Source: Escallonia rubra
Taxonomy: Eukaryota > Streptophyta > Magnoliopsida > Escalloniales > Escalloniaceae
Direction of reading: 5' to 3'
NCBI GenBank assembly: GCA_033065855.1
Contig: JAVXUO010001557.1
Location: forward strand, 45,090 to 109,089
DNA: 64,000 nt
The notes beneath the pieces are model-generated. The model had not been told where the DNA came from. It worked only from the letters and a program-made list of their open reading frames with translations, and made no database searches. Shown here one piece after another: positions 1-64,000 of this stretch; the first letter of the stretch is position 1; each line of letters begins with the position of its first letter. Made by a program: the position numbers and the translations under genes.

Positions 1-300
1 AATCACTGGTGCAGGTGAGAAGCTGCTTCGATGGAGCAGCCGGGCAGCAAGGGGAAGAGAAACAGCTGTAGTGTCAGCTGGAGCAGCGGCCGGAGCGGCG
101 AGCTTTCGACGGCAACGGGAAAGGCGATACGGCAGGTGAGACTGTGAGAGAGAAGCTGCTTTGGTGGAGCAGTCGAGCTCGAGCAGCAAGGCGAAGAGAA
201 ACAGCTGAAGTGTCGGCCGGAGCAACAGGATTTCGGAGGCGATGCGGCTGGTCACAGGTGAGAGAGAAGCTGCTTCGGTGGCTGTTTAAAAGTGAAATTT
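1..300. repeat. Degenerate GC-rich tandem repeat, ~123-bp period, about 2.4 copies
   Basis: Three phased occurrences of a GTGAGA...AGCTGCTT block begin near 13, 137 and 258. Each is followed by GGTGGAGCAG-like and GAAGAGAAACAGCTG-like text. Frames across it stay open for about 100 codons, but the translation is Arg/Ala-rich and resembles no family I recognise. I treat it as repeat DNA, not as a gene. Confidence 0.6.
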
Positions 301-384
301 TTGTAAAGAAAATCCACGGTTCAGGTAAAGAAGAGATGATGGCACATGAGCACATCCAGAGGCTATGGGTTATGCGCCTAGACG

Positions 385-537
385 TGCTCCTCCCGTGCCG
401 CGTAGCGCCTTTCTCCTTTGCGCCTGGTGAGTCCAGGCGCGCGCCTTCTTGTACGCGCTAAGCCTAGCCTAGGCGAGGCGCGGGTGGTGCGCCTTAGCGC
501 GCCTTGCGCCTAGGCGCGCTTTTTATAACACTGGTAG
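385..537. mobile_element. Fragment of a GC-rich-ended DNA transposon (one terminus)
   Basis: The stretch is full of GGCGCGCC, GCCTAGGCGC and GCGCCTTGCGCC blocks and ends in GCGCTTTTTATAACACTGG. Its reverse complement begins CCAGTGTTATAAAAA, which resembles the terminal inverted repeat of the element at 5055-5786. No opposite end was found upstream, so it is a truncated copy. Confidence 0.5.
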
Positions 538-689
538 AAGGTGTTGAATGCATCTATATTGGAGACAACCTATGGATAACTTTTGCAGAAAAAAGGACAG
601 TTCCTCTCAAGCTCATTTGTGGTAAAACTTTCAGATGTATTCACCTATGGTTGATTAAACACAACCTTGAGTCAATGCAAATACCTGGT

Positions 690-2165
690 AGGCTAGACTT
701 AAGACCCCGTTCTATGGAGGCATATTACTTGCATTTAATCCTTACAATATTAGACTTGGCTTGTCAACCGATGACATGAATCTTTACTCCCATGGATCGA
801 GTTATAGTATATCTCTGTTAACTGTGGTATCGTACTGGAATTATCCTCCCCCTGTTCCCAACAATTATGTACGAAGTAGTGTTATTTCACTATTATACAA
901 TTGATGAGATTGATATTGACGTTTGCTTCAGACCATTCATTGAAGAGCTTAAGGTCTTGTTTGCCGGGGTGGAAACCTATGATGCAATGACAAAGTATAC
1001 ATTTACAATGCGTACAGTTGTTCTGTGGACCATAGGCACTATGGCCTTTATTGCTCTGGGCATGGTCGGTGGATGGAGCACCAAAGGTAAGTTATCCTGA
1101 CCAGCTTGTCAAGTAAGTAAGTGCTCAGACACATGGTGACACATGGTAAGCAACATTACAAAGGACATCGTTATATTCTGAAGTTGGATCATAAGTTTCT
1201 ATGGAGAGTAGGAGTTCAGGGAAGCTCCTCTAGTACCTTCCAGTTTTGATATAACTAAAATGGCAAGTAACATTAATGTCACTCTCGGAAAGCGAAGTAA
1301 GAACATTGTTCTCAAATATGCTACACTTAATTAGAGGAAAAGAAGTATCTACTTTTTATTTCGAGTTTCATACTGGAAGATCCTTCTCTATTGAGAAAAC
1401 TATTTGCAATAGCCTCATTGGAAAAAAATTGGGTTGAAAGGGGAGGATAAAGGAAGCTCATATTGACTTTTAAGATAAGAATATTATAGAAGAATTGAAT
1501 CATAGGCCAAGCAGAACATCGGGTGATCAATATGAACACCTGCTCCACGCTTTATGATGTCAAAGGATGAGAAGACAAACGTTATTGAAGTGTTGAAGAA
1601 TGTTATGGTTCTGATGGATGGTCGTCAAGTATATCTAAATGCAAGAGTGTAAGAGTTCAGGGTTGAAAACCAATGAATGTCACATATTGATGCAACAACT
1701 ATTGCGACTAGCAATTAGGGGTCCCTTTCTCTGCATGTGCGCTTTGTTGTAATTGATTAGTGCACTTCTGCAGTGATTTGTGTTCGACTGATTGTCTTAT
1801 AGAAGACTTTGAGCAGTCAAACAAGAACATAGCAGAAATTATGTATCGTCTTGAGATGATATTCCCTCCATCTTTCTCGAGTATAATGGTGCATTAGCTT
1901 ATCCACTTAGCTATAGAAGCGAGGTTTCTTGGTTCAATATAATACCGTTAGATGTTTACTCTTGAAAGGATTGAGTTTTGTGTTTAATTAAATTTTCTAC
2001 TAGTAATATTGCAAACATATGCATATAGTAATGTGCTTTTATGCAATAGGTACATGTATAGGATTAAAAGATACATTACATGCAGAAGTCGTCTCGAGGG
2101 GTCAATGGCAGAAGGATGTATCACAAAATAAGGAAAAAATTTGGCTACTATCCCGGTTGGAGGAA
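690..2165 (+). pseudogene. TNP2-type CACTA transposase pseudogene, heavily decayed
   Basis: Conceptual translation in shifting frames follows the TNP2 order. A block like RLGLSTDDMN lies near 750-785. FRPFIEELKVLF...GVETYDAM and a GGWSTKGKLS motif follow at 920-1100, then INVTLGKRSKN near 1270-1310 and DEKTNVIEVLKNVMV near 1570-1615. An EMIFPPSF block lies near 1855-1880, and RYMYRIKRYI..RSRLEGSMAEG near 2048-2125, after a likely intron. Many stops and frameshifts interrupt it. The last block ('CRSRLEGS') and the INVT block are closer to the TNP2 gene of CACTA A (22205 on) than to that of B, so this is probably a relic of the A-type lineage. No terminal inverted repeats were found, so its element boundaries are unknown. 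Confidence 0.8.
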
Positions 2166-2183
2166 TCTTCCTCCTACCCCTTA

Positions 2184-2323
2184 TATAGCGACAATTAATT
2201 GTCTTTAAATGTTTCTAGTGGCTTTTATTTAGTGACGCTAAAAAAATGCTGCTAATAATTGTTGCTAAAAGTGTTAGAAGAAAAGTCGCTTGAAACATCT
2301 AGTAAGAATTAATTGTCACTATA
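2184..2323. mobile_element. Small foldback (MITE-like) element, ~140 bp
   Basis: The left end reads TATAGCGACAATTAATT then ATGTTTCTAGTGGCTTTT. The reverse complement of the right end reads TATAGTGACAATTAATT then ATGTTTCAAGCGACTTTT. Arms of about 45 bp surround a short AT-rich centre. A TA-type target duplication is possible, but the flanks are too AT-rich to prove it. Confidence 0.5.
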
Positions 2324-4642
2324 CACATGGTTGAATTAATGCCTTACATATCGCTCGAGGTATTTAAGAGACGTTGATACTGAATAGAGTTGGAATGAAT
2401 AATGATGGATACATTCAACAAAGGTCAAACTTATCCATATCTGAACAAAGAGGTTGCTTTGTAAGGATTCCTTTGCATGCTCATCATGATTACAGGGGTA
2501 AAGAAATGGTTCATTACTATATGAGCCAACTATGCTTGCATGGAAGCTTTGTTCTATATTTTAATGCCTGCACAAAATAAGGACGATATAGGAAAAAGGG
2601 TAGAAAAGCTTAGGCATCTAGTAGAAGAGTCTAAGGTGAACACCGCTACATGAATTATTGCACTGGTAATACATATTTTAATGCATTTGATTTTGTTTTC
2701 CTCTACAATTGTTTAGCAATCTCTCCAGTATTCAGTTAATTGTTTAAAACAAACTCCTAACGTGATTATAGGAGAGAAGTGAAAATGAAAAAGCTCAAGG
2801 AGAGCATCGCCAGAATTCAGGCAACTAATTAAGCTATTCCCATTCGCCTAAAAGACGTTCATTGGTTGCATAAATAGGAGTTTCAGATACAGGAACCTAA
2901 ACAGTACAATTTGTCATAAGTTAAATAAATTTACCTTTGGTAACGCAGCATAGATATGGACCTCAAAACTATAGATATACCTTTCCAGCAGGGACTGTGA
3001 CGATCGATCTGCATCCCAAAACTCTAAGCTTTCAAGTTGACATCTAGTTTCTAGAGTTAATTAAAAATAATTAATAGGAAAAATTAATAAAATCCTAAAA
3101 TTGACTTTAAATCACCAATAAAGCTAGTTTACTTTGTGTAACCCTAGATTAGGATTCTAGAACTAAATTTATCTCAACTTGTTTTAATGAGTTTTATAGA
3201 AAGCAAGAAAGAACTTTTTACCTAAGTATTTGTTTGAACTCAACATATATATAGGACTAAGTGGCCTACGTACCCGATCAGACTAATTGGGATGAAAACC
3301 TCGTAGTTCCAACCCTGGGAGAGGCGATCTAAACTCTAACATGTGGTTTGATAGAAATAGTTGTACAACTAAATTTCATGGTCTCATACTTGAATAAATC
3401 TGTTATTAATCCTTGAACCAGAATTTTATTGCAGGGAGGGAATTTGCACAAACTAAAAGTAAAAAATTACATCTTTATATGTGGATAATCTGGCTGCTGG
3501 TTTAGATGTATTCGCAACACAAGAGAATCGAATGAACGAGTGTATGAATATTGGTATGGGGGTGGGGATCACAATATCTTTAATGAAAATCCAGGCCTAA
3601 GGCTGTAGAAAGGCTACACAAAAAGATTAGGATGCAATCGTGGTCACCACCAGAAAACTATTTAAAGAACCAGCATACCTTTTGTAGACCAGTATACTTT
3701 AACAATTTAGGTAAACTGGACGGTATAAAAGTATACAGGTCAATACACTTTTCCTTAAAAATTTATTTTAAAGCCATTGTTCTTGAAGGAAAAGCCTCAT
3801 GCCATATAAATAGACGTGGATCAAATAAAAACAGGCCGAGAAACCAAACTAAGGTAAACCAAGTTAACTAGGCTCTCACATGGGTTAAGCTTAACACATA
3901 ATAGACTGATTCAACAGGAATGGACTGGATTATAAGTAATGGAAAATTAAGCCTATCAAAGTAACCGGACTTAAGTTGGACCGGACTAAACTGAACTGAA
4001 AAAATAAATAGATAAAACAAAAATAAATTCTGCAAAGTTTCTAGATGGATTATCTCAAGAAACTCGGTGCTTCCATTCAAAGTTCCCATCTCAAAATTAC
4101 GGGCCAATTCAACTTGAACACCACTATACGTAGTAGCAAAAGTCTTGCAGGTAATATTGTGTCCTTAACCCTATATAGGACCTGAGTTGTTGGCAACTGC
4201 AAACGGCGACGGTGCTTGAGACCTTGGGTTCCAGGGGTGGTTAATCAAGCTTTTCATGGAGAAGCCGTTGGTTTCTACCATGGGTAATGGTGGCTATGTG
4301 GTGGTGCGTGGCAGTAATTGTAAAATGGTGTTGCTGGTTATGACCTTAGGTTTCGGCAGCACCTTCGGTTGGTTCTTGTAGAGGAGTCCCGAGGTAGTGA
4401 GTTCGAAAAAATGTTTAGTGCTTGTCTAACATTGCGTTATCGGCTTATGGGGGTTGGACTACCACTAATATTATGACAAATAAACAAATAATTATTTGTG
4501 AGACACTTATCCAACTAGATAGAAACCTTAACCATAGTTAACTAAATTTAGAAATCGTGAAAATTTTGACGAGTTGTCCACTCCCTCTTTCTTCCCTTGC
4601 TGTAATAGTATGTTGTCTTTCAGATTTTGTTTTTCTTAACCA
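2324..4642. other. AT-rich stretch without a recognisable gene
   Basis: Only short frames (79 codons at most) occur, and none resembles a family I know. I see no LTR, TIR or tandem structure. It is probably decayed repeat DNA. Confidence 0.5.
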
Positions 4643-4665
4643 TGAAATCTGGATTGCTGTATGGC

Positions 4666-4709
<44 letters not shown>

Positions 4710-4801
4710 TTGTTAGGTAAAAGGAATATGTTATTATGCCTTGCAAAATCTGGGATTGCTGCATGGCCTGATTTTTTTTGTTAGGCACAAGGAATATGTT
4801 T
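4643..4801. repeat. Direct duplication containing a (TA)n microsatellite
   Basis: AATCTGGATTGCTGTATGGCCTGA followed by TTTTTTGTTAGGTAAAAGGAATATGTT occurs twice: near 4643-4731, interrupted by about 38 bp of (TA)n at 4669-4706, and near 4748-4801 without the TA tract. The microsatellite therefore expanded in one copy only. Confidence 0.6.
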
Positions 4802-5054
4802 CTTTCTTTGTTTCATGTATCTTCCTTTTTAGAATTGAAATCACCCCACACATGTTCTAAGTGGACAGGCGACCTCTTAAAGCCTAAGGCTTTGCTTAGA
4901 TAAGCAAACAGCTTGCCTTGTTGCCTTAGTACAACCCCAATGCCTACACTGGTATCTCTCTAAAATGGCAAGGAAAAACTAGGCACTGCTAAGATTGGTG
5001 GATTGACATGGCTTACTTTAGCATTTGGAATGCCATATCTAATTTTGAGTCCTG
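4802..5054. other. Short unannotated spacer
   Basis: No coding or repeat structure was recognised. It forms the left flank of the GC-ended transposon. Confidence 0.4.
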
Positions 5055-5786
5055 CAGTGTTATCAAATTTGAAATGACTATAATATCTCTAGGCACGCCT
5101 AGGCTCAAGGCGCACTCCCTGCGCATTGCCTAGGGCTAGGCGCAACCCCTTCGAAAAGGCGCGCGCCCTGCGCTCCTAGGCCTAGGCGCAAGGCGGTGAT
5201 GGAGGCGCAAAAAAAAACCAAAAAATTCTATTTTTTTTTTTACATCGTGGCATCATCATAACCATTCATTGTTTTTTATTCTTTGTTTCATAACATAATA
5301 AACCAATTTCTAAATCACAAAAAAACCTAAAATTCCAAATCCCTAATCAATTGATTATCTTATTTTTGTTCATTATACTAGCGTCTCGTCCTCAATTGTT
5401 ACTCTCTTTTAAGTAACTCTATTCCTTCACTCACCTTGTAGACAAAAAAGATGAAATTGAAGAGAAATTTCAACAAGAGTTGGGAGTCTATGATTTCCTT
5501 TTGAGGAAAATATTGTTGCTTAACCCTCATTGATAATGAGGATGACGTTCTCATATTCACTTACGATTAACCATTCCTTGTTGAATTTGAAATTTTTTCT
5601 GGTGTTCAAAATTTGTTTAATTGTCATGTTCACAATTGTTTTTACCTGATTTTATTGGTCTAATGTACTAATATCTATTTATTTTTATTTTGCACCTCAC
5701 TTCAAAAAGGCGCGCGCCTGCGCCTTACGCCTAGGCTCCAAGGACCCTTTGCGCCTTAGGTACGGCTGCACCTTTAATAACTATGG
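5055..5786. mobile_element. Non-autonomous DNA transposon with GC-rich subterminal blocks
   Basis: The left end is CAGTGTTATCAAA and the right end reads TTTAATAACTATGG, whose reverse complement CATAGTTATTAAA matches it at about 10 of 13 bases. Immediately inside both ends are blocks of GGCGCGCGCC, CCTAGGCGC and GCGCCTTACGCC. The roughly 500-bp centre is AT-rich and has no gene. The flanks (gtcctg / gtcttg) could be a decayed target duplication. The size and ends would suit an hAT-like non-autonomous element, but the superfamily is not established here. Confidence 0.55.
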
Positions 5787-6365
5787 TCTTGCTTAAAGGC
5801 ATCCTTTTTGAGTAGGGAGGTTAAGGGCTTGTTGATAACCACTTCACGGAGGACAAACTTCGTATAGTAGCCACTTAAGCATGTGAAGATGGTATTTCAG
5901 GTCTAGCGATATTGATATGCCATACAAGATGAGAGTGGTTGGTGGCCTAGGGTGGTAGACTATTAGGGAATATGGTAGATTCATTCGGACAATTGCTAAT
6001 GGAAGCAAGAACTTTCTAGAATTTGGCAGTTTGCGGTTTCGGCATGTTTTTGTCATTTCAATTTGTTAATATCGACTACATAGAACAGTCGAGATTTTTA
6101 TGGAGTGAAAATTAGCTAGGTAGCTTGGCTGTTTTGTACACCTTTTAAATCGCATGATTCCTTTTCAGTGTCCAAATTTGATGTTTGATATTGTCCTGTT
6201 TGACGTGGGTGCAACTTCTGGTCTTCCTGTTTGACGAGTGATTATGGTTGTGTTATTGACCCTGAGAAACTTAAACTATGTTTAGATATCCTTCTCTACT
6301 GTTAGATTTGTGCTCAACAAATAATCACGTCTTATCTTTTTAGATATAGTCTCTTTTTTTACACT
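5787..6365. other. AT-rich stretch without a recognisable gene
   Basis: One 70-codon minus frame at 5844-6056 has no recognisable similarity. Nothing else is seen. Confidence 0.4.
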
Positions 6366-6590
6366 CACTACAAAAAAAGGCGGTCGCTAAAGACCCTTTA
6401 GTTGTTGCGGAATTCTACGCAACAACTACAGTGTCCCATGCAACCATCTCGCTGTGCCTGAGCTACTGCAAAATTCCTATCCTTTTGAGCCGCTGGATGG
6501 ACATGTTACTCAGCTGGAACCCTAGCAAAATCCGATGTTTTCGCCGAAAAAGGTATAACGGAGTTTTTCCTGAAAAATGCTTATGTCGCC
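6366..6590. other. Possible orphan CACTA-type terminus
   Basis: CACTACAAAAAAAGGCGGTCG at 6366 has the form of a CACTA end, and GGTCGCTAAAGACC follows. No matching opposite end (TTTTTTGTAGTG) lies nearby, and the sequence passes into an LTR-family unit near 6590. It is either a truncated terminus or chance. Confidence 0.3.
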
Positions 6591-9187
6591 TTTGAGACAC
6601 AAGAGAGAGAAAGCGAGAGGAAAAGAGAAGCGGATTTTTCGGGTGAGATCTTTTTGGTAAGTCTTCTAGCTAATTTTCTCATATTTATTCAATGTATATG
6701 GGGGTCTGTAAGGGGTGTCATGAAGCAGTTGTCATGGTGTGCGTGATGGGTCTTTTATTGTGAGCATGGGTCTAGGATTAGGCTGCCGCAAGAGAGAATT
6801 TTAGGACTGTTTCGGAGGCTGCATTTCACGTGTATGTACGAGTGAGTGAGGGGCTGCTATGGAAGAGGGAGATTTCAGTGTATGAGAGTTAGTAGTTGTG
6901 TATGTTTATGGATGTGTGACCGAATGAACGTGTGTCCATAGGTGATGATAGATGTTCAGCCGTGAGGGTACTGTGGGTAGCTTAGACACGAAAAGAGAAG
7001 AGAGGCACGTGTTTTGGGTGTGTCGTGCAGATTATTCTGGGACTAGGGGTAGTGGGTTTTGATGTGAATATGTGCCTGTGTGCTGTGTAGATGTGTGTGT
7101 GTGTGTGGGTGAACCAACTAGAAGAGAAAGAAAATGGTGAAGAGTAGACCCACTGCCGTGAGGCAGTGGGTGTGGAAAGAAGATTCAAGGAGTTGCAATA
7201 AGGTGTTGGGAAGACTCGTAAAATGGGTTTAAGAATGGAGCTGGGTTTAGAGAGAAATTGAGGTTGTGCATGTACTTTTTGTGTCTAATGTGTGTGACAG
7301 TGTATGTGTATAATATGTGTGAATATGGTGTGTGTTGTATTGTGCGGTGATTGTGTGTTTTTGGGTTCATGAGTGTGTGCTTGTGTGGGTATTGTGTGTG
7401 CATATGTGTGAGCTTGTGGCTGTCCAAAGTGGTGTGAAGAGGACTGTGTGCAGACTGGGAAGAAGGGAAGTGACTGCACGTAAAGAAGGGAAATGGGTAT
7501 GTGAATGTGTACGGTGTGTAGTCCATGAGTGTGTTGTGAAGTGCAGGTAAGGGGTGTCTGTTTTGGGTTTAAAATGGGTCTGTGAGTACATTGGCTAGAG
7601 GATGCAGAGAAGAAGAAGAAGATGGTTCAACAGTAATAGGTCCAAGCAGTAAGGTGGTACATTGTGCTTGTACAGTTGTACCACGTGGCTATTGGATATT
7701 GTACACTTGTCAATAAATGTCGAAACTTTACAGGAAGACTCATAGGGAAATATTAGAATTACTGTTAAAAGTTTGCATTTTTCTGATATCGTTTGGTATT
7801 TTTAAATTTTTTCTGTAATTTCAGTTCTTTTAAAATTTGTTTAGAGCCTTTAAAAATCATATTAAATTATGGAAAATTTTAGTAATGTTTTTTTTATCAC
7901 AAAACAACTCAGTTTTAGTTTCGTAAATTTTAGAGTTGATTTGCTACTATTACCCATATCGTATTTGATTTAGCTAAACGAGTGATTTTAAATTGATTTT
8001 GGCACTTTTTCAATTTATGTATCATCCTTGTATATTGTAAAGCTATTGTAAAATTTATGGGACTATATTTTCAGCTAGAAGTAATTATGGCTATTTATGG
8101 GTTTTCTTTCATTCAAAGAAATTATTTTTAATTAAAATATATTCAAAATTTTAGAAAATTCATATTTTGACTTTCTATAATGTTTTAAGCTATAAAATTG
8201 TTTTGTTGTAATTAATTATGACTTTGAAGCATTGTTACTCATTAAGGAGTGTATAGGATTTTCGATCAGGTTGGCCGTGTGCGAGAACAGTTTTGAATGC
8301 GCGATTTCGAAGAGAGTGGGTACGCAGTGGGTAGTTGATATTAGGGTTTATAGCGTATTTGACATAAATTATGTTCTAACGAATAAAATGCCAATCTAGG
8401 TTCATTCAGAGATTTTAATATTGATGGAGGTTTCGTAGCATCGCTTAGCTTGGACCGAGGTGAGGAATTCTATCAGAACCCCATTTCGTTATTCTGTATC
8501 AAATGTTTATAATAATAGTTTTACAAAATACATTGATTGTTGATTTCTATGATTGAAATAAAAATGTTTGCTTTGAAACTGTCCTTGAAACCCTAATTTG
8601 AGCCTGATAGCAATCATTTGGAATTCGTTATCTTCATCTGTTTGCTTAATTCAATCATTGTAAAACATTTTGAATTGTGTTTAAATTCCTTGAATATTTT
8701 CAAATGCATTTATTGCTTCTCAATGTTGACGTGAGTTAGTAATTTGGCAGCCATAAGGATGGTCTGTATTGTTGGCGTTATAAGGATGGTCTGTTGGATG
8801 AGTTTAACTAGTACCTAGATGAACTAGTCAGTGTATATATGCATATGTAAAGCGTATTGAGCACTGCCGGGGTGACTTTGCTATTGTACTGTTCATGTTC
8901 AACATTTCCTATTTATGTTTATTGCACTTTAAGTGTTTTAAAAATGATTATTGATTTACGGGAAATGAGTTGATACTCCTCCTTATGTTTACATTGAAAT
9001 GTTGTGGGTTTCTTTCAAAACCCTTTCAAAATAATCATTTAATTGTAATGACAGTCCATGAAGAATATTGTTTGAGTTAAGGTTTAGCTGCTCTGATGAT
9101 GACTGATCATCTGGTTATGAGGTTATCATTGTCTTAGTGTCACTAATAGATTGAGGTTAACGTTCCGGAAAATTTCGGGATGTTACA
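6590..9187 (+). mobile_element. LTR-family unit (forward), 5'-truncated
   Basis: It shares landmarks with the other long LTR units. These are the AGAGAGAAAGCGAGAG...AGAGAAGCGG leader near 6604-6640, a TG-rich middle with a CCCACTGCC/GGCAGTGGG hairpin, a long AT-rich part and two ATAAGGATGGTCTG repeats near 8755-8795. The last bases are TTTCGGGATGTTACA, ending at 9187. No TGTAAC start is present. Long frames at 7185-7590 come from TG/AC-rich sequence and are not genes. No gag or pol was seen. Confidence 0.65.
7149..7170 (+). repeat. LTR hairpin CCCACTGCC-GTGA-GGCAGTGGG
   Basis: A perfect 9-bp stem with a GTGA loop (GNRA type in the LTR sense orientation). The same hairpin recurs in the other LTR units. 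Confidence 0.75.
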
Positions 9188-9518
9188 AAGAGTGAGAAGG
9201 CACACCATCATGTTCAAGTAAAAGATAAATCTCTAGCCTTTGGAATATCTATTTTTGTTGCTTGACTGTGTAAGTTAGTGACTGGAAACCTCCTGACCAT
9301 TTTTCAATCTAGTGGGGTAAGATATAAGTGGAGAGAATTATGTGCTTGTGTGTATGTGTGATATAAGTGGGTTCATGGAGAAAAGGGTATGCGTGTGTAT
9401 AGTGTGTGCTTGCACAGGTGAGTGTGTGAGTTCATGTGTGCATGTGTGTGTATAAAAGACTATGTGGGAATTTTGTGTGTGTGTATATGTGTGTGTTCGG
9501 TAAATAAAAGTGAGTTGT
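9188..9518 (+). mobile_element. Left piece of a second forward LTR unit (5'-truncated)
   Basis: The TG-rich portion from about 9335 ends in GTTCGGTAAATAAAAGTGAG. It resumes across the inserted reverse solo LTR at 18276; the solo LTR of 42173-54222 has the continuous counterpart near 47090-47120 (GTTAGGCAAATAAGAAAAGC). Positions 9188-9335 have no recognised identity. Confidence 0.5.
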
Positions 9519-10204
9519 TGTAACATCCCGAAATTTTCGAAATGCTAACACTCAATCTATGACACTAAGATAATGATAACCTCATAACCAAATGGATAAT
9601 TATCATAAGAGCATCTAAACCTTTAATCAAACAATACTCTCAGTATACTGTCATAAATGATACATCAAACTAAGTCTAAAACTTTTAAATAATAATTATT
9701 ACCCGCACAGGGGTTGAAACATCAATACCAAAATTTAATGCCTTTTCTTTCGCTCACTCGGCTCTAATCCTTATTCGGACAACTTAATGTCGCTTATCAC
9801 ATGCAGAAAGGGAGTCAAAAGAGAGTGAGCTTTCAAGAGCTCAGTAAGGTCGATCAAAGATTTAAAAAAAACAGACTCGGACGATTTTATATTTAAACCA
9901 AACAACAACTTTTTAAACGGAGAAACAGAACGATTTCAAATGATTTTCTTTATACAATCAAATGATAATTTTAAAAGGGGTTTTCAAAGAAAACCGCAAC
10001 ATTTCAATATAAACACAGGGATGAGTATCAACTCAATCCCTTAAATCAATAATTATTTCAAAACACTTCAGTTGCAATAAAAGAGAAAACAAGAAACATT
10101 GAACATGAGCAGTACAATATAGCAAAGTCACCCCGGTAGTGCTCGATACGATTTACGTATGCATATGTACACTGACTAGTCCATCTAGGTACTAGTTTAA
10201 CCCA

Positions 10205-10290
10205 ACCAACAGACCATCCTTATAACTCCAACAATACAGACCATCCTTATAAATCCAACAATACAGACCATCCTTATAACTCCCAGGTTA
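10205..10290 (-). repeat. ~26-bp minisatellite inside the LTR, three copies
   Basis: CAGACCATCCTTATAA..CC plus AACAATA occurs three times. Forward units carry the same unit as ATAAGGATGGTCTG, usually twice, so copy number varies between LTR copies. Confidence 0.7.
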
Positions 10291-11439
10291 CTAACTCATT
10301 TGAACATTGAGAAGCAATAAATAGAATTGAGAATATTTTATGATTATTGAGTCAATAAACAGATAAGTGTGAATCAGAATTTCAAATGATCGCTAAATGA
10401 CTCAAATTTGGGTTTCATGGGCAGTTTAAAAAAACATTTTTTAACAATCATAGAAATCAACAATCAATGTATTCTGTAAAACTGTTATTTTAAACATTTG
10501 AAAACAGAATAACGAAATGGGATTCAGATAGAATATCCTTACCTCGGTCCAAGCTAAGCGATGCTAACTGACCTCATTCGAAAAAAAATCTTTGAATAAA
10601 TCTAGATTGGCAATCCACATGTTAGAACACAATCTATACTAATATACTATAAACCTAATATCAATTACCCAAACAACGCTCACTTCTAATCCCGGAATCG
10701 AGCGACTCAAACGGTTCCCGCACACGGCAAACCTAATCGAAATCCTCGTACACTCCTTAATGGGTAACGATATTTCATATACACATTAAATTATAATAAA
10801 ACAGTTTTATAACTTAAAACATTATAAAAAGACAAAAATATGAAATTTCTGAAATTTTGAATGTTTTTTAATTAAAATAATTTTTTTAAATACAATAAAA
10901 TCCATAATTGCCTCCAGATGCAAAATAAGTCCCATAATTTTTGTAATAACTTAAAAAAATATGTATAAAAAATATCGAAATTGCAATCCGAATTTAAAAG
11001 GCATTATAACTATTTTTAAATTATTCGTTTTGCTAAAAACAATGCGATACGAAAACCACAGCAAATCAACTCCAAAAATCACTAAATTTATACTGAGTCT
11101 TATTTATACCATAAAGACATTACTCAAATTTGTTCTAGAACATTTTCAGGGTTCAAAGGCTTAAAAAGAATTTCACAAGTCTAAGATTACAAAAAATATA
11201 AAAAAAATATATATGATTTCAGAAAATTATGAACTTTCACCAGAAATTCTAATATAGTCTAAGGTACTATAATTTCAAATTTTCACGTACTAATATTCAC
11301 TGTATACTATCAAACATTCGCGCCATACTTTATGCTAATCCAAAACCCGATTTGCACTTCTCTTCTTCTTCCTTATAGTTATTTATTTATTTATTTTTGT
11401 GCCCAACTCCTTCCTAGAATTAATCTCATGACCCTCCTT

Positions 11440-12060
11440 TTAACTCACCCACTCACACACAACACACATGCATAGACTTATACACCCACACATACACCAT
11501 TTACACACTTTTTCCTTTCAAGATTCATTTTACTCACACAGACACACAGCACATGTTACACGCACACACAGCAAACCCACAACATGCACTCTCTTATCCA
11601 CTACACAGCCCACATTACAGACACCATGCATACACACATTCAAGCACACAACACACACAGCAAACCCACATCCACTCCCCACTCACACTCACACACATTC
11701 ACACAAACACAAACACACGCACAGCTGCTTCGGCAGCTTCACACACGCGCACAGCACACACAAACGCACTCACCCAGCAAACACTCGCGGCGTACATCTG
11801 CACAGACTCACCCCCACACGAGCAAACGCACACAGCTGCTTAGCAGCCCCTTTTTCTTCTCTGTCATCATGCACCCAATAAATCACTCCATATACACCAT
11901 TCAAACACAGGTTACACACACACACAGCGCACACACACACACCCACACAGCACTCACACACACATTCACACAAACACAAACAGGCACTCAAATTTCCCCA
12001 CACCCACTGCCCCATGGCAGTGGGTCTTCTTCTTATTTTTACCCAACACACTATACACAC
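11440..12060. repeat. AC-rich low-complexity region of the reverse LTR
   Basis: CACACA-rich sequence produces long overlapping frames of His/Thr repeats on the plus strand. These frames are a base-composition effect, not genes. An AGCTGC-TTCG-GCAGCT hairpin lies at 11723-11738. Confidence 0.7.
12003..12024 (-). repeat. LTR hairpin CCCACTGCC-CCAT-GGCAGTGGG
   Basis: A perfect 9-bp stem that keeps the stem of the 7149 hairpin but changes the loop (ATGG in the LTR sense). Confidence 0.7.
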
Positions 12061-12075
12061 ACTTAAATCCCACAC

Positions 12076-12095
12076 CCACTGCTTCACGGCAGTGG
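12076..12095 (-). repeat. LTR hairpin, second copy in this LTR
   Basis: CCACTGC TTCACG GCAGTGG has a 7-bp stem. In the LTR sense the loop region reads CGTGAA, which is the GTGA loop with one stem pair lost. Confidence 0.65.
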
Positions 12096-12119
12096 CTCTT
12101 CTTCCATTTTTGTGGTTTA

Positions 12120-12457
12120 TGTTAGGACTAATGCTTAGTTGCTGTTCTGTTCTTTCTTTTACTGCTGTTTATGATGCTTAACTCTAGTTCATATTAAGTT
12201 AAGTTATGTAACTCTAGTTAAGTTTAGGTGGAAACTAGTTAGCCACTTGTCAATCATCACATGGATGTATTTTGCATATAAATATGGTGTAAGTTTGCAA
12301 GAGAAGAAGTGTGAATACACCAGATTTTGGAAAACCCATCTCTATGTTTTCATCTCTCTGTTTTCTACTCATTTTCGTAGGTCTACAGTAAACCCCCTAA
12401 AACCACTTCTTCTTGCTGTCAAAACACCCCCCACATGCTGAAAATCAGCCACCAACA
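12120..12457 (+). repeat. Copia 5' LTR
   Basis: It runs TGTTAG...CCAACA, 338 bp, followed two bases later by the primer-binding site. An unused open frame of 64 codons lies inside and is duplicated in the 3' LTR; it is not a gene. Confidence 0.93.
12277..12284 (+). promoter_or_regulatory. Probable TATA box of the Copia 5' LTR
   Basis: TATAAATA sits about 180 bp before the LTR end and is retained in the 3' LTR at 16752-16759. The position is reasonable for the U3 promoter of a plant Copia LTR; no transcription start was tested. Confidence 0.5.
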
Positions 12458-12459
12458 AA

Positions 12460-12472
12460 TGGTATCAGAGCT
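12460..12472 (+). other. Copia primer-binding site (initiator tRNA-Met)
   Basis: TGGTATCAGAGCT just after the 5' LTR is the usual complement of the 3' end of plant initiator tRNA-Met, used to prime minus-strand DNA synthesis. Confidence 0.9.
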
Positions 12473-12540
12473 GTGCTGATTAAGAAGGTCTGGGATTAGA
12501 AGAAAATACAGCAAATGAGTGAAATCTCATCCAAGATATC

Positions 12541-15500
12541 ATGGCCAACATTGGTTCTTCAAACCAGCAAGTAAGTATTCTACCTTTTGATGGTGAAAAC
12601 TATGATTTCTGGTTTGTAAAAATGAAGACAATCTTTAAATCACTTGGCCTTTGGGAATTAGTAGTAGAAGGATTTACTGAACCTAATACAACAGAGGGTA
12701 TGACTGAAAATCAGAAAAACAAACTAGATGAAAAGAGACAGAAAGATGCAAGTGCTCTTTCACTCATTCAAAGGAATGTTACTGATCCAATTTTTCCAAG
12801 AATCATGAGAGTTGAAAGTGCAAAAGAAGCATGGGAAACTCTAAGAAATGAGTTCCAAGGTGATGATAAGGTGAGAGCTATCAAACTTTAATATCTTAGA
12901 AAGGATTTAGAGAACATGAAAATGAAAGAGGATGAAAGTTTGAAGGATTATTCCAGCAGATTTCTTGAATTGATAAATCAAATGAAAACTCATGGTGAAG
13001 ATATTAGTGATCGAAGAATTGTTGAGAAGATTTTGATTAGTTTGCCGGAGAAATTTGATCCTATTGTAGCTGTTATTGAAGAAACTAAAGACCTCTCAAC
13101 CTTAAGTGTTCAAGAAGTGATGGCCTCTCTAAAATCCTATGAGCAAAGAATGGCGAGACACTCTGAAAAAGCTGTAGAGAGTGCTTTCCAATCTAAGCTC
13201 AATGTTGGCAGCAAGAACCAAGAAAGGAAACCACAGAACTTTGATCAACCTAAGGGAGAATTAAGTAGAGGTGGAAGATATGGAAGATGAAGAGGTAGAA
13301 ATAGAGGAAAAGGCAGAGGCAACTTTGGTATAAGTTATAATTTTGAGAATAATTCCAAACCTTGTGGTGTTTGTAAAAAGATGAGTCACGATGAAAAATA
13401 TTGTTGGTTCAAGGGACAACCTCAATGTCATAGATGCAAGAAGTTTGGCCATCTGCAAAAAGATTGTAGAGTGAAATTGCATCAACAAGCAAGCTTCACA
13501 GAAGAGAAAGAGAGTGAAGCAAGCTTATTCTATGCATGTCAAAGTGCAACAGAGAAAAATGATGAGATGTGGTTCTTAGACAGTGGTTGTAGCAACCATA
13601 TGGCAAGAGAAAAAAAGCCTTTTTCTCGACATGGACATCACCGTCAACACCAAAGTGAAGCTTGGGAATGGTACTATAGTTCAAGCACAAGACAAATGCA
13701 CGATTGGTGTTCAAACAAAGCAGGGGACCAGATTTATACGTGATGTTCTTTTGGTTCCAGATTTGGAGCACAACCTACTTAGTCTTGGACAACTTTTGGA
13801 GAATGATTACTCACTTCAATTCCAAGACAAGTGCTGCATAATTTATGACAAAAAAGGGAGTAAAGATGTTGTAACAAAGATAAAGATGGAGAAAAATAGA
13901 AGCTTTCCAATAAATTTCAGATATACAAGTGGAGTTGCAATGAAAGCTTCAATTGTTGAAGATTCATGGTTGTGGCATCGAAGGTTTGGTCACATAAACT
14001 TTAAAAATCTGAAGTTGCTACATAAAGAAAACATGGTGCAAGGCCTCCCCACCATAGAAGAAAAACATGAAGTTTGTGAAGGATGTGCTTTTGGCAAGCA
14101 CCATAGACAACCATTTCCGAAAACAGTAGCATGGAGAGCAAAATAGAAGCTTGAGCTAGTCCATACGGATGTTTGTGCACCTATGCAAACTCTTTCTAAT
14201 GCTAAAAACAGGTACTTTATTCTTTTCATTGATGATTATACTCGTATGACATGGGTATACTTCATGAGGCAAAAATCTGAAGTTTTTGGTGTGTTTAGAA
14301 AGTTTAAATGCCTTGTTGAAAAGCAAAGTGGTTGTTTCATTAAAGTCTTGAGAAGTGACAGAGGAAAGGAGTACACTTCAAATGAGTTTCACAAATTTTG
14401 TGAAGATGAAGGAGTGGAAAGACAACTCACAGTTGGCTACACTCCACAGCAAAATGGTGTGTCCGAAAGGAAAAATCAAACGGTTATGGAGATGGCAAAA
14501 TCAATGTTGCATGACAAAGGAATTTCTAGATCATTTTTGGGTTGAAGCTGTGCATACAGCTGTGTATTTGATTAATAGATCATCAACCAAAGCTGTCTTG
14601 AATCAAACTCCATTTCAAGCATGGAGTGGAAGAAGACCATCCGTTAGACACTTTAAAGTGTTTGGAAGCATTTGTTACTCTCAAGTGCCAAAAGAGAAAA
14701 GAAGTAAGCTAGATGAAGCAAGTGAAAGGTGCATATTTGTTGGCTATAGCACAATGTCAAAAGGCTATAGGCTGTACAACTTGCAAAGTAATAAAATCAT
14801 CATTAGCCGTGATGTGCTATTTGATGAAAATGTTGTGTGGAATTGGGAGGACAACAAAGTTGAGAAACAAGGAGTTCCATTGGATGTCCTTCAAGAAAAC
14901 TCAACTCAAGAAGATGAAAATGATGAAGATTCACCTCCAAATACACCAAGGACAGATTCATCATCAAGCTCATCATCAACAAGCTCAACTCCAAGAAGAA
15001 TGAGAAGTTTGAGTGATGTATATCAAACTTGTAACTTATGTGTTACTGAACCGGAAAGCTTTGATGAAGCAATAAAAGAGGAAGATTGGAGGACAGCTAT
15101 GCAAGAAGAAATCAAAGTTATTGAGAAGAATAGAACATGGAAGTTGGTTGAAAAACCAAAAGATAAAGAAGTTGTTGGTGTGAAGTGGATTTTCAAGGTG
15201 AAACACAACCCCGATGGTTCAATTCAAAGAAAGAAGGCAAGGCTTGTTGCAAAGGGCTATGCACAACAGCCCGGCATTGATTTTCATGAAACGTTTGCTC
15301 CGGTAGCAAGACTTGATACCGTTAGAGCCTTGATTGCACTTGCAGCAAGCAAAGGGTGGTTATTGTATCAACTTGATATCAAATCTGCTTTTCTGAATGG
15401 AGAGTTGAAAGAGGAAGTCTATGTAGATCAACCTCAGGGATTTGTGATTAAAGGGGATGAAGAAAAAGTGTACAAGTTGCACAAAGCACTATATGGGCTG

Positions 15501-16613
15501 AAACAAGCACCTAGAGCATGGTATAGCCAAATAAATGATTATTTCACTAAGAAAGGCTTCAAGAAAAGTGAAAGTGAGCCTACCTTGTATGTGAAACATC
15601 AAGGTGAGAAAGGTATTCTCATTGTTGCTCTTTATGTTGATGATTTGCTCTTTACGGGCAATAGTGAAAAGATGATCAAAGATTTTAGAAAGGAGATGAT
15701 GAAGAAGTATGAAATGAATGATATGGGGCTGCTCAAACATTTTCTTGGCATGGAGATTCATCAAGATGATGAAGGTGTCTTTATTTGTCAAAAGAATTAT
15801 GCTGAAAAGGTGCTGAAAAAATTCAGAATGTATGGCTGCAATCCTAAAGCTACACCACTCATTGTGGGGGAGAAATTAAAGAGAGAAGATGGTGGAAGCA
15901 AGGTAGATGCAACCTTTTATAAAAGCATGGTAGGAAACTTGTTATATCATACTGCAACAAGACCAAAAATTATGTTTGCAGCAAGTCTCCTATCCAGATT
16001 TATGCAAGCACCAAGCCATTTTCATCTTGGAGCAGCAAAGAGAGTCCTCAGATACATCCAAGGTACCATTGATTATGGTATCATGAATGGAAGAAGCAAA
16101 GAAGTCAAGCTGATAGGTTTTTGTGACAGTGATTTTGGAGGATGCAAAGATGATATGAAGAGTACTTCAGGTTATTGTTTTACTCTTGGAAGTGGAGTAT
16201 TCTCTTGGCTTTCAAAGAAGCAACAAAGTGTTGCTCAATCTTCAGCTGAAGATGAGTATGTTTCGGCTGCAATTGTAACCTCTCAAGCCATTTGGCTTAG
16301 AAGAATTTTTCATGACTTTGGCCAAAAGCAAGAAAGAAAAACTGAGCTGTTTTGTGACAACAAATTAGCCATCGCAATGGCCCAGAATCCGGTCTTTAAC
16401 AGCAGGACCAGACACATTGCACTCAAGTATCATTTCATCCGTGAAGCTATTGAAGATGGGGAAATTGAACTTGAATTTTGCAGGTCAGAGGAACAAGTGG
16501 CAGACATCTTTACAAAAGCTCTACCAAGAGAAATGTTTGAAGAACTGAGACAAGATTTTGGAGTTCAGCAACAAGACATTAAGGGGGAGAATGTTAGGAC
16601 TAATGCTTATTAG
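12541..16613 (+). pseudogene. Copia gag-pol polyprotein, disrupted
   Basis: Gag begins at ATG 12541. A CCHC zinc knuckle (CHRCKKFGHLQKDC) is at 13417-13458. The protease motif LDSGCSNHM lies near 13575-13602, and the GAG-pre-integrase block with RRFGH near 13980. The integrase core shows HTDV near 14160, RSDRGKEY near 14352 and an ERKNQT acidic block near 14467. Reverse transcriptase spans about 15100-15850 with YVDDLLFTG near 15632-15658, and RNase H follows with CDNKLAIA near 16351. Breaks seen: TAA at 12889, TGA near 13288, a frameshift in the A-run near 13608-13616, TAG near 14143 and a frameshift near 14525-14540. At least one (TGA for CGA) fits C-to-T change at a CpG. The 752-codon frame from 14355 to 16613 carries the end of integrase, RT and RNase H without a stop. 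Confidence 0.93.
16577..16591 (+). other. Copia polypurine tract
   Basis: AAGGGGGAGAA directly before the 3' LTR at 16592 is the expected plus-strand primer. Confidence 0.85.
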
Positions 16614-16932
16614 TTGCTGTTATGTTCTTTCTTTTACTGCTGTTTATGATGCTTAACTCTAGTTCATATTAAGTTAAGTTATGTAACTCTAGTTAAGTTT
16701 AGGTGGAAACTAGTTAGCCACTTGTCAATCATCACATGGATGTATTTTGCATATAAATATGGTGTAAGTTTGCAAGAGAAGAAGTGTGAATACACCAGAT
16801 TTTGGAAAACCCATCTCTCTGTTTTCATATCTCTGTTTTCTACTCATTTTCGTAGGTCTACAGTGAACCCCCTAAAACCACTTCTTCTTGCCGTCAAACC
16901 ACACCCCACATGCTGAAAGTCAGCCACCAACA
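16592..16932 (+). repeat. Copia 3' LTR
   Basis: 341 bp. It carries a 3-bp insertion (TTA) near its start relative to the 5' LTR. The gag-pol frame ends inside it at 16613. Confidence 0.93.
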
Positions 16933-17191
16933 GTTTAACACACTCATGCCCACTAAAATACACACACATAAGTTTCACACAAACACACACTTATATGCAG
17001 CACTCACATCCACTCAAAACACACAGCTTCTCACGCACCAGAGCACACATCACACACAACCGCACACCCCCGTTCATTCACACACACGTACCCAGCACTC
17101 ACGCACACACAGATTTACACTAAACATACATACTCTCATCCACGCCTCACTCACGTTCACCCATTTCACACACTACCCTGCACCTCTCACA

Positions 17192-17213
17192 CCCACTGCC
17201 TTACGGCAGTGGG
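17192..17213 (-). repeat. LTR hairpin CCCACTGCC-TTAC-GGCAGTGGG
   Basis: A perfect 9-bp stem. In the LTR sense the loop is GTAA, again GNRA type. A second palindrome, TCACAGCCAT/ATGGCTGTGA, follows at 17271-17291, and GCAGCC-CCAT-GGCTGC at 17432-17447. Confidence 0.7.
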
Positions 17214-18275
17214 CTTCCTCTCTCTCTCTCTAACCCCTAATCCCTCAATCGAACATTCACAGTTGCACAGTCACAGCCATCATGGCTGTGACTTGCTTGA
17301 ACCACCCCTTCGTCCCATAAACACACCCGCACAAACACACTACTGCACTCCATCCCTCACGGCACACTGAAATTCATAACCCACATTATATATATATGCA
17401 CCGTTCACTCACACATCTCGCAAGCACTACGGCAGCCCCATGGCTGCTCTAACTCCTCCCCTTCACTCGGCAACTCTCTCTCTCTCTCTCTTCCTTGCCT
17501 CTCATACACCCACGACTCTCAGCAAAGACACATGAATATATATAAGATAAATCCCTATATTAAAACGATTTCTTACCAGAAGAGTGGCTTCCTTCTTCCT
17601 CTCTCTCAGTATCTTTCTCTCAGCCATAATCTCAGAAGAAAATAGGACTGACAGACGGCTGCTCTCTAGGTGCAACTTTATATAAAAACCCTAACTTGGC
17701 AAATTACCAATAGCACCCTAGAATTTCGTTAGGTTTTCTAATTTTACACATAACTTTATCTTATTACAAAGAGGCCCAAATACATATTTATGATAAATTA
17801 ATACACTAGAGAAATTTTAACGGGTTTGCTACATGACCCGTTTCACTAATCGTCGCTGAAAGTATAGTAAAACTAATAAAATAAATAAGTAAATAACTAG
17901 TCGTTCAAAAGTTGTTAAAAATAAAAAATATTGATTCTAAATAAGAATATCGTCTCTAAAAGTAGACGTCGATAATAAGTATTAACAAAAAATATCGTCG
18001 ATAAATATTGTTTATATAACTTTAATGCTAACGATAAAGTATGCAATTGTCGCTAAAGGCTTCTAGAATATCATTAACGCTAATCGTCATTAATACCTCA
18101 ATCAACATCACTTATATTTGCCATCCTTAATTTATAACTTAAGGTTTCCAAAACTTTGTCGCTAATGATTGCCGCTAAAATTTCACTCATGTAAATCGAC
18201 ATTAACTCTTGCGTATAAAGGTTGTCGCTTAAATTAAACTAACCAGCTAACATTACTAAGGTTTGGGGTGTTACA

Positions 18276-19448
18276 GTTGCAGGTTGGTGAGTTGGTGGGA
18301 GTGAGGCTTGTGTTGATGTGGGTCTTGAGTGTAGAGATTAAGGAGGAAGAAGAAGTGGGTTTTTTGAGTATCCAGTTAGTAAGAATCGGGTTAACTTTAG
18401 ATACGATACATGCATGGGGTGGCGTACATTGATCTTTAACCCGTAAAATTTTAAAGTATGATACTTTAGCTAAGTTAGAATTTCTGGCAAAATTTTGTAA
18501 TTTTTTAAAAAATGTATGTATTTTGAATATTCTCTATAAACTCAGAATTGTAAAATCTTTTGGAGCCCTTAAACTCATGAAAATGCTCTGGAAAAAATAG
18601 AGTAAGATTTTTATAGTATAAAGAAGTTCCAAATTAAGTTTGGTGATTTTTAGAGTTGATTTGCTATAGTTTCCGTATCGCATTGGTTTTAGTAAAATGA
18701 ATAATTTAAAAATAGTTTTAATGCCTTTTAAATTCTGATTTCAATTTCTATAATTTTTATAAGCATTCTAAGCTGTTATGAAAATTATGGGACTTTATTT
18801 TCAGCTAGAGATAATTATGGCTATTTATGGGCTTTGCTTACATTTAAAGAAATTATTTTAATTTGAAAACATTCAAAGTTTCAGAAAATTCATACTTCGA
18901 CTTTTATAATGTCTTAAGCTATAAAAGTGTTTTATTGTAATTTATTATGAAATTTGGGATATTGTTAAGCATTAAAGAGTGTGCAAAGTTTTCTATTAGG
19001 TTGGTCGTGTGAAGGACCCGCTTTGGGTTGCGACGTTCCGGAGTTAGAAGTGAGCGTGATTTGGGTAGTTGATATTATGTTTATAGTATTGTAGCATAAA
19101 TTGTGTTCTAACAAATTGATTTATCAATCTAGATTTATTCAGAGAATTTTAATCGAGGTTGCGTAGCATTGCATAGCATGGATCGAGGTAAGGAATTCTA
19201 TCCGAACTCTATTTCATTGTTCTAATTGCAAATGCTTATAATAACAGTTTACAAGCTACATTGAATTTTGATTGATATAAAAATGTTTCCAAATTGTCCA
19301 TGAAACCCTAATTTGATCTTTAAAGCGATTGTTTGGAATCCGTTGTTCATTTTATTTGTTTATTGATTCGCTCATCGTAATGCATTTTCAATTGTATTTA
19401 CTCCTTCTAAATGTTGACATGAGTTCGTAATTTGTGAGTTATAAGGAT
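18276..19448 (+). mobile_element. Middle piece of the second forward LTR unit
   Basis: It resumes the unit interrupted at 9518 and matches the AT-rich body of the other units (for example TTTTAGAGTTGATTTGCTAT near 18652 and ACCGAGGT-like text near 19180). It stops at ATAAGGAT|CACTA, where CACTA A is inserted, and continues at 41083. Confidence 0.7.
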
Positions 19449-19620
19449 CACTACAAGAAAAAAGCCTTATAACAGCGGTCTATAACAGCGGCCAGAAAAA
19501 CCGCTGGCATGTACTATATATAGCAGCGGTTTATAGCAGCAGCCATAAGAGCCGCTGGTATAAAGGCTATACCGCAGCGGCTATGCTTAACCGCTGCCAT
19601 AAGTCATGAAAAAATTTCTC
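19449..19620. repeat. CACTA A left terminus and subterminal repeats
   Basis: Terminal CACTACAAGAAAA is followed by direct and inverted copies of TATAGCAGCGG and CCGCTGGCAT/CCGCTGCCAT. In En/Spm elements such arrays are the binding sites for the second transposon protein; that role is inferred here. Confidence 0.8.
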
Positions 19621-20509
19621 ACGGCTTGAGCGTGGCTGAAAACTTTACGCTCCAAAACCCCGCGAAATTGTCAGCGCCAAATAAAACCCAATACAAGCGG
19701 CTAAGTAAGTTTTAGGTGACAGATATACCGCTACCCCTTTTTTCGTTATCCCACGATCTCACGTAATCAGCTGGTTACCTTCCCGAATTCGAGTCTCGGC
19801 TCAATTCTCCTTCTCTCTCAAACACTCACACATCAGACGCACATACACGTAACCCAGACGCGTACGCACATATCAGACGCAAATGGTAGCAGTTCATGGA
19901 ATCACCGGATGCAAACACAATCAGAAGGAAAGCTATCAGGTTACTTCCCAAACTTGTTTATCGATCTCCCTCTCTGTGACAGCTTATTTGCTTGTATAAA
20001 TTAGGAGGGCACCCGGTGCCTTCTCTTCAATTGAAAGAGAAGTAAATTCTCCTAAATTTTGATTTGGCGGAATTGAATTCATTCCCGTTCGACTGAATAT
20101 TTTGGGGTTTGTTTTTGCCATCACTCATTAATATGGTCTGATGTTTCTTACTATTGAATTAACGAGTCCCATCAGTTCCATTCCAATTTAACGGGGAAAA
20201 TCATTATCAGGTGTATTCCTTATAAATATAGAGATTCTGATGAATGTAGTCAGGAAGATTTTGGATGTATTCCAATTTAACAAAAGTGGAGATTGCATTG
20301 AGTGCAAGGTCTAATAACGTGGTGTTCCTTCATGGCAGACAAACATCAGTTGCATCAGAGTTGTTGAGTGTCATAAGGATGAGAGCGTTGCATAATATGA
20401 AGTTTTTTTAAGTAGAGTATCTTACATACAGATCATTTAGTATCTCTAGACATCTTTATTAGATCAGTTATTTCCTTATATATGTTAGCTATCAAGAAGA
20501 CCGATTTCT
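19621..20509. other. Non-coding 5' region of CACTA A
   Basis: A short AC-rich part with ACACGTAACCCAGACG near 19850 may be the transcript leader, followed by AT-rich sequence. No gene recognised. Confidence 0.4.
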
Positions 20510-20737
20510 TTATACTTTGCTTTCCTTGTCTTGCCCATAGAAACAAATCTCTCTTTGCCATATGCGAAGGTATTGCATCTGGTTTATCCTCAAAAGGACA
20601 GAAAAGCATCATTCATCAAGTTTTCAGTGACATGCTCAGTGCAATCTGTTGAAAATGTTGATAGTAGGAATAAATCGGACAAGAAAGACAATAGTTTTGT
20701 AGCACGACCTGAAGTTGTTCAGACAAGTCTCTCTTGA
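20510..20737 (+). pseudogene. Possible captured host exon, identity unknown
   Basis: After an intron-acceptor-like tract (CTTGTCTTGCCCATAG, ending at 20541) an open frame of about 60 codons ends at a stop near 20735. Its composition is not like the surrounding AT-rich repeat DNA. It contains KVLHLVYPQKDRKASF followed by KFSVTCSVQSVE, which has the look of an organelle-targeted protein near its N-terminus. I cannot name the gene. It could be an exon fragment captured by CACTA A, as the CtpA piece at 37346-37780 was, or an exon of the element's own leader. Confidence 0.3.
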
Positions 20738-22204
20738 GTTGATTTTTGAGACTTAGGAAGACACAATTAGTAAATTTTCTCCAAATATTAGATGGTAGAG
20801 TCCTTTTGTCCCCATCTTTTTTTATTTCCCCGTTCTATTTCCTGTTACTTTTCTGTTGTTTTTTTTTTCTTAAATTATCTAGCATCATTTGTATTCTTGT
20901 GTTTGTGATCTTGGCTAGACACGTTTTTCAAAACCTCCTATATAAAGTATGAAAGAAGTTGTGGGGCAGTCACTGAGTTTCCAAACCATATTAAGAAAGC
21001 CAAAGCCACTATGTATAGGTTTTTACTGGCATTGACATTGAGAGTGTGGGAAGGTCGTCTCAATTCTTATGTCTCCTCAACCTCCATGTCCCCCCACCCA
21101 AAGAAAAAGAAACAAAAGAAAGAAAGAAATACATGAAAAAGAAATCTAGAAAATGCAAGGGAAGAAACAACTGAATATCTAAAATACAAATCTCACGCGT
21201 ATCTATGTATAATTAGTTGCTAGGGTACTTCAGAATGAAACTTGTGAGTTAAGGGTACTTCAGTGAAAAGAAGCCAGACTTGTGAGTTAAGGGTACTTCA
21301 AAATGAAACCAACAACATCTCAAGGTAGCCCATTACCTGATTCTCTTGCCTTTGCTCATCTAAAATGGTTGAAACTTCTATTGCAGAAAACATAACTACT
21401 AAAAAGAATTATCCTAAAGCCTACATATCCTTAATTTTTAGACTAACTATGAATAGATTGCATGACCACGATACGATAAAATTTCATGCGCAATTCCTAG
21501 TGGAAATGATTGCACTTATGTCCACCCCATGTTGTCGGCTTAGAAAAATGGGTTATGGGGATGCCTGAGCTTTAAATTCATTCGATGTGGTGAAGTGTGT
21601 GTGTGTGTGTGTGTGTGAGTGTGTGTGTGTGTAGCGTATGCAAAATATATATAGGTGAAGCCTACACTGTCCTTAGTGTGGTGAAATCTGTGCAAAATGT
21701 ATGTGGGTGAAGCGTACACTGTCCCTTAGTGCGCTGAAGTGTTGTAATCTGGCGAAGGGAAGACAAGGGAACTAGAAATTCTTCTAGGTTCATATGCCTT
21801 GATTAGGATATTGTTGTAATAAATTAAAATAAAGCAAGGAATGAAGCTGAATTAACGGCTAAAATCGGAATACGAAATTTATTACATTGCATATGGAAGA
21901 GCATTAGCAACCAAAAATAAAGCAGATTACCTTGTTCATGGTGGACATGTACTTTCGACAAGAATTACATGATTATGAACAATGTAATGATAAGCAAGCA
22001 TATAATGCTTAATTTAGGGTAACTCAAGCTTAGAAAGCTGGTAGATGTTTGATGAAGGCAATGCCCTTTGTTCTTATGCATGTGCAAGCTTGTCTCCGCT
22101 AAAGCACTTGCTCCTAGTTGCTACATCATGATATCTTTGGATTTACCTTTCTCTCATTGTTGTTTGTGTTTATACTTTGTCTTTCTTTATACAAGAGAGA
22201 TAAT
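20738..22204. other. Non-coding region upstream of TNP2 in CACTA A
   Basis: It contains three spaced GAGTTAAGGGTACTTCA-like repeats near 21220-21300 and a (GT)n tract at 21597-21632 followed by two copies of GGTGAAGC.TACACTGTCC near 21653 and 21706. No gene is recognised. Confidence 0.45.
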
Positions 22205-24948
22205 ATGGACAAGAAATGGGTGACGCACTCTAGGGAAACTTATACTTATTGTGCTGGAGTTGACATGTCTCTGGATTTTGTATTTGCAAATACGACAACG
22301 ATCTTTAGAGAGATTTTGTGTCCGTGTAGAGATTGCGTTAATAGCATGTTCCGCACGCGTGAAATTGTGCAAGAACATTTGATAATAAGGGTATTTATGA
22401 GCAATTATACAGTGTGGACAGTTCATGGGGAAGGCTCGTCTTCTCGTTCAAATCGCATGGGAAATGATGTAGAGCTCAACATTGGTGTTGGTGGAGCTAT
22501 GCATGAAATGATAAATGATATCTTCACCAGCCGATCAGAGGACCCTTCTGCTAAAGTTGCAAACTTCTATAAATACATGAGCGATGCAAATCGACCATTA
22601 TATTCAGGGTGAAAGACTGAGACAAAGCTATCATTTATTGTGTGGTTATTTAATCTAAAATGCACCAGTAAATGGACAGACAAGTCTTTTGATTTGCTAC
22701 TTGGTAAGTTAAAAGAAATACTTCCTAACGGTGAGACATTGCCTGCCAACTTTTATGAAACAAAAAAGATGATTGGTGACTTGGGATTCAGCTACGATAA
22801 GATTGACGCTTGTCCCAATGATTGTATGTTGTATTGGAATGAAGATAGCACATTGAATTCGTGCAGGGTGTGCAAGAAATCAGGGTGGAGGATGGTTCAA
22901 AGGGAGGGGGAAAAGGAAGGAGAATCTGGAACTTGTAAAGAAGGAAAAAAAGTAGCTGTGAAGCAATTGCGTCATTTTCCTTTGATACCAAGATTGCAAA
23001 GGCTATATATGTCACCAAAGACGGCTGAATTAATGATATGGCATGATAAAAAAACGTCGAAAAGACGAAGGACAACGATTTTTCATTATGCCTTTGCTAA
23101 TACCTGGTTCAACTTCCCTGGTAATGATATTGACGTGTATCTTAGGCCGTTAATTGAAGAGCTCAAGGCGTTGTTCGATGGTGTTGAAACTTATGACGCC
23201 TTCACCAAAACTAACTTCAAGATGCGTGCAATGCTCATGTGGACTATTAGTGACTTCCCAGCTTATGCAATGTTGGCAGGTTATAGCACCAAGGGCAAGT
23301 TGGCGTGTCCAGTTTGTCAAGAAGATACTCGATCTTGTAGATTACGTGGTAAGCAATGTTATATGGCACATTGATCTTTTCTAGATCCAGATCACGTATA
23401 TAGGCTCGATAAAAAAAAATTTAACAGACTATGTGAGTATAGAGAACGTCCGGCTATTCGTTCGGGGTTTGATGTGCTTGAAGTGGTGAGCGACATAAAT
23501 GTTACGTTTGGAAAGGCTAGTAAAGCTACTGTGCCTAAGGATCCCAACCATAACTGGAGGAAAAAAAGTATTTTTTTTGAGTTGCCATATTGGAGGTTTC
23601 TCATCTTACGCCATAATTTGGACGTAATGCACATTGAGAAGAATTTATGTGATAATTTACTTGGAACATTGTTGGGTATCAAAGGGAAGAGAAAGGATAC
23701 TCTTAAAGCTCGCTTAGACATGCAAGATATGAACATACGACAACAACTACATCCAGTTAAAGTTGGTGTAGGCAAGTATAAGTTGCCTACTGTACGTTTC
23801 ACAATGTCTAAGGACAAGAAAAATGATTTTCTCCATGTGTTGAAGAATGTTAAGGTTCCTGATGGCTACTCGTCAAATATTAGTCGTTGCGTACTTGAAA
23901 AAGATGACAAGATTTCAGGTCTTAAGAGTCATGATTGCCATATCCTAATGCATCAAATTCTTCCGATAGCAATAAGAGGGGTACTGCCAGAGGATGTTTG
24001 CTCTGCTATAGTTGACATATGTCAATTCTTCAAAGAATTGTGTTCTAAAAATTACCGAGTAGAAGACTTTGAACGACTTAATTGGAAGATAGTATTGACA
24101 CTTTGTTATCTTGAGATGATATTTCCACAGGCTTTCTTTGACAAAATGGTCCATTTGCATGTTCATCTTGCGGAGGAGGCAAGGATCGCTGGACCTGTAC
24201 AGTATCGCCAAGTGTTTCCATTTGAAAGGTAAAAAGATTTTCATTATTTTTTATTTGATACTAGATGACACTTAGAGGTTAATGAAGTTTATATTACATG
24301 ATTATAAATATATGTTTAAGCTAAAACGCTATATTCGATGCAAGAGTCGCCCTGAAGGGTCGACTGTAGAAGGGTTATTAGCGAAAGATTTAAGATTTTT
24401 TCTCAATGTACTTAGAAGGTCCTCATCCAGCATGGACTTGACTAGAAAGGAAAGAAGATGGATATGTTGAAGAAGTGACTGGAATTTTGTATGTTTTTCG
24501 GTGCAAAGGTAGATTTTTAAGTAACCTTTCTATGACTGATCTAGATGTGAAGGATATGGAGACGACACATCGCTACATGTTCTTCAATTGTGATGAGTTA
24601 GAAGAATATCGAACGCAAGTAATTTTCTCAAAGCATTGTTAAGATATTTATTTTTGACTTAGTATATGGATAGCTGTTAGTTTACGATGTCATTGCAACT
24701 ATGTCAAAGTGTGTGCACAATGATGCTAGGAAGACGTAGAAAGAAACCTACGCCAAGGGAAGTTGATAACTGCTTAAAAAATGAGTTTGCCAAATGGTTT
24801 AGTGGTCATGTGAGTTCTCTTTATGCATTCAAGATTAGTTTTCTAAATTTGTATTTGAGTAATTTCTTATTACTTGATTTGTAATTGCACAGCTAAAAAC
24901 TTTGAGGGCTGGGGTTTCAAAGGAAATATTTGCCCTTGCACGTGGTCC
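22205..24948 (+). pseudogene. CACTA A TNP2 transposase, 5' part (broken)
   Basis: The start ATG at 22205 gives MDKKWVTHSRETYTYC, a typical Transpos_assoc N-terminus with the CPCRDCVN cluster near 22318-22341. TNP2 domain blocks follow: ETKKMIGDLGFSYDKIDACPND (about 22758-22823), NDIDVYLRPLIEELK (about 23124-23168), GYSTKGKLACPVC (about 23279-23317) and LDVMHIEKNLCDN (about 23618-23656). The DUF4218 part runs to VFPFER at 24229, where an intron begins. Later exons include YMFKLKRYIRCKSRPEGS (about 24308) and KKPTPREVDNCLKNEF (about 24739). Damage: TGA near 22610, a stop near 23372, and loss of about 65 residues normally found between LQRLY and the NDIDVYLRP block (near 23070-23110). CACTA B interrupts it at 24948; it resumes at 34978. 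Confidence 0.92.
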
Positions 24949-25265
24949 CACTACAAGAAAAGAGGGAATTAGCGACGGACTTTTAGCGACGGACAAAATT
25001 CCGTCTCTAAAAGTCTTTTCAGCGACGGAATACACCCGTCGGGTAACGTCCGTCGGTAAAACTATTTACCGACGGAATAATTCCGTCCGTAAAAATAACC
25101 GTCGGTGAAAGTCGGGTTTTGCCGACGAACTTTTACCGACGGGTGTATTCCGTCGGTAAAACTATTTAACAACGGAATAATTCCGTCGGTAAAAATACCC
25201 GTCGGTGAAAGTAGGGTTTTGCCGACGGACTTTTACCGACGGAATAATTCCGTCGGTAAAAGCCT
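24949..25265. repeat. CACTA B left terminus and subterminal array
   Basis: More than ten direct and inverted copies of TTTAGCGACGGA / CCGTCGGTAAAA follow the terminal CACTACAAGAAAA. CACTA C has the same array, partly deleted, at 49055-49250. Confidence 0.88.
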
Positions 25266-25425
25266 TAAATAGATCAGATCCCCTTCTTCTTTTCTTTCTC
25301 CCGTTGCTCTCTCTCTCTCTCTCACCGGCGATTTATCCTCCGTCGCCATCCCCGGCAACCTAGCCCCCGACGGAATATATCCTGCCACCGCCTCCGACGC
25401 CGCCACTGCCGCCCATCTTCAAAAC
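25266..25425. other. CACTA B leader with (CT)n tract
   Basis: CTCTCTCTCTCTCT at 25310-25322, then CACCGGCGAT and CCTAGCCCCCGACGGAATAT. The same block is in CACTA C at 49300-49390, so it belongs to the element and may be the 5' leader. Confidence 0.5.
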
Positions 25426-25590
25426 CGAAGGACCGCTGCTGCGACGCCACCACCACTGCGCCACCACCACTGCTGCGACGCCACCACCACTGCTGCGACG
25501 CCACCACCACTGCTGCGACGCCACCACCACTGCGCCACCATCACCGCGCCACCACCACTGCTGCGCCGCCACGACAACCGCGCCGCCCAT
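25426..25590. repeat. GCCACCACCACTGCTGCGAC minisatellite
   Basis: About six tandem units of GCCACCACCACTGCTGCGAC (20 bp), some shortened to GCGCCACCACCACT. Minus-strand frames of Trp/Arg/Val repeats come from this array and are not genes. CACTA C has only a remnant near 49392-49450. Confidence 0.75.
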
Positions 25591-25639
25591 CTTCAAATCA
25601 GCCCAAGTTTCTGTAAGTTTAGATATTCATGATCGGCTT

Positions 25640-25860
25640 TTAGATATTCAGAATCATCTCTTTACCGTTTGTAGATTCTCGTAACTCGTATGGTTTGATT
25701 TTTTTTTTGGTAATCATATGGTTTGATATTATGTTACCCGGTAAATGCAGTATATAATGAGAAGGGTTTGTAGATTCTCGTAACTCGTATGCTTGGCTTG
25801 TAGATTCTATTATGGTTTGTAGATTCTCGTAACTCGTATGCTTGGCTTGGCGGGGTTGAT
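25640..25860. repeat. Short direct repeats TTGTAGATTCTCGTAACTCG
   Basis: Three copies followed by TATGGTTTG or TATGCTTGG lie near 25670, 25768 and 25816, within CACTA B upstream DNA. Confidence 0.65.
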
Positions 25861-26023
25861 CGACTCTTGGAAGAGGATTCACCTTTTGGTTTTAAAAAAA
25901 GGCTTGGGGAATACGATAACACCAACACATAAATTAGCTTCATGGCCCCTTAGAAGGTGTTCAAGAGTTAGAAGTTACGAATTTTCCCATGATAAATTGG
26001 TAGATGTTAAAGAAAATGTGGTC

Positions 26024-26070
26024 TTAACCCTAAACCCTAAACCCTAAACCCTAAACCCTAAACCCTAAAC
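26024..26070. repeat. Interstitial telomere-type array (CCCTAAA)n
   Basis: About six tandem copies of the plant telomere heptamer CCCTAAA lie inside CACTA B. No such perfect array is seen in CACTA C. This is an internal repeat, not a chromosome end. Confidence 0.85.
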
Positions 26071-26450
26071 CGAACCCTAATTAGTCATAATTGAACCCTA
26101 AATTGATTGCCCCAATCTAACCGAACCCTAATTGAACCCCCTAATCCAACCGAACCCTAAATTGAACTAATTGAACCCTAAATTGAATGCCTCAAATCAA
26201 CCGAACCCTAAATTGAATCAATAGACCCCCCTAATTGAACCCTAAATTGAACTAATTGAATCCTAAATTTAATGCCTCAAATCAACCGAACCCTAAATTG
26301 AATCAATAGAACCCCCTAATTGTACCTAAATTGAAGTAATTGAACCCTAAATTGAATGCCCTAATCGAACCGAACCCTAAATGAAACTAATTGAACCCTA
26401 AATTGAATGCCCTAATACAATCGAACCCTAAATTGAAATAATTCAAGCGC
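26071..26450. repeat. Degenerate CCCTAAATTGAA tandem repeats
   Basis: Units such as GAACCCTAAATTGAATGCC and CTAATTGAACCC alternate with variable spacing. CACTA C holds a homologous run at about 50240-50745. Confidence 0.75.
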
Positions 26451-26884
26451 ATCGGATATGTGAATTTTGAACAGTTTTTAAAAAATTTGAACATTGCTCA
26501 TTTGTTTGATAATTTTAGGTTGTTAATTGTGCGTTTTATAATTGTGATTATTGATCGAAGATTTTAGGTTATTAGCTGTGCATTTGAAGTAATTGCGATT
26601 ATGAATTGATGATTTTAGGTTGTTAATTGATGATTTTAGATTGTTAATTGTGCATTGAGCATTTGAGATATTGAGATTATTGACGGAGGATGGGACCCAA
26701 TTGGATTGAATGTGTGATTTTTGTTAATTTTTATTGCATTGAGCATTTGAGAATTGAGAATTGAGATTGTTGACGGAGGATGGGACCCAATTGGATTGAG
26801 ATACCTGTTAGTTAACGCAGACACGGACACCACGTCTGATCGACGGTGTCCGACATTTAGAAAACAAATTAACGTATGCCGATG
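26451..26884. other. CACTA B upstream region with a repeated GACGGAGGATGGGACCCAAT block
   Basis: GACGGAGGATGGGACCCAAT occurs near 26681 and 26772. Homologous sequence is in CACTA C near 51013 and 51097. No gene. Confidence 0.5.
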
Positions 26885-27045
26885 TGTCCGGAGGTGCGTG
26901 TCGTCGGACACGTGTCCGGCATCGGACACGTGTCCGGAGGCGTCGGACACGTGTCCAAAGGCGTCGGACACGTGTCGATATGTGTCAGACACGTGTCGGT
27001 ATGTGTCTGACACGTGTCCGGAGGTGTCAGAAACGTATCGGACAC
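26885..27045. promoter_or_regulatory. Array of G-box palindromes (GACACGTGTC)
   Basis: About six copies of GGACACGTGTCC or GACACGTGTC lie in roughly 160 bp, spaced mostly about 20 bp apart. Their core CACGTG is the plant G-box, bound by bHLH and bZIP factors. CACTA C retains a shorter array at about 51180-51290. A promoter or enhancer role for TNP2 is inferred from position only. Confidence 0.55.
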
Positions 27046-27159
27046 CATATCGACACCCTATATGAGGTGTCGGAATTGAGGTTGTTGAATGTGCATTAAA
27101 TTTAGGTTAGTTAGGTTAATGCGACATTTTTAGCATGCACCCCCTGGAATCTAATCGTG

Positions 27160-28165
27160 GCTCCAGCGCTGGCTATAATTAGCCCTAATTAGTCCTGATT
27201 AACAATATTTTAGTAAATCAATTAACCCTAATTAGCTCTAACGAGCCTAATTAGTTTTAATTAACCCTAAGAACCTGATAAAATTCAAATTAGCTGTAAT
27301 TACCTCAAATTAGCCCAAATGAACCCAATTATGCGCATATTGATTGTAGTTAGCCTAATTAGTCATAATTTGCACTAACATAACCCAATTACGCCTAATT
27401 AGCGCTAGTTAGGACTAATCAACACTACTCGGCACCATCAAAACCCTAATTAGGACTAAATAACCCTAATTAGTCCTAATCAACCCTAATTAGCTACAAT
27501 TATTCGAAACTAGCCCTCACTAACATTAATTAGCTCTAACATAACCCAATTAAGCCTAATTAGCCCTAATTAGGACTAATCATCACTACTCGGCACAATT
27601 AAACCCTAATTAGTCATAATCAACCCTAATTAGCTATAATTATCCGAAACTAGCCCTCATTAACATTAATTAGCCCTAACATAACCCAATTAAGCCTAAT
27701 TAGCCCTAATTAGGACTAATCATCACTATTCGGCACAATTAAACCCTAATTAGGACTACATAACTCTAATTAGTCCTAATCAACCCTAGTCAGCTATAAT
27801 CATCCGAAACTATCCCTCATTAACATTAATTAGCCCTAACATAACCCAATTAAGCCTAATTAGCCCTAATTAGGACTAATCATCACTACTCGGCACAATT
27901 AAACCCTAATTAGGACTACATAACTCTAATTAGTCCTAATCAACCCTAGTCAGCTATAATCATCCGAAACTATCCCTCATTAACATTAATTAGCCCTAAC
28001 ATAACCCAATTAAGCCTAATTAGCCCTAATTAGGACTAATCATCACTACTCGGCACAATTAAACCCTAATTAGTCATAATCAACCCTAATTAGCTATAAT
28101 TATCCGAAACTAGCCCTCATTAACATTAATTAGCCCTAACATAACCTAATTAGCCCTAATTAGCC
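27160..28165. repeat. AATTAGCCCTAATTAGG satellite-like tandem array, 140/160-bp units
   Basis: The landmark CGGCAC recurs near 27430, 27591, 27731, 27891 and 28051, with spacings of about 161, 140, 160 and 160 bp. Two unit lengths therefore alternate, the shorter lacking about 20 bp. Each unit is built from smaller TTAGCCCTAATTAG-type repeats. The array is absent from CACTA C, where it falls inside the deletion. Confidence 0.8.
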
Positions 28166-28477
28166 CTTGTACATCCCATAATTACTCCATGTTGCCCAGA
28201 GATGGTTCAATTACTCGTTCTTTACAAACCCTGCCTTCTTTATATTAATTGTTGTTTTGAGAAGTCCATTGGCAACGAGATGGTTCAACTCGTTGCCAAC
28301 GAGTTCTATTTAATGTGGAATTGATAACATATGCAACGATCATTCTGCAGTTTTGATATTTCGGAAAGATTCTTGCATATCTTATCAATTTCTGAACACA
28401 TGCATGCATAAAAACCCTTAGTTCCCGTTCAAAGGTACTCATTACAAAGTAATGCCTTGTAATGAGCCTTTGGATGT

Positions 28478-28780
28478 CCAGTTTGGACAGTTTGGAAAAG
28501 CTAATTGTTTATAAAACAGTATTTTGACTCATGCTTTATGTTCTATGTCGTGGATATTTGGTACACGTTCTCGTGTGTTTCTCCGGGTGCATACAGATCT
28601 GGTGTTCTAACATCCGTCAAACCTTCCTGAGCAAGGTTAGATGAATGTTAGAACACCTAATCGATGTGGTGTACTTGGAGAAATGCGGGGAGGTGCTGCC
28701 GAATTTTCCACAGACATCGGACTAAGCATGAGTTATTCACTGTTTTATAAACATGTGCTTTTCTGAATGGGATAGGACCA
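28478..28780. repeat. Long imperfect inverted repeat upstream of TNP2 in CACTA B
   Basis: GTTTATAAAACAGT at 28507 is matched by ACTGTTTTATAAAC at 28739. ACTCATGCTT at 28527 has a counterpart near 28725. GGTGTTCTAACAT at 28601-28613 pairs exactly with ATGTTAGAACACC at 28645-28657, and AACCTT/AAGGTT pairs at the tip (28620-28638). The arms are about 145 bp and centre near 28629. It could be an inserted foldback MITE or a structured leader. Confidence 0.7.
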
Positions 28781-28908
28781 CTACCTGTTCAAGAGTGGAG
28801 GGGAAATATGTAGACGTGTTGTAACATTCATGCATTGATATTTACATCGGCAATGCTTAATCACTGGTCATTATTGAAGGTGGTATACAGTACGATAATT
28901 CAGTCGTC

Positions 28909-31900
28909 ATGTCAGTCGATCGAAGTTGGATGAAAAGGAAGAATGCTGAAGATTTTGAGTGTCGCGTTGACGAATTTCTCGACTTCGCTTATGCGCATCC
29001 TGCACATGTTGACCTTGATAAGATAAGGTGCCCGTGCGGTAGATGTGAGTTGTTGCACTGGAGAAAAAGAATTGAAGTAAAATGGCATCTTCGTCGGTAC
29101 GGTTTTATGGGTGGATACACAAGGTGGACGCAGCACGGGGAAACGATAGTATTGTCGTCCAACCTGGCTAGTCAAACTGAAGTTAGGGAGGAGGCACGAT
29201 ATGATTTTCGAGATATGATTATGGATGTTGGGCATGCTAATGTTGACTGGGGTAACGACAGGCCACAACCGCCGAACGAGGGGGCTCATCAGTTTTATGA
29301 GTTGTTGAGAGCTGCGGAAGAGCCGCTGTGGGATGGAGCTCCGAAACACACACGGCTGTCTGCGGTTAGTAGGTTATTACAGTTGAAATCAGACCACGGG
29401 CTGAGCGAGAAAGGTTTTAACGAGTTTGTTACCTTCATCAAAGAAATACTGCCCGAAAGTGAAAAGCTACCGCCGTCGTACTATGACGCGAAGAAGATGA
29501 TGAGGAAACTTGGGTTGAGCTACGACCGGATAGATGCGTGCAATAACGATTGTGTATTATTCTGGAAAGAGAATAAGGATTTGTCAATATGTCCAGTGTG
29601 CTCTCATTCGAGGTACAAACCGGACAAAGGGAAGAAGAAAAACATTGCATGGAAGATATTGCGATATTTCCCGGTCACACCACGGCTTCAGAGAATGTAC
29701 TACTCCTCCAGTACGGCTGAACATATGAGGGCTCACCGTGAGACTCGCAGCAACGATGCCGATGTGCTGACCCACCCAGCTGATGGAGAGGCGTGGAAGG
29801 AGTTTGACCGCAGGCATCCAGTTTTTGCTCAGGAAGTTCGGAATGTTAGACTTGGTCTGGCAACCGATGGGTTCAACCCTTTCGGTCAGTCTACTACGCC
29901 TTACTCCTGTTGGCCTGTTATTATTGTCCCTTACAACCTTCCACCAGGCATGTGCATGAAGAAGCCGTATATGTTCTTGTCGTTGCTTATTCCGGGGCCG
30001 AAGAGTCCCGGTAAGGACATAGATGTGTATTTAAGGCCGTTGATTGATGAGTTAAAACAATTATGGAATCATGGAGTCGAAACATATGATGCATCCCTTA
30101 AACAAAATTTTCAGATGAGGGCTGCTTTGATGTGGACTATACATGATTTCCCCGCATTGGGAATGACGTGTGGCTGGAGCACACATGGGAAGCTAGCATG
30201 CCCTGCTTGTATGGGCGTGAACCCCGGTCATACGTTAAAGCACGGCGGAAAGGCCTCGTGGTTCGGATGTCACCGTAAGCTTTTGCCACCGGGCCATCAG
30301 TTTCGTAGGCAGAAGGATAAATTTGACGGGACAATCGAGCGTGAGGTTGTCACGCTGGACTACCCATCTGGTGAAGAAGTACTCTCACACCTGGAGGCAC
30401 TTGATACTGACATACCACACGGTAAGGGTGTGCCGGATCAGAAGATTGCAGGGTTCGGGAAAGAGCACAACTGGAGAAAATTTTGTATCTTCTGGGAGTT
30501 AGCCTACTGGAGGACGCTCGTTATCCGAAACAACATGGATGTGATGCATATTGAGAAGAACGTTTTTGATAATGTGTTCAACACAGTGATGAATTTCAAG
30601 GGCAAATCGAAAGATCACCTTAAAGCGAGAAGGGATCTACAACAGTTGGGTGTACGCCGTGAATTGCATCCTCGGACAGTCAGTGGGAGGACCATACTTC
30701 CGAAAGCACCTTACTGTCTAGACAAGAAACAAGTGGAGAAGGTCTGTCAGTGGGTTAAGAATTTGAAGCTTCTGGATGGGTTTGCGTCCAACATATCTCG
30801 TTGTTGCAATGTTTCGGAATGCAAGTTCCAAGGGATGAAGAGTCACGACTGCCACGTATTCATGGAGAGATTCATTCCTATTGCCTTCCGGGGACTGTTG
30901 CCACGGGTTGTTTGCGAGACTTTGACTGAATTATCTCATTTCTTTCGAGATATATGCTCTTCTACGATCCGGGTGAGTAACATGGAAGTGCTTGAGAAGA
31001 ACATTGTGGTGACGATTTGCAAGCTGGAGAAAATCTTCCCACCTTCGTTCTTTGATTCAATGGAGCATCTGCCTGTTCACTTGGCATATGAAGCTAAAAT
31101 GGGTGGACCCGTGCAATATCGGTGGATGTATCCCTTCGAGAGGTAATCCTTAAATTGTTACAGTTGTTCGTTTACACTTAATGCGACATCTGTTATCATT
31201 GATATTCCACCTAACTCGATTCCCTAAACTTCTAGGTTCATGTTCCATTTAAAGAAAAAAGTCCGTAATAAGGCTCGGGTTGAGGGCTCAATTGCGGAGG
31301 CTTACGTAATGGAAGAACTTGTAAACTTTTGTAGTCAATATTTCGGTTCGGATGTTGGTACAAGGTTAAATCAACTAGGCCGAAATGATCCCGGAGCAAG
31401 CACAAATTTGGAAGGGCAATTGTCAATATTCAAGCAGTCAGGTAGTCCGTTCGGCCGAACGTATACTCGATGGCTAACAGATGAAGAGTACAGTGCTGCA
31501 ACAATATATGCCCTTCTAAATTGCGATGAAGTTTCGGCATTCGTTGAGTAAGTTAAAGTCTTAATTCACTTACATTGATGTACATAATTGAAAGTGTGTT
31601 AAGCGAGTTAGATGCATATTGGTTTGCAGTGAGTTCGATGCGGAATCTTTAATCACTGATCCCGCTGGACTTGAATCTCACCGGAAGTCACAATTTGTAC
31701 AGTGGTTCAAAATCCGTGTAAGATTATTTAACGAAATTATATTATGTGTTATATACAGTTCTGTGGCCAATTAGTATACTGATTTATCCTTAATGTTTAC
31801 CGTCATCTACAATAGGTTCAGTCAATGGATAGACCAGTGGCCTCCTGCTTGAAATTACTAGCCGAAGGCCCTAACAAACAAACATCCTGTTACGGAGGTT

Positions 31901-32565
31901 ATATCATCAACGGGTTTAGGTTTAACGTAAAAGATGATGACCGAACAAAACAAACCCAAAACAGTGGAGTCTTGGTCAACGGCGACTGTTATGCCGAGAA
32001 TTGCATGGATTTTTACGGAGAGTTAGATGAGATTGTTGAGCTAACATATCTGGGTTCCCAAAACCGCCTGGTAATGTTCAAGTGTACGTGGTTCGATGTC
32101 ACATGCAGCAGAGGAATCCGTGTTAGCTCTCAAGGGATTGTAGATGTCAATGTCAAGTCAAGACTTGCATCAGACGAGCCCTTTGTGTTTGCTAGTCAAG
32201 CTGTACAAGTCTTTTACGCGGAGGACGTCGCCAATCCCAAATCTCATTGGTATACAACTATCAAGTCCAAGAAATTGCCCGTGACATATGACAGTGAGCT
32301 AGACTCCTTTCAAGCCGACCAACCACGTGTCTTGTTCCCTGTTGAGGTCAACAACGAGGAGGACGATCTTCCTCTTCCAACAACACTTCTTGTGGGAGAA
32401 GAAGTCATATATGATGACGCGGAAGATGTTGAAAGTGTTGGAGATGATGTGACCGAGTCTACTGATGAAGAGGATGAATTAGAAGATGAAGAGGACGACG
32501 AGTCCCACGAAGAAGAGGGCGACGAGGATAGTGATGAAGATGATTCGCAAACTGAAAATGATTGA
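28909..32565 (+). CDS. TNP2 transposase of CACTA B (TNPD-like), four exons
   Basis: Predicted to be the catalytic transposase that cuts and joins CACTA ends in the nucleus. Exons by splice signals: 28909-31142, 31236-31547, 31630-31717 and 31816-32565; the joined frame is open and gives about 1127 residues. Residues 1-85 are Transpos_assoc (MSVDRSWMKRK, with a CPCGRC cluster). TNP2 proper covers roughly 190-470, with RLGLATDGFNPF near 315 and GKDIDVYLRPLIDELK near 368. MDVMHIEKN lies near 543. DUF4218 spans roughly 640-770 (exons 1-2) and DUF4216 roughly 925-1010, with TQNSGVLV near 927. The tail is strongly acidic. The first stop (31144-31146) lies in intron 1, so the 745-codon frame alone is not the full gene. 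The start at 28909 matches the family N-terminus. No disabling mutation was seen. Exon borders are predictions. Confidence 0.9.
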
Positions 32566-32741
32566 CTTGTAATGTTGTAACATCACGGGAAAAATGTAGT
32601 AACATTTTAGAACTTGGTGTTTATTGATGTGTTTTTGCACATTCGTTCATATATATATATATAGTGCCGATGATGATTTATGCCTAAATTATTGTTTTTC
32701 ACGTGTTAATGTCTTTGTATATAATCTATATGAAGTCAGAT

Positions 32742-34334
32742 ATGGATAGGATACGGGCTATTCGTGGCCGGGCTGGACGCCGAGCTGCTTCCTCCCCGAT
32801 TAGTCCCACCTCGTCATTGCCTACTGATGACGGGGCACAGAGTGATCGCGGACAGCCATCGGGGGCCCAGCCCCAGCTGTCGCCGTCACCGTCGCCCCAG
32901 CCATCGCCGTCGCCCCAGCCGTCTCCATCTTCCGTGGGTTCTACCTCAGGTATAGTTGATAACGGTGTTTCCTACATTTTCGCTAGCCTTATATTTGAAC
33001 TGTATTAATGTCTGTGTTTTGTAGGATCTCGACGAGGCCGTGGTCCGACACGCGGGGTACGCATCGACCCCCAGCGTAAACAGAGCGTTACGCTCACGCA
33101 GGAGGGCCTGTAAGTACTAAAAATATCACCTCATGCCTTATGCCTAAAAATTTTGGGTGTTAATTTATATTTGAACTGTATTAATTAATTTAATTACTTA
33201 TTTGGCAGGATCCTGGAGAATATGGCGAGGACGAAGATCGGCGTTCTTGTGAAGGGCCGATTCTTCGAGCCACGCCTGTACTGGAAGGAATGGGATGCCG
33301 CTGCGAGGGAGGCCCTATGGGAGGAGTGGCTGGTACGGTGAAGTATTTTTTTCAGCGTTAGTAAATGTTAAATTACAGTTTGTTTTATGTTGTTAATTTG
33401 TGTTATTGAATGCATTACAGGAGGGGTTCACGTTTGATACGCCTGAGCAGCAGGGACTGGGGCAGCAGGCTTTCTTTAATTACATCGGCAAGAATTACCG
33501 CCGATGGCTCCACGATGCACGGGACCGGGCGAAGAGGGCGCTGCCCGCGGGTGCCCCGATGACGGACATGACGAAATATCCCCCACATTGGATATCTCAC
33601 CGTGTATGGGGGGAGATGATAGATCGGTGGGCTGCGGATCCAGGTTGGGACGCCAAGAGTAAGAGCGGGGCTCAGAACAGACAGAACAGAGATCCGACGC
33701 ACACGGGGGGGTCGGTGCCACACGACATCGTCCGACATATGAACGCGGTCGAGCACCCGGATCTAGAGGAGGATGAGGTCATAGCTCTGACCTATACTCA
33801 GACGCACGTGCGGAAGAAGGACAAGGACGAGACGCACCAGGCGGGCGACTATATTTCAGATATTGCCCGGCGGATCGATGTGAGTCAATTTATTTAAGTT
33901 AATCTGTTTCTTTCTATCCTTGATGTCTGTTTCGTTAATTAATGCCATAACATATCGTTAAACCACTATTTTTGCAGGCCTCGTATGAACAGCTAAGGGG
34001 GTCCGAGCAGCAGTCCGGACAGCCATCAGCATCCAGTAGTACGGCTGCGAGTACTGGGGGGTTGAAGCGATGGCTGGATACGCCGGAGGTCGTGAATCGG
34101 CCGAAAGGCCGCATACGCGGCCTGCCTAGCACGACTCCTCATGCCGTGATAGGAGCGTCCTCACCCCCTGCTGCCCCTCCACAGACACCGGCTCCTCGGC
34201 CTCAGTTGCGCGAGGAGGATATCGAGCGCATTGCTACAGTGGTGTGCCGGATGATGAGGGAGCAGGGCACTGCTGGACCAGCCGCCCCGGCCCCGGATCA
34301 GCAGGATCCAGATCCGGGACTCGGGAACCCCTGA
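32742..34334 (+). CDS. Transposase_24 (Ptta/En/Spm) protein of CACTA B, five exons
   Basis: This is the second transposon protein, in the position where other En/Spm elements encode a protein that binds subterminal motifs; that role is inferred here. Exons by splice signals: 32742-32949, 33025-33109, 33209-33332, 33421-33879 and 33978-34334. The joined frame is open, about 410 residues. The N-terminus is basic (MDRIRAIRGRAGRR) and leads to a Pro/Ser/Gln linker. The conserved core includes YPPHWISHRVWGEMIDRW, a THTGGSVPHD motif and a predicted helical segment; the C-terminus is Pro-rich with EEDIERIATVVCRMM. ATGs at 32709 and 32730 are in frame and could be used instead. It lies 177 bp after TNP2 on the same strand. 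CACTA C has a broken homologue. Confidence 0.87.
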
Positions 34335-34579
34335 TGAGCCCCTTCCCGTGCCCGTTCCTAGCTTCCCCCCCCCCGCGCCCGGGTTGTATTCTTCTCCCCT
34401 CTCCTAACCGGCTATCTCCGGTTCCCGGCTTGTACATGTATTAGTTTCTTTTATAATAAATATTTTTTCTAATTGATTATATATTTTTTTCTGTATTTCG
34501 CTTATTGCGCGTTGTTGTTGAGAATTGTATTTCTGTACAGGTTTAGGTAATTGAAAAATAAAAAAAAAATTTAAAAAAA

Positions 34580-34977
34580 TATTGACTTTTGGCGACGGAT
34601 TTATTCCGTCGCTAAAATATTCCTTTCAATTAAATATTTAGCGACGGAATATTCCGTCGCTAAATAGCTTATTTAGCGACGGAATATTCCGTCACTAAAT
34701 ATTTAAACCGTCGCTAATTGGACGAAAAAGAAAATAAATTAAAATTTTAAAAATATAATTAGCGACGGACATTCCGTCGCTAATGAAAAATAAATCCGTC
34801 GGTAAAAATCACATATTTAGCGACGGATTTAAAAATTCCGTCGCTAAACTATTAGTGATGGGCTTTTGTACGAGGGATTTTTAGCGACAGTGAATCCGTC
34901 GCTAATTCCTTTAGCGACGGATTTTGGGCTTTTAGCGACGGATTTACCCGTCGCTAAAAGTCTGTTTTCTTGTAGCG
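34580..34977. repeat. CACTA B right subterminal array and terminus
   Basis: Many direct and inverted TTTAGCGACGGA / TCCGTCGCTAAA copies precede GTTTTCTTGTAGCG. The arrangement matches CACTA C at 53870-54213 almost block for block. Confidence 0.88.
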
Positions 34978-35813
34978 ATCCAAATGATATTGTGAAGAGA
35001 GGCAATGGCTATTTGATAAACGGATATAGGTTTCACATTGAGCGCCTCGAGCAAAAAAGAAAAACGCAAAACAGCGGAGTGTTTGTCTCCGCTAGTACAC
35101 GTGGTTATTCATCGTCTAAAGATATAAATCCCGCAGAAGACTTATTAGAATACTTTTGTGTTTTGGAAGATGTAATTGAGCTAGATTATTTTGGAGCAGG
35201 AAAGGTGGTACTTTTTAAATGCAAATGGTACGACACTATGAATCGAAATACAGGGATCAAAACAGATCCATATGGATTTACACTTGTTAACTCAAAGAGG
35301 TTTATTTATAAAGATGAACCCTTTGTGTTAGCCTCTCATGTGGAGCAGATGTTAGTCGTGGATCATCCAAGGGACAGTGGTTGGCGTGTGGTTATTTGAA
35401 CAAGGTCAAGAGACTTTTGTGAAGATGTGGAAGAGGAAGACAATGAACATGAAGAGTTATCATCCCTTTCCCCAAATGAGCCACAGGTTGTTCAAGATGC
35501 ATAAAATATAATAGGTGACATCACTTGGGCCAGAAATGACATAGAAGCAGAAATAGTCGAGGAACGTCCAGCAAAAAGGTCTAAAAGCGCACAACCAAGG
35601 GGGCAAGCTATAGATAGAGGGACTAAAAGGCGTAGATTTGAGACTTCTCTAGATGGTGGGGCTAAAAATCGAAGACTTGAAACCTTTGTAAATGACGAGG
35701 AGGAGAAAAAGGAGGAGGGAGACGAGGACGAGGACGAGGAAGAGGAGGAAGTGGCAGAGGAAGATGAAAATGAAAATGAAGAGGCAGAGAGTGATTCTAT
35801 GAGTAGTGATTGA
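34978..35813 (+). pseudogene. CACTA A TNP2 transposase, 3' part (continuation after CACTA B)
   Basis: It resumes directly at the right end of CACTA B with SDPNDIVKRGNGYLINGYRF. The DUF4216 region includes KTQNSGVFVSA near 35065-35098, DVIELDYFG near 35168 and DEPFVLASHVEQM near 35313. A TGA at 35397 breaks the frame after GWRVVI, and a TAA follows near 35502. The tail contains a basic KRSKSAQPRG stretch and a long Glu/Asp run, ending at TGA 35811. The acidic tail parallels that of TNP2 in B. Confidence 0.9.
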
Positions 35814-36222
35814 TTTTTTTCATGTGTTATTTATTTCTGAGTATTATCTATTTCTAAATAAAACTTCTAAATGAATCATATCTTTGTTTGTTTGTTTATT
35901 TTGTTTCTTTTAGTCACTAAGTTAAAGGTTAACTTCAATTTTGCTTTCGGCCATTATCTATTCCAATTTTGGTTATGCTTATATGTATATTTGTATTTAT
36001 AGTGTTTTCATGGCTAATAGATGGTAGCTTCGAGCACGAGGAGGTTGCAGCACACAAGTGCCACACGACATTCTCCCCAAATCAACGAGCAACACAATGT
36101 CGAGGTACAAACTGATGCCAATGTCGCTGCGATTACCGATACACCCAACATCGAGGATGAGGCGCTTGATGCTGAGATGACCAGTCATCTTGAGGGGTCA
36201 CAAAGTTACCCAACATCCATAG

Positions 36223-37345
36223 GTAAAGTAGAGTTTAAGAAGGAAAAAATTGATTTTATGCTATCTATATTGTCATAATTGCAGTCCATGTTTGGGGTGA
36301 TTGGATTGCTATCTATATTGTCATAAGAAGGTCGAAATTGCAACATAATTTATTTGTAACAAATCTGCATGGAAAGCAAAAATTGCAGAGGAAACAAGAA
36401 TTTTGAGTTTTTTGGTGTCTCTGAAATGGCTGCAAAATATGGCATTTTAAGCTTACATTAGTTCCATAGCTTTTCGATAGGGTTGTTTGGACCTCATCTT
36501 GAGTATATACAAGCCTAATCTTTTCATTGTAGCATGTTGAATGGCGTCATTAAATCAAACAGGAGAGTTCGCCTTTTTTATGTAATCAATGTAAGGTTTC
36601 TACCTATTTGTTCACTTGGCTCTTTTCCTGAGATTCATTGGGGTGAGATATTTCTGCATTTGAGGTGTTATGTTGTAACCTGGCAAAACTGTTGGACTTG
36701 GAAGAAATGTGGACTTTAAAGTTCTTTTAGAGTAAGGAGAACACTTTAGAGTACTACTGGATGTGATTTCGGTTAATCAGGTGTCTGCTGTTACGTCTTT
36801 TTTTCTTTTCGGAGAAAGCTCATACATATAGAGAGATTAGGTGATATTCGGCCGTTGGTGTAGCCCTACAAGTTTTTCTTTGCAGGTATGTTGATTTGCC
36901 TAGGTTAAAAACAAAAAAATGTACGTACATATATGCTGTGTATGTAGCAGTGTTTGTTCCCTCATTTCTAACCACTGTCTCTCTCTCATAGTCTTCTACC
37001 GTAGTCAATGTACATTGCTTTTCTTTCCTTTACTGTAACTAGCTCTTGCATAATTTTTAATTTTCCTCAGCAATATAAAGACGTCTCTAATTCATTAGTT
37101 GAAATGTCTCAAATAAGATGTACAAGTTTTACACTTACGACTATATTTGCCTCAACAAATTAGCGGAAAATAAAACTCAATAAAGAAAGTATCACTCTAC
37201 TAATACCAAATGCACTTGGCAGCTTCAAATGCACTTGGCAGCTACCTCCTGGTTGTATCCACCGCATAGGCAACCGGGGGGAGAGGGTGGAAGCAAAAGA
37301 ACAATTATATTTGAAATTAAGATGTTTACCAGGAAAAAATCTTAC
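36223..37345. other. Enlarged intron of CACTA A, unidentified insert sequence
   Basis: No frame over 65 codons and no recognised element. CTATCTATATTGTCATAA is duplicated (36260 and 36309), and GCTTCAAATGCACTTGGCAG is duplicated in tandem at about 37202-37241. Part may belong to the same capture as the CtpA exons. Confidence 0.4.
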
Positions 37346-37780
37346 TGCAAGAGCTCTGCTGCATCATATATGCCCATGGCTTCTGTACTTCTATCATCAA
37401 TTTCCATGATTAGATCTCCAAATGAAACGCCAGTCCTATTTTCAGGACCTCCTGGGGCAGCTGAAATAACCACCAACCCAGGAGCTGATCCATGATTTCC
37501 TGTTGGGTAGGCAATCGATATCCCTACACCCGTTAGATATGCTTGTGTTCCTGACTGCCTTCAAAGACATCCTTAAGATTTTAGGGAGAAGATCTCAAAC
37601 AGTACATGAGAAAAGAGAAGAGACAGTCCTTTACTCTGAGACACTTGAATTCCTCAGGCTCCAAAAACCTAGTGAAAGGGTCATCCAGAGTACCAAGCAT
37701 CTTCTTTATAGCCTGATCTGAATGCATATGCAGTGCAAATTTTTGTCTCAGCAATGTAGTGACTTCCAAGAGATGCAAAT
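37346..37780 (-). pseudogene. Captured fragment of a C-terminal processing peptidase (CtpA-type) gene
   Basis: Read on the minus strand, an exon from about 37780 to 37635 encodes AIKKMLGTLDDPFTRFLEP and ends EEFKCLR before a GTAAAG donor. An 80-bp intron ends in AG. A second exon (37554-37346) encodes TGVGISIAYPTGNHGSAPG, LVVISAAPGGPENRTGVSFG and DAAELLQ, ending at a GTAAGA donor. These are signature segments of plant chloroplast CtpA proteases, which mature photosystem II D1 protein, and the second exon covers the start of the PDZ domain. The protease catalytic Ser/Lys region is absent. Because the intron is kept, the copy came from genomic DNA, not from mRNA. It lies antisense within an intron of the CACTA A Transposase_24 gene. 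It may be transcribed in antisense but cannot make a protease. Confidence 0.82.
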
Positions 37781-39744
37781 TAATAACGGCCGTCTAGCAC
37801 TTAAACTTGCAACCTTACTAGAGGGGCTGAAATATGGGCGAGGGAGACACAAAAATATGTTGGATACGACAGTTGGGGTCATGCTAATACTGGTGCATTT
37901 CGTGAGCTTCGTACTTTTATTGGTTGTGTGGCACGTTCGAGCAAGTTGTTACCAATTAATTTACACCAAGTGGGCTGGTACAAAGAAAAGGCTTGGGAGG
38001 AGATCGAGGTATTATTAAGTTATGCATTTTCTAAATTTATCCGAAGCTATTTGAAATTTTTTGATGTTATTGTACTCGTGGTCACATAAGAGATTTACAA
38101 CGGATCATCCTTTTGCTAAAACTGCTATAATGCATACTCTTAACACCCGTTGGAAAGATTTGAAATGCTCGCTAAAAAGGAAATTCTTCAAGCCGGATGA
38201 TATATCAGATTCAAATGCACTTGTTGCAGCTGAAAAAAGGACAGATTGGCTACAGTGGCAAACCTTGACGAGCTATTGGCAGCGTGAAGAAGTTATAGTA
38301 TCCACTAAACTTACATTTATTAACATAATTCATGTTTTTATTTGATACCTACTAATTAATGTGCTTTAAATTACAGAAGGAGGCAAAGTTAAACAGCAAA
38401 AACGCGACGAGCATCAAAGCAGTTCCACACACGCTAGGCCGAACATCCAGTTCACAGAAGGAGGAAGAATATGTACGCACTTTTACTACCTTGTTATACA
38501 TTACTATACTACTTTTTGGGACTAAATCTTAATGTAGACAGATGTTATTGTGGTTTTGAAGTTTGCGACTCATAATGTTAGGCAGGGTAGAGCAACAATG
38601 CGGGTTGTGAGTCGCAAATCAAAGAAACTCAAAAGAGATGTCCTCCTACAAGCGCGTAATAATGCTGTAAGTTGCTTCACTCACTTTTCATTTGTTGTAC
38701 TCCTATCTTTATCTTTCGGTCTCAATCTTTTATTGATAATGACTTTGTTTTTGTTTGTCTTTTAGGATGATATCAAAAGACAGTAACAGGAGGCCTCATT
38801 GCATGAGGATGATAGCAGTCCAAATGATGTTATTTCCACGGGCATGGGTAAGGACCGGCATGGTAGGGTGAGGGCAATAGGGCCCATGGCCAATATTTCG
38901 AACACATGAGGTTCTTCCAACACTGTGAAAATGCAAGAACAACTTTGTTCTCTTAAGAAGCTGCTGGCCGGAATGAATGAAATGAAGGCATGAATGGCGA
39001 AGATGGAAGAGGCTCTTGAACGACTTACATGGAACAGTTTTACGGACCCTGCTAGTGGTTCTAGTCAGGTACACGCACACAACATAGTGATTTCATATGT
39101 GAATTCCAACAGCAATATAGTGATTGCATATGGATATTTTCTCTTCTTAAACCTTTGAGACAGTCATCTCCCTTCCCTTTTGAGAAAAATGAAGCAGATA
39201 ACTGTGTGCTCTTTTTGATGAGGAGTAGTGCTAGACACTGAATTTCTTCGCCAATTAAAATATTAAATGTTATGCATGCGATACAACCACGTGTGCGCGT
39301 ATCCAATGCATAAAGGGGAGACAACATTGAGATGTAAAAAAGATCAATAGTGTGCTTTGCTTTGCCCCAGAGAGTCAGCAGAACAGGTTGGAAATGAATT
39401 AGGTGATCTGCATTGTCAAAGCACGCATGCATGTGTGCTTCTTTTACGAAATGCTCTGGTCATGGGTGTCTTCCAGTGGTGGTGTAGTCTTAGAAACATT
39501 CCTCAACAGTTGAACTACATGGTTATGCTTCACCATTTTGGCCATCTCTTGTTCTTCCTAAAAATCTTTCTTCTTTCATGCCTCTGAAAGAATTGGAGAT
39601 GAGTTGTGTGATTTTCCGTTGATCAAACTTGCCCCAGTTTTAGATGTTGTTGACAAAATCCGATTTCCAACTGCATCCTTTTATTGTAAACCATGTATAA
39701 TAAGCACGTGCAAGTAGCTGGTGAGGTAGGCAATGACGGTGGAT

Positions 39745-40195
39745 CTATTTTGGAATTGTGGTGAGGGTGAGGAATTTGCAGAGAGAGACAAAAGGATATA
39801 AAGAGAAAAAGGAGGCAAATGTTGTCTATTGTGGATGTGTTTTGGAATTGTGGTAAGGGTGAGGAATTTGCAGGGAGAGACAAAAGGATAAAGAGAAAAA
39901 GGAGGGCAAATGCTGCCTGTTGTGCTTCTTTTTGGAATTGTGGTGAGGGTGAGGAATTTGCAGGGAGAGACAAAAGGATAAAGAGAAAAATGAGGCAAAT
40001 GTTGTCTGATGTGCTTCGTCTCTTGATATATTTTTTGTGACTTACATGCATGTTGTCTGTTATGCTTCTTCTCTTGATATCTTTTTTGCTAATGTCCACA
40101 CACTCACCAATTCTGTGACTTGCATGCATGGTTCTGTTATGCTTTTTCTCTTGGTATCTTTTCTGATAATGTTCACACTCTTACCAATAATCTCT
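39745..40195. repeat. Two short tandem arrays in CACTA A
   Basis: A unit of about 90 bp with TTTTGGAATTGTGG, GAGGAATTTGCAG and AGAGACAAAAGGATA is present three times (about 39749, 39839 and 39930). It is followed by two copies of a roughly 75-bp unit with GACTTGCATGCATG-like and TTCTCTTGATATCTTTT text (about 40040-40190). Frames crossing the arrays are repeats, not genes. Confidence 0.7.
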
Positions 40196-40402
40196 AACAA
40201 GACTTGTTCTAGTATCTTTTCTGCTGGGTGTTTTAATTTTATGATCATTCACTTTGAGAAACTTAGTGTTTGCATTTTTATTAAATTAAGGAAGTTAGAC
40301 GAACTTCATGGGAATAATTGAGTTGTACACTAATGGTTGATTGATTATGTCACAGGCTAATGTGGAGGCAAATGCAAATAGATCGAGTAATGGGAGTGAC
40401 TG

Positions 40403-40794
40403 ATATGTGAGTGATTGATGTTGCAAATTGCGCTACGTTTCATCTTTTGGATAGCTATATATGTAGGCCTTTTGCCCCCTTCTAAGGTGTTTCTAGTGAA
40501 ATTGTTTATAGTTAACTTAAATTGTACAGCAACTTGACCTTCGTTTTGTTTGTAGCTATACAATGTTTTATGCAATGACATTTCAGTGCATGGCTTTGAT
40601 ATTTTTATGGCTTGTTAATAAAGTTGAGTAAGTACTTTACCTTGTTAACAAGTTGGATTATTTGGCTACATGTCTTTAATTGAGTTGATAGGTATTCAAC
40701 AATTCATTAAAAAAAAATTGCATATCTTTAGTAGCGCTTAGTGTGCGCTGTCAGAAGTTTTGCATTATGTAAAAAAAAATGAATAATATAAATA
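40403..40794. other. 3' non-coding part of CACTA A
   Basis: AT-rich, without recognised features. It probably holds the end of the Transposase_24 transcript. Confidence 0.4.
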
Positions 40795-41082
40795 TGCTAT
40801 AGCAGCGGGGTGATCCGCTTCCATAATTTCAAATTTAAATTCAGGTGGCTACCTATAGCAGCGGTTGAGACCGCTGCCATAAGGGGGGCTTTTAAGCGCT
40901 AATTTTGGAAACAATATATAAGCGGTAGACCGCTGTGGTAAAGGCCTTGGACTGGTGTTGTATGTCTATGGCAGCGAGGCCTATAGCAGCGGCCGGGGAC
41001 CGCTGGGAAAGACTTTGGCAGCGGTTGTTCACTCTATAGCAGTGGTTTTTGACCGCCGTTATAGCCTCTTTTTCTTGTAGTG
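40795..41082. repeat. CACTA A right subterminal array and terminus
   Basis: Repeated CTATAGCAGCGG and GACCGCTG motifs in both orientations, then TTTTTCTTGTAGTG. The motif matches the left end at 19449 and differs from the B/C motif. Confidence 0.82.
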
Positions 41083-41768
41083 GATGGTGCGTATTTTTGG
41101 CGTTATAAGGATGGTCTGTTAGTAGGGTTAAGCTAATACCTAATTGGACTTGTCAGTGCACACGTGTATATGAATATGTAAAGCGTATTGAGCACTTTCG
41201 GGGTGGCTTTGCTAGTGTACTGCTCATGTTCAATATTTCATGTTTCTGTTTTATTGCACCTAAAGTGTTTTGAAATGATTATTGATTTAAGGGATTGAGT
41301 TAATACTCATCCCTAAGTTTATACTGAAATGCATTGGTTTTATTTGAAAAATCATTTAAAAAAAATTATCAGTTGACTGTAAATGTAAAATCGTCCGAAT
41401 CATTTTGTTATTTTTAAATCCTTGAACGACATTACTGGGCTCTCAAAAGCTCACTCTCCTTTGATTTCCTTTTTCACATGTAAGAACCAATAATAGGATA
41501 TTTGGAATGATTAGAGCCTGAATAAGAAGTCGAATATAAGTTTTATTATTTCGTTTAGCTAAGCCCCTGCGAGGGAAAATAATGTTTAACTTAGTTTCAC
41601 GAGTATTTAATTTTAGTGTTTTAGTTAAGAGCAATGTAATTGAGAGTTAGAGTTACTGTATATGCTCAGATACACATTTGGTGTTTCCTTATCGAATTTA
41701 GGTAATCAAACGATTAAGTGATTAATTGATCGACTATTTAACATTTCAAAAAATTTCGGAATGTTACA
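41083..41768 (+). mobile_element. Right piece of the second forward LTR unit
   Basis: It starts with the target duplication gat and continues GCGTTATAAGGATGGTCTGT (a few bases on). It ends AAATTTCGGAATGTTACA at 41768, the LTR-family 3' end. Together with 9188-9518 and 18276-19448 it makes one interrupted unit whose true start is missing. Confidence 0.7.
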
Positions 41769-42172
41769 TATATGTTAAACAAAAATTATGGCAACAATAG
41801 CTACAATTTTTTTCATAATAAAATCAAAGTTAAGAATCATAATGCATGTGTAATTTTAATAAATATGAATAAAAAAGAGACAAGACTCGAAAACAAATGT
41901 GACGATAATGTATCGCAAAATTAACCTCAAATTCTAAATTGGGAGTCATGTACACCAACTCATGTATAAAATCAAAGATAAATAATTCACAAGTTAATAT
42001 ATTTGAAAAATAATTTACAAAGTTATATGACTTAATTTTTAAAAATATTTTACATTTTTTATTTTTTTGAGCGTTTATTTTGTTATCTTAAAATGTTTTC
42101 GAGGTTTTGATATTTAAAATTAAGTCCTAATATGTTGATACATTTATTGGGTAGAGTTTTAGAACATATAGA
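41769..42172. repeat. AT-rich repeat, left flank of solo LTR at 42173
   Basis: TGTGTAATTTTAATAAATAT and CCTCAAATTCTAAATTG lie here near 41849 and 41926 and recur on the other side of the solo LTR near 54286 and 54362. The two flanks are diverged direct copies of one AT-rich sequence. No gene. Confidence 0.6.
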
Positions 42173-42601
42173 TGTAACACCCCGAAACTTGATATTGCTT
42201 AGTCGATTAATTTATTTTTTAGCAACGACTGTTACACGCAAGATTTAATGTCGATTTCCATGAGTGAAATTTTATCTGCGACCTTTAGCAACTTTTTGTG
42301 ACAATTAGTGTAGCGGGGTTATATAATACTCATTAAATTTTTTTAGTACAATAATCTATCATAAATAACTATTTTTGGCCTTTTGTAATAATAGAAAGTT
42401 TTGAGTGAATTTTGAAAATTAACAAAGTCTAGGGGGGTTTTGGTAAATTTCCGGTCTAGGGTTTTATATATATACATCTGTTGTGAAGGCAGCCATCCAA
42501 GCTACCTTCTCTTCTTCAGGTTTATGGTGGAGAGAGAGGGATCGAGAGAAAGAAGAACGAGATGGAAGAAAGATTTTTCGGGCGAGATTTTATTCGTAAG
42601 T

Positions 42602-42605
<4 letters not shown>

Positions 42606-42650
<45 letters not shown>
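42606..42650. repeat. (TA)n tract, insertion site of the MULE
   Basis: About 45 bp of TA repeats immediately left of the MULE end. TA repeats resume on the right at about 46351-46366, so the element landed in a TA microsatellite of the LTR. Confidence 0.8.
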
Positions 42651-42652
<2 letters not shown>

Positions 42653-43000
42653 GGGCTGATTCGTTAAGAGCGCTAACAAAATAGGAGACTTTGCTAGCGC
42701 GATCTAGACGTCCATCCTGAAAGGATGGACAGACCATATATTTTTTCTTCAAAAGTTGTCATTCGTCCGCTACACTATGTAGCGGACATTCTTTTTTACC
42801 ATATTGCCCCTCCTCCCTTGTCCGCTATACTGTGTAGCGGACGACTGGTTGATCCTGACAACCACCGGTCAAAAAGTTGTCCGCTACACAGTGTAGTGGA
42901 CAACTTTTTGACTGACCCACTTCCATTAGTATATGTACTTTTATTTCTGCACACGTCAGAGTTGTCGCCAATTATGTCCGCTAGACAGTATCACGGATAG
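42651..43000. repeat. MULE left terminal inverted repeat with ~23-bp palindromes
   Basis: Palindromes of the form GTCCGCTACAC.GTGTAGCGGA lie near 42758, 42820, 42880 and 42976 (the last decayed). Sequence matches the right end through GATCCTGAC.ACC.CCGGTCAAA-type text. Confidence 0.82.
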
Positions 43001-43584
43001 TATTGCCTATCCCCAAAAGACTGTCAGCTATTTCAGCACAATTTTCTTCTCCTTCAGACTCACTTGCTTCCATTTTCAGCTCCCTTCAAGCTTCGAGTAA
43101 CACTTGCTTCAAGCTTCACTCAAGCAAGGTAAGTTTGTGAATGGTGAAGTTTTCTTTATGGATTGACTGATAAAGTATAAATTTTTTTATTTAGACAAAA
43201 AAGTATAGATTTTTTTTATGTTCTAGAAATCAATTTGTGATGTTCTTGAAATTAATTTGTTAACTTTAAACAAATTCATTATAGTTAAATTTGATTTTTT
43301 TGAGGTTGCTAACTTCAAAAATTTTATCCTATTTAAATTCAAATTTTTTGAGATATGTTTGTTGCGTTTTGGCATGATGAATTTGTTTATTTATCTTAGT
43401 AATTTTAATTTGTTATGTTCAATAAATTAATAATTGTTAAATTGGATACTCTTTTGAGATTATGTATATGGTATATTTGTCATCCTAAATTGGTCTATTC
43501 ACCAAGGTAATTTTGAGGAAATATTTTCAGTTAGAAATCATTTGATTGTTAAGCGTAGTCTATTTCTACATAGGTCTTGTATCA
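43001..43584. other. MULE 5' non-coding region
   Basis: CACTTGCTTCAAGCTTC-like duplicates near 43060-43120, a CAAG|GTAAGTTTG splice-donor-like site near 43125, then AT-rich sequence that may be an intron. No gene. Confidence 0.4.
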
Positions 43585-44846
43585 CAATGGTCTGATTTCG
43601 TGGCAAGCTCCAACATCCCCGTAAATGCTAGTGATCCGTATTGAGGGCAAACATTTCAAACATTTGAGGAACCCGAAGAATGTTTTCGAGCGTATTCATT
43701 GAGGGTTGGTTTTGGCATTAGAATAAAGACTACAAGAACAAGCAACTTAACCAAAAAAAATATGCTCTCGCTAATACGAGTGTCATAGGGGCAGAAACCC
43801 AGTGCAAAATGAGACACGCGTAGGCAACGATGATAATGATGATGAAATAGGATATTCGCGTAGAAGACGGGACTGTTTTGCGCGCATGAATTGCCAGGTC
43901 AAGATGTTCGTAAGCTATAAACCCAAGCAAGATCATCGGCTTATTACCAGCCTCGAACTAGCACACAATCACTCGTTAGTAATCCCTTATAAGGTGAGTC
44001 AGATGCATCAACACAAGAACATGGGTAAGGTAGCAAGGAGCCTAATTCACACAATGAGCAATGCGCGGATATGACCTACCGAGATTGTTAATGTTCTTGC
44101 TGAACAGGCTGAGGGAATTCAAAATTTAAACTTTAACACGATAGAAGTTCGTAACGCGGTCCGAACCCATAGACGAAGCCGCGTATGACCTTAATGAGCC
44201 TATTGAAACGGATGCAGATGGAGGACCCGCAGTTTACCTTCGATTATAAGCTTGATGACGAGCATTGAGTTAGCATAATTTTTTGGATCGACAGTCGTTC
44301 GAGGCTAGCTTATAAGCATTTTGGGGATGTCGTGACTTTCGACACCACACACCGTACCAACAAGTACTCGATGCCATTCGCTCCTTTCACGGGCGTCAAT
44401 CATCATTATCACTCCATTATGTTCGAGTTCGCCTTGATAAGGGACGAGAGCGAGAGTTCTTTTGAATTGTTGTTTAGGGCATGGCTGGAAGCCATGAACA
44501 ACAAAGCACCGAAAGTTATCATCATCGATCAAGATTTGGCAATGAAGAAGGCTATTGCTACCGTCTTCCCAGATACTCGACACAACTTGTGCACTTGGCA
44601 CATAAGCAACAAATACCCTGAACGTATGCATCACGTGTATGCAAAGTATCCAAACTTTAAATAGGATTTTGACAGGTGCGTTAACAAATCGTTAACGATT
44701 GAGAAATTTGAAGAGAGGTGGGAAAAGCTTGTTGAGAATTACTCATTGCAAGACCATGAGTGGCTCAAACACTTGTACGAGCTCAAAAAGCAATGGATTG
44801 GCATTTACACGAGGAGGCATTTTTCTGCCGGCATGAAAACGACGGT
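43585..44846 (+). pseudogene. FAR1/FRS-like MULE transposase, broken
   Basis: Shifting frames give the FAR1 DNA-binding domain: FQTFEEPEECFRAYS, RVGFGIRIKTTRTSNLTKK (about 43650-43760), then CFARMNCQVKMFVSY and HNHSLVIP (about 43870-43990). The MULE transposase core follows with DVVTFDTTHRTNKYSMPFAP (about 44326-44385) and GVNHHYHSIMFEFALI. Next comes a DQDLAMKKAIATVFPDTRH block with CTWHI (about 44527-44610), and then FEERWEKLVENYSL plus HEWLKHLYELKKQW to FSAGMKTT near 44846. TAG/TGA/TAA stops and frameshifts (for example near 44072, 44267 and 44662) disable it. The C-terminal SWIM zinc-finger region is missing, truncated where the PMD sequence begins. Confidence 0.88.
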
Positions 44847-45525
44847 AAATATTTGACGCTGACCGTATTCTTCAGCGTTGTTGGGCATAGAATTGTCCCC
44901 ATCACCCACAAGAGGAAAGCTTGTGTGTACATCACAAGCATCTGATCCGTGTAGTTATCTGGCAGAACCCTGTAGGTATCTAGCAACCACTTCAACTTGA
45001 TACCACCAGTGCTAAATTGATCCTGTGATATCGAAGTGAAGAAGTACCTAGCGGTTCTCTTATTCGTTGCTTTCGACAGAGGAACTATTACTGGTCACCC
45101 CGTCACCGGTAACCCTAAGATAAACCCTACATCTTCTAGGGTAATTGTCATCTCTCCGAGAGGGAAGTGAAACGTATTCGTTTCACTTCTCCACCTTTCA
45201 ACAAGGGCACTTATTAAGTTCTGGTCAAGGTGTTGAAAGATCTGCCCATGCGTGAAAATCTCAAACCCAATTCCACGCAATAATCTTTTCTGATATTTGT
45301 TCAATTTCCACAATTTGAAATTATCGGATACCTCTACGGTGGTGAGAAGTTCTCTTTCCTAAAAATTAATAAATAGAATTTAAGCAAAACAAACGGTATA
45401 CAACGTTCGTAAGAATAAGAAAGTTGATAAATGATGTATCTTACATCTTACTCCACCATCCCATATGAACGTACTGATATGGTTTGCTTGGTGGTTTAAT
45501 ACGGAGGGATCTTCTGGTCCAAGGT
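44847..45525 (-). pseudogene. Plant mobile domain (PMD, MAIN-like) gene remnant
   Basis: Read on the minus strand, a first exon contains GPEDPSVLNHQANHISTFIW and ends at a GTAAGAT donor near 45450. The second exon (about 45360-44850) reads LRGIGFEIFTHG, ALVERWRSETNTFHFPLGEM and TITLEDVGFILGLPVTG, then after a frameshift WLLDTYRVLPDNYTDQML and YTQAFLLWVMGTILCP. This order is typical of the PMD found in MAIN/MAIL host proteins and in MULE and Ty3 elements. It lacks a C-terminus. It lies tail to tail with the transposase, with no spacer left between them. Confidence 0.85.
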
Positions 45526-45531
45526 TATATA

Positions 45532-45595
45532 TATATATATATACATACACAGAATCAGATTTTGCAACTGAAATCACATGAACAAATAATACGCA

Positions 45596-45656
<61 letters not shown>

Positions 45657-45677
45657 CATAAATAAATTTATTTATAC

Positions 45678-45704
<27 letters not shown>
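45532..45704. repeat. Microsatellites (TA)n and (CA)n
   Basis: (TA)n at 45528-45542, (CA)n at 45598-45640 and (TA)n at 45641-45702. Cys/Val and His/Thr frames here are low-complexity products. Confidence 0.85.
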
Positions 45705-45708
<4 letters not shown>

Positions 45709-45944
45709 CAAACGATAGCACATGCTCAATACATATTCCAAACCATGCATAAGCCGCAATACTCATAACAACTCTAGATTATGAACAAATAAAGGATTAA
45801 TTTATGAACTTACGTGATTGATGAGACGATTAAAGGATTTCTTGAGAAGAAATTACGCAGATCTGCTTGCCAATGCCCGCTAGAAAAATTTGTGAGAAGA
45901 AAGAATGAATAAGAGTTTCGAAGTTAGGTTTTTGTGTATATATA

Positions 45945-46342
45945 TGGACCGTCCGCTACATAGTATAGCGGATAGTAAAAATCCTCCGCGATACAGTAAA
46001 GCGGATAGAATTTATTTTGTATTTACTTAAATAATGTTCGCTACACAGTGTCGCGGATGGGGGATCGCTACAGTTGTGGGGCGACAGGACTGATGTGACA
46101 ACTGTCAGGGGGGATGTGGATGACTTGACAACCGTTAGTAAAAAAATTGTCTGCTACACTGTGTCGCGGACGACATTTTGACTGGCGGCTGTCAGGATCA
46201 AAAAGTCGTCCGCTACACAGTATAGCGGACAAGGGAGGAGGGGCAATATGGTAAAAAAATACCGTCCGCTACATAGGATGGACGGCTAGATCGCGTAAGC
46301 AAAATCTCCTATTTTGCTAGTGCTCTCAACGGATCAGCTCCA
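45945..46342. repeat. MULE right terminal inverted repeat with palindromes
   Basis: At least five GTCCGCTACA..GTATAGCGGA-type palindromes lie near 45952, 45983, 46028, 46148 and 46208, some with one or two changes. The terminal block is inverted relative to 42651. Confidence 0.82.
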
Positions 46343-46929
46343 CACACACATATATATATATATATATTGGGTGTGCATACGGGATTTACATATGCAAGTA
46401 TATATGCGACTAATTGGGTTTTGGGTGATACAGTATAGCACTTTGCGAGTCTTATGCTTTCAGAAAGGGGCTGTCGAGGGGTAGAAGCAGCCGAGAGAGG
46501 GGGTTGCCTTTAGAAAGGGAAGCAACTACTGCCGTAGTGTGGTGTGGTGTGGGAAGAGAACCCGTGGCAGTGGTTATAGTGGTTGCTATGAGAGAAGAGG
46601 TGTGGTTGCGGCAGCCCGTGAATTGTAACGTTTGTGTGTGTGTTGTACTAAGGGATGGAGATGGGTTAAGTTTCAGCCGTGAGAGGGGTTGAAGCGGATG
46701 GGTTGAGTGAGTGTAATGGGTTTAGGAGTGTGTATTTTGCTGTTATGTCGTAGTGAGATGTGTAAGTATAAGTGTGTGTTGAAAAGTGGGTATGGAGTGC
46801 TTGTGTGCTCATCTGTCTATGTGTACTTTGTAATTGTGTGTGGGAGTGTGTGTATGGGTGTGTTTTTTATGAAACGGTGTATGTGAGTGTGTTGGACAGA
46901 AAGAAAGAAAAAAAGGAAGAAGAGAAAGA

Positions 46930-46951
46930 CCCACTGCCGTGAGACAGTGGG
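46930..46951 (+). repeat. LTR hairpin CCCACTGCC-GTGA-GACAGTGGG
   Basis: Same position in the LTR as the 7149 hairpin, with one unpaired change. A different hairpin, AGCTATTGCC-TCAA-GGCAGTAGCT, follows at 47115-47138. Confidence 0.7.
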
Positions 46952-47138
46952 TGTGGGGAAGTTAGTGTGCTTGTGTGTAGTGTTGTATGCATGAGTCTAT
47001 CTGTGTAGATGTGTGTATCGTGTTTTACAGGTGTGTGTTTTGTGTGTGCGTGTGTCTGTGTGAGTGAATGTGTGTGTGCGTACGCGTGCGCGCGTGTGTT
47101 AGGCAAATAAGAAAAGCTATTGCCTCAAGGCAGTAGCT

Positions 47139-49054
47139 GTGCTAGGTATGCATGTGTTATGTGTATGTGCAGAGCGTGTCCTGTGTGTGTGTGGAGGGAG
47201 TGAATGGTCGTGAGTGAGTGTGATGTGTTTTGGGTAGTGGACACAGGAGAAGATGAAATGGGTTTTTGTGAGTTGTACTTAGCGTTACGTTCTCCCTGCG
47301 CATTGGATAGCACACGGTTATTGCTAGCAAGTAAAATTTTACAATAGGGTATGTTAGGCCATATTAAAATTCATGAAAAAAATTTATAATTTTATGAGAT
47401 CGTATGTAGTTTTAATAGTTTATTTAAGTTCAGATTTGAAAAATCTTTTGGAGTCTTTAAAACTCATGAAAATGTTCTGAAAAAAATTAGAGTAATGTTA
47501 GTATAAATAAGTCTCAGTTTAAGTTTGATGATTTTTAGAGTTGATTTGTTATCATTTCTGTATCGCATTGATTTTAGAAAAAAGAAAATTTTAAAAATAG
47601 TTTTGATGTCTTTTAAATTCTAATTTTAATTTTTAAAAGTATTCTAAAATTGTTACAAAAATTATGGGACTTTATTTTCAGTCAAAAACAATTATGGCTA
47701 TTTATGAGGTTTTCTCGCATTTCAAGAAATTATTTTAATTTTATTAAAAAATATTTAAAATTTATATTTTTTATTTCTTATGCAATATTAAGCCATAAAA
47801 AATGCTTAATATCATTTCCGAGTTATTTGTAAGCCTCGAAGAGTGTGTCAGGACCCGCTTTAGGTTGTGTCATTCCGAGGTTTGAAGTGAGCATCGTTTG
47901 GATAATTGATATTAAGGTTATGGTGTAACAGTGTAGATTGTTTTCTAATAAATGAATTGGTATTTTAGGTAAATTCAAGGATTTTGGATCGTGGTTAATT
48001 AGCTTCGCATAGCTTGGATCGAGGTAAGGATTTTCTCTCTGAACCCTATTTCATTGTTCTGAAAACAAATGTTTTATAATAACAGCTTTATGAACTTCAT
48101 TGAGCTCTGATTTTATTATTGATATAAAAATATAAGAAATTCCATCTGAACCTTATTTCATCACTTTGATTTCAAATGCTTTATAATAACAGTTTCACGA
48201 ACTACATTGATTATTGACTTTTATGAGTGATATTAAAATATTTTCAAATGCTCGTAAAAACCTAATTTGAGCCTTATAGCAATCATTTGGAATTCTTTAT
48301 TCTCATCTGTTTTACTTAATTCAATCATTGTAAGACATTTTGAATTGTGTTTAATTCCTTGAATATTGACATGAGTTAGTAAACCTGGGAATTACAAGGA
48401 TGGTGTGTATTGTTAGCATTATAAGGATGGTCTGTCAGATAGATTGAACTAGTACCTAAATGGACCAGTAAGTGTATATATGCATATGTAAAGCATATCA
48501 AGCACTGCCGGGGTGACTTTGCTATAGTGTACTGTTCATCTTCAATGTTATCTATTTATATTTTATTATACCTGAAGTATTTTAACTGTTAATTGAGAAA
48601 TTGAGTTGATACTCATCCATATGTTTATATCGAAACAACTGTGATTTCATTTGAAAATCCTTGAAAAAGATGTATTTGACTTGAATGTAAAATCGTTTGA
48701 ATCGCTCGTTTTGTTTAAATCTTTGATCGACCTTACTGGGCTCTCAAAAGCTCAATCTTGTTTGACTTCCTTTCCACGGGTGATATCTAGCATTAGGTTG
48801 CTTGAGTATGTATTAGAGACGAGCGAGGGTAACTAATTTAAGTTAGTGTTGCTCTTTAGAACCCCTACATGGGTGAATGTTATTATTTAAATTTTTAAGA
48901 CTGAGATTGATGTTTTATTTACGATAGTTTACTAAAATTATGATAAATGGTTTAGTTGTTCTGACAGTTTGTAGTATTATTTGGTTAAGTTTTGGGGCTA
49001 ATATTGTCTTATTGTATATGATCGAGTGAGTGTTGATTCCGAAAATTCCGGAAT
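47139..49054 (+). other. Body and 3' part of the solo LTR, no gene
   Basis: AT-rich LTR body aligned to the other units, with AGGATGGTGTGTATTG and AGGATGGTCTGTCAG repeats near 48398 and 48423 and CTTACTGGGCTCTCAAAAGC near 48731. No coding sequence. Confidence 0.6.
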
Positions 49055-49250
49055 CACTACAAGAAAAGAGGGAATTAGCGACGGACGAAATTCCGTCGCT
49101 AAAAGTCTTTTCAGCGATGGAAAAACCTGTCGATGAAAATCCGTCGGTAAACATATTTAACGACGGAATAATTCCCTCGGTAAAAATACCCGTCGGTGAA
49201 AGTAGGTTTTTGCCGACGGACTTTTACCGACGGGTGTGTTCCGTCGGTAA
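49055..49250. repeat. CACTA C left terminus and subterminal array
   Basis: The same TTTAGCGACGGA-type motifs as in B, with about 100 bp fewer repeats. A longer (CT)n tract follows at 49299-49331. Confidence 0.85.
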
Positions 49251-49295
49251 AGGCCTTAAAAAGATCAGATCCCTTCTGCTTTTCTTTCTCCCGTT

Positions 49296-49334
<39 letters not shown>

Positions 49335-49389
49335 GGCGATATTTCCTCCGTCGCCATCCTCGGCAACCTAGCCCCCGACGGAATATAGC

Positions 49390-50230
49390 CTGCCACCGCC
49401 ACTGCCGCCATCTTCAAAACTGAAGGACCGCCGCCACCACTACCGCGCCGCTCATCTTAAAAAACTAGAGGTATGGTACATCTAACCTTAACGTAATTTC
49501 ATTGTCAAAGAATTGATGTGTTTATGTATTGGGAAGTTAATCATGTTAAATATCCCTATTGTGATTAGAAGTTAATCATGTTAACGTAATTTCATTCTCT
49601 CTTGTGATTAGAAGTTAATCATGTTAAATATCCCTGAAAAGAATTGATGTGTTTTCACCATTTGTGGTTTATGTATTGGGAAAATTTGGGTAGAATGATG
49701 GAAAAGAGCATATATCATATAATCAAACCAACTGACTTCGTATATATTAGTTATAGTGTGAAATTATGTTAGCTTGTGACTTGTGAGTAGTATTGGAGTA
49801 TGCAAATTAATAGTAACATTATTGTGACCATTACATTAGAAATAAATTGTGTGGTTTTGTTGTACTTGGTTCAACAGGTCTCTCGATCAAAAAAGCTTTT
49901 ATGATAAGTGAGAAAGCTAGAAAGTTTATTGATATATATAAAAAAATTAATTGCTTGCGGATTCAAGCTAGAAAGTATATTCATTTCAATTGGTCCCACC
50001 CGAACCTGCTACGGGCCTAATGGGCTCGAGGGTCACCGGCCCAGGCACATTTGACAAATACGGGCACTGAGTGCCAGGTCGTAATTGGTAAAATCAATAC
50101 AAATTACGGCGAAAACTAAATTATGTAGAACTCTAGATATGAAGTTCATTTCTAATTTCACTACAATCCTACATGATATAGCACTTATCGTACAACCCGA
50201 ACATCAACAAAGACGGTCCTGAAAGTTCAT
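49390..50230. other. CACTA C sequence without a counterpart recognised in B
   Basis: It includes GAAGTTAATCATGTTAA duplicates near 49535, 49570 and 49610. The segment at about 49980-50220 has GGGCCTAATGGGCTCGAG text. No gene is seen. Confidence 0.4.
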
Positions 50231-50239
50231 AGTATTTCT

Positions 50240-50745
50240 CTTTAAACCCTAAATTGAATGTCTTAATCGAATCGAACCCTAAAGTAAACTATAGAACCCC
50301 TAATTGAATGCCCTAATCCAACCGAACCCTAAATTGAACTTATTGAACCCCCTAATTGAATATCCCAATTCAACCGACCACTAAATTGAAGTAATTGAAC
50401 CATAATTGAACCCTAAATTGAAGTAATTGAACCCTAATTAAACCCAAATTGAATGCCCTAATCGAATCGAACCCTAAATTAAACTAATTGAACCCCTAAT
50501 TGAACCCTAAATTGAATGCCCTAATCCAATCGAACCCTAAATTGAACCCCCTAATTGAACCCTAAATTTAATGCCCTAATTCAACCGAACCCTAAATTGA
50601 ACTAATAGACACTTAAATTGAAGAAATTGAAACATAATTAAATCATAAATTGAATACCCTAATCAAATCGAATCCTAAATTAAACTAATTTATTCCCTAA
50701 TTGAACCCTAAATTGAATGTCCTGATACAATCGAACCCTAAATTG
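50240..50745. repeat. Degenerate CCCTAAATTGAA tandem repeats in CACTA C
   Basis: Homologous to B 26071-26450 but longer and without the perfect CCCTAAA telomere-type run. Confidence 0.75.
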
Positions 50746-51174
50746 AAATAATTCAAGCGCATCGGATATGTGTATTTTGAACAATTTTTTTCCATTTGAA
50801 CATTGATAATTTGTTTGATAATTTTAGGTTGTTAATTGTGCATTTGAGAATTGTGATTATTAATCGATGATTTTAGGTTGTTAATTGATGAATTTAGGTT
50901 ATTAGCTGTGCATTTGAAATAATTGCGATTATTAATTGATGATTTTAGGTTGTTAATTGATGATTTTAGATTGTTAATTGTGCATTGAGCATTTGAGATA
51001 TTGAGATTATTGACGGAGGATGGGACCCAATTGGATTGAATGTGTGATTTTTGTTAATTTTTATTGCATTGAGCATTTGAGAATTGAGATTGTTGACGGA
51101 GGATGGGACCCAATTGGATTGAGATACCTGTTAGTTAGCGCAGACACGGACCAAATTAACGTATGCCGATGTGT

Positions 51175-51296
51175 CTGGAGGTGCGTGTCGGTGGGTGTCG
51201 GACAAGTGTCCGATGGGCGTCGGATACGTGTCCGGAGGCGTCGGACACGTGTCGATATGTGTCGGACACGTGTCCGGATGTGTCGGACACGTATCG
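51175..51296. promoter_or_regulatory. G-box palindrome array in CACTA C (shortened)
   Basis: Copies of GGACACGTGTC lie near 51242 and 51262, with diverged ones around them. The array is cut at the deletion junction (51296). Retention in both elements supports a role in the element, but this is not tested. Confidence 0.5.
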
Positions 51297-51316
51297 GATT
51301 GTAGATGTCAATGTCA
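51296..51316. other. Filler DNA at the CACTA C deletion junction
   Basis: Twenty-one bases beginning GGATTGTAGATGTCAATG repeat exactly at 51350-51370 and match B at 32135-32155. They sit between the upstream (B 27042) and downstream (B 32096) sides of the deletion. Short overlaps gga and atgtca lie at the joins. Confidence 0.8.
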
Positions 51317-51780
51317 CATGCAGTAGAGGAATCCGTGTTAGCTCTCAAGGGATTGTAGATGTCAATGTCAAGTCAAGACTTGCATCAGACGAGCCCTTTG
51401 TGTTTGTTAGTCAAGCTGTACAAGTCTTTTACGCGGAGGACGTCGCTAATCCCAAATCTCATTGGTATACAACTATCAAGTCCAAGAAATTGCCCGTGAC
51501 ATATGACAGTGAGCTAGACTCCTTTCAAGCCGACCAACCACGTGTCTTGTTCCCTATTGAGGTCAACAACGAGGAGGACGATCTTCCTCTTCCAACAACA
51601 CTTCTTGTGGGAGAAGAAGTCGTAGATGATGACGCGAAAGACGTGGAAAGTGTTGGAGATGATGTGACCGAGTCTACTGATGAAGAGGATGAATTAGAAG
51701 ATGAAGAGGATGACGAGTCCCACGAAGAAGAGGGCGACGAGGAAAGTGATGAAGATGATTCGCAAACTGAAAATGATTGA
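51311..51780 (+). pseudogene. TNP2 3' remnant in CACTA C
   Basis: It corresponds to the last 470 bases of TNP2 exon 4 in B (32096-32565). It carries the end of DUF4216 (SDEPFVFVSQAVQVFYAEDV) and the acidic tail to the stop at 51778-51780. About 86% of the transposase is gone, so no catalytic function is possible. The tail has only a few substitutions relative to B. Confidence 0.92.
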
Positions 51781-51860
51781 CTTGTAATGTTGTAACATCA
51801 CGGGAAAAATGTAGTAACATTTTAGAACTTGGTGTTTATTGATGTGTTTTTGCACATCCG

Positions 51861-51863
<3 letters not shown>

Positions 51864-51912
<49 letters not shown>
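51864..51912. repeat. (TA)n microsatellite downstream of the TNP2 remnant
   Basis: About 49 bp of TA, against about 12 bp at the same place in B (32650-32662), which shows length change since the copies split. Confidence 0.85.
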
Positions 51913-51916
<4 letters not shown>

Positions 51917-51989
51917 CGATAATGATTTATGTCAAATTATTGTTATTAACGTGTTAATGTCTTTGTCTATAATCTATATGAAGTCAGTT

Positions 51990-53626
51990 ATGGATAGGAT
52001 ACGGGCTATTCGTGGCCGGGCTGGACGCCGAGCTGCTTCCTCCCCGGTGGGTCCCACCTCGTCATTGCCTACTGATGACGAGGCACAGAGTGATCGCGGA
52101 CAGCAGATGGGGCCCCAGCTCCAGCTCCAGCCCCAGCCCCAGCCTAGCCCGAGCCGTCGCCCCAGCCCGACGCAGATTCATCCCACACGCGCGTGCATTC
52201 TCCATCTTTCATGGGTTCTACCTCAGGTATAGTTTATAACGGTGTTTAGTACATTTTCGCTAGCCTTATATTTAAAGTATATTTGAACTGTATTAATGTC
52301 TGTGTTTTGTAGGATCTCGACGAGGCCGTGGTCCGACACGCGGGGTACGCATCGACCCCCAGCGTAAACAAAGAGTTACGCTCACGCAGAAGGGCCTGTA
52401 AGTACTAAAAATATCACCTCATGCCTTAAATTTAAAATTTTGGGGTGTTAATTTATATTTGAACTGTATTAATTTATTTATTTACTTCTTTGGCAGGATC
52501 CTGGAGAATCTGGCAAGGACGAAGATCGGCGTTCTTGTGAAGGGCCGATTCTTCGAGCCACGCCTGTACTGGAAAGACTGGGATGCCGCTGCGAGGGAGG
52601 CCCTATGGGAGGAGTGGCTGGTACGGTGAAGTATTTTTTTCAGCGTTAGTAAATGTTTAATTACAGTTTGTTTTCTGGTCATAATTTGTGTTATTGAATG
52701 ATTTACAGGAGGGGTTTACGTTTGACACCCCTCAGCAGCAGGCACTGGGGCAGCAGGACTTATTTGCCTACATCGGCAAGAATTACCGCCGATGGCTCCA
52801 CGACGCACGGGACCGGGCAAAGAAGTTGCTGCCCGAGGGTGCCCCGATGACGGAAATGACGAGATATCCCCCACATTGGATATCTCACCGTGTGTGGGGG
52901 GAGATGATAGATCGGTGGGCTGCGGATCCAGGCTGGGACGCCAAGAGTAAGAGCGGGGCCGAGAACAGACAAAACAGAGATCCGACGCACACGGGGGGGT
53001 CGGTGCCACACGACATCGTCCGACACATGAACGCGGTCGAGCACCCGGATCTGGAGGAGGATGAGGTCATAGCTCTGACCTATAGTCAGACGCACGTGCG
53101 AAAGAAGGACAAGGACGAGGCGCACCGGACAGGCGACTATATTTCAGATATTGCCCGGCGGATCGATGTGAGTCAATTTATTTAAGTTGTTAATGTTTTG
53201 TCTTTCTATCCTCAATGTCCGTTTCGTTAATTAATGCCCTAACATATCGTTAAACCACTATTTTTGCAGGCCTCGTATGAACAGCTAAGGGGGTCCGAGC
53301 AGCAATCCGGACAGCCATCAGCGTCCACTAGTACGGCTGCGAGTATTGGGGTGTTAAAGGGATGGCTGGATACGCCGGAGGTCGTGAATCGACCGAAAGG
53401 CCGCATACACGGCCTGCCTAGCACGACTACTCGTGCCATGATAGGAGCGTCCTCACCCTCTGCTGCCCCTCCACAGACACCGACTTCTCAGCGTTAGTTG
53501 GACGATGAGGAGATCTAGCGCATTGCTACAGTGGTGGTGAGGATGATCAGGGAACAGGGCACTGCTGGACATGCCGAGCCGGCCCCGGATCAGCAGGATC
53601 CAGATCCGGGACTCGGCGACCCCTGA
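51990..53626 (+). pseudogene. Transposase_24 gene of CACTA C, frameshifted
   Basis: Colinear with the B gene: MDRIRAIRGRAGRR at 51990, then homologous exons near 52313-52398, 52498-52621, 52710-53168 and 53270-53626. Exon 1 has a changed Pro/Gln linker that leaves the downstream VGSTS-equivalent codons out of frame. In the last exon TAG codons appear near 53496 and 53516, upstream of the final TGA at 53624. The core exon (YPPHWISHRVWGEMIDRW) is intact and very similar to B, so divergence is recent. Confidence 0.88.
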
Positions 53627-53864
53627 TGAGCGTTCTCCCGTGCCCGTTCCTAGCTTCCCCCCCCCCCCAGCGCCCAACTTGTACTCTTCTCCCCTCCTCT
53701 AACCGGCTATATTCGGTTCCCGGCTTGTACATATGAGTCTTTTTTATATTGAAATATTTTTTTTAATTGATTATTTATATTTCTTTCTGTATTAATTATT
53801 GCGCGTTGTTATTGAGAAATGAAAATTGTATTACAGGTCTGGGTAATTGAAAATTTTAAAAAAA

Positions 53865-54213
53865 AATTGATTTTTGGCGACGGATTTAATCCGTCGATAA
53901 ATAAGCTTTTTAGTGACGGAATATTCTGTCGCTAAAAATTTATTCCGTCGCTAATTTTATAAAAAATAAAATAAAATAAAATACTAAAAATATAATTAGC
54001 GACGGAATATCCGTCGCTAAATAAAAATAAATCCGTCGCCAAAAATGCCATCTTTAGCGACGGAGCTCAAAATTTCGTCGCCAGACTATTACTGACGCGC
54101 TTTTATACGAGGAACTTTTAGAGACGGTGAATCCGTGCTAATTATTTTAGCGACGGAATATAGGCTTTTAGCAACGGATGTCCCCGTCGCTAAAAGCCTT
54201 TTTTCTTGTAGTG
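53865..54213. repeat. CACTA C right subterminal array and terminus
   Basis: TTTAGCGACGGA motifs in both orientations, then TTTTTTCTTGTAGTG. Unlike B, the terminal TGTAGTG is canonical. Confidence 0.87.
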
Positions 54214-54222
54214 AATGTTGCA

Positions 54223-55167
54223 ATAGAATTTGTTTATACTTATGAACTTTTTAATAATAAATCAAAGTAAAAAAATCATGTCACATGTGTAATTTTAATA
54301 AATATAGATAAAAAAGTTAAAAGTAATAAAAAACAAGCATGATGATGTGTCACAAAATTGACCTCAAATTCTAAATTGTGCATAATCACCAATACATGGA
54401 AACAAAAAAAGATTCAAAGTGAATATAACTTACAAAAAAAGATATTTCTTATCTATTTGTGAAAATAATGTACAAAGTGAATATGACTTAATTTTTAAAA
54501 ACTATCTTAAAATACCAACATGAATTTACTTAAGAACTAATTTTAATTGTGTGACCTTAATTTCTAAAATGAGAATCATAAACACCACTAAATACAAACC
54601 AAAAAAAAATCAAACTGAATATGATTTAACTCTTAAAAGTAGTTAAAATACATAAATAACAGTTTAATTTCATAGATAATTTTTAAGATTGATGAATTAG
54701 TAAGAATTAAACATGATTGTTCATGGCGCTATTAGCGCGACATGTCACCTCTTCTAATCATGCGACACATTATCCTATTTATTTTCTTCTCTTTTTCCTT
54801 TTTTTTACCCTAACTTACTAACACTTCAATATGATTTATTACTTAAAAAATCAAGGGCCTGATTTGCCAAACTTTTGTATACGTTATAAAACTAAAAAAC
54901 TCTACACCTTCTAAAACCTTACCTAATCAATATACTCATGTATTATGCCCTAATTTTAACTTTTAACACTATAAAAGTACTTTAAAATAATAAAATAAAA
55001 TTTTCAAACGAAAAATACTAAAATCATCTCCTACTTATTAACTCTTTACTATGATTTATTATTGAAAATTTTCGTTGGTTTAATTATCCCTATATTTTGT
55101 AAATGTTATAAACTAGATAATCAATTGTACAACTTTTAAAATCTATGCTATAGACAACTATCTACGT
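54223..55167. repeat. AT-rich repeat region between two LTR units
   Basis: Diverged copy of 41769-42172 at 54230-54400, then further degenerate copies (CAAAGTGAATATAACTTAC near 54415, CAAAGTGAATATGACTTAAT near 54475, GAGAATCATAAACACCAC near 54570). No gene. Confidence 0.5.
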
Positions 55168-55590
55168 TGTAACATCCCGATATTCTTAACGAATTTATTT
55201 AAAAATTCTTTTTAGCAGCGATTAAAATTTTAGCGACGATATTTTAAGTAGTGACCTTTAGCAACGATTTGGTGAGCAATAATTTTTGGTCAACTTTAAC
55301 GGCATTTTTATAAACGAAATGATGTAGATTACTGGAGCTCAGCGTTATAGTTTATGACATTTAGCGGCAATTTTATTTTAGAAATAATAATTAATAATTT
55401 ATTGCTAACAGTTACAAGTAATATCGATGAAGGTGTTTAGTGACGAGTAGCGTGACCAAATTTTTATCGACAGCCTTTAGCGATAATTACAATTTTCTTA
55501 TAGTATCGATGTATTTATTAACGACTTTTAGCGATGATTTGTGAAGCGAGTTAGCGTAACAATCCATTAATAATTTTTCGAGCGTCTAAT
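55168..55590 (+). mobile_element. Start of a forward LTR-family unit
   Basis: It begins TGTAACATCCCGATATTC at 55168 and contains several TTTAGCGACGA / TTTAGCAACGATTT motifs. It is cut at ...GCGTCTAAT by the reverse solo LTR, continues at 58801 and 63594, and its 3' end lies beyond the window. Confidence 0.65.
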
Positions 55591-57473
55591 TGTAACATTC
55601 AGGAATTTTTCAGAACGTTAGCCACTCAATCGATCAATACTTACTTATTCACTCCATTCAATATCACTAAGGATAATCCAATAACCTCTAGGTCAGAGCT
55701 CTACAATAACTCAAATTCTCGATTAATCGTTCCCAAACACATAGACAAAAATTCAAAGTACTTAATTTAATAAGTTACACTTTAATTCCCTTGCAGGGGC
55801 TTAAATAACAATTAATGAAAATTCTAAGCTATTCCACAGTTAAGCTCATTGGTTCGGAACTCTTACTGACGATTTCTTCCTGCAGAGGGGAACATAAAAA
55901 GGGAGTGAGCTTTCGAGAGCTCAGTAAGGTTGCTCAAAAATCCATAAAAAAAAAATACGAACGATTATTAGATTCACTTCAAAATGATAAGGGAAGAGAT
56001 TCAACTCAATCCCTAAAACAACTATAGAGACATAAACAATTCCAATCACACTGAAACGATGCAGATGATATTGAACATGAGTGAAATGCAAAGCCACACA
56101 GGCAGTGCATGGTAATCACTTAGTAAAGCCACAAAGGCGATGCTCAATAACACTGTAGTTACATATGCATATGAACACTAGTTAGACCCTCAAGGTACTA
56201 GCATCTCCCGACAATAACAGACCATCCTTATATCACCCCGATATAGACCATCCTTATAACTCCTCAATACACTAACTCATGTCAATATGTAAAGCGCAAC
56301 AATCGATTCATAACGAGAAATAAATACGCAGCATGGAAAAGGAATTTTCAATAAATATATAAGGCTCAAGCAGGGTATTAATGACAATCAATGCGATTTA
56401 TCACAATTATAATTGAGTCCAATGGAAGCATCAATAACAATGTAGAAAGAATATTTACGATGTCAAACTGATGAAATAGGATTTCGGAAGAAATCCCTAA
56501 CCTTGATTCAAGTGCTGAAGTTGAAATGGTATCGATCAAATCTTTGGTGTTAACCTAGGTTGGCAAAGTCATTTATCAGAACACTATCCATTCTACTATA
56601 TTATAAACCTAATATACCTATCCACAACGCATCCATTTCTCTATCCAGAAATGATAAAACCCAGAGCGATTTTACACATGACAAACTTACCTTGAAATTC
56701 GTCACGCTCCCCAAGACTCGAAAATATCCCAAAAATGTTCTTATCATTCATTAAACATTATTTATAGCTTAATACAGTATATGGAATAAAAACTGATAAA
56801 TTGCCATAATTGCATCTAGCTTGAAAGAAAGACTCATAATTTTTGTAAGAATCTTAATATATGTATAAAAATTATAGAAATAAAAATTAGGATTTAAAAG
56901 GAGCTAAAACTATTTCTTTATTTTTCGTTTTGCTAAATTCATGCGATACGGAAAATGGTAATAAATAAACTCCAAAAATTATCAAATTTTTACTGAGTCT
57001 TTCTTACACTATGAAACCATTACTAAATTTTTTCTAAAACATTTTCATTGGCTTAATGGCTCCAAAAGGCTTTTATAAGTCTAAACTTGCAGAAAATATT
57101 AAAAATACATACGTTATCAGAAAAATATGAAACTTAAAAAAAAATCCGATATTACCCGACCCTCTTCCTGTAAAGTTTCAACATTTTTCGATAATTGCAC
57201 AATGTCCAGCATCCACGTGACTCAATTGTGCATAAACCATATTTCTGCTAGCCGACTCTTTCCCAGCTGCAACTCTCTCTTTCTTGAAGTTATATATATA
57301 CATAACACCACTCACAAACACTTGCCACAAACAAATACACATTGCAGGTAGTGGGTTTCAGTTTCTACTTCATTCATTCTACTCAACATTTTCCACTCAC
57401 ATTATTTCCATCACCTACTCAACACACACAACACTAACATACACCATTACACTACTTGCATCTGCTTCACACA

Positions 57474-57495
57474 CCCACTGCCTCATGGCAGTGGG
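57474..57495 (-). repeat. LTR hairpin CCCACTGCC-TCAT-GGCAGTGGG
   Basis: A perfect 9-bp stem; loop ATGA in the LTR sense. Confidence 0.72.
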
Positions 57496-57697
57496 TCTCT
57501 TACTTCTTCTTTCATTACACATGTACATAATATACCAATATAAGTCTCTCACGTCCATTCATTTTCACAACCACTCATGCAAACCTATATATATGTATAT
57601 ACACTCTGCTAATCACACATTACACTCCCACAAATGCTCTTAACATCTTGCAAACCCATACAAGATTCCCCACAACCAGCTGCCTTCCCTTCCACCT

Positions 57698-57717
57698 CCA
57701 CTGCCGTGAGGCAGTGG
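57698..57717 (-). repeat. LTR hairpin CCACTGCC-GTGA-GGCAGTGG
   Basis: A perfect 8-bp stem, in reverse orientation compared with 7149 when read in the LTR sense (loop TCAC). Confidence 0.7.
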
Positions 57718-57799
57718 GTCTCTCCTCCCTTTCCCCCTTTTTTTTTAACTGACCCACATACCCATTTGTAGATGCACCAACACAACTCGTAGGTTCAGC

Positions 57800-57954
57800 T
57801 ACGGCAGCCCATGGCTGGCCCCTTCTTCTCTCTCTCTCTCTCTCTACCTATCTAAAACTCACATATACACAAAAATCCCACGCACCAAAACTACACGGCT
57901 GGCGTGTTCACCATGCACAAACTGCCTACCTTCTTGGCAGCCCTCTCCACTCCC

Positions 57955-57989
<35 letters not shown>

Positions 57990-58245
57990 AAGCACACAGC
58001 TACTGCCTTTCCCTTTTCCATGTCACACTTTTTTTATGCACACACTACACTCTTCACAAACACAAACACACTAGCTGCCTTGGCAGCTTCGTTCCCTCAC
58101 CATTTCACAGCTTTACACACCCTCACAAAGCACCGAAAAATGTCACTACGGCAGCCCATGGCTGCCTAGCCACTTCCGTCTCTCACGGCAGCCATGGCTG
58201 TTACTTCCTTCCGTCGATTTCTCTGCCATGACAGCCCAAGGCTGT
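57800..58245 (-). repeat. Cluster of GCAGCC/GGCTGC hairpins
   Basis: CGGCAGCCCATGGCTG at about 57801, AGCTGCCTTGGCAGCT at about 58073, GGCAGCCCATGGCTGCC at about 58152, GGCAGCCATGGCTGTT at about 58186 and ACAGCCCAAGGCTGT at about 58229. Stems differ from the CCACTGCC class yet stay paired. Confidence 0.65.
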
Positions 58246-58800
58246 GACCCGTACATCCAACCCCTTACAGCCCCCTTGAAAACCCACAAATCAATCTACA
58301 AACAGCCATGATCTCACGCTATGTATATATATATACTCTATACAATTGTTTCGAATTTGCGAACTACGGCAATTCCCATATACAATTACAGAAAAAACGT
58401 TAAACGGAAAAGCTTACCGGAAAGAGAATCCTCCAAATCCCTTCTCTGAAGACCCCTCTCTCTCTCTCGTTAGTGGTATGACGGCTGGAATTGAAAGCCT
58501 TTGAATAGCTGCCCAGACGATGCTATATATATATATATAAAGAAACCCTAATTGGAAAAATGAAAAGAAAACCCTTTTGTCTCTAAAAACTTCTACCACA
58601 AACTTATTATTACGAAAATGATCCCATAATAAAGTATTTGTGATACATGTAGGAAAAATTATAAATAGGTTGTTACACCATCCCGTTGGACCAAACATCG
58701 CTAATAAATACACCGATACCAAAAGAAAATCTTAACTGTCGCTAAAGGTCAAATAATAACTAATTGGTTTTTTTTTACCGTTTTGGGGTGTCACACTAAT

Positions 58801-59082
58801 GATAGTTAGGGGGGATTTTTTGGTTATTTTCCAAACTAGGGTCATATATATATATATATATGGAAGCTGCTGTCAATACATTTTTCTTCTTCATCTGGTT
58901 TTAGATCAAGTGAGATAGAGAGAGGCAGAAAGATCGAGAAGAGGGAAAGAGAAGCGGCTTCCGGTGATCGAATCTACTTATCTGGTAAGTTTTTCAAAGC
59001 CTTTTCTCTCTAATCTTTAAATGGGTTACGATAGTTAGGGAGCCTATGGTTGCAAAGGCAGCCATGGCTACTGAGAAATTGG
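58801..59082 (+). mobile_element. Second piece of the forward LTR unit begun at 55168
   Basis: It resumes with GATAGTTAGGGGGGATTTT and the AGAGAGAGGCAGAAAGATCG leader, aligned with 42420-42600 of the solo LTR at 42173. It is cut at 59082 by a minus-strand LTR retrotransposon. Confidence 0.65.
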
Positions 59083-59501
59083 TGTTGCTGCTAAAAATAT
59101 GCTCCGCGTACTTTGCGGAACCCGAGCCTGGACCGATGACCTGCAAGACAGAAAACGAGTGACCGCCGGGTGGGGTTCCCGGCGGAGAACTCTCCGATGC
59201 TTAAGTCAGAGCGCAGCTACAAGATAAAAACTCTGAAAAAGCATGAAAGACACAATGTGTATCTGTGTGTAGTCCTCTCATACCTGGGGGTAGACCCCTT
59301 TATATAGCTGTAGGAGGAGAGTCCTAGTAGGACTAGGCTGTTGACTAATCCAATCAAGATCGTGTTAGGATCCTCGAGGATCACGTCACAATCTTTAAAG
59401 ACTCTTTTTAGAATCCTGATAAGATAATCATAAATCTCTCAGTTTGACTGGGATTCGCCGGGTGTTCCCCAATTATTGGGAGTTATATTTGAGTTATATC
59501 A
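59083..59501 (-). repeat. 3' LTR (minus-strand element)
   Basis: TGTTGCTGCTAAAAATATGC ... GAGTTATATCA on the plus strand; paired with 63176-63593. Confidence 0.88.
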
Positions 59502-59522
59502 TTAGCCCCCCACTTCCTTAGC
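59502..59522 (-). other. Polypurine tract of the minus-strand LTR element
   Basis: On the minus strand GGAAGTGGGGGGCTAA abuts the 3' LTR. Confidence 0.7.
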
Positions 59523-60119
59523 TAAAATGTTTGGCTGAGGAAGTTTATACCTGATGTCTCGAGACACACGTCAGATTTGTAAGTGATCCTCATCCACTTG
59601 TAGGGGTAACAATATTTCTCTCTTCCATGTGCTCCGACCTAAGCGGGTGCTTAAGCCTTAGAACTTTGCCCAAGTAGAGTGCTAGAACCCTAGCTCTCGA
59701 GAGCCAAGTCTTAGAATGTCGCCTGAGCAGGCTTTTTAGAATCATCTTTCGAAAGACGAATCATGGGATCTCGAGATCCTTTAGGGGCTGTGCCCAATGG
59801 TATGACACAAAGCTGTGCATGCAAGTTGTTGCATGTGCTAAGTGTTTGAATGTCCCCTCGAGGGGTCACCTCTCCTTTGGAGGGTGTTCATTTTGTGCAA
59901 GTGTGTTCTTTGGCTCGAGCCGACCACATCATGCTTGCATTTTACTTTGTCGCGAACTCTTATCATCAGCTAAGAGCTGGCAAAGAAGCCTCGCACTCAC
60001 GCTTGGCTGGGTTTTGAATTGACAAAGAATGGTGGGGGGGATGAAGTCCCATAGTCCTTTGCCGTTTCACGGGTTAGAACTGTAGCTAAACCGTTCGGAT
60101 AGAACTCGAGCTCTATCCT
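59523..60119. other. Interior of the minus-strand element, no gene
   Basis: It contains CCTCGAGGGG-type palindromes (near 59857 and 60142) and a TCTCGAGAGCC-like palindrome near 59696. No frame resembles a protein family. Confidence 0.45.
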
Positions 60120-60665
60120 ATCACCCTTGGGGGTGTTCATCCCTCGAGGGACTGCCCCAGATGGCTGGTGGAGCGCGGAGTTCATGCAACTACCCTCGAG
60201 GGTTCAACGGAATTTAAGAATTCTCGTCATACACGCCCTCGGGGCGGATGGAGCCGGAGCTCATACAATTACCCTCAAGGGTTTGACGGAATTTAAGAAT
60301 TCTCGTCATACATGCCCTCGGGGCGGATGGAGCCGGAGCTCATACAATTACCCTTGAGGGTTTGACGGAATTTAAGAATTCTCGTCATACACGCCCTCGG
60401 GGAGGATAAAGCCGGAGCTCATGCAATTACCCTTGAGGGTTTGACGAAATTTAAGAGTTCTCATCGTATGCGCCCTCGGGGGTTTAACGAAACTTTAGAG
60501 TCCTCGTTGTACGCGCCCTTGGGGGTTTGACGGAACTTAGAGTTCTCGTCGTACGCGCCCTCGGGGGTTTAACGAAACTTTAGAGTCCTCGTTGTACGCG
60601 CCCTTGGGGGTTTGATGGATCTTAGAATTCTCATCATATGCGCCCTCGGGGGTTTCTTGTCCTTG
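60120..60665. repeat. Tandem repeats, 80-bp units grading into ~42-bp units
   Basis: Three to four copies of a unit with GGAGCCGGAGCTCATACAAT, ACCCTCAAGGGTTTGACGG and TTAAGAATTCTCGTCATACA lie at about 60160-60470. They are followed by shorter units of GCCCTCGGGGGTTTAACGAA plus a TTAGAGTCCTCGT segment to about 60660. The short units match half of the long one. Confidence 0.78.
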
Positions 60666-63150
60666 TTGCCGCGGTGCTAAATAAGAAGCCGCAGGTCATG
60701 GAGCCCGTAATATGGTCGTTGTGGCGAACCTTTCTGTCTGATAAGACATAAGGCATTAAGCCTGTATGATCTCATAAAATATAAAGCCCCCCGGCCTTTG
60801 AGAAGGCGTGGATATATAAAGACGGCTTTTAAGCCCATATGTTGGGCCCGATCGCAAGAAGACCTGTACGAGCAATATAGAAGACCATATCTGCCTGCTT
60901 TGACTAGACGTGCATATAAAGCTAGAGGGCATGGAGTCCGTCTGAGCAAGATGTCACTGATGATCAGTAGATAAGTTGTCGAATTTAATCGATTTACTGA
61001 GAAGCAACTAGATTCAGTTTGCTTGGTTGCATGAGCTTGAGCTTGCAGTTGTTCCATCCATATTAGCGACGCTATTGGCGAAGTGCTCTGATTTACTGAT
61101 CGAGGTCACTGTGTGACCGAATATCAAGAGACAATAGGTAATGCTGAGTCGGCAGGATACTACCGCAGAAACCCTATACGTGACTTCAAGTCGCAGGGTG
61201 CTATGAATTTGTTCCTTGCTTTACGAAGCGATTTATACGTCACTGTTAATGCTCGCAGGCGTAGTTTAAACCCTTGCAAGAAATAAAAGTGTGTGACTGA
61301 AAAAATAGCTTTTGAAGCAATAAAGCATATAAAAATGCAATTATGTTTTTAACACAGAATTAAGAACGGTGTTCAACACCGTGGCCCCATTAGGGTTTTG
61401 TCGGTTAGCCGAGAGGGTGCTCTACATTTCGTGCCATATGTGAGCTTAAAAAATCATTGCAGTCGGTAAGACACGACATGTAGTATATTCGCATCAATTG
61501 ACGCGACGGTGCATATAAAATGTGCATAGATATTTAAAAAATGTAATGCACATGTTATATAAATGGGACCCTAATAGGAGTTTCGAATTTTAATTGGCCT
61601 TTTTCCTTTAAAAGCCTAATGCTTTAGAAAGCATGTGGCCTAAGTCCAATAAATAAGACTTCGTGGGTCTAAGTATTAATATGCATTTTTACTGGGTTGG
61701 AATGCAAAATTCAAAAGGAAGGGTTTCACCTGATTTAGACCGGATCTACCCCTTCTCTTCTTTAACAGAGAAGCAGCAGCTGGCATGTCGGCGGCGCCAC
61801 GATGGGGGACACCGCGACGCGCGGGAGTTCGCTGTGGAGCCATCACATGGTCGCAGATCAGGAGCACGGGTGGCCGAGGTGGCGCAGATCTGCACGGAGT
61901 TCCTCGCTGCGGCGGTTCCTCCTCCAGGGAGTGACGGACAAAATGGAGTTCAGGCCGCTATGGTGCAGCGACGGTGGGCGCGATGGTGCAAGCCCAAACA
62001 GCGACGGCGAGGTTTCTGAATCTCTTTGCGGAGGATACGGCCGGAGACATCACTGACTTAGGAGGCGTGACATCGGGGCTATGTCGGGGAGCTAGTGACG
62101 AAGCGGTGCCGTAGCCCTTTGCTCGCGATGGACGGTGAGGTGGCCGGCGGTGTTATAGTGAGGCGGCGCCAAGGTAGGGCGACGGTGACAGCGACGCAGC
62201 GCTGCTTCCCCCGGCGTCAAAGTCGTGACCGACATTAGTTACAGTGGACCAAGTCGGTTGCGGTGGACCGGGTCTAGCGAACGAGTGATCGCCAGAGGTC
62301 GAGCCGTGAGCATGGGAGGAATACTAGCGGCGATGCAGCTGCTGGCTGTGACGGCGTGCGTCGTCTGGACGGGTAGCGGTGGCGCCGATCTATTGCCTCG
62401 GTAGGGGTGCTGGGGGCGGTGCCAGGGCGTCGTCGCGGTAGTGGCGTCTCGGCGACGCGGGTCTCGTGGTGGCGCTGCCGTAACATCTTTTTTTTGTGGA
62501 GTTTGTTGTGATTATAGACTCGTAGTGGCGTTATGTTTCTTGGCGGCAGATTGTGATGGGTTTCAACGGGGCTTCTTGCGACAACTGTAGCGGTGTAGGC
62601 GGCGACATTAATGTTGGCCGCGACGGCGCTGCCCTTAGTCGCGACGGCGCTTCCGTTAGTCACCCCGGCGCTCACCGTTTTCTTCATGTGAGAGGAGAGA
62701 GATCGCTAGAGTTGTGGTTGCCGGCGAGTAGTTGAGGATGGCGATGGCGCCTTGTCCCATGGGCACGGCGGCGGCGCTGTGGTGCCTTTTCCTCTATTTT
62801 TTTTTTTGATTTTCGTGATGTAAGCCGTGGGGGCAGTGGCGTGGCTGCGGCATGATGGTATCTGCTTCAGCTTCTTCATGGCGGTTGCCGGCAGTGTATG
62901 GTGCCCGCGGCTCTGCTATTGCTTTTACGTGATCGGATTATTGACTTGCGGCCGCGGTGAGTTGTTTGGCTGCTAGTTGCAGAGCCATCCCACCGGCCAA
63001 TTCCTTGTTGACGTAACAAGGTTGCAATTGCTGGATTGTTTGATGACGGCGGGGGCCGTTAGTGGCTTGACTGCTGGCGGTAGCTTGTGACCATTAATCA
63101 GAAAATTAGGATGTGGTTGTTCAGTCTTGAGGTCAATCGGCTAGGCCGGC
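60666..63150. other. Interior of the minus-strand element, AT-rich then GC-rich, no gene
   Basis: About 61060-61700 is AT-rich. About 61740-63060 is GC-rich with many GGCG/GCGGTGGC runs and frames up to 137 codons on the minus strand (62274-62687). These frames are Ala/Arg-rich and show no gag zinc knuckle or protease motif. Confidence 0.5.
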
Positions 63151-63152
63151 GC

Positions 63153-63175
63153 AGGTCCCACGAATGGCACCAATC
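63153..63175 (-). other. Primer-binding-site candidate
   Basis: TTGGTGCCATTCGTGGGACC on the minus strand starts 2 bases after the 5' LTR. It resembles the TGGCGCC-type sites (often tRNA-Asp) of some plant Ty3 elements, but the tRNA is not settled. Confidence 0.55.
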
Positions 63176-63593
63176 TGTTGCTGCTAAAAATATGCTCCGC
63201 GTACTTTGCGGAACCCGAGCCTGGACCGATGACCTGCATGACAGAAAACGAGTGACCGCCGAATGGGTTCCCGGCGGAGAACTCTCCGATGCTTAAGTCA
63301 GAGCGCAGCTACAAGAAAAAATCTCAGCAAAAGCAGGAAAGACACCCTGTGGATCTGTGTGTAGTCCTCTCATACCTGGGGGGTAGACCCCTTATATAGT
63401 TGTAGGAGGAGAGTCCTAGTAGGACTAGGCTGTTGACTAATCCAATCAGGATCGTGTTAGGATCCTCGAGGATCACGTCACAATCTTTAAAGACTCTTTT
63501 TAGAATCCTGATAAGATAATCATAAATCTCCCAGTTTGACTGGGATTCGCCGGGTGTTCCCCAATTATTGGGAGTTATATTTGAGTTATATCA
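63176..63593 (-). repeat. 5' LTR (minus-strand element)
   Basis: Paired with 59083-59501. A TATATAAG sequence on the minus strand at about 63391-63398 could be the promoter TATA box. Confidence 0.88.
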
Positions 63594-64000
63594 ATGGGTA
63601 TAGGAGTAAATTTAGAGGTTTCGGCCATGGAAGCCCTGGCTGTGCATTTGTGTGACAGACTGTGGGTGGAAAGAACAGAGAAACAGCGCTGCCATGAGGT
63701 TTTCTGTGTATTTAGTGGTATGTAGTGAGTGTTGTGATGGTGTAGTATAAGTGTGTGCTTTGTGGGTAGACAGCCAAAGGGCTGCGTCGGTTTTGATGTG
63801 GGAGTGTACATCTTTAACAATGCGAGTTATGCATGCATGCAAGGAGAAGAAGAAAGGTGCTGAGCGAGATAGGTGAAGAAGGAAAGCCATTAGCCATGGT
63901 AATGAGTGAGAAAAAGTGTGTGAGTGAGTTACTGTGCACCGTGAGTGCATGTAGTATGTGTAAATTGGGGTGTGTGCATAAGTGACTGACTTGTTTAGAG
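63594..64000 (+). mobile_element. Third piece of the forward LTR unit, continuing past the window
   Basis: TG-rich sequence with a GGCCATGGAAGCCCTGGCTG palindrome-like block near 63622 and GTGTGTGAGTGAGT near 63918 matches the middle of other units. Frames on the minus strand are low-complexity. The end is not in view. Confidence 0.55.

Follow-up and report, generated by a model that had tools for sequence, protein, structure and literature searches.

Gene-fragment capture is a documented behaviour of CACTA transposons (PMC1947982, PMC4290129). The soybean element Tgm-Express1 has been described as a CACTA element with five captured gene fragments (PMC1947982), 140 capture events have been reported for wheat chromosome 3B (PMC4290129), and the aberrant excision of closely spaced elements has been proposed as a mechanism of capture (PMC13317346). 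Here we describe a 64,000-nucleotide stretch of Escallonia rubra DNA (the window), in which a piece of a C-terminal processing peptidase (Ctp) gene lies inside a CACTA element, referred to below as the outer element. According to our analysis, the piece is a real, ordinary kind of gene-fragment capture, and it adds one clear record of a CACTA fragment capture that has kept the donor intron, within an intron of the second gene of the element. Among the matches listed in our literature search (titles and the starts of abstracts), there was no published report of a CACTA element with a Ctp fragment, which is not a proof of absence.

The described systems resemble this locus in different respects. 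Tgm-Express1, as reported, is likewise a CACTA element in which host genes are represented by both exon and intron parts, with GT-AG borders; however, gene fragments make up that element, and splicing joins its exons to a host transcript (PMC1947982), whereas here a single recognised fragment lies reversed in an intron and remnants of both element genes are kept. The Tpn1 family of Ipomoea also comprises CACTA elements that capture genic regions, but in its non-autonomous members the internal sequence is described as replaced by host DNA (PMC5105172), in contrast to the gene remnants retained here. The CACTA elements of Chenopodium combine transposase domains with host gene fragments, as does the outer element, although their fragments are reported from the 5' region (PMC8978399) and not from the intron of the second gene. 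In Pack-CACTA elements, CACTA ends flank captured coding DNA, but Pack-TYPE elements by definition have no transposase match (PMC8903248), while the outer element still matches tnp2 (Transposase_21, E = 3.2e-35). The piece of a host gene found between the two ends of the outer element is one feature expected of transduplication.

Structure and identity of the peptidase fragment

The fragment consists of two minus-strand exons and the intron between them (Table 1); all splice sites given here are predictions. Spliced in phase, exons A and B gave 96 stop-free codons and a split last codon. This product was compared as a query of 98 residues, one of them a flanking residue on the acceptor side. 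It matched positions 52-144 of the 388-position chain of 1FC6 with E = 2.4e-23 and 49% identity, and the alignment had no gap where the exons join. 1FC6 is the photosystem II D1 protease of Scenedesmus. Without splicing, the two parts were found in different frames, exon B alone with E = 3.4e-10 in one frame and exon A with the 37 nt before it with E = 1.1e-3. The PDZ domain behaved similarly, reaching 28.2 bits in the spliced fragment and 22.4 bits in the unspliced frame of exon B, that is, above and just below the Pfam cut-off of 23.2. Of 5000 mononucleotide shuffles of the 96 codons, only 4 were stop-free. The intact frame fits a recent capture and would also fit constraint.

Table 1. Coordinates of the fragment, its carrier element and the element inserted in it (positions in the window)
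Feature	Position	Strand	Remarks
Peptidase fragment, exon A	37717-37635	minus	83 nt; alone E = 1.1e-3 to the D1 protease
Retained donor intron	37634-37555	minus	80 nt; GT-AG (GTAAAG...GGCAG)
Peptidase fragment, exon B	37554-37346	minus	209 nt; most of the PDZ domain
Probable end of the upstream donor intron	37718-37790	minus	ATTCAG end; outer border approximate (inferred)
Two identical 18-nt copies	37207-37243		19 nt apart; about 100 nt from exon B
ORF2 exon 1, predicted	36021-36222	plus	splice model
ORF2 first intron, holding the fragment in reverse	36223-37823	plus	1,601 nt; ATAG/GTAAAG...ACTAGAG/GG, in phase
ORF2 exon 2, predicted	37824-38008	plus	splice model
ORF2 late exon, predicted	38766-39068	plus	three in-frame stops: 38784, 38907, 38991
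Outer CACTA element carrying the fragment	19449-41082	plus	21.6 kb; CACTA/TAGTG ends; GAT duplication
Outer transposase (TNP2) gene, left part	22118-24232	plus	Transpos_assoc, Transposase_21, DUF4218: three successive same-frame pieces
Outer transposase gene, right part	34978-35399	plus	DUF4216 (PF13952, E = 9.2e-23, ORF 34848-35396)
Inner CACTA element, interrupting the outer transposase gene	24949-34977	plus	10 kb; its tnp2 gene is open over 761 aa

On the minus strand, the acceptor ATTCAG stands before exon A and the splice donor GTAAGA after exon B, so the captured piece probably begins and ends within donor introns. An extension of exon A further upstream was not favoured, since 25 added residues raised the score by only 1.4 bits (from 85.3 to 86.7); this stretch therefore looks like a donor intron ending in ATTCAG. 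Our results bear out the earlier note on this DNA, which had described an antisense, intron-bearing piece of a C-terminal processing peptidase gene with two exons and clean splice sites inside a CACTA element. The span that it gave, 37346-37780, is right in its coordinates, but the 63 nt on the 37780 side are probably intron beyond exon A.

The earlier identification of the protease as CtpA needs more caution. Against the NCBIfam models, which are bacterial, the fragment, a short piece, scored 74.7 bits with CtpC, 69.9 with CtpA and 64.0 with CtpB. By comparison, the D1 protease scored 81.1 bits with CtpA and 77.4 with CtpC, and all five cyanobacterial relatives tested (of 30) also scored best with CtpA. 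The fragment is thus best matched by CtpC, while the D1 protease and the tested cyanobacterial pieces are best matched by CtpA, and this weakens the name. The fragment comes from a plastid-type C-terminal processing peptidase gene, but calling it CtpA is unsafe, and its donor is not established as a photosynthesis gene, though it may be one.

Relatives of the fragment were found in genome contigs, where 30 of 114 pattern matches were confirmed and all 30 were named as cyanobacteria. None of the 19 pattern matches in viral contigs was confirmed, and no relatives were found in plasmids. The fragment is nearer to the D1 protease (48.9% identity) than to the cyanobacterial relatives (36.6 to 41.3%, five sampled values of 30). 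In an alignment of the 30 cyanobacterial pieces and the D1 protease, it keeps 24 of the 38 columns that are conserved at 95% or more; among the 14 departing columns, three have no residue of the fragment, and some others are common to the fragment and the D1 protease.

A complete peptidase gene at this site found no support. The Peptidase_S41 catalytic domain, required in a functional S41 peptidase and lacking in the fragment, was absent from a six-frame Pfam scan of 34978-41082 at E 0.05. Scans of 34978-41082 and 19449-22117 in six frames at the same threshold revealed no further Ctp domain, so a whole Ctp gene or pseudogene is unsupported in the stretches and frames scanned. When the ORF2 intron was compared with the D1 protease in each minus-strand frame, only exon B and exon A (with its 37 nt) matched, and the third frame gave nothing at E 1.

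The carrier element and its second gene

The ends of the outer element, CACTACAAGAAAA and TTTTCTTGTAGTG, form CACTA...TAGTG terminal inverted repeats identical over at least 13 bp, and the triplet GAT stands at both sides as a 3-bp target site duplication. When its two flanks are joined, they align across the junction with three related empty-site copies of a host repeat in the window (10829-9924, 75.7%; 8170-9038, 74.4%; 48133-48773, 74.8%), and in the third of these the matches of the left and the right flank abut exactly, at 48401/48402. The subterminal motif AGCGG/CCGCT occurs 8 times in the first 252 bp and 9 times in the last 303 bp, but not once in 37200-37830. Together with tnp2 and a second gene, both with stops, the terminal inverted repeats, the target site duplication and the subterminal repeats are the features by which it is recognised as a CACTA (En/Spm) element. 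A search of 19449-41082 against Rfam gave no matches at the gathering score.

The outer element is degenerate. The left part of its transposase gene has in-frame stops at 22610 and 23372, and the related inner gene is open through the same domains, which makes an intron at these stops unlikely. The inner CACTA element splits this gene, leaving Transpos_assoc, Transposase_21 and DUF4218 on its left and DUF4216 on its right. With stops in both outer genes and the insertion in the first of them, the outer element as it stands is unlikely to make working proteins from its own genes. The same stops and the same insertion also weaken the earlier idea of antisense RNA arising by transcription of the transposase gene.

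The second gene, ORF2, holds the fragment in its first intron. That the host intron belongs to a Transposase_24 gene was correctly seen as far as the borders are concerned, as they lie near those in our splice model. The label itself is probable rather than secure, because the spliced ORF2 model with the later exons reached 27.3 bits (E = 4.4e-6), just under the Pfam cut-off of 28.7. The intronic position could let the fragment persist while the coding sequence of the element is spared, which one copy cannot show.

A late ORF2 intron holds tandem repeats, at 39744-40188, with units of 90 bp (3 copies) and of 77 bp (2 copies). Within the 5' portion of the outer element, an 82-codon open stretch on the plus strand (20489-20734) follows an acceptor-like CATAG. 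It had no PDB match up to E 10 and no Pfam match; its resemblance to a plastid transit region is an impression only, and it may be a second captured piece.

Origin and possible function of the fragment

Our analysis points to genomic capture by the outer element as the likely origin of the fragment. An ancestor of this element would have captured genomic DNA of a nuclear gene encoding a C-terminal processing peptidase of plastid type, comprising the end of an intron, exon A, the next intron, exon B and the start of a further intron. The piece would have come to lie in reverse in the first intron of the second gene and would have travelled, as in transduplication, with the element, which then inserted at the present site, later received the 10-kb CACTA insertion and the stop codons, and now most likely carries the fragment as an inert passenger. 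The reading draws on the gap-free spliced match, the in-phase GT-AG intron with its flanking splice signals, the element ends with GAT and the three empty sites, as well as on the lack of a further Ctp exon in six frames of 34978-41082, the stops in both outer genes and the nested insertion. As to its remaining steps, we infer that the capture took place before the element last transposed, that the gene which supplied the piece is nuclear and belongs to the same genome, and that the fragment is without function. The retained intron indicates that genomic DNA, and not cDNA, was the source, as had been proposed earlier, and a genomic source is the most likely one; capture of a retrogene was rejected, due to the presence of the GT-AG intron, whose removal gives the gap-free match at the junction.

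Part of the evidence could also be read differently. The fragment may have been copied as filler DNA into an element already in place, in the course of the repair of a double-strand break, without ever moving with the transposon. The degenerate state of the outer element would agree with such an event, as would the 18-nt duplication near exon B, which as a scar of capture is a guess. Self-BLAST (E 1e-10) revealed no second copy of the outer element within the window, and hence no other "A-type" copy, in the terms of the earlier note, with the same insert; the lack of a second carrier of the fragment in the window speaks for filler DNA and makes movement with the element less certain. Nothing in our data counts directly against filler DNA, and the documented capture by CACTA elements only sets the prior; we regard this origin as unlikely. 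Arrival on a smaller transposon (Helitron, MULE or hAT) nested in the ORF2 intron is considerably less probable still. This intron is long and mostly without assigned sequence, which leaves room for such an element, but when 36150-37900 was searched for 11-bp terminal inverted repeats flanked by 5- to 10-bp duplications, a single AT-rich pair with a 5-bp duplication emerged (36401/37182), and it ends before the fragment. A separate repeat search showed only inverted pairs that are short and imperfect, so that neither search gave a convincing small transposon.

Whichever way it arrived, the fragment probably does nothing, in view of the absence of a catalytic domain, the broken state of both outer genes and its location in an intron. 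The opposite view, that it is functional and its antisense or small RNA regulates the donor peptidase gene, seems to us very improbable. It would draw on the antisense orientation of the fragment to the second gene; however, RNA from introns is as a rule removed by splicing and broken down, stops interrupt both outer genes, and the 10-kb insertion splits the first of them. For Tgm-Express1, internal transcription starts were thought unlikely by the authors (PMC1947982). On the other hand, sequences captured by the Helitrons, Pack-MULEs and Sirevirus elements of maize have been reported as siRNA reservoirs able to silence the donor gene (PMC13317346). Silencing by the fragment is thus conceivable, but there is very little chance that antisense or 21-24 nt RNAs tune the plastid peptidase gene with an effect visible to selection. 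If small RNAs of the fragment did reach the donor, the locus would offer a case in which to test the control of a plastid protease by transposons.

Other mobile elements in the window

Three CACTA elements with recognisable ends were found in the window. The inner one belongs to another family than the outer element, with 14 and 15 copies of the motifs CGACGG/CCGTCG; its right end is TAGCG, not TAGTG, and its flanking triplets, TCC and ATC, show no exact match. The third (49055-54213) has AAT at both sides, contains DUF4216 and is 87% identical to the inner element over 2.97 kb. Having about half the length of the inner element, it is probably an internal deletion derivative.

A diverged repeat family, with copies about 67-81% alike in most pairs, occupies 7750-11283, 18445-19448, 41083-41472, 47303-48773 and 56778-57232, and served as the insertion target of both the outer and the third CACTA elements. 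A Copia-type retrotransposon (12119-16932) is bounded by repeats that are 96.8% identical (12119-12457 and 16591-16932), and carries RVT_2 in a 753-aa frame and a GAG-pre-integrase domain. In addition, two direct repeats of 420 bp (59083-59501 and 63176-63593), 96% identical and 4.1 kb apart, are possibly the LTRs of another element.
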